Source of the DNA: a virus
IMG/VR virus record: IMGVR_UViG_3300020463_000007
Coordinates: 91,566-155,565 of that record
Length of the DNA: 64,000 nucleotides
Strand: one strand, 5' to 3'
Position 1 is the first letter of the stretch. The number at the start of each line of letters is the position of its first letter. The translations under genes were made by a program, and so were the position numbers. Shown one piece after another: positions 1-64,000 of the stretch. A model generated the notes under the pieces. The model was not told where the DNA came from. It saw only the letters and a list, made by a program, of their open reading frames with translations, and did not search any database.

Positions 1-325
1 CAAACTGTTCTTTTGCCTCTATGTAACTTAATACGCCTCTGCTTGGACAATAATGTAAAATTTCTCTAGTAAAGCTGTCTTTGCCTAGTTTAAGCACATC
101 TGCATTCAAATGATCTGAAGATCCCCAATAGTCTCTCCAATCACTTTCTTTATATCCGCGCCTTTTATTAATCTTGCCTTTGAGTGGTGGCTTACTTGTC
201 TTAAATTTTGCTAATTTTTTGCCTATGTACTTTCGATTATTAGTGAGATTGGTTATTAAATATACAAAACCTTCGCAATCACTTGGTAATTCTTCTACTT
301 CGTCTCCTCGATAAGTCCATTGCAT
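1..325 (-). CDS. GIY-YIG family endonuclease, C-terminus off the window
   Basis: Partial gene; its end lies beyond the left edge. About 108 residues are visible. The start is ATG at 325, with an AGGT-type ribosome site about 10 bases upstream. The N-terminus carries the two halves of the GIY-YIG nuclease signature: GFVYLIT near residue 19 and KYIGKK near residue 34. A basic stretch follows, then a W-x-x-Y-W-G-S-S segment typical of the single-domain phage and cyanophage versions. Such proteins cut DNA and in T4-like phages are often free-standing homing or host-DNA-degrading nucleases. It overlaps the end of the preceding small gene by 31 bases in another frame, so the two are probably translationally coupled. 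The family call is solid; the exact role (homing, repair or host DNA attack) is unknown. Confidence 0.75.
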   Translation of the reverse strand, partial: MQWTYRGDEVEELPSDCEGFVYLITNLTNNRKYIGKKLAKFKTSKPPLKGKINKRRGYKESDWRDYWGSSDHLNADVLKLGKDSFTREILHYCPSRGVLSYIEAKEQF

Positions 326-543
326 TCTGTACTTACCTGAGGGTCTATATCTTGCTGGTCTTTTTTGGCTTTGAATGTATAATGTATCTCTTCCATACGT
401 TCTTTAGCCAAAGATCTTATTTCACGAAGCCATCGTCTACTGCTTGCATGCGTTCTATGTGAGCATCTAGCTTCAAATGCTTCATTAGCTTTATAGTATT
501 CTAAATATGCTTTTGTTAATTTATCATGAATATCATCTGACAT
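295..543 (-). CDS. Small helical protein of unknown function
   Basis: Encodes 82 residues, starting at an ATG with a GGTGGAG ribosome site immediately upstream. The N-terminal two thirds are charged and predicted helical (KAYLEYYKANEAFEAR, then an Arg-rich RRWLREIRSLAKERMEE stretch). The C-terminal tail is acidic and polar. No catalytic motif is visible. It sits 8 bases after gp46 and overlaps the downstream endonuclease, so it belongs to the replication and recombination transcript. Small basic-helical proteins of this kind are common beside core genes in T4-like marine phages; a nucleic-acid-binding role would be a guess. I regard it as a real gene because of its ribosome site, operon position and tight packing. 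Confidence 0.65.
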   Translation of the reverse strand: MSDDIHDKLTKAYLEYYKANEAFEARCSHRTHASSRRWLREIRSLAKERMEEIHYTFKAKKDQQDIDPQVSTECNGLIEETK

Positions 544-551
544 TTCTCCAC

Positions 552-2324
552 CTACTCTACAATTTCAACATCATTTGCATAACTTGTAAAGCCGTTTTCT
601 TTTACAACTCTTAGTACAGTATTCACACGACCTACAAGTTCATCTTTATGTGAGATGAGATAAACATTTTTTTCACCTTCACGTCCCATTTTCTTAAGTA
701 CAGCTAGTGATCCTTCTACACCAGCAGTATCCATACCACTATCAATTAGCTCATCTATAAACAGTAAGTTAATCTTTTGATATAAACTTTCCCAAACATC
801 ACGGAAAGCAAAGCTCATACCTAATATTAATCTGTTTCTTTCACCCCTACTTAGATTATCAAAGTCTAAATCTTGTCCTAGCTGTGTAATTTCTACATTT
901 AAATCATTTTGAAACACAACTTGATGCGGAAGACCAAGTTTATCTAAGAAGTAAGTGAGTCTATTATTTAGATATGCTAAATTTTGGTCGATAATCTTTT
1001 TACGTATGAAACTATCTTTGTTTGTGAGCAGTTTTAACAAGAATTCTTGATGTTCTTTGAAGTTGTCTAGTCTATTTACAGCTTCCCAGTTTATTTCTTG
1101 TATAGCACTACTGTTTAATTCGTCAATCTGTTTTTGATAAGGATCAATCTCTTCTTGTTTACTGACCAATGACTGTTTTAAAGTCTCAACATTCTGTCTA
1201 TGTTCATATGCTTCTTTAGCTGTTTCATAAAATGTATTTGGCTTACCGTTTATATCACCAATTTCATCAAGAGACTTCATAACATCTGAACATTTTACTT
1301 TTATTTCATCTGCGTATGCTTTTGCATCTTCAAGTTCTTTGTTTTTCTTTTCTAATATTTCATCTTTTTTGTCAGCCTGTAAAGATTGACCACAAGTATA
1401 GCAAGTAGCATTATCTAAATCTGTTATATCTTTAGCAACTGCATCAACTGATCTGTCTGCACGTTGTAGTGCTGGCTCTAGTGTAGCTAATTCTTTCTTA
1501 AGTCCTGTGATCTGATTATTATGTTCGTTCCATGCACCTAGTTTTTCATGTGACTCAAGTTCAGTATCAATATCTAAATGTTCCAGTTCAGTAATACTAC
1601 TTTCTAGTTTTTTAACATCTTGATCTTTTTTTGCAAGCCAAGCACGTTGGGTGCCTTGTAAATTTTCTATAGTAGAATTAATTTTTTCATTAGCAGTTTG
1701 TATTGCTTCAATTTTTAATGTTTCTTCAGTAATTAATTCTCTTGTTTTTTTAATTTGTTCTTTTAAAGACTCTGCCTTTTCAGATAGTATTGTTATTCCA
1801 AGTAGTTGTTCAATTATTGCACGTTGATCATTTTGTTTCATAGCAAGGAAAGGCTCAGTATATGTGTTTAGTGCAACAATATGTTTGAACATGTCGTGAC
1901 TCATATCTAACAAGTCATTAATAAACTCTTGAGTTTTACGTGAATCACCTTGCGACTCGTCTGTCATTTCTTGTTCTTCGTTATTCACATAAAATTTTAA
2001 TAAATTAGGACTACGTCCTCGTTCAATTCTGTAATCAACTCCGTTCTTTTCAAAATGTAGTGTAACTAACATTCCTTTGCTGTTAGTTTTGTTAATTAAA
2101 TTGTTTCTTCTTATGTTTGTTAGTGCTTGTCCAAATAATGCATAGCTTAAGGCATTAATGATAGTAGTTTTTCCAGTTCCGTTACGTGAACCACTGTCAT
2201 CACCTCCTTGATCTAAGTTTTCACCAAGCACTAGAGTAAGTTGATCTTGATTAAAATCAACAGCCTGAGTCTGGTTACCCACACTCATAAAGTTTTTTAC
2301 GGTTAAGTCTTTAATTTCTATCAT
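552..2324 (-). CDS. 46: Recombination endonuclease subunit gp46 (SbcC/Rad50-like ATPase)
   Basis: A 590-residue SMC-type ATPase. The N-terminal Walker A GSRNGTGKTT lies at about residues 45-54. A long coiled coil follows on both sides of a zinc-hook CYTC motif near residue 306. The C-terminal half has the ABC signature LSRGER near residue 495 and Walker B LLFIDEL near residue 523. With gp47 it forms the Mre11/Rad50-type complex. In T4 that complex resects DNA ends for recombination-dependent replication and takes part in host DNA degradation. Its ATG overlaps the gp47 stop (ATGA), so the two subunits are coupled. Length and domain order match the T4 family (560 residues in T4). Confidence 0.95.
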   Translation of the reverse strand: MIEIKDLTVKNFMSVGNQTQAVDFNQDQLTLVLGENLDQGGDDSGSRNGTGKTTIINALSYALFGQALTNIRRNNLINKTNSKGMLVTLHFEKNGVDYRIERGRSPNLLKFYVNNEEQEMTDESQGDSRKTQEFINDLLDMSHDMFKHIVALNTYTEPFLAMKQNDQRAIIEQLLGITILSEKAESLKEQIKKTRELITEETLKIEAIQTANEKINSTIENLQGTQRAWLAKKDQDVKKLESSITELEHLDIDTELESHEKLGAWNEHNNQITGLKKELATLEPALQRADRSVDAVAKDITDLDNATCYTCGQSLQADKKDEILEKKNKELEDAKAYADEIKVKCSDVMKSLDEIGDINGKPNTFYETAKEAYEHRQNVETLKQSLVSKQEEIDPYQKQIDELNSSAIQEINWEAVNRLDNFKEHQEFLLKLLTNKDSFIRKKIIDQNLAYLNNRLTYFLDKLGLPHQVVFQNDLNVEITQLGQDLDFDNLSRGERNRLILGMSFAFRDVWESLYQKINLLFIDELIDSGMDTAGVEGSLAVLKKMGREGEKNVYLISHKDELVGRVNTVLRVVKENGFTSYANDVEIVE

Positions 2325-3331
2325 AGGTCGTTGTAAATATCCATAAGTGTCTTTTTGTTAAATTGATCGGAGTCAATTGCTGAAATCTCACCAGCAACTA
2401 TTTGGTCAACTGATTCAAATTGTTGTATATCTAGTTCAGTAGATATTTCTTCAATTTGTTTTTGTGGAATTAATGAAATTTCTCTGCATTTATGTTGATT
2501 AATAAAAGTTTCTTTTATAAAACTGGCTTCTTCATAGCTGATCGGTACATCTATAGTAACTCTAAGATACATTTTACTTTTAATAATGTCTTGTTTAGGA
2601 TCTAATAGTTTACTTAGTGTAGTCGTTCTATACTTAGGACAGTCTTCCCAGTTTATATATTCAGGCTCTTTGTTGTTTTCTCTGTCAAGAATCATCATGC
2701 CACGTTTGTCGTCCCAAGCATCTGCATAATTATGTGGAAAAGCATTTCCTAAGTAATGGATTTTTCCTTGTTGCTGTCTTTTATGGAAGTGTCCGCTAAA
2801 CACGTATTCTTGATGTTTGAAATGTTCTGCTTTAAGTTCGCCTGTGTCGGGCATTTGAACCATTGCGTTCATATAAAAACTCGGTAATTCAAAATGACCA
2901 AACATATATTTGCTTTTTATGTCTTTAATCTTTTTCCATTCTTCTCCTACTAACCAAGGTACTAAAGTAACATCTTCTTGTGTTGTAATTTCATCAATAA
3001 AAGTGATACCTGGAATATGTTTTGCAAAGGCAGTTGAATTCACATCTCGTTTATCTTTATAATATAAATCATGGTTACCATCAAAAAAGAAAAACTGTTC
3101 AAACGCTGCGCCAAGTTTTTCCATACTACGAATAGTTGCATCCATAGTGGTAAGATTCAAACTATTTCTATTATGATGCCAATCGCCACAAAAGATTCCT
3201 GTTTCACAATTATTTTCTTTTGCATTCTGTATAAACCAATCTACAAATTGCTCACAGTCATCATTATGTACTTTTGAATTGCCTTTTAATCCCAGATGGA
3301 TGTCAGTAAAGACTGCTGCTTTCTTGAACAA
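2321..3331 (-). CDS. 47: Recombination endonuclease subunit gp47 (SbcD/Mre11-like nuclease)
   Basis: A 336-residue metallophosphoesterase nuclease. The metal-binding motifs run in the family order: DIHLG near residue 10, GDWHHNR near 49, GNHDLY near 85, GHFELP near 145 and GHFHKR near 179. These supply the Asp, His and Asn ligands of the two-metal centre. It partners gp46, with the genes overlapping by 4 bases. The start appears to be TTG at 3331, because AAGGAG sits 6 bases upstream and no ATG is better placed; the protein then begins with the expected beta strand leading into DIHLG. A dedicated sigma70-like promoter lies just upstream in the gap after gp55. Confidence 0.95.
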   Translation of the reverse strand: MFKKAAVFTDIHLGLKGNSKVHNDDCEQFVDWFIQNAKENNCETGIFCGDWHHNRNSLNLTTMDATIRSMEKLGAAFEQFFFFDGNHDLYYKDKRDVNSTAFAKHIPGITFIDEITTQEDVTLVPWLVGEEWKKIKDIKSKYMFGHFELPSFYMNAMVQMPDTGELKAEHFKHQEYVFSGHFHKRQQQGKIHYLGNAFPHNYADAWDDKRGMMILDRENNKEPEYINWEDCPKYRTTTLSKLLDPKQDIIKSKMYLRVTIDVPISYEEASFIKETFINQHKCREISLIPQKQIEEISTELDIQQFESVDQIVAGEISAIDSDQFNKKTLMDIYNDL

Positions 3332-3357
3332 ATATTACTCCTTATATTTCCTGTATT

Positions 3358-3386
3358 ATTATAAAGTCTTATGTATAAAAAGTCAA
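3358..3386 (-). promoter_or_regulatory. Sigma70-like promoter for gp47-gp46
   Basis: On the minus strand, TTGACT (3386-3381) is followed by 17 bases and a perfect TATAAT (3363-3358). It lies in the 58-base gap between the gp55 stop and the gp47 start, with AAGGAG and TTG downstream. The match is 11 of 12 to the bacterial housekeeping consensus with ideal spacing, which suggests early transcription by unmodified host polymerase. Confidence 0.8.
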
Positions 3387-3389
3387 CAA

Positions 3390-4223
3390 TTAGTTTTGTT
3401 TAGCCCTTGCTTCGGCTTCCCTTTTCATATAACTTTCCCATTCACCTGCATGTTGTCTAGTGTAACTTGGATCCATACCGTTTTGTTCTAAAATATCATC
3501 TCTGATATTTTGATTGCGTTTTTCCAAATTTATTACTCTTACAAAACTGTTTGTTACAGCCGCAGTATAGTATGCAAATGGATTATTTGATTTTGATTCG
3601 TCAAATTGTAAACCAATTTGTGCTAATTGTAGGATTGCTTGACCTTTCATTTCATCATTATATGTATATCCTCGAACATTTCCTCTCGTAGCGTATCTTT
3701 CGCATAGTTTGATCCACATATTAGCTAGTTTGGGAGTAGCTTGTCCTTCTGTTTTGGAAAAATAGCCGTTTTCCATTCCCCCAACCCAATGACTTTTACC
3801 TATACAAATTAAATCATCGTGTTCGTTAAATTTCCAATGTTGGAATGGAGGAAAATTTAGTTTTACTCTTGTGTCTGCTATTGTTTTAGGATTTTTCTTC
3901 CTGCCTTTTTCTTCTGGAATATGATCGAACGTCATTATTCTAAAAATAAGTTCTTGTTTTGTAATTTTCTTATAATCAACCTCACATTCGGCTAGTTTTA
4001 CTTTTATTCCTTGTGCTTTTTTGCTATCATAGTCTTGTAATCCTAGTCTTTTTGCTTTATTTCTTTTTGCTTCAGCAATAGTTCTAATATTAATCCTTTC
4101 CAAACTTGGAAGAATTATATCAAATTGATTGTATGAGTCGTCAGTAAAGCTACTAAATGTGCTTTTTGACTTATGTATTTCGGATAATATATCCTTGTTG
4201 TTTAAGTAGTTAATTTTTTTCAT
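3390..4223 (-). CDS. 55: RNA polymerase sigma factor for late transcription, gp55-like
   Basis: A 277-residue protein. The C-terminal third (about residues 195-260) carries the gp55 hallmark: a helical region with QAILQLAQIGLQFDESKS, then NPFAYYTAAVTNSFVRV and NLEKRNQNIRDDIL. It corresponds to sigma region 2, which recognises the -10-like late promoter. In T4, gp55 binds host core RNA polymerase and, with gp33 and the sliding clamp, directs late transcription. This copy has an N-terminal extension compared with T4 gp55 (185 residues), as marine relatives often do. It is transcribed from its own near-perfect sigma70-type promoter. The nATAAATA elements before the structural genes are its presumed targets. 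Confidence 0.88.
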   Translation of the reverse strand: MKKINYLNNKDILSEIHKSKSTFSSFTDDSYNQFDIILPSLERINIRTIAEAKRNKAKRLGLQDYDSKKAQGIKVKLAECEVDYKKITKQELIFRIMTFDHIPEEKGRKKNPKTIADTRVKLNFPPFQHWKFNEHDDLICIGKSHWVGGMENGYFSKTEGQATPKLANMWIKLCERYATRGNVRGYTYNDEMKGQAILQLAQIGLQFDESKSNNPFAYYTAAVTNSFVRVINLEKRNQNIRDDILEQNGMDPSYTRQHAGEWESYMKREAEARAKQN

Positions 4224-4244
4224 CTTTACTCCAAGTTATATTCT

Positions 4245-4273
4245 ATTATAATGTATGTAGTTAATTTTGTCAA
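4245..4273 (-). promoter_or_regulatory. Sigma70-like promoter for gp55 (perfect consensus)
   Basis: On the minus strand, TTGACA (4273-4268), exactly 17 bases, then TATAAT (4250-4245), 22 bases before the gp55 ATG. All 12 consensus positions match. The -35 hexamer touches the late-promoter-like element on the opposite strand, so the two promoters diverge from the same spot. Confidence 0.85.
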
Positions 4274-4280
4274 CTAAATA
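4273..4280 (+). promoter_or_regulatory. Late-promoter-like element ACTAAATA before gp48
   Basis: ACTAAATA resembles the T4 late promoter TATAAATA and lies 22 bases before the gp48 ATG. Other structural genes in this window have GATAAATA or AATAAATA at 19-34 bases from their starts, so the position fits. It shares its first base with the -35 box of the divergent gp55 promoter. An AGGAG ribosome site follows before the ATG. Confidence 0.6.
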
Positions 4281-4302
4281 ATGTATAGGAGTTACCAAAA
4301 AT

Positions 4303-5151
4303 ATGGCAACAAGATTTTCAAGTATACGTAACGCATTAGCCACAGATAGTGGACAGCTAGCCAACGCCGCTGCAAGTGTATCTGCAACAGTTGGTTCAGA
4401 AGCGTTAAATGTAGGCAAAGGCGTACTGGGCGGAGCAGTCCAACGTGCTACAGATTTTTTATCAGATACAGGTTTTGGCAAAGCGGCTAGAGCAGTAAAT
4501 TTATTAGCAGGAGCAAATCCATTAGCAAAGGGTATTGTAGGTGCAACGTTTGGCACTTCCTCTGAATATGATTGGCGTGTCAAATTAAGTATTCCTCAGA
4601 CAATGGCAAGCAGTCCTTTATTAGCACCTTTAACTGAAACCGGCGGTCTAGTATTTCCATATACTCCACAAATTATGATGCAACATGATGCTGCATATCA
4701 AGCTGTAACACCTGTACATAGTAATTATCCGTATTTTGCATATCAGAACTCAGATCCGAAAGCAATGGTTGTAACTGGACATTTTATGATAGAAAATAGT
4801 TTGGAAGGACTTTACTGGGTAGCGGCTGTGCATTATTTGCGTTCTGTAACCAAAATGGCATACGGTGATACAAGTAATCAAGGTTCTCCACCACCGCTTG
4901 TAAAACTTACAGGTTATGGCGATTATGTTTTACCTAAAGTTCCTGTAATTATTACAAACTTTACTGTAAACTTAGAACCAGATGTTGATTACATGAAGGT
5001 TGACATCGGACCACAAGGATCATGGGTGCCTACTTCAAGTATGATATCAGTTACATGTCAACCAATTTACAGCAGACGCAAAGTTGCAAGATTTAGCCTA
5101 GATGATTTTGTAAATGGCGGAAGCCTTGTAGACGGAGATGGATTTATTTAA
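4303..5151 (+). CDS. 48: Tail tube cap / baseplate hub protein, gp48-like
   Basis: A 282-residue protein. The N-terminal 70 residues are small-residue-rich and helical. The remainder contains landmarks I recognise from gp48 of T4-like marine phages: a PYTPQIMM strand, H-x-N-Y-x-x-x-A-Y-Q-N-S near residue 147, the block WVAAVHYLRSVTKM near residue 172, and a GYGDYVLPKVPVIITNF segment near 206. gp48 caps the baseplate hub and nucleates tail-tube assembly. It opens the late structural block and is followed by the gp53-like gene with a one-base overlap. T4 gp48 is 364 residues, so this copy is shorter. Assignment rests on motif memory and gene order. Confidence 0.82.
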   Translation: MATRFSSIRNALATDSGQLANAAASVSATVGSEALNVGKGVLGGAVQRATDFLSDTGFGKAARAVNLLAGANPLAKGIVGATFGTSSEYDWRVKLSIPQTMASSPLLAPLTETGGLVFPYTPQIMMQHDAAYQAVTPVHSNYPYFAYQNSDPKAMVVTGHFMIENSLEGLYWVAAVHYLRSVTKMAYGDTSNQGSPPPLVKLTGYGDYVLPKVPVIITNFTVNLEPDVDYMKVDIGPQGSWVPTSSMISVTCQPIYSRRKVARFSLDDFVNGGSLVDGDGFI

Positions 5152-5453
5152 TGGCTACTTATGATAATAACAGTCCTTATGCTAATACTGAAGTAGTTAA
5201 TGGGCAATATTTAGATATTCTAAGTATTAGACCAGTACCAGCATATGATGATGACATTTTATATACTATTGAATCGCAATACCAATATCGTCCAGATCTT
5301 TTAGCCTATGATCTTTATGGATCAACAAAATTATGGTGGGTGTTTGCCCAGCGTAATATGAATGTTATAAAAGATCCTGTATACGATATGCAAACAGGCA
5401 CAAAAATTTATTTGCCACAAGGAGCAAAACTTACAGAAGTATTAGGAGGGTAA
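5151..5453 (+). CDS. 53: Baseplate wedge protein gp53-like
   Basis: A 100-residue protein containing the conserved gp53 core: a YLDILSIRPVP segment near residue 21, D-x-x-Y-x-I-x-x-x-Y-x-x-R-P-D-L-L-A-Y-D-L-Y-G near 40-58, then LWWVFAQRN near 62, with a final LysM-like strand ending in a short IYLPQG motif. In T4, gp53 bridges neighbouring wedges during baseplate assembly. T4 gp53 is 196 residues; the compact form here is usual in marine T4-like phages and in simpler myoviruses. It overlaps gp48 by one base and directly abuts the next gene, indicating one late transcript. Confidence 0.85.
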   Translation: MATYDNNSPYANTEVVNGQYLDILSIRPVPAYDDDILYTIESQYQYRPDLLAYDLYGSTKLWWVFAQRNMNVIKDPVYDMQTGTKIYLPQGAKLTEVLGG

Positions 5454-7895
5454 ATGGATCCTTTATTAAAAATATCTCCAAATATTGATATTAACGGACT
5501 TAATAGTGCAGTTGAAGGATCTGTTAATGAAATCAAAGGTGCAATAACCTCGTTATCAAAAACAGTTCCAACAGTAGCAACTTCTTTATTAGGTGCAACT
5601 TTAATAGAAGAACGTTTTAAAACATTGATTCCTAGAGGTGTTGGAGCTCCCCCTTGGTCTAACGCATTAGAACCTTATGCAAGTGTAAATTATATATGGA
5701 CATTATCCTGTTTGACTGTAGATGAATTAAATCGTCCAGATGCAACATACAGGCGGTATGGACCAAAAAAAATTATTTGTAGATCAGGAGGTTCAGGAGC
5801 TGCCAAAGTTAAAACAGCATCTGAACTTGCTCTTGGTGGAGTTGAATTTTATATAGACGATGTTGAAGTTAAAACAGTTGTTACACACAATAAAGGAACA
5901 AAACAAGCAGATGCTATAAACGGATCTTTCAAAATATTTGAACCTTATAGTATGGGATTATTTTATGAAACATTACAAATTGGTGCTCTTAGTTGCGGAT
6001 ACAAAAACTACATAGATGCACCTTTCATGCTTACTTTACATTTCAAAGGATTTGATGATAACGGTAATGTGAGTTTAGTACCAGGGGCTACAAGATATTT
6101 CCCCATACATATTATAAACAGTACATTCAATGTAACCGAGCAAGGTAGTACATATGATGTAGCATATGTCAAGCATAACGATCAGTCATTTGGCGATAAT
6201 CAACAAGCAACAAAAAATGATTTAAACTTGTCTGGAAGAGATATACAGGAAGTATTACAAACAGGTGGTAAAAGTTTAACCAGTGTTTTAAATGAAAGAT
6301 TACTTAAAGGAAAAGAAGCAAAACAAGTTAGCAAAACAGATCAATATATAATTATGTTTCCAAAAAGTAGGAGCACAGCTAAAGAAGCAATTCTTGGAAA
6401 ACCTAGTGAAGAAGCTACAGGTGCTACAACTTCTACTCCTGCAGAAGGAGAGCTTAAAGATTTAAGTCAAGAAAGAAAACAACAAATTTTTGAAAGTATA
6501 GCTGGAATACAAGCAGGTGATGTACCTAAGAAGTTTGACGAAACAATTAATAAATTGTTGGGTGTTACAATTCAAAGATCAGAAGTAGGTGAGACAATAC
6601 GAAAATATGCAGAAAATCCAGAAAATATAAATGATATAGGAAAAGCAAAAATTGTAAAATCAAAAAATGATGCAGGAGCAAAACCGCAGACAGAACCTAA
6701 TGTTGCTACAATGAACAATGGCGTAGTTTGCAGAGCAAAATGTTCTATGCCTGAAACAACAAGAAGTTTTCAATTTAAGGCAGGAACAAAAATACAAGAT
6801 ATAATCGAAGAAATTATTATCGCAAGTGAATATGGTAGAGGTTTGAAAAAGAGACTAGAAAATACTGATAAAAATAATATGGTAGATTGGTTTAAAATTG
6901 AGTCTCAAGTGTTTGAAACAAACGATGCTGCTACAGTAGACTCAACAGGCAAGAATCCTAAAATTTTTGTTTACAGAATTGTGCCATATAAAGCTAATGC
7001 AGGAAGATTTGCGTCTCCAAGTAAAATTACACCAAAGATAGAAGATTTAAAATTACAAGCAGCCAAAGAATATAATTATATCTATACTGGAAAAAACAAA
7101 GATGTTTTAGATTTTGATATACAATTTAACAACGCATTTTTTGTAGGTATTGGTGCACAAAAAGGGCAAGCATCTAAAGATTCAAAAACTGGATCTCAAG
7201 GATCAGCTGTGGCAAAAGATAAAGAGTCGCCAAATAAACAAAATCCAGGAGATGCAAAAGTGTTACCTGCAGAAGGTATTTCAAAAGTAAATGAAAAAGC
7301 AAAGAAAGCAGTTACTCCCTCAGGCGGAGGAGGACAAGAATGGTCAGAAACACAAGTTGCAAGAGATTTCAATGAAGCTTTACTAGATAGTCCAGTTGAT
7401 TTAATTAAAGTTGATTTAAAAATTTGGGGTGATCCTTTTTGGCTTAATGATAGTGGCGCAGGAAATTACACCGCAGAACAAACAGACTTTATTAATATTA
7501 CAAAAGACGGTAGTATGGATTACCAAAGTTCTGAAATTGATTGTGTTTTAAATTTTAGAACTCCGTTTGATTTACCAAACGATGATGGATTTATGGTATT
7601 TGGGGGTAAAACAATTCCAACAAAAGCATTTAGCGGTTTGTATCAATGTATTGGAGTACAAAGTGAATTTAGTGGCGGAAAATTTGAACAAACACTTTCC
7701 TTAGTTAGACGTAGAAACCAAGAAGAACCTAAGAAATCTGAAAGTCCTGCTCAAAAAACTAAAACTGACAAAGGACTTGCAATTACAAATCCACCAGGAC
7801 TGAAAATTGAAAATCCACAACAAGCATCAAAATCACAGAATGCTCTTTATATTGAGGGTAATACTGAAAACCAAATTGATTCGGGAGGCTTTTAG
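5454..7895 (+). CDS. Large baseplate hub protein (gp27-position)
   Basis: An 813-residue protein with no enzymatic motif. The N-terminal 270 residues are beta-rich. A low-complexity, lysine- and glutamine-rich linker (about 300-420 and 570-640) separates them from a C-terminal beta domain. That domain ends with FSGLYQCIGVQSEFSGGKFEQTLSLVRR near residues 723-750. This pattern is typical of the last domain of tail hub proteins, where the peptide leads into the tube-like fold. It lies between gp53 and the gp5 spike, where a trimeric hub (T4 gp27 role) is expected and no other candidate is present. Hub identity is an inference from position, size and the C-terminal motif. Confidence 0.6.
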   Translation: MDPLLKISPNIDINGLNSAVEGSVNEIKGAITSLSKTVPTVATSLLGATLIEERFKTLIPRGVGAPPWSNALEPYASVNYIWTLSCLTVDELNRPDATYRRYGPKKIICRSGGSGAAKVKTASELALGGVEFYIDDVEVKTVVTHNKGTKQADAINGSFKIFEPYSMGLFYETLQIGALSCGYKNYIDAPFMLTLHFKGFDDNGNVSLVPGATRYFPIHIINSTFNVTEQGSTYDVAYVKHNDQSFGDNQQATKNDLNLSGRDIQEVLQTGGKSLTSVLNERLLKGKEAKQVSKTDQYIIMFPKSRSTAKEAILGKPSEEATGATTSTPAEGELKDLSQERKQQIFESIAGIQAGDVPKKFDETINKLLGVTIQRSEVGETIRKYAENPENINDIGKAKIVKSKNDAGAKPQTEPNVATMNNGVVCRAKCSMPETTRSFQFKAGTKIQDIIEEIIIASEYGRGLKKRLENTDKNNMVDWFKIESQVFETNDAATVDSTGKNPKIFVYRIVPYKANAGRFASPSKITPKIEDLKLQAAKEYNYIYTGKNKDVLDFDIQFNNAFFVGIGAQKGQASKDSKTGSQGSAVAKDKESPNKQNPGDAKVLPAEGISKVNEKAKKAVTPSGGGGQEWSETQVARDFNEALLDSPVDLIKVDLKIWGDPFWLNDSGAGNYTAEQTDFINITKDGSMDYQSSEIDCVLNFRTPFDLPNDDGFMVFGGKTIPTKAFSGLYQCIGVQSEFSGGKFEQTLSLVRRRNQEEPKKSESPAQKTKTDKGLAITNPPGLKIENPQQASKSQNALYIEGNTENQIDSGGF

Positions 7896-7897
7896 TA

Positions 7898-9385
7898 ATG
7901 GCTGTAGAAACCAGAACCAGTAGTATTGATCTTAAAGGAGATCCCGGCCCGTTTTTAGCAAGGATTGTAAGCCATCTTGATACTACCTACATGGGCGGTT
8001 TAGAAGTTGAAATTCTAAAAACAACAGAAGAAGGCAACAATGCAGAAACTACTGGACAAACTGCTCAAGTAAAATATCTTCCAGGATTTTATGGCGTCAC
8101 ACCATTTAGTGCAAATAGTGATAATGAAGGATACAAGTATTCACAACAAAGTTATGGCATGTGGGCAGTACCACCTGATGTAGGAAACTTAGTTTTAGTC
8201 ATTTTTGTGGAAGGCAATATTTCAATGGGATATTGGTTAGGCTGTGTGCCTGATGAATTTATGAATTTTCAGATTCCAGGAAATCCGTCTACTACTTTTA
8301 ATGATAAAGATAAAACAAAAAATTTACCAGTAGGAGAATATAACAAAAAATTATCAAAACACAAAGGCCAAGATCCTACAAAATTTGTAAAACCAGTAAA
8401 CACAGATTTAGAAGCAAGGCTTACATCAGCAGGTTTAATAGATGATAACACTAGAGGATTAAATTCATCTAGTTCAAGAAGAGAATTGCCAAGTATGGTT
8501 TTTGGTTGGAACACACCTGGCCCTTACGATAGACGTCCAGGAGCACCAAAATACAAATATGGAAATAAAGGTTCACAAACACAAGTACCGTCATCACGAT
8601 TAGGGGGATCATCTTTTGTTATGGATGACGGCGATTCAAATTTTTTACGTAAAGGTTCCGCATCAACATCGGGTCCAGAGTATGCAAATGTAGAAAGTAT
8701 GGAAATGGGCGGAGACCCTACTATTCCACAAAATGAATTAGTACGTTTACAGACAAGAACTGGGCATCAAATTTTATTACATAATTCTGAAGATTTAATT
8801 TATATTGGAAATGCAAAAGGTACAACTTGGATAGAACTTACATCAAATGGTAAAATAGATATTTACGCAAAAGATAGCGTAAGTGTGCATACAGAGAATG
8901 ATTATAACATTACTGCTGATAGGGACATAAACTTTACAGCTGGCAGAGATATAAACTTTACAGCAACTACTGATATTAGACAAACAGCAGTAGCTGGCAA
9001 TTGGGAAATAATGGTAGGTAAAGATGGTAAGATTACATGTGGAGGTACAAGTAATATTACAAGTAAACATCATTTAGAAACAGCAGATAAAATTGATATG
9101 AACGGTCCGCCAGCAGCCAAAGCAGGATCAGCTAAAGTTCCAACAAGATCACCGCAGGCGGAACCTTGGGCAGGACACGAAAACTATCTTCCTAATGCAC
9201 ATACTCCAATTAACACTGATGCTAGATTAGCTATTGTTAATCCTGCAGGTTCAGCAAAAGGCACAACATCAACTACAGTAGCAGACACTAGAGCACAAGC
9301 AGAATTGAAAGCCGCTCAAAATGATACAATGAAAAAGAAATGTGCAGAAAAAGCACCTGGCTCTTCTGCAATGGGACCAACATAA
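7898..9385 (+). CDS. 5: Baseplate central spike gp5-like, apparently without lysozyme domain
   Basis: A 495-residue spike protein. The N-terminal 120 residues form an OB-fold-like domain (GPFLARIV, then VPPDVGNLVLVIFVEGN and GYWLGCV). The C-terminal part contains the triple-stranded beta-helix repeats of the needle, visible as repeated DINFTA and YNITADR units near residues 330-355. T4 gp5 has a lysozyme domain between these parts. Here the region (about 130-260) is a polar linker rich in Ser, Gly and Pro with no E-x8-D-x5-T lysozyme signature. The protein therefore resembles a VgrG-like spike. The PAAR tip protein follows with a one-base TAATG overlap. Confidence 0.82.
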   Translation: MAVETRTSSIDLKGDPGPFLARIVSHLDTTYMGGLEVEILKTTEEGNNAETTGQTAQVKYLPGFYGVTPFSANSDNEGYKYSQQSYGMWAVPPDVGNLVLVIFVEGNISMGYWLGCVPDEFMNFQIPGNPSTTFNDKDKTKNLPVGEYNKKLSKHKGQDPTKFVKPVNTDLEARLTSAGLIDDNTRGLNSSSSRRELPSMVFGWNTPGPYDRRPGAPKYKYGNKGSQTQVPSSRLGGSSFVMDDGDSNFLRKGSASTSGPEYANVESMEMGGDPTIPQNELVRLQTRTGHQILLHNSEDLIYIGNAKGTTWIELTSNGKIDIYAKDSVSVHTENDYNITADRDINFTAGRDINFTATTDIRQTAVAGNWEIMVGKDGKITCGGTSNITSKHHLETADKIDMNGPPAAKAGSAKVPTRSPQAEPWAGHENYLPNAHTPINTDARLAIVNPAGSAKGTTSTTVADTRAQAELKAAQNDTMKKKCAEKAPGSSAMGPT

Positions 9386-9672
9386 TGCCAGCTGTACATA
9401 GACAAGATGATGGAAGATCCTGTGGAGCGACAACTAATGTTGCCGGCCAAAGCAAAGTATATGCAAATAATAAATTAGTGTCAGTTCATGGTGATCCAAA
9501 CACACACGGAGGTGGAGGGTTAATAGCTGGCTCTAAGAATGTTTACATTAATAACTTACTTGTAGTTAATCACACACCAGATCAAGCAAACCCCGATAGC
9601 ATATGTCCTATACCACCACATTGTAATCCAGAAACAGCCGGAGGTTCACCTGATGTTTTTGTTGGTGATTAA
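9385..9672 (+). CDS. PAAR-domain spike tip protein
   Basis: A 95-residue protein. The start is ATG at 9385, overlapping the gp5 stop, rather than an in-frame ATG 45 bases upstream inside gp5. It shows the PAAR pattern: an N-terminal PAVHRQDD strand, HGDPNTHGGGG near residues 35-45, GSKNVYINNLLVVNH near 50-63, and a C-terminal strand. Cys and His residues spaced along it (C13, H35, H40, C73, C79) could bind a metal. PAAR proteins cap the beta-helical needle with a sharp tip, the job of gp5.4 in T4. Position directly after gp5 supports this. It is transcribed with the late structural genes. Confidence 0.85.
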   Translation: MPAVHRQDDGRSCGATTNVAGQSKVYANNKLVSVHGDPNTHGGGGLIAGSKNVYINNLLVVNHTPDQANPDSICPIPPHCNPETAGGSPDVFVGD

Positions 9673-9689
9673 AGCAAGGTAAATACGTT

Positions 9690-10139
9690 ATGAGTTCAAG
9701 AGAGAAAAAAATTTATGCAGAAATTACAGTACCAGGCAACAAATCTGAGCAATCTGTAAACACAAAAACTACATATAGAGGCATGAGTACAGTAAATTCT
9801 GATAATAATACTGTAAGTCTATACGATATCTCATTAATAAAACAAGATTTAATTAATCATTTTCATATACGCCAAGGTGAAAAATTAAGTAATCCTGAAT
9901 TTGGTACAATAATTTGGGACGCTTTATTTGAACCATTAACTGAAACACTCAAAGATGCAATTACGCAAAATGTAACAAAAATTGTAAACAGCGATCCAAG
10001 AACAAATGTAGACAAAATAGTTATTGATCAATACGAACAAGGAATACAAATAGAATGCACTATCACTTATCTTCCGTTTAATATATCAGAAACTTTAAGA
10101 ATGAGATTCGACGAAGATGCAGGCTTTTTGAAGTCCTAA
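9690..10139 (+). CDS. 25: Baseplate wedge protein gp25-like
   Basis: A 149-residue protein. The core matches the gp25/W lysozyme-like wedge family: LYDISLIKQDLINHFHIRQGEKLSNPEFGT around residues 44-75, LFEPLTE near 82, then a stretch of helix and strand ending in LRMRFDEDAGF. gp25 is the sheath-initiator wedge component that contacts gp6 and gp53. It is the most conserved baseplate protein in contractile machines. About 40 disordered N-terminal residues precede the core. It lies between the PAAR tip and gp6, as in many contractile systems, and the length is close to T4 gp25 (132 residues). Confidence 0.92.
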   Translation: MSSREKKIYAEITVPGNKSEQSVNTKTTYRGMSTVNSDNNTVSLYDISLIKQDLINHFHIRQGEKLSNPEFGTIIWDALFEPLTETLKDAITQNVTKIVNSDPRTNVDKIVIDQYEQGIQIECTITYLPFNISETLRMRFDEDAGFLKS

Positions 10140-10163
10140 TTATATGCGTACTTTACTATATAC

Positions 10164-10171
10164 AATAAATA
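10164..10171 (+). promoter_or_regulatory. Late promoter AATAAATA before gp6
   Basis: AATAAATA matches the T4 late consensus TATAAATA at 7 of 8 positions. It sits in the 53-base gap between gp25 and gp6, 21 bases before the gp6 ATG. An AAGGAA ribosome site lies between it and the start. Confidence 0.65.
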
Positions 10172-10192
10172 GTGTAACAAGGAATATTACAT

Positions 10193-13100
10193 ATGCCGGC
10201 AACAGATAGACAGAATAGATTATTATTAGCAGAAGATTGGAGACGCATATACCAATCTTTTAGAAATGCTGATTTTCAAAGCTATGACTTTGACAATTTA
10301 CGTCGGACTATGATAAACTATCTTAGGGAAAACTATCCTGAAGATTTCAACGATTATATTGAATCAAGTGAATATCTAGCACTTATAGATCTCATTGCTT
10401 ATATGGGACAAAATATCTCATTTAGAATTGATCTTAACGCACGAGAAAATTACTTAGAATTAGCTGAGCGTAGAGAAAGTGTTTTACGTTTGGCACGTTT
10501 GCTGTCATACAATCCTAAAAGGAATCAAGCAGCTAACGGTTTAGTAAAAGTTGAAAGTGTAAGCACTACAGAAGAAATACTAGATTCTAATAATGTTAAT
10601 TTAGCAAATCAAACCATTGTTTGGAATGATCCAACAAACCCTGATTGGTATGAACAGTTTGTAAAAGTACTTAATTCTACCTTACCAGTAAATGCAAAAT
10701 TTGGTCGTCCTATTAAAAAAGATATTTCTAGCGGAATCCCAACTGAACAGTATCGCATGTTAAGCACAAATACAGAAGTACCTGTGTATAGTTTTTCAAA
10801 AAACATAGACGGCAGAAGTGCAAGATTTGAAATAGTATCAACAGATATTAATGATCAAGTAATACAAGAAGAAGCACCATTTCCAGGAAATAATTTTGCA
10901 TTCTTATATAGAGATGATGGGAGAGGTAGTGCAAGTTCAAACACAGGATTCTTCAGTCATTTCAGAGAAGGAGCGATAGACGAAGGTGTTTTTAATATTA
11001 CTACACCTAGCACTAATCAAGTTGTATCAATAGATGCTACAAATGTTAATAATACTGATGTATGGTTATACAAATTAGACTCATTTGGATCAGAACAAGA
11101 ATTATGGACAAAGGTAGATTCTGTTGAAGGCAACAATGTTGTGTACAATAGTTTATCAAAAAGTATTAACAATATTTACGCTGTTTTAACAAGGGTAGAT
11201 GATAGAATTAGTTTAATGTTCTCAGACGGCGTTTTTGGAAATCTACCAAAAGGAAGTTTTAGAGTTTTTTACAGAGTCAGTAAAAATGAAAGAGTTATAA
11301 TTACTCCAGATGATATGAGGGGTATTACTGTCTCTATTCCTTATCTTTCCAAGACAGACAAAGTTGAAACATTAACCTTGACTTACGAATTAAAATACAC
11401 CATTGATAATTCTACAGAAAGTGAGTCTAACGCAAGTATAAAACAAAATGCTCCTTCAACATATTATACACAAAATAGAATGGTCACAGGTGAAGATTAT
11501 CAAATTGCACCATTAGGAATAAGTCAAGAAATAATAAAAGTAAAATCTATTAATAGAACGTCTAGTGGAATTTCACGTTACTTTGATTTAATAGATGCTA
11601 CAGGCAAATACAGTAAAACAAATTTATACGGTACAGACGGAGTTTTGTTTAAGGAAAATTTAGATCCTAAAACATCATTTAGTTTTGTTACAAAAACTGA
11701 TGTTGAAGGAGCAATAATTAATACGATACAACCTATTTTACGGGATAAAAAATTAAGAAATTATTACTATGATAATTTTCCTAAAATTTCAACAATTGAT
11801 CTTGGTGTTACTTGGGTGCAATCTACAAAGACAACTAATTTAAGCACAGGGTATTTTAAAAATTCAGCAGGTGTAACATCTCAGTTAGGTGCATTTACTT
11901 CATCTTTGTTGAAATTGTTAGTACCTGGGTCATTAATTAAATTTTTACCCCCAACCGGGCAAAGTTTTTTGAATACAGATCTTGTTAGCACCACAGGATA
12001 TCAAGGGAAAAAAGGTGTAGTAGATTATAAATGGGTAAAAATTGCCGCAGTGACAGGTGATGGTACTATTGTTGCAACTACAGGACAGGGTCCTGTATCT
12101 TTAAATGATATTATTCCTAACGGTTCAAGATTATCAGAAATTATTCCAGGACTAGCAGGTTCATTGGAAACAGACGTAGCAACACAATTAATTGATCAAG
12201 TATTTGCATATAAAACTTTTGGTCTGAGATATAGTACGGATTCACAATCTTGGAGAATAGTCACTGAAAACAATTTAAATATAAATTCTCCTTTTAGTAC
12301 AGGTAAGACAGGAGATATTTCTAATCAACAACTAGATAGCAGTTGGTTGTTGCTATTTGAAACTAATGGCGAAACATATACTATTAAAAATCGTGCTATG
12401 AGATATATTTTTGAAAGTAATCAAGAGATGAGATTTTATTTTGATAAAACAGATAAAATTTACAATAATTTAACCGGTAAAATTGTTAAGGATAAAATAA
12501 GTGTTTTAAATATTAATACACAACCAGATAGTGCTTCACCATTTACTGTTAACTACGATTGGGAATTAACAGAAGAATACAGAGATGCTGAAGGATATGT
12601 TGATAGTAAAAAAATAGAAATTACCTTTTTTGATAGCGATGACGATGGCGTAGTTGACGACCCTAATATTTTTGATACTATTGTTGATGAAACAACAAAT
12701 CCTCTTACAAAATATATTTTCCAGGAAAAAATTACTACCACAGACGGAGTAGAAGATTTTAATTATATTTCTGCTACATCGTTAAATGTTATTGTTCTAA
12801 GCACTGAAGGGTCACTTAATCCTTTAAGCACATATACAAATGGACAGTTATTTTATTTTGCAACTCCTAATATATTTAAAATTTATGATAGTAGCATAGG
12901 AATTTTAGTCCAGACTACAAATTATAGAGCAAGAGTTGGTAGAGACGATATTACCTTTCATTATATACATGGAGCAGATGATAGTTCGAGAATAGATCCT
13001 AGTGCAAGTAATATTATTGACACATATATTTTAACTAAAAGTTATGATACGGATTATAGGCTTTATTTAAATGATGCAGGTACATTGCCTTTACCACCTA

Positions 13101-13807
13101 GTTCAGATGCTTTAGCTCTTTCTTATAATGCTGAATTAGCAAAAATTAAATCATTATCTGATGAAATAATTTATCATCCAGTTAAGTATAAAGTACTTTT
13201 TGGAAGTAAAGCGGAGGCAGATTTGCAAGCAACATTTAAAGTAGTAAAAAACCCAGATCTAGTATTAAATGATAACGATATTAAATCAAGAATTATTGCT
13301 GCCGTTAACGAATACTTTGCACTCGAAAATTGGGATTTTGGAGATAAGTTTTTCTTCTCAGAAATGGCAAATTACGTTATGTCTCAAATGACACCAGACT
13401 TAGTTACTTTTATTATAGTGCCTAATCAATCATCTCAAGTGTTTGGTAGTTTATATGAAATTAAAGCAGAAAGTGATGAAATTTTTATAAGTGGTGCCAC
13501 AGTTGATAATATAGATGTTATTGATGCAGTCACAGCAACAAGACTACGAGCTGATGGTACTGTTGTCACATCAAGCACAAGAGTAAGTGCAGGTATACAA
13601 AGCTCTACAACAACAGCACAAACAACAACAGGAGCAACTACTACATCAACTGGTTCTAGTAGTTCTAGTACTGCAACTGGTTCAACAGGAGCAACAGGTA
13701 GTAATTATGGCACAAGTAGTTCAAGCAGTTCATCAAGCAGTTCATCAAGTAGTTCATCAAGTAGTTCATCAGGTAGCTCAGGTTCAAGTAGTAGCGGAGG
13801 TTACTAA
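10193..13807 (+). CDS. 6: Baseplate wedge protein gp6-like with a poly-serine tail
   Basis: A 1204-residue protein. The N-terminus has the gp6/J-family landmarks: YDFDNLRRTMINYLRENYPEDF near residue 30, YIESSEYLALIDLIAYMGQNISFRIDLNARENYLE near 57-90, and RRESVLRLARLLSYNPKRN near 95. The C-terminal part (about 1020-1095) has the second conserved gp6 region with ENWDFGDKFFFSEM. gp6 dimers join wedges into the baseplate ring. T4 gp6 is 660 residues; the extra length is a large central beta-rich insertion. The last 80 residues are Thr/Ser/Gly-rich and end in a run of 20 serines followed by SG repeats, absent from T4. The stop overlaps the next ATG by one base. Confidence 0.88.
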   Translation: MPATDRQNRLLLAEDWRRIYQSFRNADFQSYDFDNLRRTMINYLRENYPEDFNDYIESSEYLALIDLIAYMGQNISFRIDLNARENYLELAERRESVLRLARLLSYNPKRNQAANGLVKVESVSTTEEILDSNNVNLANQTIVWNDPTNPDWYEQFVKVLNSTLPVNAKFGRPIKKDISSGIPTEQYRMLSTNTEVPVYSFSKNIDGRSARFEIVSTDINDQVIQEEAPFPGNNFAFLYRDDGRGSASSNTGFFSHFREGAIDEGVFNITTPSTNQVVSIDATNVNNTDVWLYKLDSFGSEQELWTKVDSVEGNNVVYNSLSKSINNIYAVLTRVDDRISLMFSDGVFGNLPKGSFRVFYRVSKNERVIITPDDMRGITVSIPYLSKTDKVETLTLTYELKYTIDNSTESESNASIKQNAPSTYYTQNRMVTGEDYQIAPLGISQEIIKVKSINRTSSGISRYFDLIDATGKYSKTNLYGTDGVLFKENLDPKTSFSFVTKTDVEGAIINTIQPILRDKKLRNYYYDNFPKISTIDLGVTWVQSTKTTNLSTGYFKNSAGVTSQLGAFTSSLLKLLVPGSLIKFLPPTGQSFLNTDLVSTTGYQGKKGVVDYKWVKIAAVTGDGTIVATTGQGPVSLNDIIPNGSRLSEIIPGLAGSLETDVATQLIDQVFAYKTFGLRYSTDSQSWRIVTENNLNINSPFSTGKTGDISNQQLDSSWLLLFETNGETYTIKNRAMRYIFESNQEMRFYFDKTDKIYNNLTGKIVKDKISVLNINTQPDSASPFTVNYDWELTEEYRDAEGYVDSKKIEITFFDSDDDGVVDDPNIFDTIVDETTNPLTKYIFQEKITTTDGVEDFNYISATSLNVIVLSTEGSLNPLSTYTNGQLFYFATPNIFKIYDSSIGILVQTTNYRARVGRDDITFHYIHGADDSSRIDPSASNIIDTYILTKSYDTDYRLYLNDAGTLPLPPSSDALALSYNAELAKIKSLSDEIIYHPVKYKVLFGSKAEADLQATFKVVKNPDLVLNDNDIKSRIIAAVNEYFALENWDFGDKFFFSEMANYVMSQMTPDLVTFIIVPNQSSQVFGSLYEIKAESDEIFISGATVDNIDVIDAVTATRLRADGTVVTSSTRVSAGIQSSTTTAQTTTGATTTSTGSSSSSTATGSTGATGSNYGTSSSSSSSSSSSSSSSSSSSGSSGSSSSGGY
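13708..13800 (+). repeat. Simple repeat encoding poly-serine at the gp6 C-terminus
   Basis: A tandem array of near-identical 9-15 base units based on AGTTCATCA and AGTTCAAGC, all in the gp6 frame and nearly all coding for serine. It is likely prone to slippage. Codons mix TCA, AGT, AGC and TCT. It ends 7 bases before the start of the giant gene. Confidence 0.85.
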
Positions 13808-16800
13808 TGGCTTACGATAATCATCAAAAAGATGGCAACGCTGATCCAAACGCTAAAAGAAAATCAGAACAACATCTACCTAAATATTTTAGAACAGTAC
13901 CTAACAGCAAATTTCTATCAAGCACAATAGATCAATTAATACAGCCTGGAACAGTAGAAAAACTTAATGGATATTATGGCCGTGAGACTGCGGCTTCATT
14001 TAACAAAGATGACAACTATATTGGAGATTTCTCAGACAGCAGAGAGAATTACCAGTTTGAACCTGCTACAGTAATTAAAGATAATTTAGGTAGCGTAAAA
14101 TTTTACAAAGATTATAATGATTATATGAATCAGCTTGTAAGTTACAATAGTAAGGTTAAAGATCATAGTGTCACAAATAAACAAGAGTATTACAGTTGGA
14201 ATCCCCACATTGATTGGGATAAATTTATAAACTTTAGAGAATATTATTGGTTACCTAGCGGACCACAAACAATAGATGTAAGAGGACAAACCACTGAAGT
14301 AGTCAGCACTTATACTGTTACACTAGCAGATAACTTAGATAATTTTGGTTATGTGTTTTCACCTGATGGTCTTACACAAAATCCGACTATTAAATTATTT
14401 AGGGGAATTACATATAAGTTTGATATCAACACACCAGGATTACCTTTTACTATTAGAACTAAAAGATCATTAGATGATACTTTTTTACTTACAAATACCA
14501 CAAGTAATATTGATAATCAAGGTACAGAAGAAGGTGTAATTACTTTTACTCCAACTGATACTACTCCTGATATTTTATATTATGTAGCAGATAATGATAT
14601 AGAAGCAGCAGGTTTGATCAAAGTTGCTAATATTGAAGAATCTTCAGCTATAGATATTGACGCAGAAGTATTAGGTAAAAAAACTTATACAACAGGAGCA
14701 GGTTTTGATTTATCAAACGGAATGAAAATAAAATTTATCGGGGAAGTTACTCCTGAAAAATATGCTACTGGTGAATATTTTGTTGAAGGAGTTGGCGATA
14801 AAATTGTTTTAATAAATCAAAATGAATTAACTGTTCCTAGTGCATTTGTTAACGATGTATCCGTTAATTTTGATCAACAAGGTTTTGATAGACAACCTTT
14901 TGATACCGCTATTGGTTATCCTACAGTTAGAGATTACATGTTAATAAACAGATCTGCTAATGATGGAAACTTATGGAGTAGATATAATAGATGGTTTCAT
15001 AAATCAGTAATTGAACAAAGTGCCTCTTTAAATGGACAACCTGTAAGCGTAGATGAATCAGCTAGAGCTAAAAGGCCAATTATTGAATTTAACAAAGGAC
15101 TTAAATTATTTGACTTTGGAACACAAACTAAAACTAATGTAAATCTTTTAGATACCCATACACAAGATGTATTCTCTACTATAGAAGGTAGCACAGGATA
15201 TAATATTGACGGAGTAGATCTTATAGATGGTATGAGAATACTTTTTACAGCAGATCCAGATCCCTTAGTCAACGGTAGAATTTTTGAAGTGAAATTTTTT
15301 AAATTTGATGGACCAGAAATAGAAATAGATCAAAATATTAAACAAATTTCTTTGATTGAAGTAGCAGACTCTAAACCAATTACCAATGAAGTAGTATTAG
15401 TAAGCCAAGGCAATACATATAAAGGATTGATGTATTATTATAACGGTACTACATGGAAGCAAGCTCAAACTAAGACTAAGGTAAACCAGCCACCTTTATT
15501 TGATTTATTTGATGAAAATAATAAAAGTTTTAGCGATACCACCGTATATAATTCTTCATCATTCAAAGGTAACAAAATTTTTAGTTATAAAGAAGGAACT
15601 ATAGGTACTGCTGATAATGAAGTTGGCGTGATTTTATCTTATAGGACTATCACAAATGTTGGAGACATAACGTTTAAATTTGATCTACTTACAGAATTTT
15701 TTGAGTATTTAATAGGTAGTCAATTATATTACAAAAATACTGATATAGGATTTTTACAAAAATATTCTGCAATCGCAAGTTACACTAATTTAAACGCTTG
15801 GCAAAAGGCTCCTACAGATAGTAAGCAACCTGTAATAAGACAATATGTATTTGATAATTCTACATCTATATTTGACATAGATGTTTATGAAGATAGTGCC
15901 GCTTTAGCTGATTTAAGTTTAACTGTATTTTTAAATAATGAATTAAAATTGAAAGATGTAGATTATGAAATAGGCACATCTCCTAATAATCTTAAAACAG
16001 TTAAATTTTTATCTCCAGCTTGGACAAGTCAGACAGGACTTACTGTAGGAGATAAGGTGGTTTTAAAAACCACATCATCAGCACAAAAAAATGACAACGG
16101 TTATTATGACTTTCCAAGTAACTTAGAAAGAAATCCACTTAATAATAATTTAAATGAATTTACAGTAGGAGAAGTTAATAACCATGTATCAAGTATTGTT
16201 GAAGACCTATCTGATTTTTCTGGAAAATTTCCTGGCAAAAGTAATTTAAGAGATTTAGGAGACGTAACAAAATACGGTAACAGATTTGTAAAACATAGTT
16301 CTCCGCTAAACTTAGCAATGTATAGTATGTTAGATAAAGAGTCTAACTTAATATCTTCCATGAGATTTGCAAGAAGAGAATATAGCAAATTTAAAAGATC
16401 ATTTTTACAGGTAGCACACGATTTAGGTTGGGAAGGTCCAGTAAAAGAACATGTAGATAGGATTATGGCAGATTTGAATAAGGATAAAATTAATTCAATG
16501 CCATTTTACTTTTCAGATATGGTGCCTCAAGGATCTTTCACAAAAACAACACATCAAATAGATGACAACACAGAGGAATATTTTTTACTTTCTAAAACAT
16601 TTACATTAGATACAGTAAGTAGAGATTCAGTTCAAGTATACCTTAATAGCAAACAATTAGTTCATAACAGAGATTACACGTTTAACAGCGAAGGCTTTTG
16701 TAGAGTAACTGCACCTAAAACAGGTGGTGATTTGTTAGACATATACGAATATGAAACTACAAACGGAAGTTACGTGCCTCCTACTCCTACAAAACTTGGT

Positions 16801-19800
16801 CTGTATCCAAGTTATGAACCAGAGGTATACATAGATAATACGGTGCAAATAAATGCTCCGGTATCTCCTTCTGGCGCATATAAATTTTATGGGGTAGCTG
16901 GCGCTAATCAAATGGGTGCAGGAAAATTGGGTTGGTTTTGGCCATTATATGCTACACAATCTGAAGCTGTTGCCAAAGATATAGAGCAAGGTGGAGCAGG
17001 AGCAGCTCATAGACATACTTTTGTTGGATTAAACAGAACGTTTTATATGCCTAACACAAGTTCTAACCACGGCACTACTGAACCTGAACAAAATATTGAT
17101 GAATGGATAGAAGGCGCACCAGTAATCCAAGGTCATGATGGTAGTAAAACTGTTGCATATAAAGATTATAGAGATACCTTACTTTTAGAATTAGAATTAA
17201 GAATTTTTAATAATCTTAAAGTAAAATACGATACAAATTTATTTGATATACATGACTTTCAAGGAGGCGAATATAGAAAAACCGATTTTGATAAATCAGC
17301 TGTAGATAGTCCAATGTTGTCAGACTTCATTCAATGGACTAACTTAGTAGATAAAGATTATACATTACACGATTTTTATAACAGAACAAATACATTTACT
17401 TTTAATTATGAAAGTGCAGCATCGCCTAGCGGCACACTTATGCCAGGTTTCTGGAGAGGTGTATATAGAGATGCATATGATACAGATAGACCACATACTC
17501 ATCCTTGGGAAATGCTTGGCTTTTCAATAAAACCTACTTGGTGGGAAACACAGTATGGTCCTGCACCTTATACAAAAGATAATTTAGTGTTATGGACAGA
17601 TATACAAAACGGAGTAGTCAGAGAGCCTAATAAAAAAATTAAAATTTTAAACAAATACAAAAGGACAAATTTATTAGATCATATTCCTGTAGATGAAAAT
17701 GGTAATCTTATTAGTCCAAACGATTCAGGATATGTACAAAGTTTCGATTCCGCAAGACTAGGACAGTCCTTTAAATTTGGTCATGAAGCGCCTGTAGAAA
17801 CTGCATGGCGAAGAAGCAGTGAATATCCTTTTAGTTTAATTACGGCTTGGACACTCAGCCAGCCATCTAAAGTTTTGGCTACAGGATTCGATAGAGCAAA
17901 CCAAGTAAAAAATTTAACTAATCAAATTGTTTACAAAACACAAAATAATCAGATAAGGTTATCTAATTTAATTTTTCCAAACACACACTTAGATACAACA
18001 CAAACTTATACTTCGGGGCTGATTAATTACATTGCAGGATATATGGCAAGTAGTGTAGTATTATCATATACAGAGTATAAAAATAATATTAAAAATATTA
18101 CAAATCAAATTGGATTTAAAGTAGGCGGATATACTGATAAAAATAAGTTTAAATTAATTTTAGATAGTAGAACACCTCTTAATGAAGGTAATGTTTTTGT
18201 ACCAGATGAAAACTATAATATCTTTCTTAATAAAAGTTCTCCAGTACAAACTATATCATATAGCGGATTAATTATAGAAAAAAGACCTAATGGATATAAA
18301 ATTAAAGGGTATGACAATTATACAACTGCCTTTAAATATTTCCCTCATTTTGAAAGAGATAGAGATCCAGTAATTACTGTTGGAGGAACATCTGAACCAT
18401 ACTCAGAATTTGAAGGAGGGCGAACTTATACTGTAGGTAGCATTGTAGAAAACGCAGGAAAATTTTATAGAGTAACTACACAGCACATAGCTGGAGATAC
18501 ATTTGATGATTCTAATTTTGCATCATTGACAAAATTACCAGTGCAGGGCGGCCGTGAAATTATTTTACGCCGGGAGTTTGCGTCTTTTGCTCCTTTAGAA
18601 TTACCTTATGGAACTATTTTATCAAGTATTCAAGATGTTTGTGATTTTATTCAAGGCTATGGAAAGTATTTAGAATCATTAGGTTTTGTATTTGATAATT
18701 TTAGAAAATCTGCAAGTGTAGTAGATGACTGGGAAACAGCTACTAAAGAATTCGCATTTTGGACTTTACATAATTGGTCTGCAGGCACGCTAATAAGTTT
18801 AAGTCCAGCAGCAAATCAACTAAAATTTAGAAGTAATTATAGTGTAGTCGATAATATCTTTGAAGGATTTTTTGGATATACATTATTGAAAGTAGATGGT
18901 CGGAAATTAACAAATGATTTTGTGCAGGTTGATAGGCAGAATCCAAATGAATTTATTTTAAGGCCAAAAAATACTGCTGACGGAATTTTTGCAATCAAAC
19001 TTCCATTAGTGCAAAAAGAGCATGTTGTGTTATTAGATAACAAGACAGTATTTAATGATACAATATATGATCCAGAGCCTGGATATAGACAAGAAAGAAT
19101 TAAAGTATTAGGGTATAGAACTACTAATTGGGATGGTAGTTTAAACATAGAAGGTTTTGTATATGATGAAGCCTATATAGAAGATTGGCAACCTAATAAA
19201 GATTACTTTATAGGAGACATAGTAAAATATAAAGAATTTTATTATAATGCAAATAGCAAAGTTCCTGGAACACAATCATTTGTAGATAAAAACTGGACAC
19301 GCCTAGATTATAAACCAGAATCTGGATTAAGTCCAAATTTCGAGTATAAGACAAATCAGTTTGCAGATTTTTACGACTTGGATAGTGACAATTTTGATAG
19401 TGAGCAACAGAGATTAGCACAGCATCTTATTGGTTATCAAAAAAGAAAATACCTGGAAAATATCATTAATGATGATGTGTCACAGTATAAATTTTACCAA
19501 GGATTTATTCAAGATAAAGGAACAAAAAACGCATTAACAAAATTATTTGATGTATTAGGAAGTGCAGACAAAGATAGCTTAGAATTTTATGAAGAATGGG
19601 CAATAAAACGTGGACAATATGGATCTGCCACAGGTTTTGATGAAGTAGAATATAAATTAGACGAAAACAAATTTAGACTTTCGCCTCAGCCTATAGAATT
19701 AGTAAAAAGTATTACTGGTGAAGAAACCGACTTGGTATATAGAATCCAACCTTATGAAACATATCTTAAACCAAAAAATTACAGTCACTCACCCTTTCCA

Positions 19801-22800
19801 AAGAAATATGTAGCACCTGAACAAGGGTTTGTTAAAGATAGCGGTTATGTTAATCAAGAAGATGTAAAATTTATTGTAAAAGATTTTGATTCAATTTTAA
19901 ATATAGATTTCTCAAATTGTAATCAAGGTGATTTAATTTGGGTCGGCAATGATAAACTTACTTGGAATATATACAGGCATGACACTACTGATTTTATTGT
20001 AGAAAAAGTTACTGGTGGAGATACAGAATTTACTGTATCATTAACTTCTACACCTGCAAATATACAACCAGGAGATATATTCGGAGTATATGACTTAATC
20101 AGTACCACACTTGATCAAGCAGATAGTACTTTTGCGAATGCTAGTACGACTAAAGCAGCTATAGGATCTTTCTTTAAAGTCAAATCTGTCAGCTTAGAAA
20201 AAATTACGTTTGAAAGTCCTGATAAAGTTGATGACGTTGAAGATTGTAAAGGTAGGTTAAGCAAACTTGTTTCTGTAAGAACAGATAGTTTAACTAAATT
20301 AAATGAGTTAGCACAAAAATTAGCTTCCACAAAATCTAAATTTTGGGTTGATAAAGCTGACGGAGATAATTGGACAGTATATGAAGCTACACAAGCATTT
20401 CAAAAATTACAAGATATAAGCAGTGGTGAAAGTATACCTAATGAGACATTTGCAACATCTATCACTGCTAATAAATCTAACACAGTTTTAGCTGTTGGTT
20501 CACCAGACGAGGACGATGGGCAAGTTTACATCTACACTAGAGGTTCAGCTAGTGCAAATTTTGTTTTGTCTCAAGTTATTACTGCTCCTACAGATACTGC
20601 ATTTAGTTTTAAACAGTTTTATACAGGAGTCACTTATACTATAGGAGAATTAGTAAAGGCAAATAATAAATTTTACACAGTTGCGGAGACACATATAGGC
20701 GGTGTAAATTTTGATGTAACAAAATTTACCTTATTAGAGAAACCTCCTAAACTTCAAAAGTTTGGTAGTGCAATATCAATTAGCCAAGACGGCAAATATT
20801 TAGTAGTAGGCTCTCCTAATGCAAGTAATGTAAAAACCAAATATAAACAAGATTACAACGCCAGTACGTCATATATTTTAGATGATATTGTAAATTACAA
20901 CAATAAACTCTGGAAAGCTACTACATCGATAGTACCGCAATCCGTAAGTATACAGTTTACAAGTTTCGGAAGTGTTGTGCAACAAATTGAATCTGTAGGA
21001 AACACTACACAATCTTCAGAACAGATAGATGTGATTTTAACAGGAAAATATCCTTTCACAGGAATCAATGTTGATCACGTCTTGGTAAAACTTCCAAAGT
21101 TAATGTATGCTGGTTTGGATATAAATGATCAAATAAAACTAAAGTGGAATAGTAAAACTATTGCAAATCAAGAGCAAACAACATACACATCAAAGATACC
21201 ATTCCCAGGTGGCGGTATGCCAGAGTTAAGTTCATCTTTCTTTAGTAGCACTCATCAGGTGCAAATGAAAGTAGATCTAATACTTAACATAAATGCCTTT
21301 ACTAACCAACCTGTAGCAGGAGATAAAGTTCAGACTCAAACAGGTTCGGGAACAGTTGCTTATTCATATGAAGTTGGAGGCAGTATAGGATTATACTTAA
21401 ACAATATTACAGGAAGTTTTGATGCCACTGATAGTTTGTTTCTTGCAAGTGGCGACTTCGTAGGAGAATATACTACATCAGCACCGTCAGAATCTATAGA
21501 CGTCAGCAGTTATTATGGTGGCTATGTGATGATTACAGTTCCAGGTGGTTATAATATTTTTGCAACTACATCAGATCAAGCTAAGGGGCTAGTTTATCAG
21601 GAAGCTATTACTGATAGCTCAGCACCATCTAATTATTATTATAATTCAAGAGACTTTGAGACTACTACAGTACAAAGTGAAGATACTTTAGCTAGTTATA
21701 TAGAGACACTTACTTATCAAGGGTTACCAGGCGCAGGCGGAGCGACTACTCCTTTCCTAAGTCCTTTTTATGTAATTAGAGCACCAAAAGCAATCACAGA
21801 CACATTATCTAACGGAAACACTTTTAAATTTTTTGTTCCTTCGTTAGCTAGATACTCCTCAGGTATAGATAATAATCCATCTAATATAGGATTATCTTAT
21901 GCAGAAACAAACAAAGAACTTACTGTATACGATTTATGGGACGGCTATATTAAGTTTCAATTTACAAAATTTAATTTATTTGGTGAGCCTTTTGAACCAA
22001 GAATAGGAGATACTGTAGAAGATGTAACAACAGGCGCTACTGCTGAAATTACATTTTATCAAAGAGATGCGTTGAATGCAACAATATTTGTAAAAAATGT
22101 TGTAGGTAATTTTTCCAATGGTTCATTATTTGGAAACAATGCAGAGATTAAATTTTTAGGAACTCCTACTGATCCAAGTCCTATATATCAAGTTGATCGT
22201 GTGATGGGAGAAATTCAACGAAAATCTTTAGGATTATCCGCAGAAGGAATAGGTAAATTAATTGTAGTTGATTCAGGAGCAAACATTCAGGTTCCATCAA
22301 CTTCTGCAATGACAGATACAGAATATTGGTTTTATCAAGAAAACACAGTTGCAGGAGTACCTGTAGCTGCAAACTTACCTAGTGCAGGCAATAATGACTG
22401 GATTAATGTTTATAGTATTCCAGCAGTAAGTGGTGCAACTGCAAGTGATTTCGAGAATCAAGGAATGTACTCTGTATTTGGCACAGGCTCAACAAATAGA
22501 TATGGATTTTTACAAAGCTATATTGTACCAGAAGCAAAAGAAGATTTTTACTTAGGATCTGAGATAAAGGTTACAAAGAAAAACGATTTGTACAGATTAT
22601 TTGTACACGCTGGTGAGGATTATACTAGATTTAGAGATTTTAGAAATCTTAAAAAAGATCTTGATGATAGCACTTTTCAACCAGGCAGAACTTACTTTGT
22701 TAAGCATGGTACAGACGAGCTAGGAGCAACATGGGATTGGGAATTAGCTAAGGATAAAAGATTTCAAGGTACGTTTAGTAATCTTGTAAGCTATCAAACA

Positions 22801-25800
22801 GATGATGTTGTATACCTTGACAAAGGAATTTTCAAAGCAAATACTAATTTATCTCCAGGAATTTTCAACGGTGCAAACTGGACGCAACAAACACAACCTC
22901 TTGATTATTTAGGTTATGTGCCTAACAACACAGAGATAGTTCCAATTTTTGATAGTGCTGATCCTAGTACAGTTTTAGATCAAGGTGGTTTATTTAATTT
23001 TGGTAGAATAGATGTATCTGATGATGGAGAAGTTTTAATAGGTCTTGCTAGATATAATGCCTTAGGCAAAAGACAAATAGTAGTATATAGAAACAAAAAT
23101 GGAAATTATCAAAGACATCAAAGTATATTAGCAGACAGTTTTCCTGCACCACTTAGTGCAATCGATCTTGATTTATGGTCAACAGGTAATACTTTATGGG
23201 GTGCTGATATTGCTATTAGCAGTGATGGTAATATGATTGCCATAGGTGAACCTTTTGCTGAAGCACAGCGTGATGAAACAGATCCGTCACGTATAGAAAT
23301 TGATCAAGGTAGAGTATTTGTTATGAAGAAAAATACCACTACGGGATTTTTTGAATTATCGCAAACATTATATACTAGAGGAAACGAAGCAGTTGAATTA
23401 TTTGGAATTAAAGTATCTTTTGACGGAAATATATTAGCAATTACTGCAAAAAATGCAGATTCTTCTGCTAAGACAACATTTGATAGTGTTACAGGCATAC
23501 CTCAGACTACATGGGATAATAATTTTACTACATTCGCTAAAAAGTTTGTAGATACAGGTGTTGTACATTTATATGAAAATATAGATGATAATTTAGTATA
23601 CGGACAAACACTTTCTTATGATGACTATAGAGACTCAACACAATCTGTAGCTAATATAGATGCTACAAGTAGTGTAAGAGATTTTGGTATGAATATGTTA
23701 GCAACTAACGGACACGTATATGTAGGATTACCTTTACAAACAGTAGCCGCAGGCGAAAACGGAGCCATTATAGACTTTAGAAAAGAACCTACAAATAACA
23801 TTTGGAATGAATATTCAAAACCAAAAGATACTGTTGATGTAAGTAAGATTAAAAAAGTTTTATTATACAATACAAAAGAAAATAAATTAATAAGTTATAT
23901 AGACTACATTGATCCTGTACAAGGAAAAATTCCTGGAATAGCAGAACAAGAATTAAGTTATAAATTACATTATGATCCAGCTGTTTATACCACAGGTACT
24001 GCTAGTGTTAACACTAACAAGGCAGAAGTATGGGGCGAAGAACAGGTAGGAGAATTATGGTGGGATTTATCAACAGCTAAATTTTTAAATGCTTATCAAG
24101 GCAATACAATCTATAGTGTTAATAATTGGAATACACAATTTACAGGTAATAGTATTGATGTATACGAATGGACAGAAAGTAATATATTACCATCCGAGTG
24201 GAATACTATTTCTGCGACAACTGAAGGAGTCACAGAAGGCATTACTGGAACTACAAAGTATGATGATACAGTATATTCAACAAAAAGAGTATACGATCCT
24301 ATAGCACAAAATTTTAGTACAAGATATTTTTATTGGGTAAAAGGAAAGATTACAGCTCCTTCTATAGAAGGCAGAAAACTAAGTGCCTTTAATGTAGCAA
24401 GGTATATAGACGATCCTGCTGGTATGGGATATAGATTTTTAAACTTTATAAGTCCTACAAGTTTTGTTTTACATAACTGTGAAGGTTTGTTGAAAGATAA
24501 GGAAGTTGCATTAAGTATTCAGTACTGGACTATAGAAAATCAAGATATTAATATACATAATCAATACCAACTATACACAGCGGGTCTAGATACTAGCAAA
24601 CCTAATGCTGATATAGAAAGAAAATGGTTTGATAGTTTAATTGGTTATGATGACGCAGGCAGAATAGTACCTGATCCTAACTTATCTGCAAAGGAAAAAT
24701 ATGGAATATTAAATGATCCTAGACAATCTTGGTTTTTAAATAAAACTGAAGCCCTAAAACAAGTTATAGATAGAGCAAATATTGTTTTAAAACAAAACTT
24801 AATTGTTGATGATAAAATAATTACCCCATTGCTGTCCAAAGAAGCAGTACCTTTAGCAGCTGGTAACACATACGATCTAGCTGTAGATACATTCCAAGAC
24901 TTAGAATTTGTTGGTACAGCTAAAGTAAAACAAGCGGTTTTAACTCCGGTAGTTGTTGACGGAAAAATTGTTAGGGTAACAATCACTGATCCAGGTAGAG
25001 GATATAAAGTCGTTCCAGCAGTAGAAATTAACGGAAGATACGAAACACCTGCAGATATTACAGTAACACTTAATAATGTTGGTGCGGTTACAGCAGTCAC
25101 AGTCAATTCTCAAGGTAGCGGTTACGATTCAACACTAACAACATTATCTGTAAGAAGATTTGCTGTCCTCGTAAGAAGCGATAGTACACTATCAGGTAAA
25201 TGGTCAATTTATGAAAGAAATGTAAACAATACCCTTTGGTTAAGAAAAAGAAGTCAAGTATTTGATGTATCTCTTTTCTGGGAATATATTGATTGGTATG
25301 ATGTAGGATATAATGAATTTACCACAATTAATCATTTAATTGAATCAAGTTATCAATTAGAATCACTGGACGATACAACTGGGGATGTAATTAAAATTGC
25401 AAACGTTGGTACAGGCGGCTGGCTATTGTTAGAAAAAATAGATAATGCTGATTCAATAGATTATACAATAAATTACAAAACAATAGGAAGAGAAAACGGA
25501 ACTATTAAATTTCTTCCAACATTGTTTAACACAGCAGTAGGATCAGGCTTTGATAGTGCAAGTTATGACATAAAGGTATACGATGTGCAGCCTGTAAAGG
25601 AAACAAGAATAATACTTCAATCATTGAGAGACAACCTATTCATAGATGAACTAGCTGTAGAATATAATAATTTATTTTTATCAAGTCTTAAGTACGTATT
25701 TGCAGAACAAGGATTAGTTGACTGGGCGTTTAAAACTAGCTTTATTAAAGCAAGGCATAATGTTGGAGATTTAAATAAAAAAATAACATTTCAAAACGAT

Positions 25801-28800
25801 AATTTACCTAGCTATGAAGAATATCTTAAAGAAGTCAAACCTTTTAAATCTAAGTTACGAGAATATATAAGTGATTATAATCAACTAAATGTATCTGCGA
25901 ACTTAGTAACTGATTTTGATTTACCTCCAAGATGGGATGATACTAGGAAACAAATTGTTCCTCCAGCAGTAAAAGTAATAGATAACGCTATAGTAGGAAC
26001 AGATACAGACCTAACAACATATCCTAACAAAAATTGGGTCGATAATTTAGCTTACAAAATTAAACGTATAGAAATATCCGATCCAGGCACAGGATACACA
26101 CAAGCACCTGTAATTAATTTTGTAGGGGAAGATTTGTCAACTACGGAAACAGGTACTGGCGCAACAGCTATAGCTAGATTAGGACAAGGTGGAAAAATAG
26201 CATCTGTAGAAGTTATTAATCAGGGAACAGGATATTTAAATCCGCCGACCATTGAAGTAAATGGATCTATTGCAGAAGGTGGAAGGCAAGCTAAATTGAT
26301 TGCTGTGCTCGGTGACGGACTAGTCAGAGGCATGCACACAACAATCAAATTTGATAGGATTACTGGAAAATTTGTTGTTACAAAACTAAGTGAATCACAA
26401 ACATTTGCGGGTACAGGAAGTTCATATGTATTTGATTTAATATTTCCAATGGATTTAAGAACAAATACTGTAGAAATTACGGTAGCTGGCGAACTAGCAT
26501 TACAAAGTGAATATACATATGAAAATATAAAAGATATTTCAAAAGGTTATGATAGGTATTTTGGTAGAATTACATTTGTTAAACCACCGGCAAACAATAC
26601 TTCTATTGTAATTAATTATAAGAAACCAATTGAGTATTTAAGTGCATCGGATAGAGTGAGTTTAGCATACAATCCAGTTGCAGGACAATTTGGTAATGAT
26701 TTGTCGCAAGTAATGGACGGTATAGATTACGGTGGAGTAGAAGTTAAAAGTTTTGAGTTTGGTGGAAATACAGGTTGGGACTCTGCGCCATGGTTTACTG
26801 ACTCTTGGGACACATATGATACAACATATGAAGATGAAGTATTCAAATTAGATGGCAGTACAATTAGTATTACTCTTAGTAAACCTCTTGAAAATGGAGT
26901 AGTGTACAATCTATATAGAAACGGAATTAGATTAGATGATCCAAATTGGGCACCGGAACCAAATTATGACTCAACACTAATAAGAAATCCTAATGCAATA
27001 ATGCAAAGCATTACAGGTGATGGTGTAACTACGGTAATAGAATTACAAGAGTATGAAGTACCTACACAAGCAGACGATGTAATTATTGTAAGAAAAGTAA
27101 CAAGTGACGGTAGCTTTATTAATGACCCAGAAAGTTATGATACATCAATAAGTGGCGGCTCATTAGCATATAATTCTGCAACAGGTTTAAAAGCAGAAGA
27201 TATTACTATTGACGGCGATGGGTTTGTGACGCCTACAACAAGTAAAGGACCAGAAGAAATTATTCCTGGACAAGTTTTAGATGCAGTTGATATTTCAGTC
27301 TATGAAAGACCAGTAGGCGGAAGTAGTATAGTTGTTAATAGAAATCATACTGGCGATGGATCAACTAAATCTTTTGATATAGGTAAATCTCCTTTTACTG
27401 GTAGTTCATTGTTTGTAAAAGTTGATTCAGATATAATGGAACCAACTACTGATGATTCAACATTAGGATACACAGTAAATTATAAAAATAAAACTGTTGA
27501 CTTTGAAGTAGCGCCTACAGACGGAGCAAAAATTAATTTGACTTTAGTTGAAGTTGCAGGCTTACAAATTTTAGATATAGACAGTTTTGTAAGTGATGGT
27601 AGTTCAAACTCTTTTGAAACAAATGTTCGTTGGACAGATAATGTGCAAGGTATTGCTACAAGTAATGGAAAGAAACTAGATGCTGTGCTTACAAAAAGCA
27701 CTGGAGAATATCCAAATAATGTAGAATTAGTCTTAGCTAGTCCATTACAGGCAGGCGATGTTGTAAGATTTGCATTGTTTATAGGAGATGGAAATGAAAT
27801 AGATTCATTCAGTCAAGTAGTTGTAGACGACTTTATTGCAACTACTCCACAAGGCAACGACACACTTAATTTAAGTCAGGCACCTTTCTCATATGGTCCT
27901 GCAGGTATACACACACTTGTACAAGTAGGCGACGATATATTACATTCGGGATACAACCAAGAATTTACAGTATCTAATGACAGGGAATATAAGTTAGATC
28001 TTTGGCAAATACCTATTGCTTTAATACAAGCTGCACAAGTGCAAGTTTATCTAAATGGTAGACAACTTACTTACACAGTAGATTGGACTTTTACATCTGC
28101 AGAAGCATTTGATAGTGATACTCCTTTAGATCAACAAAAAGGGAATACTGTTAAACTTGCTGACGGCACAGGAGTTGCAGGCGACAAACTGCTTGTGTAT
28201 ATTATCACAGAAAGTCAATATAGATTTGGTTACTTTGAACAACAAGGAGATTCATCCTCTGTGTTTGTACCAACTCCTACTATATGTTCTTTCGAAGTTG
28301 ATCGTCCAATTGGTACAAGAATGAGGGTATTCCAGTTTAGTAATAGTACTGCCCAGAAATTTTCAAGAGAATCTTACACAGTTCAAGAAAATACTCCTAT
28401 CACAAAAGGAAGTGCAGATTATTATTTCTTAAATAATTTACGTGCAGGCTTATTTAAATTAAGAAATCAAGCTGTTGATTCTAAATATGTTTGGGTAATT
28501 TTAAATAATAAATTACTAAAGGCAGATGTAGACTATAGTGTAACACATGACAAAAATTTTGTAAAATTTGTAAGTCCTCTAAATCAAGGTGATAGAGTCG
28601 AAGTTTTACATTTTGGAAATCCAACTGTAATTACTAAATTTGGATTTAGGCAATTTAAAGACATGTTGAATAGAACACATTACAAGAGAATAGATGGTGA
28701 TAAAAATTATATATTAGGAAAAGATTTAAAACCATATGATAAAGTTATAGAACTTGTTGATGCAAGTGGTATTACTAATCCAACTGTTGGTTCAGAATAT

Positions 28801-29367
28801 CCTGGCATTATTTTTGTAAATGGCGAAAGAATTGAATATAGACAAAAAGAAGGTAATTTGTTAAAACAATTACAAAGAGGTACTTTAGGTACAGGAGTAA
28901 ATGATTTACATACAAGTGGCACTGAAGTTTACGATCAAAGTATAGATGCTTCTATGCCATACAAAGATGAAACAATAAGTACAGTATTTACAGCAGACGG
29001 TACAAGTTCTACGTTTGAGTTAGATTTTACACCAGGAGCAGGCGGAGTAAACGAGTTTGATGTATTTGTAGCAGGACAACGTTTGAGAAAGAATTCAATA
29101 TCTTCTTATAAGTTTGAAACTACAATAAATGGTGTAACAACAAGCAGTATAGCCCAAGATAGTCCAGAAGGTGATCAAACACTACCAGCACAATTTTCAC
29201 TTACCGGTAGTACTTTATCTTTACTTAATGCTCCAGGAGAGAATCAAAAGGTTATTATTATTAGAAAACAAGGAAAAATATGGACAGATCCAGGTAAACC
29301 ACTAAGTCAAGCAGATTCTGATATAGGCAGATTCTTACGAGCTACAAGTGTTGACTTACCTCGATAA
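13807..29367 (+). CDS. Giant modular baseplate/adhesin protein, 5186 residues
   Basis: One uninterrupted frame of 15.6 kb. The N-terminus (HLPKYFRTVPNSKFLSSTID, then GYYGRE and YQFEPATVIKD) resembles the conserved anchor of very large structural proteins following gp6 in marine T4-like phages. A cupredoxin-like module lies near 180-275. LNG-x-L-x-DY strand modules recur near 705, 945, 4360, 4755 and 4900. CBM5/12-like aromatic modules recur near 1536, 1791, 2269, 2346 and 2982. FG-GAP-like propeller blades (SxDG-x-x-x-x-xG) lie near 2216, 2320, 3067, 3130, 3198 and 3292. Paired GxGY-x-x-x-P motifs lie near 3735 and 4100. A conserved YPGIIFVNGERIEY motif occurs near 4998. It is probably a virion protein combining a baseplate role (T4 gp7/gp8 position) with receptor or glycan binding. 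No protease or transmembrane segment was recognised. Confidence 0.75.
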   Translation: MAYDNHQKDGNADPNAKRKSEQHLPKYFRTVPNSKFLSSTIDQLIQPGTVEKLNGYYGRETAASFNKDDNYIGDFSDSRENYQFEPATVIKDNLGSVKFYKDYNDYMNQLVSYNSKVKDHSVTNKQEYYSWNPHIDWDKFINFREYYWLPSGPQTIDVRGQTTEVVSTYTVTLADNLDNFGYVFSPDGLTQNPTIKLFRGITYKFDINTPGLPFTIRTKRSLDDTFLLTNTTSNIDNQGTEEGVITFTPTDTTPDILYYVADNDIEAAGLIKVANIEESSAIDIDAEVLGKKTYTTGAGFDLSNGMKIKFIGEVTPEKYATGEYFVEGVGDKIVLINQNELTVPSAFVNDVSVNFDQQGFDRQPFDTAIGYPTVRDYMLINRSANDGNLWSRYNRWFHKSVIEQSASLNGQPVSVDESARAKRPIIEFNKGLKLFDFGTQTKTNVNLLDTHTQDVFSTIEGSTGYNIDGVDLIDGMRILFTADPDPLVNGRIFEVKFFKFDGPEIEIDQNIKQISLIEVADSKPITNEVVLVSQGNTYKGLMYYYNGTTWKQAQTKTKVNQPPLFDLFDENNKSFSDTTVYNSSSFKGNKIFSYKEGTIGTADNEVGVILSYRTITNVGDITFKFDLLTEFFEYLIGSQLYYKNTDIGFLQKYSAIASYTNLNAWQKAPTDSKQPVIRQYVFDNSTSIFDIDVYEDSAALADLSLTVFLNNELKLKDVDYEIGTSPNNLKTVKFLSPAWTSQTGLTVGDKVVLKTTSSAQKNDNGYYDFPSNLERNPLNNNLNEFTVGEVNNHVSSIVEDLSDFSGKFPGKSNLRDLGDVTKYGNRFVKHSSPLNLAMYSMLDKESNLISSMRFARREYSKFKRSFLQVAHDLGWEGPVKEHVDRIMADLNKDKINSMPFYFSDMVPQGSFTKTTHQIDDNTEEYFLLSKTFTLDTVSRDSVQVYLNSKQLVHNRDYTFNSEGFCRVTAPKTGGDLLDIYEYETTNGSYVPPTPTKLGLYPSYEPEVYIDNTVQINAPVSPSGAYKFYGVAGANQMGAGKLGWFWPLYATQSEAVAKDIEQGGAGAAHRHTFVGLNRTFYMPNTSSNHGTTEPEQNIDEWIEGAPVIQGHDGSKTVAYKDYRDTLLLELELRIFNNLKVKYDTNLFDIHDFQGGEYRKTDFDKSAVDSPMLSDFIQWTNLVDKDYTLHDFYNRTNTFTFNYESAASPSGTLMPGFWRGVYRDAYDTDRPHTHPWEMLGFSIKPTWWETQYGPAPYTKDNLVLWTDIQNGVVREPNKKIKILNKYKRTNLLDHIPVDENGNLISPNDSGYVQSFDSARLGQSFKFGHEAPVETAWRRSSEYPFSLITAWTLSQPSKVLATGFDRANQVKNLTNQIVYKTQNNQIRLSNLIFPNTHLDTTQTYTSGLINYIAGYMASSVVLSYTEYKNNIKNITNQIGFKVGGYTDKNKFKLILDSRTPLNEGNVFVPDENYNIFLNKSSPVQTISYSGLIIEKRPNGYKIKGYDNYTTAFKYFPHFERDRDPVITVGGTSEPYSEFEGGRTYTVGSIVENAGKFYRVTTQHIAGDTFDDSNFASLTKLPVQGGREIILRREFASFAPLELPYGTILSSIQDVCDFIQGYGKYLESLGFVFDNFRKSASVVDDWETATKEFAFWTLHNWSAGTLISLSPAANQLKFRSNYSVVDNIFEGFFGYTLLKVDGRKLTNDFVQVDRQNPNEFILRPKNTADGIFAIKLPLVQKEHVVLLDNKTVFNDTIYDPEPGYRQERIKVLGYRTTNWDGSLNIEGFVYDEAYIEDWQPNKDYFIGDIVKYKEFYYNANSKVPGTQSFVDKNWTRLDYKPESGLSPNFEYKTNQFADFYDLDSDNFDSEQQRLAQHLIGYQKRKYLENIINDDVSQYKFYQGFIQDKGTKNALTKLFDVLGSADKDSLEFYEEWAIKRGQYGSATGFDEVEYKLDENKFRLSPQPIELVKSITGEETDLVYRIQPYETYLKPKNYSHSPFPKKYVAPEQGFVKDSGYVNQEDVKFIVKDFDSILNIDFSNCNQGDLIWVGNDKLTWNIYRHDTTDFIVEKVTGGDTEFTVSLTSTPANIQPGDIFGVYDLISTTLDQADSTFANASTTKAAIGSFFKVKSVSLEKITFESPDKVDDVEDCKGRLSKLVSVRTDSLTKLNELAQKLASTKSKFWVDKADGDNWTVYEATQAFQKLQDISSGESIPNETFATSITANKSNTVLAVGSPDEDDGQVYIYTRGSASANFVLSQVITAPTDTAFSFKQFYTGVTYTIGELVKANNKFYTVAETHIGGVNFDVTKFTLLEKPPKLQKFGSAISISQDGKYLVVGSPNASNVKTKYKQDYNASTSYILDDIVNYNNKLWKATTSIVPQSVSIQFTSFGSVVQQIESVGNTTQSSEQIDVILTGKYPFTGINVDHVLVKLPKLMYAGLDINDQIKLKWNSKTIANQEQTTYTSKIPFPGGGMPELSSSFFSSTHQVQMKVDLILNINAFTNQPVAGDKVQTQTGSGTVAYSYEVGGSIGLYLNNITGSFDATDSLFLASGDFVGEYTTSAPSESIDVSSYYGGYVMITVPGGYNIFATTSDQAKGLVYQEAITDSSAPSNYYYNSRDFETTTVQSEDTLASYIETLTYQGLPGAGGATTPFLSPFYVIRAPKAITDTLSNGNTFKFFVPSLARYSSGIDNNPSNIGLSYAETNKELTVYDLWDGYIKFQFTKFNLFGEPFEPRIGDTVEDVTTGATAEITFYQRDALNATIFVKNVVGNFSNGSLFGNNAEIKFLGTPTDPSPIYQVDRVMGEIQRKSLGLSAEGIGKLIVVDSGANIQVPSTSAMTDTEYWFYQENTVAGVPVAANLPSAGNNDWINVYSIPAVSGATASDFENQGMYSVFGTGSTNRYGFLQSYIVPEAKEDFYLGSEIKVTKKNDLYRLFVHAGEDYTRFRDFRNLKKDLDDSTFQPGRTYFVKHGTDELGATWDWELAKDKRFQGTFSNLVSYQTDDVVYLDKGIFKANTNLSPGIFNGANWTQQTQPLDYLGYVPNNTEIVPIFDSADPSTVLDQGGLFNFGRIDVSDDGEVLIGLARYNALGKRQIVVYRNKNGNYQRHQSILADSFPAPLSAIDLDLWSTGNTLWGADIAISSDGNMIAIGEPFAEAQRDETDPSRIEIDQGRVFVMKKNTTTGFFELSQTLYTRGNEAVELFGIKVSFDGNILAITAKNADSSAKTTFDSVTGIPQTTWDNNFTTFAKKFVDTGVVHLYENIDDNLVYGQTLSYDDYRDSTQSVANIDATSSVRDFGMNMLATNGHVYVGLPLQTVAAGENGAIIDFRKEPTNNIWNEYSKPKDTVDVSKIKKVLLYNTKENKLISYIDYIDPVQGKIPGIAEQELSYKLHYDPAVYTTGTASVNTNKAEVWGEEQVGELWWDLSTAKFLNAYQGNTIYSVNNWNTQFTGNSIDVYEWTESNILPSEWNTISATTEGVTEGITGTTKYDDTVYSTKRVYDPIAQNFSTRYFYWVKGKITAPSIEGRKLSAFNVARYIDDPAGMGYRFLNFISPTSFVLHNCEGLLKDKEVALSIQYWTIENQDINIHNQYQLYTAGLDTSKPNADIERKWFDSLIGYDDAGRIVPDPNLSAKEKYGILNDPRQSWFLNKTEALKQVIDRANIVLKQNLIVDDKIITPLLSKEAVPLAAGNTYDLAVDTFQDLEFVGTAKVKQAVLTPVVVDGKIVRVTITDPGRGYKVVPAVEINGRYETPADITVTLNNVGAVTAVTVNSQGSGYDSTLTTLSVRRFAVLVRSDSTLSGKWSIYERNVNNTLWLRKRSQVFDVSLFWEYIDWYDVGYNEFTTINHLIESSYQLESLDDTTGDVIKIANVGTGGWLLLEKIDNADSIDYTINYKTIGRENGTIKFLPTLFNTAVGSGFDSASYDIKVYDVQPVKETRIILQSLRDNLFIDELAVEYNNLFLSSLKYVFAEQGLVDWAFKTSFIKARHNVGDLNKKITFQNDNLPSYEEYLKEVKPFKSKLREYISDYNQLNVSANLVTDFDLPPRWDDTRKQIVPPAVKVIDNAIVGTDTDLTTYPNKNWVDNLAYKIKRIEISDPGTGYTQAPVINFVGEDLSTTETGTGATAIARLGQGGKIASVEVINQGTGYLNPPTIEVNGSIAEGGRQAKLIAVLGDGLVRGMHTTIKFDRITGKFVVTKLSESQTFAGTGSSYVFDLIFPMDLRTNTVEITVAGELALQSEYTYENIKDISKGYDRYFGRITFVKPPANNTSIVINYKKPIEYLSASDRVSLAYNPVAGQFGNDLSQVMDGIDYGGVEVKSFEFGGNTGWDSAPWFTDSWDTYDTTYEDEVFKLDGSTISITLSKPLENGVVYNLYRNGIRLDDPNWAPEPNYDSTLIRNPNAIMQSITGDGVTTVIELQEYEVPTQADDVIIVRKVTSDGSFINDPESYDTSISGGSLAYNSATGLKAEDITIDGDGFVTPTTSKGPEEIIPGQVLDAVDISVYERPVGGSSIVVNRNHTGDGSTKSFDIGKSPFTGSSLFVKVDSDIMEPTTDDSTLGYTVNYKNKTVDFEVAPTDGAKINLTLVEVAGLQILDIDSFVSDGSSNSFETNVRWTDNVQGIATSNGKKLDAVLTKSTGEYPNNVELVLASPLQAGDVVRFALFIGDGNEIDSFSQVVVDDFIATTPQGNDTLNLSQAPFSYGPAGIHTLVQVGDDILHSGYNQEFTVSNDREYKLDLWQIPIALIQAAQVQVYLNGRQLTYTVDWTFTSAEAFDSDTPLDQQKGNTVKLADGTGVAGDKLLVYIITESQYRFGYFEQQGDSSSVFVPTPTICSFEVDRPIGTRMRVFQFSNSTAQKFSRESYTVQENTPITKGSADYYFLNNLRAGLFKLRNQAVDSKYVWVILNNKLLKADVDYSVTHDKNFVKFVSPLNQGDRVEVLHFGNPTVITKFGFRQFKDMLNRTHYKRIDGDKNYILGKDLKPYDKVIELVDASGITNPTVGSEYPGIIFVNGERIEYRQKEGNLLKQLQRGTLGTGVNDLHTSGTEVYDQSIDASMPYKDETISTVFTADGTSSTFELDFTPGAGGVNEFDVFVAGQRLRKNSISSYKFETTINGVTTSSIAQDSPEGDQTLPAQFSLTGSTLSLLNAPGENQKVIIIRKQGKIWTDPGKPLSQADSDIGRFLRATSVDLPR

Positions 29368-29370
29368 ATA
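29363..29370 (+). promoter_or_regulatory. Late promoter GATAAATA
   Basis: GATAAATA (7 of 8 to the T4 late consensus) overlaps the stop codon of the giant gene and lies 19 bases before the ATG at 29390. The same octamer precedes other structural genes in this window at similar distances. Confidence 0.7.
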
Positions 29371-29389
29371 CAATGACAGGAAAAATAAT

Positions 29390-30004
29390 ATGACAGACAA
29401 ATTACAGGATATGAGCGGAGTTTTAATACAAGGACACATAAAAATTCACGACCCAGAGTCTAATCATACGTTTGTAGATAAGCGTAATGCAATTCATTAT
29501 GAAAATATGAGTTTAAGCCTAGCGGAAAGTATTGGTAACGGCGGATCAGGTTGGATATATGAAATGAGCTTTGGAAATGGCGGAACAAGTGTTGACCCAA
29601 CTGGTATTATTACATATCTTACTCCTAACTCTACAGGCACTAATGCAAGTTTGTATAATCAAACGCATACAAAAGTAGTTGATGATAGAAGTGTTAACAA
29701 TCTAGATCCTGTCAGAAATAAAATAGAAACTAGACACGTTAGTGGTACAAATTATACAGATGTATTAGTTACATGTTTACTTGATTATAGTGAGCCAAGC
29801 GGACAAGATGCATATGATACTGCAACAGACGGTTCAAGTCTATATGTGTTTGATGAACTAGGTCTAAAAGCATATTCAGCTGATGGAACAGGCAGATTAC
29901 TTACACATGTAATATTTCATCCGGTGCAAAAATCACTTAACAGATTAATTCAGATAGATTATACAGTTAGAGTACAAAGTTTAACTGGTTTTAATGAGGC
30001 GTAA
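29390..30004 (+). CDS. Virion structural protein, probable baseplate/tail component
   Basis: A 204-residue protein. The start is ATG at 29390; a longer frame opening with GTG at 29348 would overlap the giant gene and contain the late promoter, so I reject it. Features: NAIHYENMSLSLAESIGN near residue 35, EMSFGNGGTSVDPTGIITYL near 60, RNKIETRHVSGTNYTDVLVTCLLDY near 110, and LLTHVIFHPVQKSLNR near 175. I recall similar sequences in structural clusters of marine T4-like phages, but not a T4 name. No enzymatic motif. It has its own late promoter and is followed after 5 bases by the fibre genes, so a baseplate protein linking fibres is plausible (inference). Confidence 0.65.
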   Translation: MTDKLQDMSGVLIQGHIKIHDPESNHTFVDKRNAIHYENMSLSLAESIGNGGSGWIYEMSFGNGGTSVDPTGIITYLTPNSTGTNASLYNQTHTKVVDDRSVNNLDPVRNKIETRHVSGTNYTDVLVTCLLDYSEPSGQDAYDTATDGSSLYVFDELGLKAYSADGTGRLLTHVIFHPVQKSLNRLIQIDYTVRVQSLTGFNEA

Positions 30005-30009
30005 AATAA

Positions 30010-32034
30010 ATGGCATATACTATATCATATACAGACGCCGCTAACAAAGGTACAATAGTTTTAGAAGATAATACTTTAAACACTTCTACTTCTTTACAAA
30101 TTCCAGGTAGAAACACTACTGCATATGGATCAGCTATTGCAACAAATTTTTTACATTTATTAGAAAATTTTGCGTTCAATACTGCACCAACTAATGGTGT
30201 AGAAGGCCAGTTATGGTATGATAACACAGCAGGGTCTGAGACTTTAAAAGTTTATGATGGAACCAACTGGGTATCAGCAGCCGGAATTAAAAAAGCAGTT
30301 TCTTCACCAGACGTTTCTGCATCACAGTTAGGTGACTTATGGGTTGATACAGATAACCAACAGTTGTATCTGTTTTCAGGATCTGGTTGGGTTTTAATTG
30401 GGCCTGAATTTAGTGATGGGTTATCTACAGGTGTTACACCTGCAACAATAGTAGGCACAGATAATGTGTCATATACTGTTATTCAATTAGATGTCTTATC
30501 TAAGCCTGCTGCAATTATCTCAACTAGTGCGTTTACTCCAAAAACAGCTATATTAGGGTTTACTACAATTCAACCTGGTGTAAATTTGAGTTCAGTAGAC
30601 ATCACTGGTGCAGGAAATTTAAAATATATAGGAACAAGTGAAAAAGCTGAAAGTTTAGTAGTATCAGGATCTCCTGTAGCTGCCGCAAACTTTTTAAGAG
30701 CTGATGTAATAAGCACAACAAATTATCCTATCAATATTCAAAATAATACAGGAATAAATTATGGTTTGAATGCAGAATTAAATATCGGCATTGAAGGTAG
30801 TGCAGGAGTTATACAGCATCAGATCGAAGGTTCAAACATAGACATAAGAGTTAAAAATAATGGAATATTAACAACAGTATTGAGAGTAGATTCTAATTTA
30901 AGAGTAGGTATTAATAATACAGCACCAGACGAAGCATTAGATATTACAGGCAATTTAAAAGCTAGTGGCACAGCCGCTATAGATTCAACTACACAAAGTG
31001 AAACAATAGGAACAGGAGCTATTGTAACTAAAGGTGGTGCGGGTATTGCAAAAAATATATATGCTGGCGGAACTTTAAATGTTGCAGGTACCAGCACACT
31101 AAAAGATATTATGCCAGTTGCTCATAATTCATATAACCTAGGTACAGATGCTATCAAATGGAAAAACATACATTCAGTTAGTTTTACAGGTAACTTGGTT
31201 GGTAACGTAAGTGGTACTGTATCAGGTAGAGCAGGTTCTGCTGATAAATTAACTTCAGCTACAACCTTCCAATTAGCAGGTGATGTTACTGCCGCAGCTT
31301 TTACTTTTGATGGTCAATCAGGAGGCACTACTAAAACTTTTAATGCAACAATAAGTAACACAATTATTGGTGGTAAAAGTGCAACAGTTAGTTCACAAGC
31401 AGATGATGAGTTTTTATTAAACAGGGTCACTGGCGCAACAGGATTAGCAAAAATTACAAGAGCAAATTTATTTTCTTCAGTGGCAACAAACCCTGCAGGC
31501 GTAATGATGGCTTATGGCGGTAACACATCGCCACAAGATTGGTTAATGTGTGATGGAACTGAATATAGAATTTCAGATTACACATTATTGTTTGCGGCAA
31601 TAGGATATAATTTTGGTGCAGAAGCATCAGTAACAACAGGATTTTTTAAAGTTCCGGATTTAAGAGGTAGAACTACTGTTGGTAAAGATAACATGGGTGG
31701 TACTAGTGCGAATGTAATTACTGACGAATCAGCAGATATTATGGGTTCACAAGACGGACAAGAAAATATAGACATACAAATTACTAACTTACCAGATCAC
31801 AAACACGATTTACGTGGCGATGCATTAACACAGTTTTATGCAATCAACGATTTAGCGGCTCCAACCACAGATACAGGAGCATTTAGAGGAGATGGTCCTA
31901 CAGCAACAAACGGTGGACAGTATTTGCCAAACAGTGGTGGAATTGAATCTGATTCAGCAGTTGGACAGCCTTTAAATTTAATGAATCCGCATTTAATTAT
32001 AAATTATATAATTTATACTGGTAGGAGTACGTAA
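30010..32034 (+). CDS. Tail fibre protein with phage tail collar domain (gp12-like C-terminus)
   Basis: A 674-residue fibre. Residues 1-135 form a module shared with the next two genes: GRN-x-T-x-YG, NFLHLLENF, then GQLWYDN and two GDLW-D/LY-F strands. The middle is repetitive beta structure (DNLRVGINNTAPDEALDITGNLKASG, typical of shaft repeats). The C-terminal 180 residues contain the tail-collar domain: GWxMCDGTEYRISDYTLLFAAIGYNFG near 517, FKVPDLRGRTTVGKDNMGG near 545, and LPDHKHDL near 595. In T4 gp12, HxH residues hold the metal of the receptor-binding tip; H596 and H598 fit this pattern. It is probably a short tail fibre that contacts the cell surface. Confidence 0.85.
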   Translation: MAYTISYTDAANKGTIVLEDNTLNTSTSLQIPGRNTTAYGSAIATNFLHLLENFAFNTAPTNGVEGQLWYDNTAGSETLKVYDGTNWVSAAGIKKAVSSPDVSASQLGDLWVDTDNQQLYLFSGSGWVLIGPEFSDGLSTGVTPATIVGTDNVSYTVIQLDVLSKPAAIISTSAFTPKTAILGFTTIQPGVNLSSVDITGAGNLKYIGTSEKAESLVVSGSPVAAANFLRADVISTTNYPINIQNNTGINYGLNAELNIGIEGSAGVIQHQIEGSNIDIRVKNNGILTTVLRVDSNLRVGINNTAPDEALDITGNLKASGTAAIDSTTQSETIGTGAIVTKGGAGIAKNIYAGGTLNVAGTSTLKDIMPVAHNSYNLGTDAIKWKNIHSVSFTGNLVGNVSGTVSGRAGSADKLTSATTFQLAGDVTAAAFTFDGQSGGTTKTFNATISNTIIGGKSATVSSQADDEFLLNRVTGATGLAKITRANLFSSVATNPAGVMMAYGGNTSPQDWLMCDGTEYRISDYTLLFAAIGYNFGAEASVTTGFFKVPDLRGRTTVGKDNMGGTSANVITDESADIMGSQDGQENIDIQITNLPDHKHDLRGDALTQFYAINDLAAPTTDTGAFRGDGPTATNGGQYLPNSGGIESDSAVGQPLNLMNPHLIINYIIYTGRST

Positions 32035-33947
32035 TGAGTTACAGAATTAATAAAACAAATGGTGACTTACTAGTAGATTTAGTTGACGGACAAATTGATG
32101 TATCTACTTCAAGTTTAACTTTAGTAGGAAGAAACTATACAGGATTTGGTGAAGCTGTTAATGAAAACTTTATAAAACTTTTAGAAAATTTTTCTAACAC
32201 TACTGCACCTGGCACACCTGTAACAGGACAGCTTTGGTTTGATACCCAAGAACAAAGACTAAAAATATATAACGGAACTGCCTTCAAATCTGCTGGTGGC
32301 CCTATAGTGTCAGCATCACAACCTACAATGGTTGCAGGTGACCTATGGATTGATAGTAAAAATAATCAACTATATTTTTTCGATGGAACAGATTTAGTAC
32401 TTGCAGGTCCTCCATATCAAGCAGGACAGCAAAAAACTGGATTTGAAGTTGAATCAGTTATAGACTCAGTAAATGTTACAAGGACTGCATTGAAGTTATT
32501 TATAGGCGGAGCCTTAGTTGGAGTATTTGCAGACAGTCAATTTTACGTTGAGCTTGTAAATGGCATTCCTGGATATCCACAAGATGCTAATGATACACAA
32601 ACTCCTAAACGACAATTATACAAAAAAGGATTTAATCCTATAGCATCTGATTTCAAATACTTAGGAATAGCAGAATCAGCAGAAAGTTTAATTGATGCCG
32701 GCGGTACAAAATTCAATACAGCAAGTTTTATGAGTGCAGTTGGTAATACACAAACTACAGGAAAACTTTCAGTAAAAAATCAATCTGGACTTGCAGTCGG
32801 AGTTGGAGATATTGAATACGGTATACTGAAAGTAAATTCTGGAACCAACCAATTAGAATTAGAAGCACAACAAGCTAACACAGATATAAATTTTAAAGTT
32901 AGAAAAGGTAATGCATATATTTCAGGAATAGTTATAGATGCAACAAATGAAAGAGTAGGTGTATTTAATGATACTCCAACTGTAGAGCTTGACGTCATCG
33001 GCGCCGGCAAATTTTCAGGAAATGTTACAGTCGGTGGTAATTTACTTGTGTCTGGTGATACTACATTTTTAGATACAACAACTTTACGTGTTGAAGATAA
33101 AAATATAGAATTAGGTTTACAAAGTGATAGCACCCAAGCAAATGATGCCGCAATAGATGGCGGAGGCATTGTACTACGCTCAGTAGATGGAAGTAAAGAC
33201 ATACTTTGGTATGATGCAACAAACAGTTGGACATTTAATCAAAATGTTGATCTTACAACAAATGCAATTAATCCAAACCCAGCTTTTAAAATTGATGGAA
33301 CATCTATATTAACAAAAACCGAATTAGCTTCAACAGTTACAACAGCCACAGGCCTTGTAAATATCGGCACACTAGGTTCTATTGATATTGATAATATAAA
33401 TTTAGATGGTTCAACGATAACAGTGACCGGTGGCGGACTTAATATTGTAGCTTCCGGCGACATTTCTGTTAACACACAAAAAATTACAGGGGTAGTTGAC
33501 CCCATAGCTGCTCAAGGAGTAGCTACAAAAAATTATGTTGATACTACTATAGATTCAGAAAATGTAGGATTAGCATTAGATATTACCGGATTTTCAAATC
33601 CAAACGCCGGCGGCGTAGGAAATGGTCCGATAAACGATGTAATTGCAGTATTACAAACATTGTATCCTGCAAATACAAAAAATGGCTCTATAGCCACAGT
33701 ACATTGCACAAACTATGCAGGTGCAAGTATTAATATTAGCCAAGGATTGCTATCTGGGGCACTTAATAAGTCTTATATAGCAGTAGATAAAGACAATGTA
33801 TCATCATCTACATCTGTTATGCAGGATTTAGCAGTTGATGCAGCTGGTGTATCAGGTTCTGCAACCATTACACCAACAAGATATACAATGACTTTTACTA
33901 GTAATGGGTCTACTTGGTCACATGGTAGCACGAGTAATTATCCGTAA
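32034..33947 (+). CDS. Tail fibre protein sharing the N-terminal module
   Basis: A 637-residue paralogue of its neighbours over the first 135 residues (LVGRNYTGFGEA, KLLENFS, GQLWFDT, GDLWIDSKNNQLYFF). The middle contains shaft-type repeats (NERVGVFNDTPTVELDVIGAGKFSGNVTVGG near 303). A segment KISGVVDP-like, here KITGVVDPIAAQGVATKNYVD, near 482 is the linker commonly found before fibre tips. The C-terminal 110 residues differ from both neighbours and lack the collar domain. It overlaps the upstream fibre by one base (TAATG). It is likely part of a set of fibres mounted on one baseplate socket through the shared N-terminus; this role is inferred. Confidence 0.78.
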   Translation: MSYRINKTNGDLLVDLVDGQIDVSTSSLTLVGRNYTGFGEAVNENFIKLLENFSNTTAPGTPVTGQLWFDTQEQRLKIYNGTAFKSAGGPIVSASQPTMVAGDLWIDSKNNQLYFFDGTDLVLAGPPYQAGQQKTGFEVESVIDSVNVTRTALKLFIGGALVGVFADSQFYVELVNGIPGYPQDANDTQTPKRQLYKKGFNPIASDFKYLGIAESAESLIDAGGTKFNTASFMSAVGNTQTTGKLSVKNQSGLAVGVGDIEYGILKVNSGTNQLELEAQQANTDINFKVRKGNAYISGIVIDATNERVGVFNDTPTVELDVIGAGKFSGNVTVGGNLLVSGDTTFLDTTTLRVEDKNIELGLQSDSTQANDAAIDGGGIVLRSVDGSKDILWYDATNSWTFNQNVDLTTNAINPNPAFKIDGTSILTKTELASTVTTATGLVNIGTLGSIDIDNINLDGSTITVTGGGLNIVASGDISVNTQKITGVVDPIAAQGVATKNYVDTTIDSENVGLALDITGFSNPNAGGVGNGPINDVIAVLQTLYPANTKNGSIATVHCTNYAGASINISQGLLSGALNKSYIAVDKDNVSSSTSVMQDLAVDAAGVSGSATITPTRYTMTFTSNGSTWSHGSTSNYP

Positions 33948-33951
33948 TGCT

Positions 33952-33959
33952 GATAAATA
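33952..33959 (+). promoter_or_regulatory. Late promoter GATAAATA
   Basis: GATAAATA in the 46-base gap between two fibre genes, 34 bases before the next ATG. A purine-rich AGGGG ribosome-site candidate (33980-33984) lies between the element and the start. It is identical to the octamers at 29363, 36458 and, on the minus strand, 50544. Confidence 0.7.
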
Positions 33960-33993
33960 CTATTAATATAATGCATATTAGGGGTTAATAAAA

Positions 33994-35520
33994 ATGGCAT
34001 ACACAATTGACAGATATAATAATTCTCAACTTACAGTTGTCGAAGATGGAACCATTGACCAAACTACCGACATTAAATTAGTTGGTAAAAATTATGCCGG
34101 ATACGGAGAAATACAAAATGAAAATTTTGTTTTCTTATTAGAAAACTTTTCAGGAACATCAGCACCTCCTAAAGCAATCTCAGGGCAAATTTGGTTTGAT
34201 AGTTCGACGAAAAAGTTAAAGTTTTATGACGGAACAAAATTCCGCACAACAGGTGGCGCAGAAGTTAGTGCTACACAACCAGCAGGCTTAACAGAAGGTG
34301 ACTTTTGGTGGGATACTGTAAATGAGCAACTTTATGCTTTTAATAATACAAGTTTTGTTTTAGTTGGACCACAGGACGCTGGTTCACTCTTAACACAATG
34401 GAAGAGTGCTACAATAAACGACAATGCAGGGGTTTCACGTTCTATAATTAAAGCAATTATTAACGATGAAGTTGTAATGATTGTTTCTAATCAGGCATTT
34501 ACAATAGATAGTACAGATGCAACAAACGCTATAGCAGGTTTTGATGTCGTAAAACAAGGCATGACACTTAAAAATACTGTTAATGCAACAGGCGGTGTTA
34601 CTTCTACAAACTTTAGATATTGGGGTACTGCATCTAATGCAGACAAACTAGGCGGGGTCGATGCCGCTAGTTATTTACGAGCAGGTGATGCAAACTTTAC
34701 TTCTCTAGCAGAATTTGCAGACATAGGTTTAGCGGTAGGTGATTCAAACGATTTTAGAATTAAAATTGAAAATGGCAATGAAGCAGTACTTGCAAACGAA
34801 ATAGGTACTTTAATTACCATAAGAGCCAAAGATACTGGCGGTTCTCTTAAAAATACATTAAAAATCCAAGCTAATTCTGTAATCCCTGGATTAGCTAGTG
34901 ACGGTATTTCAACTGAGACTGTAACTTTAGGTACAGCAGATCATCAATTTAATAATGTATTTGCAACAAATTTTACAGGGCTTGCTGAAAAAGCAACCAA
35001 TCTTGTAGTTGCTGGTACAAATAGAGCAGGGTCTGAAACAGTGGCAAACGGAACTGTAGCAACAAGGACCGAAGCTTCAGAGGTTATTAATGCACAGACT
35101 ATTCCAGCAGGATCACTGAAAGCAAACTACTTTGTTGGAATATCAACACAAGCACAGTATGCTGACTTAGCAGAAAAATATACCACTGCTGAAGAATATC
35201 CAGTAGGAACAGCAATGGCTATATGTAGACATGGAGATCATGAAGCAGACCTAGCATCAGACGTAGATATGTGTATTGGTGTAACATCTGATTCACCAGC
35301 ATTGCTTATGAATGCTAATAGTGAAGGACAACCAATAGCATTAAAAGGTAGAGTACCAGTAAGAGTGTTAGGAAAAGTAGAAAAGGGCGATCCTGTATAC
35401 GTAGGAGAAAATGGGGTATGTCAGTCAGCTGATTCACAAGGGCGAGATATTGTAGGTATTGCATTAGAGTCTAATGAAGATGAAAACGAAAAGCTGGTTG
35501 AATGTGTATTAAAAGTATAA
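33994..35520 (+). CDS. Tail fibre protein, third copy of the N-terminal module
   Basis: A 508-residue protein. Residues 1-130 repeat the shared fibre module (LVGKNYAGYGEI, FLLENFSG, GQIWFDS, GDFWWDTVNEQLYAF). Residue 200 onward includes a Y-W-G-T-A-S-N-A-D-K-L-GG-VDA segment, which introduces trimeric shafts in many marine phage fibres. The C-terminal 130 residues (QYADLAEKYTTAEEYPVGT near 382, GVTSDSPALLMN near 428, then GRVPVRVLGKVEKGDPVYV) match a small beta domain frequent at fibre ends. No chaperone or peptidase motif is evident. It has its own late promoter, so it can be expressed separately from the two upstream fibres. Confidence 0.78.
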   Translation: MAYTIDRYNNSQLTVVEDGTIDQTTDIKLVGKNYAGYGEIQNENFVFLLENFSGTSAPPKAISGQIWFDSSTKKLKFYDGTKFRTTGGAEVSATQPAGLTEGDFWWDTVNEQLYAFNNTSFVLVGPQDAGSLLTQWKSATINDNAGVSRSIIKAIINDEVVMIVSNQAFTIDSTDATNAIAGFDVVKQGMTLKNTVNATGGVTSTNFRYWGTASNADKLGGVDAASYLRAGDANFTSLAEFADIGLAVGDSNDFRIKIENGNEAVLANEIGTLITIRAKDTGGSLKNTLKIQANSVIPGLASDGISTETVTLGTADHQFNNVFATNFTGLAEKATNLVVAGTNRAGSETVANGTVATRTEASEVINAQTIPAGSLKANYFVGISTQAQYADLAEKYTTAEEYPVGTAMAICRHGDHEADLASDVDMCIGVTSDSPALLMNANSEGQPIALKGRVPVRVLGKVEKGDPVYVGENGVCQSADSQGRDIVGIALESNEDENEKLVECVLKV

Positions 35521-35538
35521 AAATAGGATTAGTTCGCT

Positions 35539-36438
35539 ATGACAGTTAACGCCCAAGAATTAATTACAGCAGCAACCTTTAACGGATTACAGAGTAGAAT
35601 TGAGACTGTACTAGGACAAGGGTTTAGTGATACTGGGTACGGACAAACACTAAGTAGTTCAATTGTTGCAGCAAATACTGTAATTACGGCTACACATCTT
35701 TCTAATTTAAAATCAGATATAGATAAATGTAGAGCTCATCAAACAGGTAGTCTTACATCTCTATCAACAATTAATGCTACTGATAGAATTGGTGCATCAG
35801 AATCTATAGACAAAGATGGTACTACAGATACTAGCAAAGGTGTCAATGATTATCTTTCTATACTTTCTTCTCTAGAAGCAGACAAACAATTATGTGATGA
35901 TACACAAGCATCTGTTGAGTCAGTATTGCAAAGCACAAGAGTATCTGAATGGAATGGTACTATTACACATGTTTTTACAGTGACGTTCACAGACGCAGAT
36001 GCAAGACGTCATTTTTTTAACGCTGGAGGACAAATTAGATTTCAAGCTAACTTATCTAATGGTAGTGGAGGTAAAGACTCAGATTGGGCTTCTATGTTAG
36101 CGGCTATGGGGACAGTATCAATAGCATCACATGCAACTACACAAACAGGGGCAGGAGTGCCAACAGCAATAGGAAATTTTGAACTTACTAGTTCTTCTCA
36201 AAGAATATTTCATAAATTAGGCACAGCTTACGATTATCAAAATAACATGTATACTGTAAATGCTCGTACACTTGCTGATAATATTATTGAATTTAATATA
36301 GAATTTCAAGATAATGCTGACGGCGGCGGCGATCCAAATGTAACAGGCGACATATTAAGTTCAATTACACACCGTAGACCATCGGGTACATACGTTTCAG
36401 TACCATCGCCCACATACAACAACACTTCAGAACTCTAA
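35539..36438 (+). CDS. Structural protein of unknown role, paralogue of the next gene
   Basis: A 299-residue protein. The N-terminal 90 residues are helical with LQSRIETVLGQG-x-x-x-x-GYG and LKSDIDKCRAHQ. The C-terminal 160 residues are beta-rich, with RRHFFNAGGQIRFQANLSNGSGGKDSDW near residue 156. Both blocks recur in the following gene. These repeated features suggest a fibrous virion protein; I recall similar proteins among structural genes of marine T4-like phages, but no T4 counterpart. It sits 18 bases after the third fibre gene. The weak TATAAAAATA in the gap is too degenerate to call a late promoter. Confidence 0.65.
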   Translation: MTVNAQELITAATFNGLQSRIETVLGQGFSDTGYGQTLSSSIVAANTVITATHLSNLKSDIDKCRAHQTGSLTSLSTINATDRIGASESIDKDGTTDTSKGVNDYLSILSSLEADKQLCDDTQASVESVLQSTRVSEWNGTITHVFTVTFTDADARRHFFNAGGQIRFQANLSNGSGGKDSDWASMLAAMGTVSIASHATTQTGAGVPTAIGNFELTSSSQRIFHKLGTAYDYQNNMYTVNARTLADNIIEFNIEFQDNADGGGDPNVTGDILSSITHRRPSGTYVSVPSPTYNNTSEL

Positions 36439-36457
36439 AACAAACACCTAATCTTTC

Positions 36458-36465
36458 GATAAATA
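36458..36465 (+). promoter_or_regulatory. Late promoter GATAAATA
   Basis: GATAAATA in the 57-base gap upstream of the ATG at 36496, 30 bases away, with GGAG 8 bases before the start. It is the third plus-strand exact copy of this octamer in the structural block. Confidence 0.7.
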
Positions 36466-36495
36466 CATTATATTACAGTATAATGGAGAAAAAAT

Positions 36496-37515
36496 ATGCC
36501 ATCTGTTGGGTCTAATGTTGAAGCGGCGTTGTATAATGACTATGTACAACGAGTGAATTTAATATTGGGTATTGGTACCGGTAAGAAAGGCTACGGTGTG
36601 GCAATGTCAAACACCGGCACAGCAGTAGTCGGCACTACTGATATCAGTGCATCTCAATGGGCTGGCTTAAGAACAGACTTAAATTTAATTCATCAACATC
36701 AACTTAACACTACAACTGCAATAGGTGAAATTGTAAGTGGCAATATAATTGGCGCAGATGAGTCAAATGTTGGTACCGGCTCAACAGTACTTAGAGATAA
36801 TGCCACTGATACCTTTACCATTGTTAATCCAGATACTAATAAAGGGGTAAATGATTTTGGAATAACATTTACTGCCATTGAAGCAGATCCAGAACAGGTA
36901 TTTGCTAGTCATTTAGTGCTAGAATCTAAAATTACTCCTTCAACATCGGGTGCATCTTATACTACTACATGGAACGGCACATTGACAGCAATTATAGACG
37001 TTGCATTTGCTGGCGGCTATACTTGTAAAAACAACGATGGATCCAGTGTAACTGCAAATGGTGATGATCATAGGAGACATTTTTTTAACACAGGCGGTGA
37101 TATTAGATTTTCAACAGCAGGAGCAAACGGATCCGGAAGTAAATCAGCAGATTGGAATACTATGCTTACTAATTTTGGAACTATTACTTTCAAAAATAGT
37201 TCTACTACTACAACAGGAACTGCTACAGTCGGCTCAGGGTTTGGTTCAGAAGATTTAACAACGTCATATCAGCAGGTTGCAGTAAAATTTGGCTCAGCCG
37301 CAAATTATGCAGAAAATAGTATCAAAGTCGAAGCTAAACACAATGGTAGTGGCACAATAAGTTTCCGATTTACATGGGCAGATACAGATACTGGAGATCC
37401 GTTTACTGATGAAAGTGTTGATTTGGATATTAATCTTTCCATGTCTCAGACCCGTTGTAATGGTCCTATTAGTATTGCAACACCAACATATTCTTTAGCT
37501 CAATCCATTAGCTAA
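36496..37515 (+). CDS. Structural protein, paralogue of the preceding gene
   Basis: A 339-residue protein sharing with its neighbour an N-terminal helical segment (YVQRVNLILGIG-x-x-x-x-GYG, then LRTDLNLIHQHQ) and the beta block RRHFFNTGGDIRFSTAGANGSGSKSADW near residue 195, followed by TMLTNFGTITF. The copies have diverged clearly, so the duplication is not recent. This gene has its own late promoter and ends the plus-strand structural run; a sigma70-like promoter and the accessory island begin 14 bases after its stop. No enzymatic motif. A virion surface or fibre-associated role is inferred from position and shared beta modules. Confidence 0.65.
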   Translation: MPSVGSNVEAALYNDYVQRVNLILGIGTGKKGYGVAMSNTGTAVVGTTDISASQWAGLRTDLNLIHQHQLNTTTAIGEIVSGNIIGADESNVGTGSTVLRDNATDTFTIVNPDTNKGVNDFGITFTAIEADPEQVFASHLVLESKITPSTSGASYTTTWNGTLTAIIDVAFAGGYTCKNNDGSSVTANGDDHRRHFFNTGGDIRFSTAGANGSGSKSADWNTMLTNFGTITFKNSSTTTTGTATVGSGFGSEDLTTSYQQVAVKFGSAANYAENSIKVEAKHNGSGTISFRFTWADTDTGDPFTDESVDLDINLSMSQTRCNGPISIATPTYSLAQSIS

Positions 37516-37528
37516 GCCAATTATACCA

Positions 37529-37557
37529 TTGACAACTATCAATTTTTAGTATATAAT
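37529..37557 (+). promoter_or_regulatory. Perfect sigma70-like promoter opening the accessory island
   Basis: TTGACA (37529-37534), 17 bases, then TATAAT (37552-37557); all 12 positions match the housekeeping consensus. It lies in the 67-base gap between the last structural gene and the gene at 37583, which has AAGGAG 8 bases before its ATG. Unlike the upstream genes, this one has no ATAAATA late element, so the island is probably transcribed by unmodified host polymerase. Confidence 0.85.
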
Positions 37558-37582
37558 AATAGTATTACTGAAGGAGTATTCT

Positions 37583-37930
37583 ATGGATGAAAGGCTAGAA
37601 AAAGCATTAGATTTTTCCAATCACATGATTACGTTAAACAATCAACGTAGTCTTATTCATGAAAAATTTTTGGAAAACTGTGTTCATTATGTCAACGGCG
37701 GAAAATTTAACGTAAACAGAGAATTAATTAATTTTTGTAATACTTTGATACAAAATAATCAAAGCAGTTCAATTCTTATAGATGATAACAATTCTCCAAT
37801 TGAAATTGAAAATTTACAAGATTTTCTTGATAAAATTTTAGATATATATTCTACAAATTCAAATTTGTATTTACAAAAATTTAATGAACTTAAAAAAACT
37901 AGAACTGTTGAAGGCATTCTAGATCTATGA
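37583..37930 (+). CDS. Small helical protein, first gene of the accessory island
   Basis: A 115-residue protein that I do not recognise. It is mostly helical and polar, with an Asn-rich middle and two amphipathic segments (LEKALDFSNHMITLNNQRSL near the start, and NLQDFLDKILDIYS near 80). There is no signal peptide, membrane segment or Cys motif. It has a strong ribosome site (AAGGAG) and overlaps the following glycosyltransferase-like gene by 4 bases (ATGA), so it is certainly part of the operon. As the first gene after a perfect early-type promoter it may be an adaptor or regulator for the enzymes that follow, but nothing in the sequence proves it. Confidence 0.6.
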   Translation: MDERLEKALDFSNHMITLNNQRSLIHEKFLENCVHYVNGGKFNVNRELINFCNTLIQNNQSSSILIDDNNSPIEIENLQDFLDKILDIYSTNSNLYLQKFNELKKTRTVEGILDL

Positions 37931-38784
37931 CGCAAGGTGTATTACTCTTTGCATTAAATAATTTAGAAGTAGACTATATTAAACAAGCAGTTTTTTGTGC
38001 AAAGAAAATTAAAGAACATTTAAGGTTGCCTGTAGCTCTTGTTACAGATAATTCTCAGTATCTAGAAACAACCTATACATTTTACAAAAAATATATAGAT
38101 CAAGTAATAGATATTCCTAATACACATACAGAACAAAAACGTATTTTTCTAGATGGAGTATATAGTACAAAAAAGTTAGCATGGAAAAATCATTCAAGAC
38201 CAGACTGTTATAATTTAACACCGTTTGATGAGACTATAGTATTAGATGCAGATTTTATTATTTGTAATGATAAATTGTTAAATTGTTTTGACATAAATCA
38301 AGATTTTTTAATTTATAGGCATCCAACTGATATTGCAAAAACTTTGAGAAGATTGCAGAAATTTGATAGGATAAGCGATCGTTCGATTGATATGTGGTGG
38401 GCAACAGGTTTTTACTTTAAAAAAACAGACTTTATGGAAATGTATTTTAATTTAATACAACACATAAAAGATAATTGGTCTTATTACAGATTAATGTATC
38501 AAATTCCTAACAATAATTATAGAAATGATTTTTCTTTCAGTATGGCAATACACATTTTGCAAGGATTTCAATTAGGCCCTTGGCCACAAAAAATGCCAGG
38601 GAATATGTATATGGCATCAGACGGTGATATGTTACATGAACTTAAAGGCAATAAGATGTCGTTTATCTGTGATTATACAAGTGGTGGTAGTTTTGTAGGA
38701 GCAACAATTGAAGACTCAAATGTACATGTAATGAATAAATTTAGTTTAGGAAGAGCAATAGATAAAGAGTTTGAAAATGAGTGA
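37927..38784 (+). CDS. GT-A-like glycosyltransferase, first of a tandem pair
   Basis: A 285-residue protein with a GT-A layout: an N-terminal Rossmann-like strand (GVLLFALNNLEVDYIKQAVFCAKKI), LPVALVTDN near residue 38, and a D-x-D metal motif, VLDADF, near 107 preceded by a Trp/His-containing loop. This resembles nucleotide-sugar-dependent glycosyltransferases of the GT8-like type. The C-terminal half has aromatic and Asn-rich segments suited to acceptor binding. The next gene is a paralogue with the same opening pattern. The acceptor cannot be predicted. Position directly after the tail-fibre genes makes fibre or cell-surface glycan modification attractive (inference). Confidence 0.65.
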   Translation: MTQGVLLFALNNLEVDYIKQAVFCAKKIKEHLRLPVALVTDNSQYLETTYTFYKKYIDQVIDIPNTHTEQKRIFLDGVYSTKKLAWKNHSRPDCYNLTPFDETIVLDADFIICNDKLLNCFDINQDFLIYRHPTDIAKTLRRLQKFDRISDRSIDMWWATGFYFKKTDFMEMYFNLIQHIKDNWSYYRLMYQIPNNNYRNDFSFSMAIHILQGFQLGPWPQKMPGNMYMASDGDMLHELKGNKMSFICDYTSGGSFVGATIEDSNVHVMNKFSLGRAIDKEFENE

Positions 38785-39604
38785 TGGATTTTGTTTACTA
38801 GCACAGAATAATTCTACGGTAGATTATATTAAACAAGCATATGCTCTGGCCGTAAGTATTCATAAATTTAATAAAGGACAAAACATATCCTTAATTACAA
38901 ATGATAAAGTGCCTGAAAAATATAAGCATGTGTTTGACAAAATAATTAATATTCCTTGGACTGATCAAGCAGAGCATACAGATTGGAAGATTGAAAATAG
39001 ATGGAAAGTGTATCACGCTTCTCCTTATGAACATACTATTGTAATGGATGTAGACATGCTAGTCTTGCATGATATATCGCATTGGTGGAAGGAACTGAAA
39101 AAAAGAAATTTATTTTTTGTAAGCAATGTAAAAAATTACAGAAATGAAAATGTAATTTCTAGACATTATAGAAAAACATGGGATGAAAATAATCTTCCAA
39201 ACTTGTATAGTGCATTTTATTATTTTAAAAAGTCTGACAAAGCTCATGAGTTTTTTAAATTATTAGAAATAATTATGATTAATTGGGAATTATTTTATGG
39301 AAAGTTTGCAGGAAATTACTATCAAAAATGGTGTAGTATGGATTTAAGCTGTAGTATTGCTAGTAAAATATTAGACAATACTTTAGAAATTACTGATATT
39401 AATTCTTTTATTACATTTACTCATATGAAGCCCTATTGCCAAAATTGGCATGAAACTCCTAATAAATGGACAACTGTTTTAGGAGGGTATTTTACAAAAG
39501 ATCAAACTATGCTGATTGGCAATTTTTTACAACGAAATATTTTACACTATGTTGAACCAGAATTTTTAACAGATAGATTAATTGATAGACTGGAGTCTGT
39601 GTAA
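38777..39604 (+). CDS. GT-A-like glycosyltransferase, second of the tandem pair
   Basis: A 275-residue protein; the start is ATG at 38777 rather than an in-frame TTG six bases upstream. It repeats the neighbour's plan: FCLLAQNNSTVDYIKQAYALAVSI, then ISLITND, then the D-x-D motif MDVDM near residue 91, preceded by KVYHASPYEHTIV. Later segments are aromatic (WHETPNKWTTVLGGYF near 225). It overlaps the preceding gene by 8 bases and the next by 1. The shared N-VDYIKQA pattern shows the pair arose by duplication, with strong divergence since. It probably transfers a hexose or related sugar; donor and acceptor are unknown. Confidence 0.65.
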   Translation: MSDGFCLLAQNNSTVDYIKQAYALAVSIHKFNKGQNISLITNDKVPEKYKHVFDKIINIPWTDQAEHTDWKIENRWKVYHASPYEHTIVMDVDMLVLHDISHWWKELKKRNLFFVSNVKNYRNENVISRHYRKTWDENNLPNLYSAFYYFKKSDKAHEFFKLLEIIMINWELFYGKFAGNYYQKWCSMDLSCSIASKILDNTLEITDINSFITFTHMKPYCQNWHETPNKWTTVLGGYFTKDQTMLIGNFLQRNILHYVEPEFLTDRLIDRLESV

Positions 39605-40167
39605 TGTTTTATGTCTACTATAGTGATTCAGGAGATTTATTATCAGTTACAAACGAATTAACCAGTGATAATCCGCATTTAGTAATTGATAAAGATCTAT
39701 ATGTTGATTTTGTATCTGGTAAGTGTAATCTTGTAGATTATTATGTTCTTTTAAGTCCTGAATCTCCACCAAAATTTTTAAGGAAAGATGAAACAGAGAA
39801 TTTTGATGTTGATAAAAGTATACACGAAATAAAGAGATTAGATAAAGTTACAAAATATGATCCTTTATCATTTTATATTTTCCAAGATAAAAAGAAAGAA
39901 AAATGGCAGGGAAAAGCTAATATTTCAGGACTAGTTGAGTCAAGAATCCTTAACAATAAATATTTGAGCCAGTATAAAAAAGTTTATGTTACAGAGGAGA
40001 ATAATCCTAATATATTACTAGGACAATTAACTATAGACATGAAAAAATTTGCAGATAAAAAATTATTTGATATAGAATCTGATAACAATAGTATTGTTGT
40101 GTTAGATAAGATTAGTTTATATTGCCCTGTAAATGATGAAATTTTTTATCATGTTGTGAGGAAATGA
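39604..40167 (+). CDS. Unknown protein of the accessory island
   Basis: A 187-residue protein that I do not recognise. It is a mixed alpha/beta, polar, Lys/Asp-rich protein beginning with strand-turn-strand (FYVYYSDSGDLLSVT) and containing further short strands near 110-160. There are no Cys clusters, P-loop, signal peptide or membrane helix. Its start overlaps the upstream stop (TAATG) and it is followed 7 bases later by another glycosyltransferase-like gene, so it is co-transcribed. The compact beta-rich plan would suit a small virion or scaffold protein, or an enzyme partner; I do not choose between them. Confidence 0.55.
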   Translation: MFYVYYSDSGDLLSVTNELTSDNPHLVIDKDLYVDFVSGKCNLVDYYVLLSPESPPKFLRKDETENFDVDKSIHEIKRLDKVTKYDPLSFYIFQDKKKEKWQGKANISGLVESRILNNKYLSQYKKVYVTEENNPNILLGQLTIDMKKFADKKLFDIESDNNSIVVLDKISLYCPVNDEIFYHVVRK

Positions 40168-40174
40168 AATATAT

Positions 40175-41110
40175 ATGCCTAATAAATTTAAAGTTTTGGA
40201 TTATGATGTTATCTATTTAAGCTATGATGAACCAAATGCAGAAGAAAATTATTCAGATTTACTTACAAAAATTCCCTGGGCAAAACGTGTACATGGTATA
40301 AAAGGTTCAGATGCAGCTCATAAAGAATGTGCAAAATTAAGCGAAACAGATAGATTTATTACAGTAGACGGTGATAATAAAATTAAAGATAATTTTTTAA
40401 AAGAAGAAATATCTTTTGAAGATGATGTAGAATTAGAAAACTGTGTAATTAGTTGGGCTGGAAAAAATGAAGTAAACGGCTTAGTATATGGAAACGGTGG
40501 ACTTAAATGTTGGCCAAAAGAATATGTCCTTAAAATGCGTACACATGAAAATGCGGATCCAGATAACGAACATGCTCAGGTTGATTTTTGTTGGGACTTA
40601 AAATATGTGCAAATGAATAGTTGCTTTTCAGATGTATATAATAACGCTACGCCACAACAGGCATGGCGAGCGGGCTTTAGAGAAGGTGTAAAGCTATCAT
40701 TAAATCAAGGTATAAAACCTGAAAAAAATGATTTTTTAAACTTACACTGGAGATGTTTACACTGGTTATATATATGGGCAATGGTAGGCGCAGATGTTAA
40801 AAACGGTGACTGGGCAATGCTTGGTACTCGAGCAGGTGTATATAAAACAATGTGTACTGATTGGGACTATGTTAATGTAAGAGATTTTGAATATTTAAAT
40901 AATCTATGGCAAGAAGAATTTTCTTTGATAGATAGCAACAAAGTTACTGAAGAGTCAACTTCATATGGTACAAAACTTGTTAATGAATTACAGCTACCTA
41001 TTGCTATAGAGCCTTTTACAGAAAGTGCTAGTAAATTTTTTAAGGTAATTTATCAACAACCTGATCGAGTCAACAGACATAAAGGACTATCTGGATCAGG
41101 GGTTAAATAA
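40175..41110 (+). CDS. Glycosyltransferase-like protein (EPN/VDGD type)
   Basis: A 311-residue protein. The N-terminal 90 residues show a nucleotide-sugar-binding plan: DVIYLSYDEPNAEENYSDL near residue 9, WAKRVHGI near 34, and a metal-binding TVDGDNKI near 66. A G-x-G-G loop (VYGNGGLKCWP) follows near 108. A paralogue with the same motifs, placed after a 110-residue extension, lies at 48125. Families with this DGD pattern occur in T4-like marine phages and are usually annotated as glycosyltransferases; I rely on the motifs. The C-terminal half is rich in Trp and His around LNLHWRCLHWLYIWAM. It directly precedes the radical SAM genes. Confidence 0.6.
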   Translation: MPNKFKVLDYDVIYLSYDEPNAEENYSDLLTKIPWAKRVHGIKGSDAAHKECAKLSETDRFITVDGDNKIKDNFLKEEISFEDDVELENCVISWAGKNEVNGLVYGNGGLKCWPKEYVLKMRTHENADPDNEHAQVDFCWDLKYVQMNSCFSDVYNNATPQQAWRAGFREGVKLSLNQGIKPEKNDFLNLHWRCLHWLYIWAMVGADVKNGDWAMLGTRAGVYKTMCTDWDYVNVRDFEYLNNLWQEEFSLIDSNKVTEESTSYGTKLVNELQLPIAIEPFTESASKFFKVIYQQPDRVNRHKGLSGSGVK

Positions 41111-41113
41111 CAT

Positions 41114-42085
41114 ATGCACAAAGATATGATTTATGATGTCCTAGACCATCATCACAAAGAGGCCAAGGACTGGGTCGTTGTGAATTGGAACTTAGGAAAT
41201 ATGTGTAACTACTCTTGTAGTTATTGTCCTCCTATTTTAAACAACGGTAGCTTTGGTTGGCAAGATTTTGAAGTAATTAAAAAATTTATCGATACATGCG
41301 AAAAACACTATGCACCGAGAAAAGTATATTTTGAATTCACTGGTGGAGAAGTTACGTTATGGAAAGACTTTATTAAATGTGCTCAATACATAAAGTCCAA
41401 AGGGCATGACATAGGATTTATAAGTAATGCAAGTCGTACTATTCGTTGGTGGGAAAAAAATAAAAATAATTTTGATCATGTTTGTTTAAGTTTTCATCCT
41501 GAGAGTGCTGAAGCTGGTCATTTCTTAGAAGTAGTAAAAATTATGTCTAAGGTATGTAGGACACATGTCAATATTATGATGCATACCGATCTTGGTAGAT
41601 TCAACAATGGTGTTGAATTAACAAAAAAATTAGTAAAAGAAGTACAAAATTTCAGTCTAGCTTTACAACCTCTTGTGGTTGACTTTGGAACAGAAAGATT
41701 TCCATATACAGAGCAACAACTAGATACAATAGATAGGCAATGGGAAGATTTTGGTAAGCATATTAAATATAATAAAGACTTTAAGTTATATAGAGGCAGT
41801 ATGGATATGATTAATTCTAAAACCGGCAAAACAAAAAATCAAGCGCCTCATAGGTTTATTGCCGATAATACTAACAACTGGGAAGGGTGGAAATGTTATA
41901 GCGGTGTTGAACAAATCGTTGTAGACTTTGATGGTACTGTAATGATTGGCTGGTGTAGGGTAGGAGGTTCTTTAGGGAATATGAAAGATCCTGATAATAT
42001 AGCGTGGCCAGTTGATCCTGTAATATGTAATAAAAGTTATTGTCATTGTAATTTTGATATAATGAGTAAAAAGGAGCTTGTCTAA
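41114..42085 (+). CDS. Radical SAM protein with C-terminal auxiliary cysteine cluster
   Basis: A 323-residue radical SAM enzyme. The C-x3-C-x2-C motif for the [4Fe-4S] cluster is C31, C35, C38 (GNMCNYSCSYCPP), and the GGE motif (FTGGEVTLW) follows near residue 80. The C-terminus has a SPASM/twitch-like set of cysteines in the order GWKC, IGWC, then C-x4-C-x-C near 305-312. Such enzymes generate a 5'-deoxyadenosyl radical and often modify peptides or sugars. The next gene continues in the same frame after one TAA and carries its own cysteine cluster and core, so the two may be partners. No typical peptide-binding RRE domain is apparent. Confidence 0.8.
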   Translation: MHKDMIYDVLDHHHKEAKDWVVVNWNLGNMCNYSCSYCPPILNNGSFGWQDFEVIKKFIDTCEKHYAPRKVYFEFTGGEVTLWKDFIKCAQYIKSKGHDIGFISNASRTIRWWEKNKNNFDHVCLSFHPESAEAGHFLEVVKIMSKVCRTHVNIMMHTDLGRFNNGVELTKKLVKEVQNFSLALQPLVVDFGTERFPYTEQQLDTIDRQWEDFGKHIKYNKDFKLYRGSMDMINSKTGKTKNQAPHRFIADNTNNWEGWKCYSGVEQIVVDFDGTVMIGWCRVGGSLGNMKDPDNIAWPVDPVICNKSYCHCNFDIMSKKELV

Positions 42086-43480
42086 GTGGATCAACCTACA
42101 GGCAACAAACAGCTCCGAATTTATAATAAAAATAATCAGTATAGTCTGTTTAGTGTAGATGAAGTAATAGCTAATAACCTAAATACTTGGCAAGGTTGGA
42201 AGTGTAGTGCTGGTGTAAGGAGTTTGTATATAGATTACGATGGAAATGTATGGATAGCAAATTGTGCAAGTGCATCACACTATGGTAAAATTCATAATGA
42301 ACGAGTAAAAAATTATACTAATCGTGATCAAAAATTAATAGATAGATTATGGAAAGAATACAGAGAATCTGTTATTGGTGCAGACGGAAGCGAAAAACGT
42401 AAAGAGTGGATAAATGCAAATACTGAAAATGGCTGGCCGATGCCGAAGTATAATTATAAAGAAAGTGAACAGCAACATAAGTTAATGGCTGAAATTGGAA
42501 GACTTGAAAAAAAATTCTTTGATGATCCTTATAAACAATTTATGAAAGATCCTGCTACTTGGCAATGGAAAGCAGGATTAGATACCAAAGTATGGGGCTT
42601 ACAAGGTAGTATATTTACAGGTTGGAATACTCCTAAAGAGTGGACAACTTGTCCTCTTGCAAGTTGTGGGTGCGGAGCAGATGTAATTTTAAGTAAAGCC
42701 AAAGACGAATCAGCTTTGCAAAATTTAAATGTTACAAAATATGGTTATGACGGACAAGATAAAGGAAACTACCAAGATGCTGTTGCTAATCCATATAATG
42801 CATTTGATACTACACCTGTAGGAATTGAAATGAACTTTCCAATTGATTATCAGATTCTTTGGGATATCACCAGAAGATGTAATTATGACTGTGATTATTG
42901 TTGGCCAAGTGTACATAATAACAAAGAAGCACATCATGATTATAATAAAATTATAGAAACTATAGATAAAGCAATTGATTCATGGAGTAAAGGTGCAAGT
43001 ATAAGATGGAACTTTGGAGGCGGAGAGCCTACAATAAATCCTAAATTTTTAGATATACTTAAACATCTAAAAAGTAAAAATCAATGGGTGCTTGTAACAA
43101 CAAATGGTAGTCGTAGTACAAAATACTGGACAGAAGCATGTAAATATATTAATAGTGTAAATATGAGTGCTCATTTCGGTAGTATGGATTTGTATCCAGG
43201 TAATGAAGAAAGATTTATAAAAAACTGTGAAATAATTATAGAAAGACATAAACAAGTATCAGATGATCATTGGTTAGAAATTAAATTAATGACACCTCCT
43301 GGTATGCTAGACAGAGCAAGAGAATCTTACAGCAAAATTGTAAAATTAGGAATAAATGATATAGGCGCAAATGAGAGACAAATAGGAGCAATAAGTTTAG
43401 TACCAATACGTGGTCATGACAGCGGGCAATTAGTAGGATATAGTGATAATGAAATTGGATTTTTCCAACAACAAGGATAA
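42086..43480 (+). CDS. Radical SAM protein with N-terminal auxiliary cluster
   Basis: A 464-residue protein. The start is GTG, immediately after the upstream TAA, with AAAAAGGAG 9 bases before it, so initiation is well supported. The order is reversed compared with its neighbour: the cysteine cluster comes first (GWKC at C40, IANC at C60, then TTCPLASCGC near 189-196), followed by the radical SAM core (C264, C268, C271 in RRCNYDCDYC) and a GGGEPTIN motif near 312. The two clusters resemble each other (WxGWKC-x2-GV then C-x4-C-x-C), as if one precursor had been split and shuffled. The substrate is unknown. Confidence 0.78.
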   Translation: MDQPTGNKQLRIYNKNNQYSLFSVDEVIANNLNTWQGWKCSAGVRSLYIDYDGNVWIANCASASHYGKIHNERVKNYTNRDQKLIDRLWKEYRESVIGADGSEKRKEWINANTENGWPMPKYNYKESEQQHKLMAEIGRLEKKFFDDPYKQFMKDPATWQWKAGLDTKVWGLQGSIFTGWNTPKEWTTCPLASCGCGADVILSKAKDESALQNLNVTKYGYDGQDKGNYQDAVANPYNAFDTTPVGIEMNFPIDYQILWDITRRCNYDCDYCWPSVHNNKEAHHDYNKIIETIDKAIDSWSKGASIRWNFGGGEPTINPKFLDILKHLKSKNQWVLVTTNGSRSTKYWTEACKYINSVNMSAHFGSMDLYPGNEERFIKNCEIIIERHKQVSDDHWLEIKLMTPPGMLDRARESYSKIVKLGINDIGANERQIGAISLVPIRGHDSGQLVGYSDNEIGFFQQQG

Positions 43481-45662
43481 TTATCTTTTGTTATATACCG
43501 CTGGTGTAGGCGGAGAAATAATTACGTATGCATTAAGTCAGTGTGTGCGAGAATTAAATTCTATTCCCACAATAAATGTAGGTAAAAATAGATGGTTTAC
43601 AATATGTAAAAAAGTCTATTGCAGAGACTCAAATCCCCATACACATATATACTCTGGTGAGGATGATCCAAACAAAAGCGATTTGTACAAAGATCACTTT
43701 GATCCTCTAGTATTATCTTATTGGGATAAAGACATGACTGTGTTGTGTTTTAATCTCACAAAAAACTTTGAATACTGGACAAAATTAGCTTGGCATAAAC
43801 TAAAAGATATAGAACCTATAAAAGACGACTTTATTGATACACATGTTGATCAACACAAAAAGGATTTAACAATATTAAATCAATATGTAAATCATTTTAA
43901 AAAAACACATCTAATAAATTTAGATGACTTAGATAAAAATTGTGAAAGCCTTATAGTTCAATTACAGAGAATATTTCCTAGTTTAAAGACAGTAAAATTT
44001 AGGAAAATTATTACAAAATGGATAAAGAAAAATAATAAAATTTTACAAAAAAAATATACAAAACCAATGTCTTTTGATTTGAATATTTTTCGTACAATGC
44101 AACAACGTATTGAAATGATACAGCATCCAGATTGTCCTATTGACGTAATGGTAATAGTTGCAGAGTTTGACAAAGATCAACAAGTACTTGAAGCGTTATG
44201 GAACAACCCAAATTTACCTAATATGGACTCTCCACAAGGGCGTAAAATAAGGACACTACTAAAATTAAGATTAGAAATAGATACAGATAAATTAGATAAA
44301 ACACAAGAAAATATTTTAATCAACAAAGATAGATGGAAAGCATTTTGTCCTATTGCGTGGAACCATTTAGCAACAAATGCAGATGGAAGTATACGCATGT
44401 GTTGTCAAATGATTTATAATCCATATGGAACTGTGTATAAAGAAGATGGTACAGTTCTTACCGGAAAAGATAATATTACAGAACATAGAAATGCTCCAGT
44501 CTGGAAAAAATTAAGACAAGATATGATGAACGGTATAGATCCAGAATTGTGTAGATTATGCACAGCAGAAGAACAAAATGGAATCGGTAGTAAACGACAG
44601 TGGACAAGAAAGTTGTATGAGGATACATATCATAAAGCAGTAAGTCTTACAAAAGCAGACGGTTCTATAGATGACAAAGATTTTCCTATTACATATATGG
44701 ATTTAAGATTTGGTAACAAGTGTAATTTAAAATGCAGAAGTTGTGGACCTACAGATAGTAATTTATGGTATGATGATTGGGTAAAATTACATCCTGGTAA
44801 ACCGTTTAATTATAGAGAACATAATAAAGTATCTATAGAAACTTTACCTGATGGTACAAATACTGTGCCTAATTTATTCGAACCAGATGAAACATATAGT
44901 AAGCTGTGGATTCATATAATGAATAATTTAGACACTATTAAACGATATTATTTTACAGGTGGCGAGCCAACTATTAATTTAAAGCATAGAGAATTATTGG
45001 ATTATTACATAAAAAGAGGAACTGCAAATCAAGTTATTTTAGATTATAATACTAATATGGCTGGAGTGCCCAGTAAGGTGTTTGAACAATGGAAATATTT
45101 TAAGCAGATAAACTTAGGAATGAGTATAGATGGAATAAACAATCATTTTGAATTTATAAGACATCCAGGAAAGTTTTCTACTGTTCTAAAAAATATGCGT
45201 AGAGTTGATAGAGAAAAAGGTTTTGAAAAATTAATTGCAAGTATCACTTTAACACTGAGTGTACAAAATGTTTTACACTTTCCTGAAATGCAGTGGTGGA
45301 TGAAAGAACAGAATTGGAATCGTATAGAGGAAGTTATTATTGTACATAATCTATATGGACCAGACATGTTAAATATTCAAAATTTACCTATAAAATATAA
45401 AAAATATATTGATTCAAGATATAAAAAATTTATTAAAGATATTAACAATAGATGGAATAACAGCATAGATGAAAAATCATTTTGTCGTAAAGTCGAACAA
45501 AGATGTAATAGTATTCTACAGCATTTATGGGATAAAGAACCAAACACAGATGCATATGAAAGATTATGGCCCTGGATGGAACAATTAGATTCTATTAGGA
45601 ATGAATCTTGGAAAAAATCATTGCCTGATATACAAAGAATGATTGAGGAATGTAGTGAGTAA
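43449..45662 (+). CDS. Large twitch-type radical SAM protein with unusual N-terminal domain
   Basis: About 737 residues; the start is ATG at 43449, overlapping the previous gene by 32 bases (the in-frame GTG six bases upstream is less likely). The N-terminal 280 residues are unassigned, beginning with LLLYTAGVGGEIITYAL, which suggests a P-loop-like or sulfotransferase-like fold but no confirmed motif. A twitch-type cysteine region follows (FCPIAWNHL near 299, MCC near 317, LCRLC near 367). The radical SAM core C-x3-C-x2-C lies near 424 (NKCNLKCRSCGP), with TGGEPTINL near 500. Phage proteins with N-terminal twitch clusters and C-terminal cores are known; the long extra N-terminus is the odd part here. 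Confidence 0.78.
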   Translation: MKLDFSNNKDNYLLLYTAGVGGEIITYALSQCVRELNSIPTINVGKNRWFTICKKVYCRDSNPHTHIYSGEDDPNKSDLYKDHFDPLVLSYWDKDMTVLCFNLTKNFEYWTKLAWHKLKDIEPIKDDFIDTHVDQHKKDLTILNQYVNHFKKTHLINLDDLDKNCESLIVQLQRIFPSLKTVKFRKIITKWIKKNNKILQKKYTKPMSFDLNIFRTMQQRIEMIQHPDCPIDVMVIVAEFDKDQQVLEALWNNPNLPNMDSPQGRKIRTLLKLRLEIDTDKLDKTQENILINKDRWKAFCPIAWNHLATNADGSIRMCCQMIYNPYGTVYKEDGTVLTGKDNITEHRNAPVWKKLRQDMMNGIDPELCRLCTAEEQNGIGSKRQWTRKLYEDTYHKAVSLTKADGSIDDKDFPITYMDLRFGNKCNLKCRSCGPTDSNLWYDDWVKLHPGKPFNYREHNKVSIETLPDGTNTVPNLFEPDETYSKLWIHIMNNLDTIKRYYFTGGEPTINLKHRELLDYYIKRGTANQVILDYNTNMAGVPSKVFEQWKYFKQINLGMSIDGINNHFEFIRHPGKFSTVLKNMRRVDREKGFEKLIASITLTLSVQNVLHFPEMQWWMKEQNWNRIEEVIIVHNLYGPDMLNIQNLPIKYKKYIDSRYKKFIKDINNRWNNSIDEKSFCRKVEQRCNSILQHLWDKEPNTDAYERLWPWMEQLDSIRNESWKKSLPDIQRMIEECSE

Positions 45663-46938
45663 GAAATATAATTTAGATATAGAATCACAAATAAAAAATA
45701 ATCCTGCATTCTGCACAATGCCGTTTACTCATCAGTATATTGCAACAGATGGTTTTGTAAATCTTTGTTGTCTTGCTGATTATAATAAACCAATTGTAAA
45801 AAATGTGCAAGGACATGATTTGCAAAAAGTATGGACTAGCAACATAATGCAAGAAATACGCAAAAAAATGCTAAAAGGGGAATTCGAACCAAGATGCAAA
45901 ACTTGCTGGAAGCAGGACAAAGAAGGAGGCGGGTCTGATCGTGAAAGTTTGAATACAGTATATCTTAAACACAAATTAAAACAACATCCTATCACTTTAG
46001 ATATCGAAAAAGGAAATAGCACAGGTGGCCCTACATGGGCAGATTTGCGTCCAGGAAGACTGTGTAATTTTGGCTGTAGAATGTGTTTTGGATCAATAAG
46101 CAGTACAATAGCTCAGGAACAGTTAGAACATCCTGAAACTCAGGATATTATGTTCGAAGAATGGAAAGATGTAAAAGACTGGATAGACGATCCAGTATGT
46201 TTCGAAAGTATTAAAAAACAAATTCCAAAAATGAATCTAATTAAACTAGCTGGCGGCGAACCTTTGTTTATGCCAGGTGTATTTAAGCTACTAAAATGGT
46301 GTATTGATAGCGGTAATACACACTTAATGTTGGATGTGACTACAAATGGTAGTAGGATAAAAGGAAAAACAACTAGTTTATTACCTAAATTTGCAAAAGT
46401 AGATTTACAATTTAGTATGTGTGGAGTTGGAGTTGCAAATGATTATATCAGGTATGGAGCAAACTGGGCTCAATTAGACGAAGCGTATAAACATTATTTA
46501 AAGCTCTCTGGACTAAGGGTGCAATTACTTGCAACTGCTCAAATTTACAACGCCTGGGACTTAGCAAATCTTATTGACTACTGGTATGAGACAGGTTCAT
46601 CTCCAAATATTGTTTTCAATCCAGTCAACGGACCTATAGATTTAACGATAGATTTACTACCATATGCTTATAGGGTTGAAATTGCTGAAGATTTAAAGAA
46701 AAGATTGTGCCTTCTTACACAAGAGCAACAGCGAATAAGTAGAATTCATCATATTATTACAAGACTTACAAAGCCAGAGCCTACAGATTTAGAAACTATA
46801 GACAAATATAAAAATTGGCGCACACATTTTGTGAAAAGAACCTTACTGTATGACAGAATTAGAAAGCAAGATGTTACAAAAATACATCCTAAATTAACAG
46901 AAGTATGGAATACATGGTTGAAAGAATATGCCGATTAA
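45655..46938 (+). CDS. Twitch-type radical SAM protein
   Basis: A 427-residue protein. I prefer the GTG at 45655 (GAGGAA just upstream) to an in-frame TTG at 45643; either overlaps the previous gene by 8-20 bases. The N-terminus has a twitch cluster: FCTMPFTHQYIATDGFVNLCC (C20, then the CC pair near 37) and RCKTC near 81. The radical SAM motif follows near 137 (RLCNFGCRMCFG), and the GGE motif (LAGGEPLFMPG) near 200. It has the same domain order as the upstream large protein, but without its 280-residue N-terminal domain. Probably both act on related substrates. Confidence 0.8.
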   Translation: MSKKYNLDIESQIKNNPAFCTMPFTHQYIATDGFVNLCCLADYNKPIVKNVQGHDLQKVWTSNIMQEIRKKMLKGEFEPRCKTCWKQDKEGGGSDRESLNTVYLKHKLKQHPITLDIEKGNSTGGPTWADLRPGRLCNFGCRMCFGSISSTIAQEQLEHPETQDIMFEEWKDVKDWIDDPVCFESIKKQIPKMNLIKLAGGEPLFMPGVFKLLKWCIDSGNTHLMLDVTTNGSRIKGKTTSLLPKFAKVDLQFSMCGVGVANDYIRYGANWAQLDEAYKHYLKLSGLRVQLLATAQIYNAWDLANLIDYWYETGSSPNIVFNPVNGPIDLTIDLLPYAYRVEIAEDLKKRLCLLTQEQQRISRIHHIITRLTKPEPTDLETIDKYKNWRTHFVKRTLLYDRIRKQDVTKIHPKLTEVWNTWLKEYAD

Positions 46939-48094
46939 TTTTTACTATGATAAAATCACTAATGTAGGCCCTGTGCCCAATGGTATCACTTCGTATTACG
47001 ATGACAATCCAGATGTTTGGCCATTACCTTTCGGCACTATTGATAGTGTAGACAGCATGGTAGAAGTAATATCAAGTTTTTATTATTCAATGCAAAAAAA
47101 TAATGTTGAAATAAGCCTATTTACAGGCGATGATATATTTGATCCTGTAAAAGGATTTAAAGAAGACATATTTTATCCTTTTGAAGTATCATATGGAATC
47201 AATATTAAAATACCACACAAAACGCTAGATTATTTACGTGCTGGAAAAATGAAGGTATTGTTGTTAGGGCAAACATTGCAAGGTTATAATGAAGTAATTC
47301 GTCTAAGACATATAGCAGAAATGTTTATGAGATGTAATGTCCCTATTAAAAATATAATTATTATAACCGCCGATATGAATAATAGCTACCAAGAACTTTT
47401 ACACCCATACAAATCTTATTGCATAGATTGGTGGCAAATAGAAGCTCGTCTAATAATTAACGAAGATACTGAGAAATATAAAAATTTCTTCAAACCTATA
47501 AATGAACCTATGCCTGTGCTAGACTTTGATATGGATAACTGGAATCCTAAACTTTTATACCATAATTTTTCACAGTATCCAGAAGCATTAAATTGTACAG
47601 AATTGCATACAGCATTAGAAGCCAATGACTTGTATGATCATGGTACCATTATACACAAGGATGATAATATTGATTACCATAAAAACAGCTTAATAAGTAT
47701 ATTAACTCCTTGGGCACCTAATAAAAGTGATAAAATATATGTTAGTGAAGTAAATTCATTGTTCACTGATTTGGATTTATGGCAAATATTAGTAATGGGT
47801 AAACCTTTCATAGTGTTCGGAAGTCAACAAATAATGAAGTATCTTAATCAACAAGGTTATTTTACTTTTTTTGATCTAATAAATGAAAAATATGATACCT
47901 ATGTTGATCCAAATATTAAAGCAGACTTAATTTGCAAAGAATTAAATAGGATTAAAAAAAATAGGAACACAAATGAGGTTAAGGAGGCCTTAAAAATGCT
48001 AAAAAAATTTGCTGTAGTAAATAGAGCTAAATTTTTAGAAAGATCCCACATGCCTATGTTCTTAAATTTATTTGATAAAATAAGATATGGTTGA
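46928..48094 (+). CDS. Glycosyltransferase-like protein of the TEK/GKPF type
   Basis: A 388-residue protein. The C-terminal 130 residues carry a recurring motif set found in glycosyltransferase-like proteins of marine bacteria and phages: VSEVNSLFTDLDLWQILVMGKPFIVFGS near 275, YLNQQGYFTFFDLINEKYD near 312 and a basic helix near 340. The usual TEK tripeptide is replaced here by TDLD. The N-terminal part (FYYDKITNVGPVPNGITSYY, VLLLGQTLQGYNEV near 115) is alpha/beta. It overlaps the radical SAM gene by 11 bases. A sugar-transfer or sugar-modification role is an inference; there is no D-x-D metal motif comparable to the upstream enzymes. Confidence 0.5.
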   Translation: MPINFYYDKITNVGPVPNGITSYYDDNPDVWPLPFGTIDSVDSMVEVISSFYYSMQKNNVEISLFTGDDIFDPVKGFKEDIFYPFEVSYGINIKIPHKTLDYLRAGKMKVLLLGQTLQGYNEVIRLRHIAEMFMRCNVPIKNIIIITADMNNSYQELLHPYKSYCIDWWQIEARLIINEDTEKYKNFFKPINEPMPVLDFDMDNWNPKLLYHNFSQYPEALNCTELHTALEANDLYDHGTIIHKDDNIDYHKNSLISILTPWAPNKSDKIYVSEVNSLFTDLDLWQILVMGKPFIVFGSQQIMKYLNQQGYFTFFDLINEKYDTYVDPNIKADLICKELNRIKKNRNTNEVKEALKMLKKFAVVNRAKFLERSHMPMFLNLFDKIRYG

Positions 48095-48119
48095 CATTAT
48101 GTCTAAGAAAGTGTATAAT
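48091..48119 (+). promoter_or_regulatory. Perfect sigma70-like promoter inside the island
   Basis: TTGACA (48091-48096), 17 bases, TATAAT (48114-48119); the hexamers match the consensus at every position. It begins in the last codon and stop of the preceding gene and ends 5 bases before the ATG at 48125, so the expected start site (about 48126) coincides with the start codon. Confidence 0.75.
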
Positions 48120-48124
48120 TAGTA

Positions 48125-49156
48125 ATGTATGATATAATTTTTGTTGGTGAAAAGACACAACACTATCAAGACCTTAAAAATAAATTTTTTGTGTTGAAAT
48201 ATGCTGAAAATTTTGACTCTGCACAAAAGTTGTCAGTGACTGCTATGTTTTGGGTCATATGGGATGATTTACTTGTAGATAAAAATTTTAATTTTACCTA
48301 CACACCCGAAGAGTGGGACCAAAAAATAATTCATGTATTCAAAAATGGTGACAAGTACAATGGAATATGTCTATATCCGAAAAGAGTAGATGTACATCCA
48401 AGAGAAGCACAATATAGGTTTTTCGCAGACAAGAAAGAAATTGATATTTTAGCAAGTACTCCTAAGCCAGTGTATGATGTGGTGTTTATAAGTTACAATG
48501 AACCTAATTGCGATGAAAACTATAGGAGATTATTAAATAAAATGCCATGGGCAAAGAGGGTACATGGAGTTACAGGTATTCATCAAGCACATATAAAAGC
48601 AGCAAAACTTTGTAAATCGGATATGTTCTATGTGGTTGACGGTGATGCATATATTGACGATAATTTTGACTTCCAAATGACAGTTTCTATTAATGAGCAA
48701 AATATTGTGCATGTATGGAGAAGTCAGAATCCTGTAAATAGGCTTACTTATGGTAACGGCGGAGTAAAATTACTACCAAGAAAACTTACTTTAAATGTAG
48801 ACACTGGAAGCACAGATATGACTACAAGTATTAGTGTGCGTTTTAAAGCCATGGCTGAAGTAAGCAATATATCATTATTCAATACGGATCCTTTTAGCAC
48901 ATGGAAAAGTGCTTTTAGAGAGTGTGTCAAGCTGTCAAGCAAAGTAATACAAGGGCAAAATGATAAAGAAACAGAAATAAGATTAAAAGAGTGGTGTACT
49001 AAAGGAAAAGATAAACCATTTGGACAGTTTTGTATCGCTGGTGCAATAGCAGGAAAAGAATATGGGCAACAATGGAAAGGAGATGCAACTAAACTGAAAA
49101 AAATTAACGACTTTAGTTGGTTGCAGAAAAAATTTGATGACATCTCAGTTAATTAA
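48125..49156 (+). CDS. Glycosyltransferase-like protein, longer paralogue of the gene at 40175
   Basis: A 343-residue protein. The first 110 residues form an extra alpha/beta domain (YDIIFVGEK-x-x-H-Y-x-x-L, a PEEW motif, then KNGICLYPKRV-like text). The remainder matches the EPN/VDGD family: DVVFISYNEPNCDENYRRL near 118, WAKRVHGVTGIHQAH near 142, VVDGDAYIDD near 174 and TYGNGGVKLLP near 211. It is therefore paralogous to 40175, and the pair brackets the radical SAM genes. No ribosome site is visible upstream of its ATG, and the perfect promoter ends 5 bases before it, so it may be translated from a leaderless mRNA. The precise sugar chemistry is unknown. Confidence 0.65.
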   Translation: MYDIIFVGEKTQHYQDLKNKFFVLKYAENFDSAQKLSVTAMFWVIWDDLLVDKNFNFTYTPEEWDQKIIHVFKNGDKYNGICLYPKRVDVHPREAQYRFFADKKEIDILASTPKPVYDVVFISYNEPNCDENYRRLLNKMPWAKRVHGVTGIHQAHIKAAKLCKSDMFYVVDGDAYIDDNFDFQMTVSINEQNIVHVWRSQNPVNRLTYGNGGVKLLPRKLTLNVDTGSTDMTTSISVRFKAMAEVSNISLFNTDPFSTWKSAFRECVKLSSKVIQGQNDKETEIRLKEWCTKGKDKPFGQFCIAGAIAGKEYGQQWKGDATKLKKINDFSWLQKKFDDISVN

Positions 49157-49778
49157 AAGTTTATACTATGTACTAGATAATCCTAATTTTAACAAGGATT
49201 GTATTAGCGGTGGGCAATTAAAAAGCAAAGAATGGCTTGTAAAAAAAGTTGAAGAATATTGTCCTGATCTTGGTATTGTTTTTTTATGTGCTGGTTGGTA
49301 TGCAACTCTTGCTACTATGCTATTTGAGTCAAAAGTGCTTATAACAAAAATTAGAAGTTTTGATGTCGACGACACATGCAAGGATATTGCAGAGCAATTT
49401 AATATGCCATGGGTAATAGATCAATGGAAGTTCAAAGCAACAACTTTAGATATCAATACTATACAATATCCAACAACCTACGAAACTTTAACATATGATA
49501 AAAAGTTTGTAACTTTGACAGATATGCCAGATACCATTATAAACACAAGTTGTGAACATATTCCTAATTTTAGTGATTGGTACTCAACTATTCCAAAAGG
49601 TAAACTTGTTATTTTACAAAGCAATAATTTTACTGATTTACAAGAACATGTAAATTGCAGTAGTAGTTTGAAAGAATTTAGTGCAAGTGTTCCTATGACC
49701 GAAACACTTTATGAAGGTGAACTAGATCTTACTGATCAAGGTGGCTATATAAGATTTATGAAAATAGGTGTAAAATAA
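49137..49778 (+). CDS. SAM-methyltransferase-like protein
   Basis: A 213-residue protein; the start is ATG at 49137 rather than the adjacent TTG. Plan: VFLCAGWYATLATMLF near residue 47, ITKIRSFDVDDTCKDIAEQF near 69 and INTSCEHI near 135. This corresponds to motif I, the acidic nucleotide-binding loop and a post-motif of class I SAM methyltransferases, in degenerate form. The glycine-rich GxGxG loop is replaced by CAGWYAT, as in several phage families of this fold. It overlaps the upstream gene by 20 bases and ends the island. The next gene is convergent, with one base between stops. A substrate in surface glycan modification is plausible but unproven. Confidence 0.55.
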   Translation: MTSQLIKSLYYVLDNPNFNKDCISGGQLKSKEWLVKKVEEYCPDLGIVFLCAGWYATLATMLFESKVLITKIRSFDVDDTCKDIAEQFNMPWVIDQWKFKATTLDINTIQYPTTYETLTYDKKFVTLTDMPDTIINTSCEHIPNFSDWYSTIPKGKLVILQSNNFTDLQEHVNCSSSLKEFSASVPMTETLYEGELDLTDQGGYIRFMKIGVK

Positions 49779-49779
49779 A

Positions 49780-50508
49780 TTAGCCGCTAATCCAATATAG
49801 TTGATGCGTATGTGGTGTAAATTTAGCAGTGGTGCCATCTTTTCTCGCAAAAGTGTTTACATCTGTAACCCCTGTACCAACTGAAGTAGGTGATAAATCA
49901 TCATTCCAACCACCCCATGCTTCCCAGCTTTCTTCATCATAATCACCAAACATGTTAACTGCTTTGTTTGCATAATTAGCACACCAGTTAAAGTATGTAT
50001 CTTTAGACGATTGTATTTGTTCTGCTGTAGGATTTACGGTTCCTGTGCCGCTATGTACCATATTAGAAACAGTTGTGTCCCATTCAGCCTGTAAACGGCT
50101 TGTCATTGTAGCTGAATTTTCATTAGTTTTAAATATATAAGTTGTAATATTTGAATCTACAGTTAGACGTATATGATCAGGACTTGTAGTTTTATCACTT
50201 TGTAAAATATTTGTTATTTTATCCAAGTTTAAAAGCAGACCTGGACCATGAATTACAACGTGTTGTGTATCATCAGTTATATTTTTTGCTAATCGATCAC
50301 CAAATCTAGCGAGACCACTCAAACCTGGTGGCATAATAAAATTGTTAATACCATTTTGTTCATCATTGTGCCGCCATGCTCTCAAAACACCCCATTGTTC
50401 TCTTAGCACGGTTTTTTCACCATATTTTGCAGATAACTTTTCAATTAATTTTGATGCAATAGTACGTATTTCACCAAATCCAAAGCCTACAATAAAATAA
50501 TAATTCAT
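49780..50508 (-). CDS. Unknown late protein on the minus strand
   Basis: A 242-residue protein without recognised domains. The N-terminal 30 residues (NYYFIVGFGFGEIRTIASKL) contain a hydrophobic stretch with Gly residues, perhaps a buried strand-helix rather than a signal peptide. The later part is rich in Trp (EESWEAWGGWNDD near 195) and ends in a His-x-His motif (HTHQLYW). It has GATAAATA, the same octamer used by the plus-strand structural genes, 28 bases before its ATG, and GGAG at the start, so it is likely expressed late. A virion or lysis-related role is possible; nothing decides it. Its stop lies one base from the convergent gene. Confidence 0.6.
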   Translation of the reverse strand: MNYYFIVGFGFGEIRTIASKLIEKLSAKYGEKTVLREQWGVLRAWRHNDEQNGINNFIMPPGLSGLARFGDRLAKNITDDTQHVVIHGPGLLLNLDKITNILQSDKTTSPDHIRLTVDSNITTYIFKTNENSATMTSRLQAEWDTTVSNMVHSGTGTVNPTAEQIQSSKDTYFNWCANYANKAVNMFGDYDEESWEAWGGWNDDLSPTSVGTGVTDVNTFARKDGTTAKFTPHTHQLYWISG

Positions 50509-50536
50509 ATTTTTTCTCCGTTGGACTTACTATGTT

Positions 50537-50544
50537 TATTTATC
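50537..50544 (-). promoter_or_regulatory. Late promoter GATAAATA on the minus strand
   Basis: GATAAATA read on the minus strand (50544-50537), 28 bases before the ATG at 50508, with a GGAG ribosome site in between. It is identical to the three plus-strand copies, placing one minus-strand gene in the late class. Confidence 0.7.
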
Positions 50545-50548
50545 ATAA

Positions 50549-51133
50549 TTAGTGTTCTTTACAATTAGGTAGCATTTTTGCTATTTGTTTAATATTATTT
50601 TCGTTAATGTATAAACTCATTAAAATGTGGTATATATCGTCTGCCATTGCGAAACTGCCGTGTGTTTTCCTTGTGTTTAGTATGTATGGAACACCTTCTT
50701 TGAATCTTTGTATGTTTCCGTCATATATAAACATCCATTCGTCATCTGTAGTCTTGTTTAAAGGAATAAAAATACGGAATTGGTCATTCAGTCTAAATGC
50801 ATCTCTGTGCAATCTAAAAAAACTACCTTTGTCCATAGTTGCTACTCTACATCTTGCAAGTTCTGTCCATTTATCAAAAAACTTTATAATACTAGGACAT
50901 TTTAGTAAGTTTTCATTATATGGTTGATTCCTTTGATGCTTAATTTCCGCCGGAGTGTCTAAACCTAAATCTTCAATAGGACCAGTAAGATTAATTGCAG
51001 TTTTTCCATTAGGCCCTGGCAACCAATCCTTTATTTGTTTTAGTTCTGTGATGGTTTTTTCAGAAAATTTATAATCTAATTCTACTACGTCTCCGTATGA
51101 ACAAAGTATACTATGTAAACTCATTACATCCAT
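50549..51133 (-). CDS. 2OG-Fe(II) oxygenase, aspartyl/asparaginyl beta-hydroxylase-like
   Basis: A 194-residue protein. The active-site pattern is visible: H109-x-D111 (FFRLHRDAF), R120 (QFRIFIPLN) and H158 (NTRKTHGSFAMAD). The double-stranded beta-helix strands lie around it (WMFIYDG, VPYILNTRKTHG). This is the arrangement of the AspH-type family, which hydroxylates protein residues or small molecules using oxoglutarate, oxygen and iron. It overlaps the upstream DUF6356 gene by one base (TAATG). The substrate is unknown. It is not closely similar to the other three oxygenase-like proteins in the window, so two distinct oxygenase types are present. Confidence 0.75.
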   Translation of the reverse strand: MDVMSLHSILCSYGDVVELDYKFSEKTITELKQIKDWLPGPNGKTAINLTGPIEDLGLDTPAEIKHQRNQPYNENLLKCPSIIKFFDKWTELARCRVATMDKGSFFRLHRDAFRLNDQFRIFIPLNKTTDDEWMFIYDGNIQRFKEGVPYILNTRKTHGSFAMADDIYHILMSLYINENNIKQIAKMLPNCKEH

Positions 51134-51378
51134 TATAAGTCACCCTTGTCTTTCATTTCCCGTTCTAATTTTGCTACATGATGAATACGTTTTATTTGAT
51201 GATACATTTTAAAAATAGTTATTGGACCGTCAGCTTTATACCAACATGGGAAAATTCCATGTATATAAGATTTAATTGCACAGGCTATTAGCTTGTTACT
51301 TTGGTGAACACTATGCGTTAAGTGTTTCCAGTATCCCCATTCTGTTTCTTCTAAATGTTCTTTAATTTTTTTATACAT
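51133..51378 (-). CDS. DUF6356-like small protein
   Basis: An 81-residue protein. I place the start at the ATG at 51378, preceded by GGAGG, rather than 90 bases upstream. The pattern YWKHLTHSVHQSNKLIACAIKSYIHGIFPCW then a basic helix (HQIKRIHHVAKLERE) recalls DUF6356, small phage proteins with a membrane-associated helix followed by H-x-x-x-P. The helix between residues 25 and 45 is moderately hydrophobic. A second family member begins at the right edge of the window (63762). It overlaps the methyltransferase stop by 8 bases. Function unknown. Confidence 0.6.
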   Translation of the reverse strand: MYKKIKEHLEETEWGYWKHLTHSVHQSNKLIACAIKSYIHGIFPCWYKADGPITIFKMYHQIKRIHHVAKLEREMKDKGDL

Positions 51379-52012
51379 ATTTCCTCCAACACCATATATG
51401 ACCATCAAAAGTTTTTTTCCAATCTTGACCGTTGTGTTTAAATGTTCTTTTTGTTGAATGTTCAACAATCCATTCTAAATCAACATTCAAATTATTAGTA
51501 AATTCATGAATTCTACTACGTGGCCAAGATCCTATTCCAATCCAAAATCCGTGTTGTTTTCTTCTTTCTTCTAAATTATCTTCTGTTTCTTTTTTATGTC
51601 TCATTATAAGTAAACCGCCTGGCCGTAACCAAGATAACATTTTTTCTATGTTAGGTTTGTGATATTCATCAGGACACTCATGTAAAACTCCTAAACACAA
51701 GACACCGTCTTGACTTTCTAGTTCTATTGGAGCATCTAAAATTTTGCATACATAATCTTGATTACCATAATCAACAAAATCAAATCCTATCAAATTAGGA
51801 AAATACTTTTTATAAGGATTTACTCCACAACCAGCATCAACTATATTTGCATTACATGAAAATATTTCACGTATATCATGTTTTTTAGAGATTTTTGCAT
51901 TGTTTCTTTTTGCACTAAACCTAGATAAATTTTCAGGCAATTTAAAAAATTTTAATCTACTTTGATCAAATTCCTTAAAATCTTGTATATCCATAAAACT
52001 AGTTCCTTGCAT
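51371..52012 (-). CDS. Class I SAM methyltransferase
   Basis: A 213-residue protein with a clear motif I, ANIVDAGCGVNPY, near residue 56, the acidic loop LIGFDFVDYGNQD near 73, and a motif IV-like LCLGVLHECPDE near 104 followed by the post-motif LRPGGLLIMRH near 129. The C-terminal third contains conserved aromatic residues (WIGIGSWPRS, WKKTFDGHIWCW). A related plan with DFGCGYHPF occurs at 58263, so the window has two distantly related enzymes of this type. It sits in the minus-strand accessory cluster between a membrane protein and DUF6356. The acceptor is unknown. Confidence 0.8.
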   Translation of the reverse strand: MQGTSFMDIQDFKEFDQSRLKFFKLPENLSRFSAKRNNAKISKKHDIREIFSCNANIVDAGCGVNPYKKYFPNLIGFDFVDYGNQDYVCKILDAPIELESQDGVLCLGVLHECPDEYHKPNIEKMLSWLRPGGLLIMRHKKETEDNLEERRKQHGFWIGIGSWPRSRIHEFTNNLNVDLEWIVEHSTKRTFKHNGQDWKKTFDGHIWCWRKYV

Positions 52013-52023
52013 GTATTTAACCT

Positions 52024-52377
52024 CTAAAACACTCCCTCAAAAATAAAGTAGTCAACGACAAATGTAAGCTCTGCACCTATAAACACTGATAGGTAGTAAT
52101 TATCTAGCCTATCCCATAGTATCTTTATAATCCACCACGCTATACCAACTCTTAGTGTATATAATACGTTAGCTTGTATAAAATCAGCTAATTCTGGTAA
52201 TGCTTGTGCTTGAAATAGATAAGCAAAAACCCCGCCGTCATATAAAAAACTTAACTGTGCTGATACTAAAACAGCAAATCCGTAAGGTATATACTTGTAT
52301 AAAAACTTAACTATATGAGCAGTTACTAATAATCTATATAATACATAGACTATGTTAGCTACTAATAATTCTAGCAT
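52024..52377 (-). CDS. Small multi-pass membrane protein
   Basis: A 117-residue, hydrophobic protein with about three to four membrane segments: near 5-22 (VANIVYVLYRLLVTAHIV), 30-46, 71-88 and 95-113 (an LSVFIGAELTFVVDYFIF helix). Charged residues are confined to loops. No enzyme motif. It lies between the methyltransferase and an oxygenase-like gene, separated by 4-11 bases on each side. Small phage membrane proteins with this topology can be holins, permease subunits or unknown membrane anchors. A holin would fit the size, but there is no adjacent endolysin in the window, so I leave it unnamed. Confidence 0.65.
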   Translation of the reverse strand: MLELLVANIVYVLYRLLVTAHIVKFLYKYIPYGFAVLVSAQLSFLYDGGVFAYLFQAQALPELADFIQANVLYTLRVGIAWWIIKILWDRLDNYYLSVFIGAELTFVVDYFIFEGVF

Positions 52378-52381
52378 TCAT

Positions 52382-53098
52382 TTATTCCACAGAATAATAG
52401 TGATCTCGTTCATTTAATATTTTATCAGTATCTTCTGTTCTAGTACCTGTTAACTGTAAACTTACTCTTGGACCGTAGCTTGTGTTAGCCGTTGAATGAG
52501 GAGTATTCGGCCAATCAAAAATATGTATTTCTCCAGCTTTCCATCTTTCATACATTCGATTACCATACATATAAAATTGTCCTGGTTCCCAGTCATTTAG
52601 CATGATTGTTATTCTTACTACTTTAGATGGATCCTCAGGATTAAATTGATAAAGTTTGTCTATGTGTAGATTCCAAAGCTGACCTGTGGTTTGTACATGG
52701 ATTCTTTTTTGAAAATTTTCAAGATGGAAATATTCTGCCATCTCATTTATTTTTGTATATTTCTCACAGTTTCTATTAAAGTTAGATACTTCTAAGTCAG
52801 CACTAGCTCCCGCAGATGTAAGATCATATTCTTCTTGTTCTATAAACTTGTCTTTACGTTCGCCTTTTTTACCTCTTGTAGCCCAAGTAACTGGTTTGCT
52901 ATCTTTTATAACTTGTTTTAATTCTTCTTTCCAATCACCATGGAATGTTCCGCATACACGAAACGTTTCACCTTCACCGTCAACTGTGTTCTTATCAAAG
53001 TGGTAATTACTATTACTTTTTGTCCATTCCCAATTACTTTTATAGTCATCAGGATTAGTCAAATATTTCATCTTATCTTTATCAAATTTAAATGCCAT
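52382..53098 (-). CDS. 2OG-Fe(II)-oxygenase-like protein, paralogue A
   Basis: A 238-residue protein. Candidate iron ligands are H145-x-D147 (LWNLHIDKLY) and H201 (WPNTPHSTAN), with R211 (GPRVSLQLTGT) as the oxoglutarate-binding arginine; beta strands surround them (VVRITIMLNDW, GQFYMYGNRMYERW). The motif set H-x-D...H-x9-R is that of the double-stranded-beta-helix oxygenases. A close paralogue lies at 54768 and a third, more distant, at 59728. It precedes the HxGH nucleotidyltransferase in the operon order. The substrate is unknown; neighbouring sulfate-activation genes suggest a role in the same modification pathway. Confidence 0.75.
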   Translation of the reverse strand: MAFKFDKDKMKYLTNPDDYKSNWEWTKSNSNYHFDKNTVDGEGETFRVCGTFHGDWKEELKQVIKDSKPVTWATRGKKGERKDKFIEQEEYDLTSAGASADLEVSNFNRNCEKYTKINEMAEYFHLENFQKRIHVQTTGQLWNLHIDKLYQFNPEDPSKVVRITIMLNDWEPGQFYMYGNRMYERWKAGEIHIFDWPNTPHSTANTSYGPRVSLQLTGTRTEDTDKILNERDHYYSVE

Positions 53099-53119
53099 AC
53101 ATATCTACCTTTCTAGTAT

Positions 53120-53530
53120 TTAAGTCTGCAGCTTACCTTCTTTACGCATCTTGGCACGTAATTCTGTAGCACTTATACTATGTATCTCCTTTCCTAAGTC
53201 ATGCTCTGTAAAGGTATATCCTACCCCACGACCATAACTAATATCTACAATATTAGGGACAATCATAATATTGTATTCCCTATAATATTCAAAACCCTCT
53301 TTAGCAAGTTCCTTTTTTATATTATCTTCTACATCAGCCACGATAAATGGATTGTCATCCTGCGTCATTGTACGTCCGCCTGATGCATCTGTGTCTTGCG
53401 GCACAGTTCTAATCATAATACATACTTGTCCTGTTTCAGCTAAAGCACGTTTGAATAATTCAGTATGTCCTTTATGCCAAGGTTGCCAACGTCCTAACAT
53501 TTGTGTTGTAGGCTTAAAAACATTAAACAC
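53120..53530 (-). CDS. Small HxGH nucleotidyltransferase
   Basis: A 136-residue protein. The nucleotide-binding signature is LGRWQPWHKGHTELF (H19-x-G-H22). A C-terminal SISATELRAKM motif at about 118-128 corresponds to the ISxTxxR motif of adenylyltransferases and ATP sulfurylases. It is the minimal core of the cytidylyltransferase-like superfamily, which joins a nucleotide to a phosphate-bearing or sulfate-type substrate. It overlaps the APS-kinase-like gene by 8 bases. That partnership suggests a mini ATP-sulfurylase (sulfate adenylylation) rather than NMN adenylyltransferase, but the substrate pocket cannot be judged from sequence alone. Confidence 0.7.
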   Translation of the reverse strand: MFNVFKPTTQMLGRWQPWHKGHTELFKRALAETGQVCIMIRTVPQDTDASGGRTMTQDDNPFIVADVEDNIKKELAKEGFEYYREYNIMIVPNIVDISYGRGVGYTFTEHDLGKEIHSISATELRAKMRKEGKLQT

Positions 53531-53948
53531 TATTTTTCTCCATGTAATTTTTCACTACTTCCATTAATTGTGCATGTGTATCCTCAAACCATTTTGAAAC
53601 ATGATAGTTAACAGTAGTAGGTTTTTCAAACATTTTATTTGTGTCTTCGTATCTACCTTCTTTAATAGTATCCATCCAAACTAGATAATCTGCATCAAAT
53701 TCTTGTCTTGCTCTTTCTGTAGGACAAATAAAATCAGCAACTGCAACTTTTCCTGCACTAACAACACCATCAGCTAGATAACGCATTCTTTGTGCTTGTC
53801 TAACTCTACCTTCTAAACTAAAATCCCAGTCTTTATATTTGTCTCTTACAGCATCTGCATTTATATGAATTGCACCAATTAATTCTGCAAAAGGTTTTGC
53901 CAGCGTGGTTTTACCACTACCAGGCAAGCCAAATATTAATATTTTCAT
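53523..53948 (-). CDS. APS-kinase-like P-loop kinase
   Basis: A 141-residue P-loop kinase. Walker A is GLPGSGKTT at 7-15, the acceptor-lid region is INADAVRDKY near 33 (as in adenylylsulfate kinase DxxRxx), and QAQRMRYLAD lies near 52. VAVADFICPTERARQEF near 68-84 is the PAPS/APS-binding region of CysC-type kinases. It is shorter than bacterial CysC (about 200 residues). It directly abuts the sulfotransferase-like gene upstream (4-base overlap) and the HxGH nucleotidyltransferase downstream. The likely reaction is phosphorylation of adenylylsulfate to PAPS; a sugar or nucleoside kinase is the alternative. Confidence 0.75.
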   Translation of the reverse strand: MKILIFGLPGSGKTTLAKPFAELIGAIHINADAVRDKYKDWDFSLEGRVRQAQRMRYLADGVVSAGKVAVADFICPTERARQEFDADYLVWMDTIKEGRYEDTNKMFEKPTTVNYHVSKWFEDTHAQLMEVVKNYMEKNSV

Positions 53949-54586
53949 ACTGCGCCTTTCTTGCTACTTGCTAATTGAATTGTTTTATCTAATACCGATT
54001 CTGCTTGTGATATGTATTTCTTATTCGCATCTTTAGATAATATTTCTAATAGTTTAGTATCATCTATGGTTACTTCATTTGGTAACAATCCTAGTTGTTT
54101 TTCTAAAGATTGTAAATATCTTATCTCATACAAGTATAATAACTCTTGACTAGCAAATATTGTTTTATGGCCAAGTATTAGACTATCTAACTGTTTTATA
54201 AAAAACGGTGTTGTATATTTTCCTCTTACACGTTCTTGCTGTAATTTTACAATATTACTATCTCTTCCTATTATAAGTAATTGTATTTTGCAAAACTTTC
54301 TTGCTACTTCTATAAAATTATTATATTCTGGAATAGTTTCTATACCATCATCAAAATAAGGACAGCTAATACTTGTAATAAAATATTTACTTTGTTTCCA
54401 ATCAAATTCATTTAGCTTTGACGGGTCTTTCCAACACTCTGCGAACGGTTCTAAATCATGACCTTCCCAATATTTTTCTTGTAATTTTGGCCATACAAAT
54501 ATATTTTTGTTTTGTCCTAACGCTTTGCTGAATAAATGGTTACCGCTTCCTTGCGGACCAGTCATTATAGTAAGTAAAGGTTTCAA
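53945..54586 (-). CDS. Sulfotransferase-like protein
   Basis: A 213-residue protein. The N-terminal MTGPQGSGNHLFSKAL resembles the 5'-phosphosulfate-binding loop of sulfotransferases, and LLIIGRDSNIVKLQQERVRG near 103-122 resembles the 3'-phosphate-binding segment with Arg. The C-terminal helices have charged residues and DDTKLLEILSK. It is placed between DUF2061 and the APS-kinase-like gene. The presence of a PAPS-forming-type kinase next door makes a PAPS-dependent sulfotransferase the most economical reading; a generic P-loop NTPase remains possible. Two other proteins with a TGAPGS loop occur at 59012 and 61482. Confidence 0.6.
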   Translation of the reverse strand: MKPLLTIMTGPQGSGNHLFSKALGQNKNIFVWPKLQEKYWEGHDLEPFAECWKDPSKLNEFDWKQSKYFITSISCPYFDDGIETIPEYNNFIEVARKFCKIQLLIIGRDSNIVKLQQERVRGKYTTPFFIKQLDSLILGHKTIFASQELLYLYEIRYLQSLEKQLGLLPNEVTIDDTKLLEILSKDANKKYISQAESVLDKTIQLASSKKGAV

Positions 54587-54783
54587 AGTTTACCCCATTT
54601 TATTATATTCCATATACGTTCGTGTACATAAAATACAAACGTGTTAGCAGTAAGTTGTATAATTGCAATAGAACCGCTTATACTAATGTCACGCAATATT
54701 GCGTAACTAATTAAAAATGTGCAAAGTGTACCAGTTAATCTCCATGATACTGTCTTTACGAGACTTCTTACTTTAGTGTCCAT
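54583..54783 (-). CDS. DUF2061 membrane protein
   Basis: A 66-residue protein with the recognisable DUF2061 pattern: VRSLVKTVSWRLTGTLCTFLISYAI at 5-29, ISGSIAIIQLTANTFVFY and a terminal HERIWNIIKWG. It has two predicted membrane helices. DUF2061 genes are often found next to adenylylsulfate kinase or sulfate-assimilation genes in bacteria, which agrees with its position here beside the APS-kinase-like and sulfotransferase-like genes. It overlaps the sulfotransferase-like gene by 4 bases and the oxygenase-like gene by 16. Function at the molecular level is unknown; a role in sulfate transport has been suggested by context in general. Confidence 0.8.
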   Translation of the reverse strand: MDTKVRSLVKTVSWRLTGTLCTFLISYAILRDISISGSIAIIQLTANTFVFYVHERIWNIIKWGKL

Positions 54784-55514
54784 ACTGTATCACGCGATCC
54801 ATTAGCAATAATTTCCCTAGTTTTATCTGATTTTAACCCTGTAATCTGTATGCAGGGTCTTGCAAAATTACTTGTGTTAGCGGTTGCGTGTGGCACATTA
54901 GGCCAATCAAATATATGAGCTTCTCCGGCTTTCCATCTTTCATAGATAAAATTACCATACATATAGAACTGTCCTGGTTGCCAATCATCTAAGAAAAATG
55001 TAATACGACATACTTGTTCAGGATCTTCTATGCATCTATCCCAAAGTTTGTCAATGTGTAAGTTAAACATTTGACCTGTAAGTTGAACATGGGCACGATA
55101 TTTTAATTCGTCCTTACCACCCACTACGCCAAAGTGTTCTTTCATTTTAACAAGCATAGGATAATCCTCTAACTCATCTTTCATATTTGTAAGCATAAGT
55201 TTTTTAGGATCACCTCCTCCTTGTATAATATCATATTCTTCTTGTTTCAACATTGGAGATGCATCTTCTTTATGTCCGAAGAATTTTCTTGTTTCCCAAT
55301 TGATAGCTTTAGTTGCATTTTCAACTAATCTATCTCTATCTATTTTCCATAACTCAGGATTATCAAATCGGCCTAAAACTTTAACCCATTCGCCTTCCTT
55401 GTCTTGAATATTATTATCAAAATGATATTCACTGTGTGCTACAGTCCAATCCCAATTACTTTTGTAATTGTCTGCAGGTTCTAAAGTTTTAGTCCAATTT
55501 GTTTTGTGCATCAT
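54768..55514 (-). CDS. 2OG-Fe(II)-oxygenase-like protein, paralogue B
   Basis: A 248-residue close paralogue of the gene at 52382. Conserved features: H153-x-D155 (NLHIDKLWDR), H209 (WPNVPHATAN) and R219 (ARPCIQITG), plus YKSNWDWT-x-x-x-SEYHFD and GQFYMYGN-x-x-YERWKAGE shared almost unchanged. Its ATG overlaps the TctA stop by 4 bases. The duplication keeps all three metal ligands, so both copies are probably active. The substrate is unknown. The copies may act on different positions of the same molecule, or on a substrate brought in by the adjacent transporter, but this is conjecture. Confidence 0.75.
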   Translation of the reverse strand: MMHKTNWTKTLEPADNYKSNWDWTVAHSEYHFDNNIQDKEGEWVKVLGRFDNPELWKIDRDRLVENATKAINWETRKFFGHKEDASPMLKQEEYDIIQGGGDPKKLMLTNMKDELEDYPMLVKMKEHFGVVGGKDELKYRAHVQLTGQMFNLHIDKLWDRCIEDPEQVCRITFFLDDWQPGQFYMYGNFIYERWKAGEAHIFDWPNVPHATANTSNFARPCIQITGLKSDKTREIIANGSRDTVWTLK

Positions 55515-57019
55515 ACGTAATCAAGTCCTTTATCTTTTCTAACTAAACTGTTTATAAATATTCCTAATGCAACAACGATACATATAAGGAATATAGGATG
55601 GTTATATATGTTAAATAATTCAAACCACCTAAAGTCGGACATTGAACTTAATCCTGGTTTCCATTGTTTATAACCATAAATCTGCAATGTACCCCAAAAG
55701 TATTCATCTATCTTAAAAGCTACAACGTATGCAACTAGAATTGCTGGTCTACTAATGTTCCACATTTTACATAAGACTCCTATAGCACTTAAGATAGCAA
55801 GTAAAGCTAAATCTTCCCAACCACCTGTGTATTGCATATTAGCATAAATGATTACTGCTAAAATAAAAGTAGCGTAAATCCAAAAAGGCACTTCTAATAT
55901 TTTAAGTATATACTTGTATAAAAATATACTTAATAATGCAACACCAATAGTCCCAAAAATATAACCAAATGCTAAACTATTTGTAAATTGTATATCATCT
56001 AATAGACTTGGTGTACCAATCTCCATACCGAAATACATACATATTGCCATTACCATTGCGGCAAAAGGTGCAGCTGGTATTCCAAACAAACATGCAGGAA
56101 TCATACTAGATACCTTTTGTGCATTGTTTGCTCCTTCACACCCTAATAATCCTACAGGGTTACCTTCACCAAAAGGAACTTCTTGATCTTTTTCTTTATG
56201 TGCGGCCTTTGTGGCACCGTATGCTAAGAAGTCACCTACTGCGCCTCCTACACCTGGTAATAAACCAGTAACGAAGCCAATCAACCCACCACGTATCATA
56301 TCACGCCAGTGTGTTTTTACATCACGGAAGCCTTGGAAAAGACCTGTCCAATAACTTCCATTTATTGGTGGTGCTGCGGATTTTAATTTTCTTCTAAATC
56401 CATCTAATAATTCTGGTACTCCAAACAGGCCTGATAGTAAAACTACCATTCCTATTCCATTTTGCAAATATTCCCAACCAAATGTTAGTCTAGGATTACT
56501 TACAACATCTTCACCAACCATACCTACTGCTAGTCCGAATATGATTGCACATATACTTAAAAATACATTTTTACTTGCCACAAAGCCTACACAGGCTAGT
56601 GCCATTGTCATGAAGCCCAGAAACTCTGGACGTCCGAATAATACTATAATCTTCCCATAATAAGGAAGTAAAAAGAATGTTAGTGCCGCAAATACAACTC
56701 CGTTAAAAGTAGAGTCAGCAATAGCAATACCCATTGCTCTTGAGGCTTGGCCTTTTTTCGCCATAGGATAACCATCTATAACACAGGCCGCGGTTGTACT
56801 TGCTCCTGGTATGCCTGTAAGAATACTTGTATAACTATCTGCACTTGCACAACTTGCTACTATTGCAGTAAGAAAGACTAACCCCAAATAGGGGTCAGCC
56901 ATAAAGTATGCTCCCATGCTAAAGACAGTTATCAGGGCAGTAGTTACACCTGCAATAGGTATAATACCAACTAGCATTCCATACATGGTGCCAATTAATG
57001 CCCAGATAACATAGTCCAT
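55511..57019 (-). CDS. TctA-like large permease of the tripartite tricarboxylate transporter family
   Basis: A 502-residue, highly hydrophobic protein with about ten to twelve membrane segments. It has the internal duplication typical of TctA: GIPGASTTAACVIDGYPMAKKGQASRAMGIA near 73-104, and in the second half GLLPGVGGAVGDFLAYGATKAA near 252 followed by EGANNAQKVSSMIPACLFGIPAAPFAAMVMA near 290-320. The family imports dicarboxylates or tricarboxylates and other organic acids with a periplasmic TctC protein and a small TctB. TctC lies 11 bases upstream in the operon; no TctB-like gene is seen. The YGGS tetrapeptide usual in the first repeat is replaced (ASADSYTS). It looks intact and functional. 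Confidence 0.85.
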   Translation of the reverse strand: MDYVIWALIGTMYGMLVGIIPIAGVTTALITVFSMGAYFMADPYLGLVFLTAIVASCASADSYTSILTGIPGASTTAACVIDGYPMAKKGQASRAMGIAIADSTFNGVVFAALTFFLLPYYGKIIVLFGRPEFLGFMTMALACVGFVASKNVFLSICAIIFGLAVGMVGEDVVSNPRLTFGWEYLQNGIGMVVLLSGLFGVPELLDGFRRKLKSAAPPINGSYWTGLFQGFRDVKTHWRDMIRGGLIGFVTGLLPGVGGAVGDFLAYGATKAAHKEKDQEVPFGEGNPVGLLGCEGANNAQKVSSMIPACLFGIPAAPFAAMVMAICMYFGMEIGTPSLLDDIQFTNSLAFGYIFGTIGVALLSIFLYKYILKILEVPFWIYATFILAVIIYANMQYTGGWEDLALLAILSAIGVLCKMWNISRPAILVAYVVAFKIDEYFWGTLQIYGYKQWKPGLSSMSDFRWFELFNIYNHPIFLICIVVALGIFINSLVRKDKGLDYV

Positions 57020-57030
57020 AGGTTAATCCT

Positions 57031-58086
57031 TTACTTTAAAAGCTCTGGCTTATAAATTGATGGAAAGCCATATGCTTCCTGATTCCATTTAACCGCATCT
57101 TTAAGAGCTTTCTCTGTAATTAGGGATTTTAGAGTAGCTAATAATTCTGGGCCATCTTGGATCCAAGGATAAGTTCCTGTTTTAGCATAAATTTCAGCAC
57201 TTGCAACTGGATCATTAATCATTTCAGTTACAGCCGCTTTAATCTTTTCTGCATTAGGATTGCCTTTGTTTACCCAAAGAGACTTTTGGATAGCATCACG
57301 CCAGTTACGTGTTAAGCGATATGCTTCATACAAATCACCTTTTGGTGCTTCGCCCCATAACTTTTCGTACAAGTCCTCGAACTGTGTACCTGGAAAGTTT
57401 GGGTCTGCCATTTGTACTTTATTTTCTAAGTCTAGGATACCGTGTGTGAACCAAAGTTCATTACCTTCGATACCTTCGTAGAAACGTTTCCAAGCCGCAG
57501 GCGATTCACGTGCTACATCAAATTCACCGTTTTTAAAACCAAGACGCTTTTCGCCTCCTGATACACCGTTAACCCAAGTTACACGTTCTCTCCAACATTT
57601 TAGATAGTCGTCTACTGTGTTGCCACCCTGTGGACCACAAAGTAACATTGCAACTGCCGCTGCATCTGGTTCAAAACCTGATCCACCTGCAATAGTCCAG
57701 TTTCCTGATTTTTCATCAGCACCAGCATGTTTACCAAGAACAATATCATTGTTCATAGAACCCATTAGTTCATAGTCGAAGTAGTTGTAGTCAATCTTAT
57801 CTAGCAAGAATGATACACCGTTACCACCGTGTGCAACCATAATTGTTTTGTCATCAAAACGTAGACTGTTGTGGAACTTGTTAAACCCAGGAATATCTCT
57901 TGCTCCTGGAATATGACGTACTACTACTGATTCGCCAATAAACTTTTCTAAGTTCTTAGCGATAATTTCGCTCCATACAGAAGTACCTTTACCGGGTGCC
58001 TGAGGAACAATCAGCGTATAATCAGCAAAAGCTGTTGTAGCTGACATCGTTAAAGCCATAAAGACTCCAATGATTAGTTTCTTCAT
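57031..58086 (-). CDS. TctC-like periplasmic substrate-binding protein
   Basis: A 351-residue protein with a clear signal peptide (MKKLIIGVFMALTMSATTAF, probable cleavage AFA-D at 21). The mature part starts with YTLIVPQAPGKGTSVWSEI and GESVVVRHIPGARDIPGFNKF, and continues with TIMVAHGGNGVSFLL. This is the TctC/BugT plan with the first lobe's P-G-G-x-x-D loop altered. TctC proteins bind organic acids in the periplasm and deliver them to TctA; the substrate cannot be named. The protein follows a divergent intergenic region and is the first gene of the minus operon. A ribosome site GGAG lies 11 bases before its ATG. It is an unusual gene in a phage. Confidence 0.8.
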   Translation of the reverse strand: MKKLIIGVFMALTMSATTAFADYTLIVPQAPGKGTSVWSEIIAKNLEKFIGESVVVRHIPGARDIPGFNKFHNSLRFDDKTIMVAHGGNGVSFLLDKIDYNYFDYELMGSMNNDIVLGKHAGADEKSGNWTIAGGSGFEPDAAAVAMLLCGPQGGNTVDDYLKCWRERVTWVNGVSGGEKRLGFKNGEFDVARESPAAWKRFYEGIEGNELWFTHGILDLENKVQMADPNFPGTQFEDLYEKLWGEAPKGDLYEAYRLTRNWRDAIQKSLWVNKGNPNAEKIKAAVTEMINDPVASAEIYAKTGTYPWIQDGPELLATLKSLITEKALKDAVKWNQEAYGFPSIYKPELLK

Positions 58087-58262
58087 AATGTTATATCTCC
58101 TTTAGTTTATACTACATCATTATTAAATTTTTAAGTTTCAGAGTTGATCCTTAAATATTGCATATAACATAAGTAATTATATGATGCGGATAAAAAAATT
58201 TTTAAAAGTGAATCTTTTTTTATTATTGCATACATTTATTTAGCAAAAAGGAGAAATTTTTT
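58087..58262. other. Divergent intergenic region between the transporter operon and the plus-strand cassette
   Basis: 176 AT-rich bases without a gene. On the minus strand TATAAT (58181-58176) and a TATAAA before tctC are possible -10 boxes, but no good -35 is spaced 17 bases away. CTAAATA (58243-58237, minus) could be a weak late element, though it would leave a 140-base leader. On the plus strand TTGCAT then TATGAT (N16) is only a weak match. GGAG sites precede both start codons. No terminator hairpin is visible. Confidence 0.4.
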
Positions 58263-59000
58263 ATGAACACTCGAATTTTTAGTTTAATAGACGAAAATTT
58301 AAAGAACTCCTTCAATTTACCTAAATATGACAATATTAATGAACAGATTACAGAAAATACACATATAGGTTCGTTACCTTGGTCACCAGCTAGACTACGC
58401 AAGTTTAAAGACAGTATTACATCTAAGTTACAGCTTGACGTAGAAAGCGTTGATGTGACAGTTAAAGAACTTGTAGCTGATCTTGACAAAAAATATATGC
58501 ATAGGTTCTTTGGGGAGATATGGCAACCTAAGACTGAAATATATCAATACAGTGGTTGGGCTTTAGTTGATGCAATAAACAATGCAAATCCAAAAGCAGT
58601 ACTAGACTTTGGCTGTGGATATCATCCATTTAAAAATAGAATAAAAAATCTAATTGGTATTGACCCTTTTAATAATAGTGCAGACTATATGGTTGACATA
58701 TTAGAATTTGCTGTAGAACCTGAAAGTTATGACCATATTATTGTATTTGGTAGCCTTAACTTCGGCGATAGAAATGACATTGATAAAAGGTTTGAAAAAC
58801 TAGTTGAAATACTAATGCCAGGAGGCAGAATGTATTTTAGAGCCAATCCAGGTCACTTGTGGCCTAAAGGTCCTTATGTTGATATTTTTCCTTGGTCATT
58901 CGAAGTAGCGTATGAACAAGCAAAAGTACACAATCTTGAATTAGAAAAGTTTAAAAAAGACAACGGCGACAGACTATACTTTGAATTTTACAAGCCATAG
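58263..59000 (+). CDS. Class I SAM methyltransferase
   Basis: A 245-residue protein. Motif I is VLDFGCGYHPFKNRI near residue 115, followed by the acidic loop LIGIDPFNNSADYMVDI near 132, motif IV HIIVFGSLNFGDRNDI near 160 and the post-motif LMPGGRMYFRAN near 185. The N-terminal 70 residues include LPWSPARLRKFK, a recognition or dimer segment. It leads the plus-strand cassette with an AAAAAGGAG ribosome site. The acceptor is unknown. The Cys-Gly-x-(H/N)-P-(F/Y) form of motif I (GCGYHPF here, GCGVNPY at 51371) is shared with the methyltransferase in the minus cluster, so the two probably derive from a common phage stock. Confidence 0.8.
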   Translation: MNTRIFSLIDENLKNSFNLPKYDNINEQITENTHIGSLPWSPARLRKFKDSITSKLQLDVESVDVTVKELVADLDKKYMHRFFGEIWQPKTEIYQYSGWALVDAINNANPKAVLDFGCGYHPFKNRIKNLIGIDPFNNSADYMVDILEFAVEPESYDHIIVFGSLNFGDRNDIDKRFEKLVEILMPGGRMYFRANPGHLWPKGPYVDIFPWSFEVAYEQAKVHNLELEKFKKDNGDRLYFEFYKP

Positions 59001-59011
59001 GAAACAAAAAT

Positions 59012-59719
59012 ATGTATGATGAAAGTAAACTTATATTCTTTACCGGTGCTCCGGGAAGCAAATGGAGTGCAGTATCGAATGTAATATCAAAAAATACAAT
59101 TATGCCTATAAACATATCTGATCATAGAGATGACAGAGTGTATACGCATACAAGATCTCCAGTTCAACATTTAGGTGCATATTGGGGTCCTGGCCAAGAA
59201 CACGGACAAAAATTTGATCAACTCGAAACATTAACAAAAGAACAAATAATTCAAGAGATAGATGGGCCGTATGCCGATAAAACTTGGGATACTCATAGAA
59301 TTATCAAATGCCATCATTTTTCTTTGCAATTAGATTACATAAGAAAAACTTTTCCATTAGCAAAAATAATAATTGTGCTTCGAACTGAAATAAAAAATTT
59401 CAGAGGCTGGAAAGGTGCCGGCGGCTTTGAGTCTATTGATTATCCAGATTATCATACATATTATAAAAATTATGATCTACTCAAAGAAAAAATATTTGAA
59501 GAAGTAGCCGCGGCAAATAATTGGGTAGGCGAAAATAAGTTAAGAGTTAATGTTTGTGATAGACACTATTTTAAAGAACGTTGGGGTTTAGAATCTAAAG
59601 AAGATTATGATTGGTTGGATTTTTATATTTCTTCTATAGAGAAAAGCCAACCAAAAGAAGTCAACAACTTTAATGGCAGATATGTTCTTGATGTAAATAT
59701 TTGTGAATACAATTTTTAG
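59012..59719 (+). CDS. Sulfotransferase-like P-loop protein, first copy
   Basis: A 235-residue protein. The N-terminal LIFFTGAPGSKWSAVSNVIS (loop at about 11-19) resembles the PAPS-binding loop of sulfotransferases. A later strand-turn, IIIVLRTEIKNFRGWKGAGGF near 125, resembles the 3'-phosphate-binding region with its Arg. It is paralogous to the protein at 61482, which has TGAPGSRWSG. Such TGAPGS proteins are common in T4-like marine phages and often annotated as sulfotransferases; the assignment is by motif. The gene precedes the third oxygenase-like gene, and the sulfate-activation-like genes on the other strand may supply the donor (inference). Confidence 0.65.
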   Translation: MYDESKLIFFTGAPGSKWSAVSNVISKNTIMPINISDHRDDRVYTHTRSPVQHLGAYWGPGQEHGQKFDQLETLTKEQIIQEIDGPYADKTWDTHRIIKCHHFSLQLDYIRKTFPLAKIIIVLRTEIKNFRGWKGAGGFESIDYPDYHTYYKNYDLLKEKIFEEVAAANNWVGENKLRVNVCDRHYFKERWGLESKEDYDWLDFYISSIEKSQPKEVNNFNGRYVLDVNICEYNF

Positions 59720-59727
59720 GAGAACAA

Positions 59728-60699
59728 ATGGAAAAAAATTATGCTGATGATGCAAATAAAATTTTAAAAAAATCTATCGAAGGTGATAAAGATAATGTGA
59801 ATTACTATTCCGGTGATCGTGTGCAAGATCTTGTGCCAGATAAAGTACCACAAGTTGAAGAAGGTGTGAATATTAATGATAGTAATTACCAAGATGATAT
59901 GTATTCAGAGGAACAACTAGAACGTCATAAAAAATCTAACATGAATGTGTACACCGTAGACGGAATTCCTAGTAGATGGTACCATAATAAACTAAGATCA
60001 ACTTGGCATTTTGATCCAAAAGCAGATCCACAAGAAAAAACATTTACAGTGATGTGTAAATTTAAAGGAGATTGGGAAGCTGGAGTACAAAGAGCTTTAA
60101 GAAAATGTAAAGAACATACTATTGGAAACTATAGGCCAAGAAATTCTAGCCAGCAAGATAAAGATTTACATGAAGGCGAAATGATGGATATAAAACGTGC
60201 ATCAGGTAAGGATGATGTGTCTTGTATGTACCATCACCAAATAGCACATAATGAAAAAAGAGATACACATCCTGATTCTGCTGTTTTTTTTAGAATGCTA
60301 GAAGCAGTCGGCATGTATGACGTACATCAATCACGAATACACATACAACGTCTAGGAGAAGTAACTCCTTTTCATATTGATCAACAGATGAGATACGCAA
60401 GGCCAGAATGGAGAGAAAAATGGATTGCGGCAGGTGCTGACAAAAATCCACTTATGTTACGTAGGATACTAATAGCTTTAACACCCTGGGATTATGGACA
60501 TGTATGGCAGTTTGGTAACACATATTATCAAGGTTATGACGCAGGTGAATGTGTTGTTTATGACTGGTGTAATATGCCGCATGCGGCTTCTAACATGGGC
60601 TACACACCAAGAATAACTTTACAAGCTACTGGATTTATAAATGAAAAGTTTACTAATTTAATGAACAACGGATCGAAAGAGCACATTATAAATGTCTGA
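59728..60699 (+). CDS. 2OG-Fe(II)-oxygenase-like protein, paralogue C
   Basis: A 323-residue protein with an N-terminal acidic extension (about 70 residues) absent from the two minus-strand paralogues. Core ligands match: H216-x-D218 (VTPFHIDQQMRY), H285 (CNMPHAASNMG) and R295 (TPRITLQATGF), with W-x-x-G-H-V-W-Q-F-G-N and Y-D-A-G-E in the same positions as the others. Surrounding identity is lower, so it is the most diverged copy. The start is supported by AGGAG just before the ATG. It overlaps the next gene by 8 bases. The substrate is unknown; placement between two sulfotransferase-like genes suggests a multi-step modification. Confidence 0.7.
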   Translation: MEKNYADDANKILKKSIEGDKDNVNYYSGDRVQDLVPDKVPQVEEGVNINDSNYQDDMYSEEQLERHKKSNMNVYTVDGIPSRWYHNKLRSTWHFDPKADPQEKTFTVMCKFKGDWEAGVQRALRKCKEHTIGNYRPRNSSQQDKDLHEGEMMDIKRASGKDDVSCMYHHQIAHNEKRDTHPDSAVFFRMLEAVGMYDVHQSRIHIQRLGEVTPFHIDQQMRYARPEWREKWIAAGADKNPLMLRRILIALTPWDYGHVWQFGNTYYQGYDAGECVVYDWCNMPHAASNMGYTPRITLQATGFINEKFTNLMNNGSKEHIINV

Positions 60700-61489
60700 T
60701 GAACCTATAAGGCCTAGAAAAACAAAAGGACAACAACCTAAAATTCGTAAACAGATTTTTAACGAACCTCACACTATAGATCTATGGAATGGTAAGGATA
60801 CTGAAGAAAATAGTAAACCTTGGGTAGGCGGAAGAGGTCGTGATTTATTTACTGCACACGTTGCTCAAAAAGAAGCCGTTAAAAAACATATAGAATATAG
60901 ATGGAATAGTTTAGGACTCAGGGGACCTGAACCAAATTACAAAGCAAATAAAAAAATTATATTTGGTGGCGGAAGTTTATGTTTAGGAAATGGTGTAAAT
61001 GTAGAAGAAAGTTTTCCCCACATTGTTGCAACAAGTTTAAATGCATCTTATATGAATTTAAGTCCAGCTGATACTCTAACTGATCTTATAGACCCATTAA
61101 TAGAATTTAAAAACTTTGAACCCGATTATATTATTTTAAATGACACAAGATTCTTTCAAAATTATGGTTGGGCATTACGTCAAATATATAAAATGAAAAA
61201 ATTAGAACAAGATGAAGGTTATAAAAAACATTTTACTAATTCTGATATAGATTGTTTAAAATTATTTGACTACTTTTTAAAAGGTTTGTTTCCGAATGCA
61301 AAATTTATTCTTGCATATTGTGAAAGGAGAGCATGGAAATCTATAATTCCAAACTTGAATAATATATATAAAGTACCGTTTGAAGCAAAAGAAACTGTAG
61401 TTGATTTAGCAAGAGATGGATTTCATCCAGGAGTTGAATCACACAAAATTATGGCAGAAATGATTCTAAAAGGAATAAACAATGTATGA
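60692..61489 (+). CDS. SGNH/GDSL-type hydrolase
   Basis: A 265-residue protein. The nucleophile region is IIFGGGSLCLGNGVN near residue 89 (G-x-S-x-x-x-G form). The C-terminal catalytic pair appears as DGFHPGVESHKIMAE near 243 (D-x-x-H-P). ILNDTRFFQNYG near 150 may supply the Asn/oxyanion block III. SGNH enzymes are esterases, often deacylating glycans. The N-terminal 60 residues are basic and lack a signal peptide, so it acts in the cytoplasm or on the virion. It overlaps both neighbours by 8 bases and lies between an oxygenase-like and a sulfotransferase-like gene. Confidence 0.7.
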   Translation: MSDEPIRPRKTKGQQPKIRKQIFNEPHTIDLWNGKDTEENSKPWVGGRGRDLFTAHVAQKEAVKKHIEYRWNSLGLRGPEPNYKANKKIIFGGGSLCLGNGVNVEESFPHIVATSLNASYMNLSPADTLTDLIDPLIEFKNFEPDYIILNDTRFFQNYGWALRQIYKMKKLEQDEGYKKHFTNSDIDCLKLFDYFLKGLFPNAKFILAYCERRAWKSIIPNLNNIYKVPFEAKETVVDLARDGFHPGVESHKIMAEMILKGINNV

Positions 61490-62216
61490 AGATTACACAG
61501 GTAAAGATTTAATAATAGCAACAGGTGCTCCAGGAAGCAGATGGAGTGGAACATTGCGTATGATAACATGTAATACAGATATTAATATATCTGACGAAAC
61601 ACCTGATAGGATATATGATCATATAGCAGTCAATCCTAAAACAGGAGCAGAACAAGCTAGAGGATGGCATAGAGGAGCATATTGGGGACCTGATCATGAA
61701 TTTGGAAGCAAGTTTGATGTTATTAACACACTAACTAAAGAAGAAATTGTAGAAGAATTTAAAAAACCATTTGGAAATTGGGAACCTGGCAAAAAAATAA
61801 TTAAAAGCCATTGGTTTGCTTATCATCTGCCATTTCTAAAAGAAATGTTTCCAGATGCTAAGTTTATAGGTGTACAGCGTAGTAACACTGGCTGTTTTGA
61901 ATGGTGGCATGTGTGCGGCGGTTGGGACATTTCATATCCGCATTACTTTTGGTATAAGGACGATGATCGTATGCGTGAACAAATAGCTAAAGAAAATGCT
62001 TGCATTACACAGTTTTTCCCAGACAGGAAAAATCATACCATTGAAGAAATATTTTTAGCATTAGGTCTTCCTAATAAAATAGTTAAGTATAAAGAGTTTC
62101 TTGAAAGAGATGACAAACTTGCAGAAGTATTAGATGATAAAAATAGTGCAAAAAGTGATGACTATCGTCCAGCTTTAGACTTTGTTGTAGGCAAAGTTTT
62201 AACAGGTATTCTGTAA
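61482..62216 (+). CDS. Sulfotransferase-like P-loop protein, second copy
   Basis: A 244-residue protein. Loop TGAPGSRWSGTLRMIT at about 14-29, then FIGVQRSNTGCFEWWHVCGGW near 127 as the candidate 3'-phosphate-binding segment (Arg followed by Ser). Shared features with 59012: the D-x-x-x-D-R-x-Y-x-H segment, a G-x-x-x-G-A-Y-W-G-P motif near 70, and the KxxKxH region near 107. It is therefore the same family with moderate divergence. It ends the plus-strand cassette and overlaps the convergent adenylate-forming gene by 18 bases at their 3' ends. Target unknown. Confidence 0.65.
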   Translation: MYEDYTGKDLIIATGAPGSRWSGTLRMITCNTDINISDETPDRIYDHIAVNPKTGAEQARGWHRGAYWGPDHEFGSKFDVINTLTKEEIVEEFKKPFGNWEPGKKIIKSHWFAYHLPFLKEMFPDAKFIGVQRSNTGCFEWWHVCGGWDISYPHYFWYKDDDRMREQIAKENACITQFFPDRKNHTIEEIFLALGLPNKIVKYKEFLERDDKLAEVLDDKNSAKSDDYRPALDFVVGKVLTGIL

Positions 62217-62936
62217 TCGTTCTTTATAATATAAGATAGGAAAATAACCTAGTTGCGGCATCTTATAATGTAAGTGTACCTTATCTCCTGTAGAAAACCA
62301 ATCATCGTGTATACAAATATCACCTTTAACAAGTAATTCGTCTGTCTTGTAATCAATTTGATAACAACAATTTAAATTTTCACCCATTATAGGTAAACCA
62401 CCAGGCGCCCATTCTGCATGTCTATCAACATACTTTAATGTTTCAAAAGTTGTGTTTATTGCACATGGACCTATTTCGCTCATACCCCAATTAGCTATTA
62501 CTGTTGCACCTTTGCTAACAAATTTACGAATGTGATCCCATGGAATAATATCACTGCCCATTGCAATAACTTTACCGTTAAAATTAGCATCTTTAAAACC
62601 TTTTGTTTTTATTAATGCTTCACACATTGCTGGGGGCAAAAAAGTATGTGTATATTTTTCAAAGTCTTTAATAAAACTAAAAGGATTAAATTTTGTTATA
62701 AAAATATCACAACCTAATGTATATGCAGGTAAACTCTGTAAAAGTAAACCTCCTGCATGAGTCATTCTTGTACATGTAAATATTTTGCTTTGTGATGTAA
62801 TATATTGATCTTTTATAGCGACAGAATTACATGCTTCTAAATTTTTTGGACTACGAAATATCTGTTTAGGTGTGCCTGTGGTCCCACTACTTGATATAGT
62901 GCAACCTTCTTTTAATATTTTTTTGAAGTCTGTCAT
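62199..62936 (-). CDS. Truncated-form adenylate-forming (ANL-type) enzyme
   Basis: A 245-residue protein containing adenylation motifs in order: SSSGTTGTPK (A3, near 15-24), ANWGMSEIGP (A5, near 148) and a WFSTGD motif (A7, near 213). It stops just after the region where the A8 hinge would begin (YYKERLQNTC). Full-length ANL enzymes have about 500-550 residues and a C-terminal domain with the catalytic Lys; both that domain and the first 150 N-terminal residues are missing here. It may be a minimal adenylation module or need a partner. Its ATG overlaps the aminotransferase stop by 4 bases, so the two are co-translated. Confidence 0.72.
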   Translation of the reverse strand: MTDFKKILKEGCTISSSGTTGTPKQIFRSPKNLEACNSVAIKDQYITSQSKIFTCTRMTHAGGLLLQSLPAYTLGCDIFITKFNPFSFIKDFEKYTHTFLPPAMCEALIKTKGFKDANFNGKVIAMGSDIIPWDHIRKFVSKGATVIANWGMSEIGPCAINTTFETLKYVDRHAEWAPGGLPIMGENLNCCYQIDYKTDELLVKGDICIHDDWFSTGDKVHLHYKMPQLGYFPILYYKERLQNTC

Positions 62937-63772
62937 AATTCAGTAGCATACTCAGTTTTTTTCTTTTCATATTGTGCAATTAAAAATTCTGTGACTACAC
63001 CTGTTTTATCAGTTGCTGTAATACCACCACTTGAACTAGTAATAAAAACTTCATCAGCAGATTCAAAAAAATCTGCACTTATAGGCATGCGTTTGAATGT
63101 AGAACCATTTTCATTTGCAATGTCTTCAACAACACTCATTGTTATACCTTTGAGTACATTTTTATCAGATGTCATTATAATTTTATCTTTAACAATACCA
63201 ACATTAAATCCAGGACCTTCAGTTATAAATCCGTTAGTGTCAACTAAAACAGTTGTGTCATAATTACTTGGCTTGTTACGCTGACTCATTGTAAGTTCAA
63301 TCCAAGCCATATTTTTATATGTCTGCCCATAATAATCATCATTTACACGTTTTGTATCTCTATCTAAAAATAGTTTTACTTGTGGTGTACTTGCTATAGG
63401 GTAACTTGGTTTTATGTACATTGCAAAATTTACAGGGCAATTTTCTAAGTCTCTTGGATTTCCACTAGGTGGATAACCACGCCATATTAAAAACCATACA
63501 AATGCATTTTCAATAGGATTGCGTTTAGCTAATTCTTTAATAATCTTTAGAGGATCTACGTCTGGAATTGCAAGGCCGTATCTTTCTGCACTATTCTTAA
63601 ATCTTTGTAAATGTCTTTCATAACAAAATGCTTTGCCGTTATATACTGGCATTACATCATATGTTGCATCGCAATGAATAAATCCAAAATCTAAAATTGT
63701 TGGACCTATTTGTCCTAACGGCTTATATTCTCCATTTTTATATGCTATTAAATCTAATACATTAGTCATCAA
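62933..63772 (-). CDS. PLP-dependent class IV aminotransferase
   Basis: A 279-residue protein of the branched-chain aminotransferase / D-amino-acid transaminase / aminodeoxychorismate lyase fold. Features: DFGFIHCDATYDVMPVYNGKAFCYERHLQRFKNSA near 27-60, the catalytic-lysine region YGQTYKNMAW (Lys near 153) and VLVDTNGFITEGPGFNVGIVKDK near 177-200. The serine- and threonine-rich FITSSSGGITATDK near 246 holds the cofactor phosphate. Which of the three activities it has cannot be told. It lies beside the adenylation protein, suggesting that an amino acid or amine is made and then activated. It overlaps the upstream DUF6356 gene by 11 bases. Confidence 0.85.
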   Translation of the reverse strand: MMTNVLDLIAYKNGEYKPLGQIGPTILDFGFIHCDATYDVMPVYNGKAFCYERHLQRFKNSAERYGLAIPDVDPLKIIKELAKRNPIENAFVWFLIWRGYPPSGNPRDLENCPVNFAMYIKPSYPIASTPQVKLFLDRDTKRVNDDYYGQTYKNMAWIELTMSQRNKPSNYDTTVLVDTNGFITEGPGFNVGIVKDKIIMTSDKNVLKGITMSVVEDIANENGSTFKRMPISADFFESADEVFITSSSGGITATDKTGVVTEFLIAQYEKKKTEYATEL

Positions 63773-64000
63773 ACTTTACCTTTTTAAGTTGTGGATCATC
63801 TGGTAATTTTTTCTTTAATTCTTTTAATCTGTTTATACGCCATTCTAATAATTTAAAATCAAGTATCCAAGGAAAAAAAGCATGTATCAAACTGCCTAAG
63901 CATACAAAAAGCAAGAAAAAGAATTCGTTTATTGCGAGCCTGAAGTGCCAAAAATAACCAGCATCGGGTCTACCTGCTTTTGTTTTTGCTTCATTTAAAT
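63762..64000 (-). CDS. DUF6356-like protein, N-terminus off the window
   Basis: Partial gene; about 79 C-terminal residues are visible, read from the right edge. A hydrophobic helix (FFFLLFVCLGSLIHAFFPW) is followed by a basic helix rich in Arg/Lys (LEWRINRLKELKKKLPDD). The H-x-x-x-P-W element at the helix end is the DUF6356 landmark shared with the protein at 51133. It overlaps the aminotransferase start by 11 bases. It is probably a membrane-associated protein of unknown function. Confidence 0.6.
   Translation of the reverse strand, partial: LNEAKTKAGRPDAGYFWHFRLAINEFFFLLFVCLGSLIHAFFPWILDFKLLEWRINRLKELKKKLPDDPQLKKVKFDD

Follow-up and report, generated by a model that had tools for sequence, protein, structure and literature searches.

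The accessible text of a study of pelagimyophages places cassettes of radical SAM (rSAM) genes together with glycosyltransferases (GTs) in the host-recognition region of these phages, with tail fibres followed by GTs, and treats the region behind T4-like fibres as a hot spot where host-surface genes are generally found (PMC7029224). That text gives no function for the cassettes and, as far as it goes, contains no gene-level description, gene order or domain analysis of them. Similarly, a T4-like environmental genome with 12 rSAM genes, TARA_ERS488813_N000010, is treated in the accessible part of its report as a consumer of Fe-S clusters, with no pathway proposed there (PMC5332604). Phage GT clusters with paralogous GTs, carbamoyltransferases and methyltransferases have been proposed to serve in LPS or capsule modification and superinfection exclusion, and a cluster for a sugar/amino-acid metabolite has been proposed for cyanophages (PMC7824862). 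The locus described here lies in a 64,000-nucleotide stretch (the window) of the virus record IMGVR_UViG_3300020463_000007. It shares the order of tail fibres and GTs with the pelagimyophage cluster, the presence of many rSAM genes within a single T4-like marine genome with TARA_ERS488813_N000010 and the paralogous GTs with the clusters of PMC7824862, where rSAM enzymes are unmentioned, whereas the cassette in the window has an rSAM core and is strictly linked to fibre genes. A first-pass annotation of the window held that no phage pathway of this composition had been described, which still applies to its function but not to the existence of rSAM cassettes, as these are already noted in the accessible parts of PMC7029224 and PMC5332604. 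The cassette is best regarded as a conserved, uncharacterised pathway that probably decorates phage fibres or the host surface.

The gene run behind the tail-fibre genes

The island (37583-49778) consists of 12 ORFs, all on the + strand and, according to the ORF listing, overlapping or separated by no more than ~30 bp, as expected from its earlier description as one tightly coupled gene run. Its first gene starts 67 bp downstream of the last fibre-like gene. The features are:

33994..35520, +, tail-fibre gene upstream of the island; matches PHROG tail fibre phrog_19602 (E 1.8e-11)
35539..37515, +, pair of paralogous genes in the fibre region; 299 and 339 aa, sharing 31% identity
37583..37930, +, g1, conserved protein of 100-115 aa, encoded after the fibre genes and before the GTs (alignment)
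37927..38784, +, g2, GT8/glycogenin-like; profile A4 against PDB glycogenin, E 4e-6
38771..39604, +, g3, GT8-like paralogue of g2; 28% identity to g2, phrog_1903
39604..40167, +, g4, 187 aa; no family match
40175..41110, +, g5, predicted GT-A-fold protein with VDGD motif; AlphaFold pLDDT 88.7, Foldseek
41114..42085, +, g6 (G6), core rSAM; PF04055 37 bits, alignment A1
42086..43480, +, g7 (G7), rSAM; PF04055 55 bits, alignment A2, similarity to g6
43443..45662, +, g8, N_Twi rSAM; NF033640 323 bits, PF04055 32 bits
45643..46938, +, g9, second N_Twi rSAM, carrying a SPASM-like cluster domain; NF033640 291 bits, PF13186 34 bits
46928..48094, +, g10; alignment, closest relatives only (3/64 loci)
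48125..49156, +, g11, second VDGD GT-A protein; 35% identity to g5
49134..49778, +, g12, methyltransferase-like; a label with no Pfam match above cut-off

The product of 33994..35520 has a C-terminal domain common to annotated tail fibres, and its relatives occupy comparable sites in the phages Atu_ph07 and Phosso. The two paralogous genes that follow it are found upstream of G6 in 41 of the 64 non-redundant loci described below, and g1 is likewise found in 41/64. A counterpart of g4 with the same placement but a variable sequence is present in most relatives. The alignment of g10 contains the conserved stretch PFI..G.....YLN..GYFTF.DLINEKYD, and a Pfam scan of this protein gave no family above cut-off. 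The g12 family also occurs near rSAMs in six bacterial loci.

Pairwise protein comparison revealed four paralogous pairs (g2/g3, g5/g11, g6/g7, and g8/g9). Relative to the related locus L005, dN/dS was 0.03-0.13 across the ten genes compared (g2, g3, and g5-g12, i.e., all but g1 and g4), which indicates purifying selection on these genes. The only PF04055 matches in the 155,565-bp record are the four rSAMs of the island, and as these span ~5 kb their clustering is not due to chance. The island is intact and genuine. No tRNA was found by a scan of the whole 64-kb window, and neither a gene for an A-type Fe-S carrier (PF01521) nor a Pfam match to PF00535 (GT2) was found in the whole record. Within the island no NDP-sugar synthesis gene was identified and no exporter or resistance gene was recognised.

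The enzymes of the cassette

The first-pass annotation listed four GT-like and four rSAM proteins, and these assignments hold; its TEK-type and methyltransferase labels found no Pfam match above cut-off. Profile A4, built on g2/g3, matches glycogenin over ~107 residues and has the consensus ETIxLDxD; this similarity to a GT8 structure, along with the LDxD motif, places the pair among GT8/glycogenin-like proteins, while the Pfam scan gave no GT match for either. The best PDB matches of g5 in Foldseek are RmlT, TarP, and the S-glycosyltransferases SunS/ThuS; against GT-A enzymes the probability is 1.0, yet TM-scores are just 0.3-0.4. D65 and D67 of its VDGD motif are invariant in the alignment, and g5 is a predicted GT-A protein by its modelled fold and metal-binding acidic motif. 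In g11 the VDGD is found at the matching position, and an extra N-terminal domain is present. In three loci (L077, L081, and L100) g5 is fused to G6.

The cut-offs for the rSAM families are 29.5 bits for PF04055 and 170 bits for NF033640. PF04055 is passed by g6, g7, and g8, and g9 falls below it but carries CxxxCxxC. G6 has a C-terminal auxiliary-cluster domain (C261, C281, C305, C310, and C312); its cysteines are invariant in all full-length copies, and the radical CxxxCxxC motif is present in 95/95 copies. G7 appears from its sequence to be a permuted relative of g6, with a twitch-like auxiliary-cluster domain N-terminal to the barrel; as its AlphaFold model is poor (pLDDT 62), this claim rests on alignments. 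Fold matches of the same low-confidence model include the rSAM sugar enzymes BlsE, SpeY, DesII, and AbmM. Both g8 and g9 belong to NF033640, the twitch domain-containing N_Twi_rSAM family, and g6 (30 bits) and g7 (33 bits) do not. We know of no characterised member of this family, which here is a constant companion of G6/G7 and GTs. Alignment A3 of the N_Twi proteins contains invariant N-terminal auxiliary-cluster cysteines, CxxxCxxC, and GGEP (invariant C94, C112, C113, C162, C165, C219, C223, and C226). The rSAM part of g8 (residues 299-733) is fused to an N-terminal region of ~300 aa, which is partly a separate gene in L006, L008, and L015. Among solved structures, the closest to G6 and N_Twi are the peptide enzymes YydG and SkfB, respectively, so that peptide chemistry fits as well as sugar chemistry.

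Recurrence in phages and bacteria

G6 was detected in 123 IMG/VR contigs, representing 64 non-redundant loci, in which nearly every G6 has 2-6 more rSAMs behind it. Among the loci with an upstream flank of 7 kb or more (n=53), the block fibre - g1 - GT - GT - g5 - G6 was present in 39, in agreement with the earlier observation that the island lies next to tail-fibre genes, and all 53 loci with 6.5 kb downstream had further rSAM genes (1-6 each) after G6. About nine loci (L014, L016, L017, L061, L062, L064, L066, L073, and L082) have G6 and other rSAMs without the GT/fibre block. A B12-rSAM is additionally present in half of the relatives, and some have sugar-type neighbours, i.e., carbamoyltransferase, cytidylyl- and nucleotidyltransferases; a sulfotransferase-like label (profile A7) rests on a PRxGS motif only, and A7 had no match among PDB sequences. 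The genes are not scattered singly in unrelated contexts, the outcome named at first pass as speaking against a pathway: dozens of phages preserve both the gene order and the gene content, g5-G6 fusions occur and a partial counterpart exists in bacteria. No short ORF was widely shared among the cassette gaps (n=705, median -4 bp), consistent with the initial failure to see a peptide precursor; four loci (L015, L038, L043, and L047) share a family of small ORFs that is lineage-specific only, and a conserved precursor peptide gene, as in a RiPP cluster, was not found. Pfam peptide recognition element, peptidase or exporter domains had no match in the proteins scanned, which covered the island and a subset of its neighbours.

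Cultured phages and bacteria almost entirely lack a true G6. Searches of 50,697 phage records with g7, g5, g1, and g3 gave zero matches, g8 matched just two Vibrio jumbo phages, at 23%, and a G6 relative gave weak hits only. A pelagimyophage identity was considered for the window phage and dropped because its baseplate gene is nearest to those of Atu_ph07 and Pseudomonas PA5oct-type jumbo phages; for baseplate and fibre genes together the nearest cultured phages are Atu_ph07, Phosso, and PA5oct, not HTVC008M. In HTVC008M an rSAM gene is located between glycosyltransferase, methyltransferase and carbamoyltransferase genes. Atu_ph07, a phage of Agrobacterium C58 with gp176 as its fibre, and Phosso have an rSAM cassette (gp164-gp172 in Atu_ph07) directly after the homologous fibre gene on the same strand, but its rSAMs are of other subfamilies, and no G6, G7, g5 or GT profile matched at E<=1. 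There, a gene adjoining an rSAM encodes a protein of 296-306 aa with the C-terminus CHxSCHxSCHxSRSRR. In Atu_ph07 this protein is gp170, which has no detectable membership in the 35539 fibre family, and no shared Cys/His tail was found in the fibre C-termini of G6 loci.

On chromosomes of the Bdellovibrio class, relatives of g5, g12, G6/G7, and N_Twi co-occur, with GT2, carbamoyltransferase, AsnB, GDSL, and ABC-2 polysaccharide exporter genes as neighbours. N_Twi is present in 46/144 genomes of the class and flagellin in 129/144. Flagellin genes are present in 3/47 bacterial neighbourhoods, about the level of a rough chance estimate (1-2), and are a hint only; an N_Twi gene is flanked by two flagellin genes in L166 and lies next to them in L119; some genomes (G105, G107, and G108) have many N_Twi genes but no flagellin.

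What the cassette may produce

Our preferred explanation, held tentatively and at somewhat less than even odds, is that the pathway assembles a glycan or peptide decoration and tailors it by radical chemistry, with the fibre as the most likely site. The island would then be a variable decoration module belonging to the tail-fibre gene cluster. A sugar chain would be assembled on an acceptor by the GT8-like g2/g3 and the GT-A proteins g5/g11, with sugars coming from the host, given the lack of an identified gene for NDP-sugar synthesis. A relay from G6 to G7 to g8/g9 could perform SAM-radical chemistry on either the sugars or the acceptor peptide (epimerisation, dehydrogenation or cross-linking, and possibly C-methylation where the B12-rSAM is present), and g12-like, sulfotransferase-like and carbamoyltransferase genes, where present, may add further groups. 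The acceptor would most likely be a fibre protein encoded just upstream, which would make the product a radical-modified glycoprotein adhesin. We infer that the GTs and rSAMs share one substrate, that the product would be mainly a glycan and that it would be located on the fibre. Counted in favour are the conserved block and the downstream rSAMs, the g5-G6 fusions, the invariant G6 cysteines, the GT-A fold of g5 with its peptide S-glycosyltransferase top hits, the GT8 match of g2/g3, and the sugar enzymes among the fold hits of the low-confidence G7 model. Sugar-type neighbours in relatives, the Bdellovibrio-class loci (three with flagellins), the dissimilar rSAM cassette that Atu_ph07/Phosso carry at this position and the HTVC008M neighbourhood were also counted in its support, and the ~9 G6 loci outside the block, the near-chance flagellin adjacency and the peptide-enzyme relatives of G6 and N_Twi against it. 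As the accessible text of PMC7029224 treats the T4-like fibre flank as a general hot spot, position alone is no proof of a fibre target.

It is less probable, though still worth serious consideration, that a host surface polysaccharide (LPS/O-antigen or capsule) is remodelled in the infected cell, perhaps so that competing phages are shut out or progeny do not stick to debris, with the rSAMs tailoring polymer sugars. This follows published proposals for phage GT clusters (PMC7824862 and the accessible part of PMC7029224) and agrees with the ABC-2 polysaccharide exporter, carbamoyltransferase, and AsnB genes near the bacterial counterparts, but on its own accounts neither for the strict gene order just after the fibre genes nor for the other rSAM cassette at that site in Atu_ph07/Phosso. 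It is tempting to speculate, on slightly longer odds, that a dedicated rSAM system matures extracellular protein filaments, i.e., phage tail fibres and the flagellin or other surface filaments of some predatory-type bacteria; the G6-G7-N_Twi relay may make carbon-radical modifications on the filament protein or its glycan, with phage lineages swapping different rSAM cassettes behind the fibre gene.

A RiPP-like maturation, in which rSAMs modify residues of the fibre or a fibre-associated protein (epimerisation, cross-links or C-methylation of amino acids) and GTs glycosylate the same protein with no glycan being tailored, appears unlikely. The peptide enzymes YydG, SkfB, and SunS/ThuS are the nearest solved relatives of G6, N_Twi, and g5, the B12-rSAM is nearest to RiPP C-methyltransferase models and the CHxSCHxSCHxSRSRR protein adjoins an rSAM in Atu_ph07/Phosso; however, these peptide-enzyme similarities are all weak or under family cut-offs, the bacterial neighbours are of sugar type, and G6 loci have neither a widely conserved precursor ORF nor fibres with a shared Cys/His tail. 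A diffusible or cofactor-like small molecule, such as a sugar- or nucleotide-derived metabolite, is improbable: sets of several rSAMs and GTs do look like secondary-metabolite clusters, and a metabolite cluster has a cyanophage precedent (PMC7824862), but the cassette is tightly linked to structural genes and no exporter or resistance gene was recognised in the island. That the rSAMs are viperin-like antiviral or anti-host enzymes is hardly credible, since the matches of g6 and g7 to viperin models (E 1e-12 to 1e-18) are confined to about the first 110 barrel residues of proteins with auxiliary-cluster domains, and viperin identity was rejected at 61 bits for g7 and 48 bits for g6 against a curated cut-off of 180.

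To our knowledge there is no example of an adhesin modified by radical chemistry. If the product of the cassette is located on the fibre, as we tentatively prefer, oxygen-sensitive radical chemistry would diversify the part of the phage that decides host range; a product on the host surface would be a new type of sugar tailoring directed against competing phages. In either case uncharacterised enzymes, the putatively permuted G7 and the N_Twi rSAMs, are defined, and their neighbours narrow down what they may act on; part of the question can be put to the test in Atu_ph07 and Phosso, cultured phages with related cassettes.

Organisation of the island

The window covers the final 64 kb of the record of an uncultured virus, and the island in it (37583-49778) comprises twelve plus-strand open reading frames, g1-g12, in which neighbours overlap or lie no more than about 30 bp apart. 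It starts 67 bp downstream of two paralogous fibre-region genes and its end abuts a minus-strand gene at 49780. Most of it is made up of four duplicated pairs, i.e., g2/g3 (28% identity), g5/g11 (35%), g6/g7 and g8/g9. When compared with the relative locus L005, ten genes (g2, g3 and g5-g12) had dN/dS values of 0.03-0.13, and g10 and g12 gave no match above cut-off in the Pfam scan.

The only PF04055 matches in the whole 155,565-bp record are the four radical SAM (rSAM) proteins of the island; g6, g7 and g8 passed the radical SAM cut-off, and g8 and g9 that of NF033640 (twitch domain-containing rSAM, here N_Twi). G6, the g6 product, carries CxxxCxYC and GGE motifs and five auxiliary cysteines in its C-terminal domain; the catalytic cysteines are conserved in 95/95 copies, as are the auxiliary cysteines in each of the 94 copies that span the domain. 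Because a related cysteine domain (NxWxGWxCSAG...DYDGNxW...CxxxxCxCGAD) precedes the barrel in G7, the g7 product, and none follows it, G7 looks like a domain-permuted relative of G6, as judged from its sequence, the structural model being poor. In L006, L008 and L015, part of the N-terminal region of g8 is encoded by its own gene. Among the glycosyltransferase-like proteins, the g2/g3 profile matched glycogenin, a GT8 enzyme (E 4e-6), and the g5 model (pLDDT 88.7, good confidence) has GT-A glycosyltransferases as its top PDB folds at modest TM-scores, with the glycocin S-glycosyltransferases SunS and ThuS ranking first.

Further genes lie downstream in the window:

51133-51468, minus strand: DUF6356 protein (43.5 bits against a cut-off of 24.4)
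52382-53098, 54768-55514 and 59728-60699: three paralogues (28-45% identity) resembling 2-oxoglutarate oxygenases, the last without a match in the Pfam scan
55511-58086, minus strand: TctA tripartite tricarboxylate transporter gene (PF01970, 288 bits), adjoining a solute-binding-like protein
59012-59719 and 61482-62216: P-loop/sulfotransferase-like paralogues (39% identity)
62199-63772, minus strand: AMP-binding enzyme-like ORF (245 aa, partial match) and class IV aminotransferase, back to back

The TctA region is a phage-borne transporter; TctA and solute-binding-like homologues adjoin the island in L006, and L008 has the TctA end.

Viral relatives and cultured phages

A scan with g7 found 14 viral loci and one with a G6 alignment 123 viral contigs. 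Eighty of the latter were retained and removal of near-identical copies left 64 loci, including three from a bacterial-genome scan, one of them (L021) phage-like. Upstream of G6, g1 (40/53), a g2/g3-type glycosyltransferase (41/53), g5 (43/53) and a fibre gene (39/53) were found in loci with at least 7 kb upstream, and 39 of these 53 had all four. All 53 loci with at least 6.5 kb downstream hold one to six further rSAM genes. A B12-binding rSAM, also present in half of the 64 loci, is nearest to the RiPP C-methyltransferase and P-methyltransferase models, below their cut-offs. In L077, L081 and L100, g5 and G6 are encoded as one protein, which directly links glycosyltransferase-like and rSAM activities. 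Two of these fusions (L077:8120-10936 and L100:1405-4230) have several N-terminal repeated domains of about 90 aa. The rSAM set can also stand alone, as nine loci (L014, L016, L017 and six others) have G6 and at least one other rSAM without the fibre/glycosyltransferase block. In L009, dihydrofolate reductase-like and thymidylate synthase-like genes (6006-7369) interrupt the g5/G6 adjacency.

Its baseplate and fibre genes place the virus closest, among cultured phages, to Agrobacterium phage Atu_ph07, Sinorhizobium phage Phosso and Pseudomonas phages of the PA5oct type. In Atu_ph07 and Phosso a different rSAM cassette stands behind the homologous fibre gene, in the same orientation; its enzymes matched none of the G6, G7, g5 or glycosyltransferase profiles. 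PA5oct carries the fibres, with no rSAM annotated at that site. That the slot behind the fibre takes different rSAM cassettes favours a fibre-linked role. Within the cassette, at L169:17119-19070 in Atu_ph07 and L170:18415-20396 in Phosso, a SPASM-domain rSAM adjoins a protein of 296-306 aa whose C terminus reads CHxSCHxSCHxSRSRR; this end resembles a peptide tail on which rSAM chemistry could act, and the protein is possibly an rSAM-modified phage protein. An ORF of 5186 aa lies at 13807-29367 in the window, and both phages have a giant structural gene at the corresponding pre-fibre place. The phage records include HTVC008M, where a weak G6 match sits amid genes for a glycosyltransferase, a methyltransferase, a carbamoyltransferase and a UDP-glucose dehydrogenase.

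Among the papers found, one mentions rSAM cassettes beside fibres (PMC7029224) and one a phage genome with 12 rSAMs (PMC5332604). The main text of the Atu_ph07 paper does not mention radical SAM genes, and in the literature, incompletely covered, we found no description of that cassette and its Phosso counterpart, or of the conserved module, the g5-G6 fusions and the bacterial counterpart.

Bacterial counterparts

The scan of 84,980 species genomes of bacteria and archaea found three G6 loci; L021, which has a fibre-like gene, looks like phage DNA, and the other two (L019, L020) look like chromosomal DNA. In the Bdellovibrio-type class 7/144 genomes have G6 or a more distant relative, as do 2/58 in the Oligoflexia-type class, and N_Twi rSAMs are present in 46 of the former 144. 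Forty N_Twi neighbourhoods and seven other loci were clustered jointly (n=47). They hold rSAM arrays together with genes of the g12 type in six loci and of the g5 type in three, one of which has a tandem pair, as well as GT2 (ten), carbamoyltransferase (six), AsnB, GDSL and ABC-2 exporter genes. Thus g5, g12 and these rSAM families are also associated where no phage fibres are involved, among genes of surface-polysaccharide type. Flagellin genes directly adjoin in L019, L119 and L166, which is only a hint as it concerns just 3/47 neighbourhoods. In L166 (4510-9329) an N_Twi rSAM gene (834 aa) has a flagellin gene immediately on either side; flagellar-filament-like and heptosyltransferase-like ORFs come next. 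L020, from an Oligoflexia MAG, has a RiPP-like cluster (1564-6084) in which a Gly/Cys-rich peptide of 83 aa (3444-3695) is encoded close to two rSAM-like ORFs.

Possible functions

Composition, integrity, co-conservation, fusion, fibre synteny and a partial bacterial counterpart are established. Fibre decoration is tentatively the preferred reading; against it stand the nearest solved relatives of the rSAMs, which are peptide enzymes, and the published assignment of glycosyltransferases in this region to a change of host LPS (PMC7029224, PMC7824862). Remodelling of the host surface is conceivable though rather unlikely. Direct maturation of a peptide is improbable. If the island does decorate fibres, its glycosyltransferases would assemble a sugar chain and the rSAMs would tailor either this chain or the peptide that carries it; the likeliest site would be a fibre protein.
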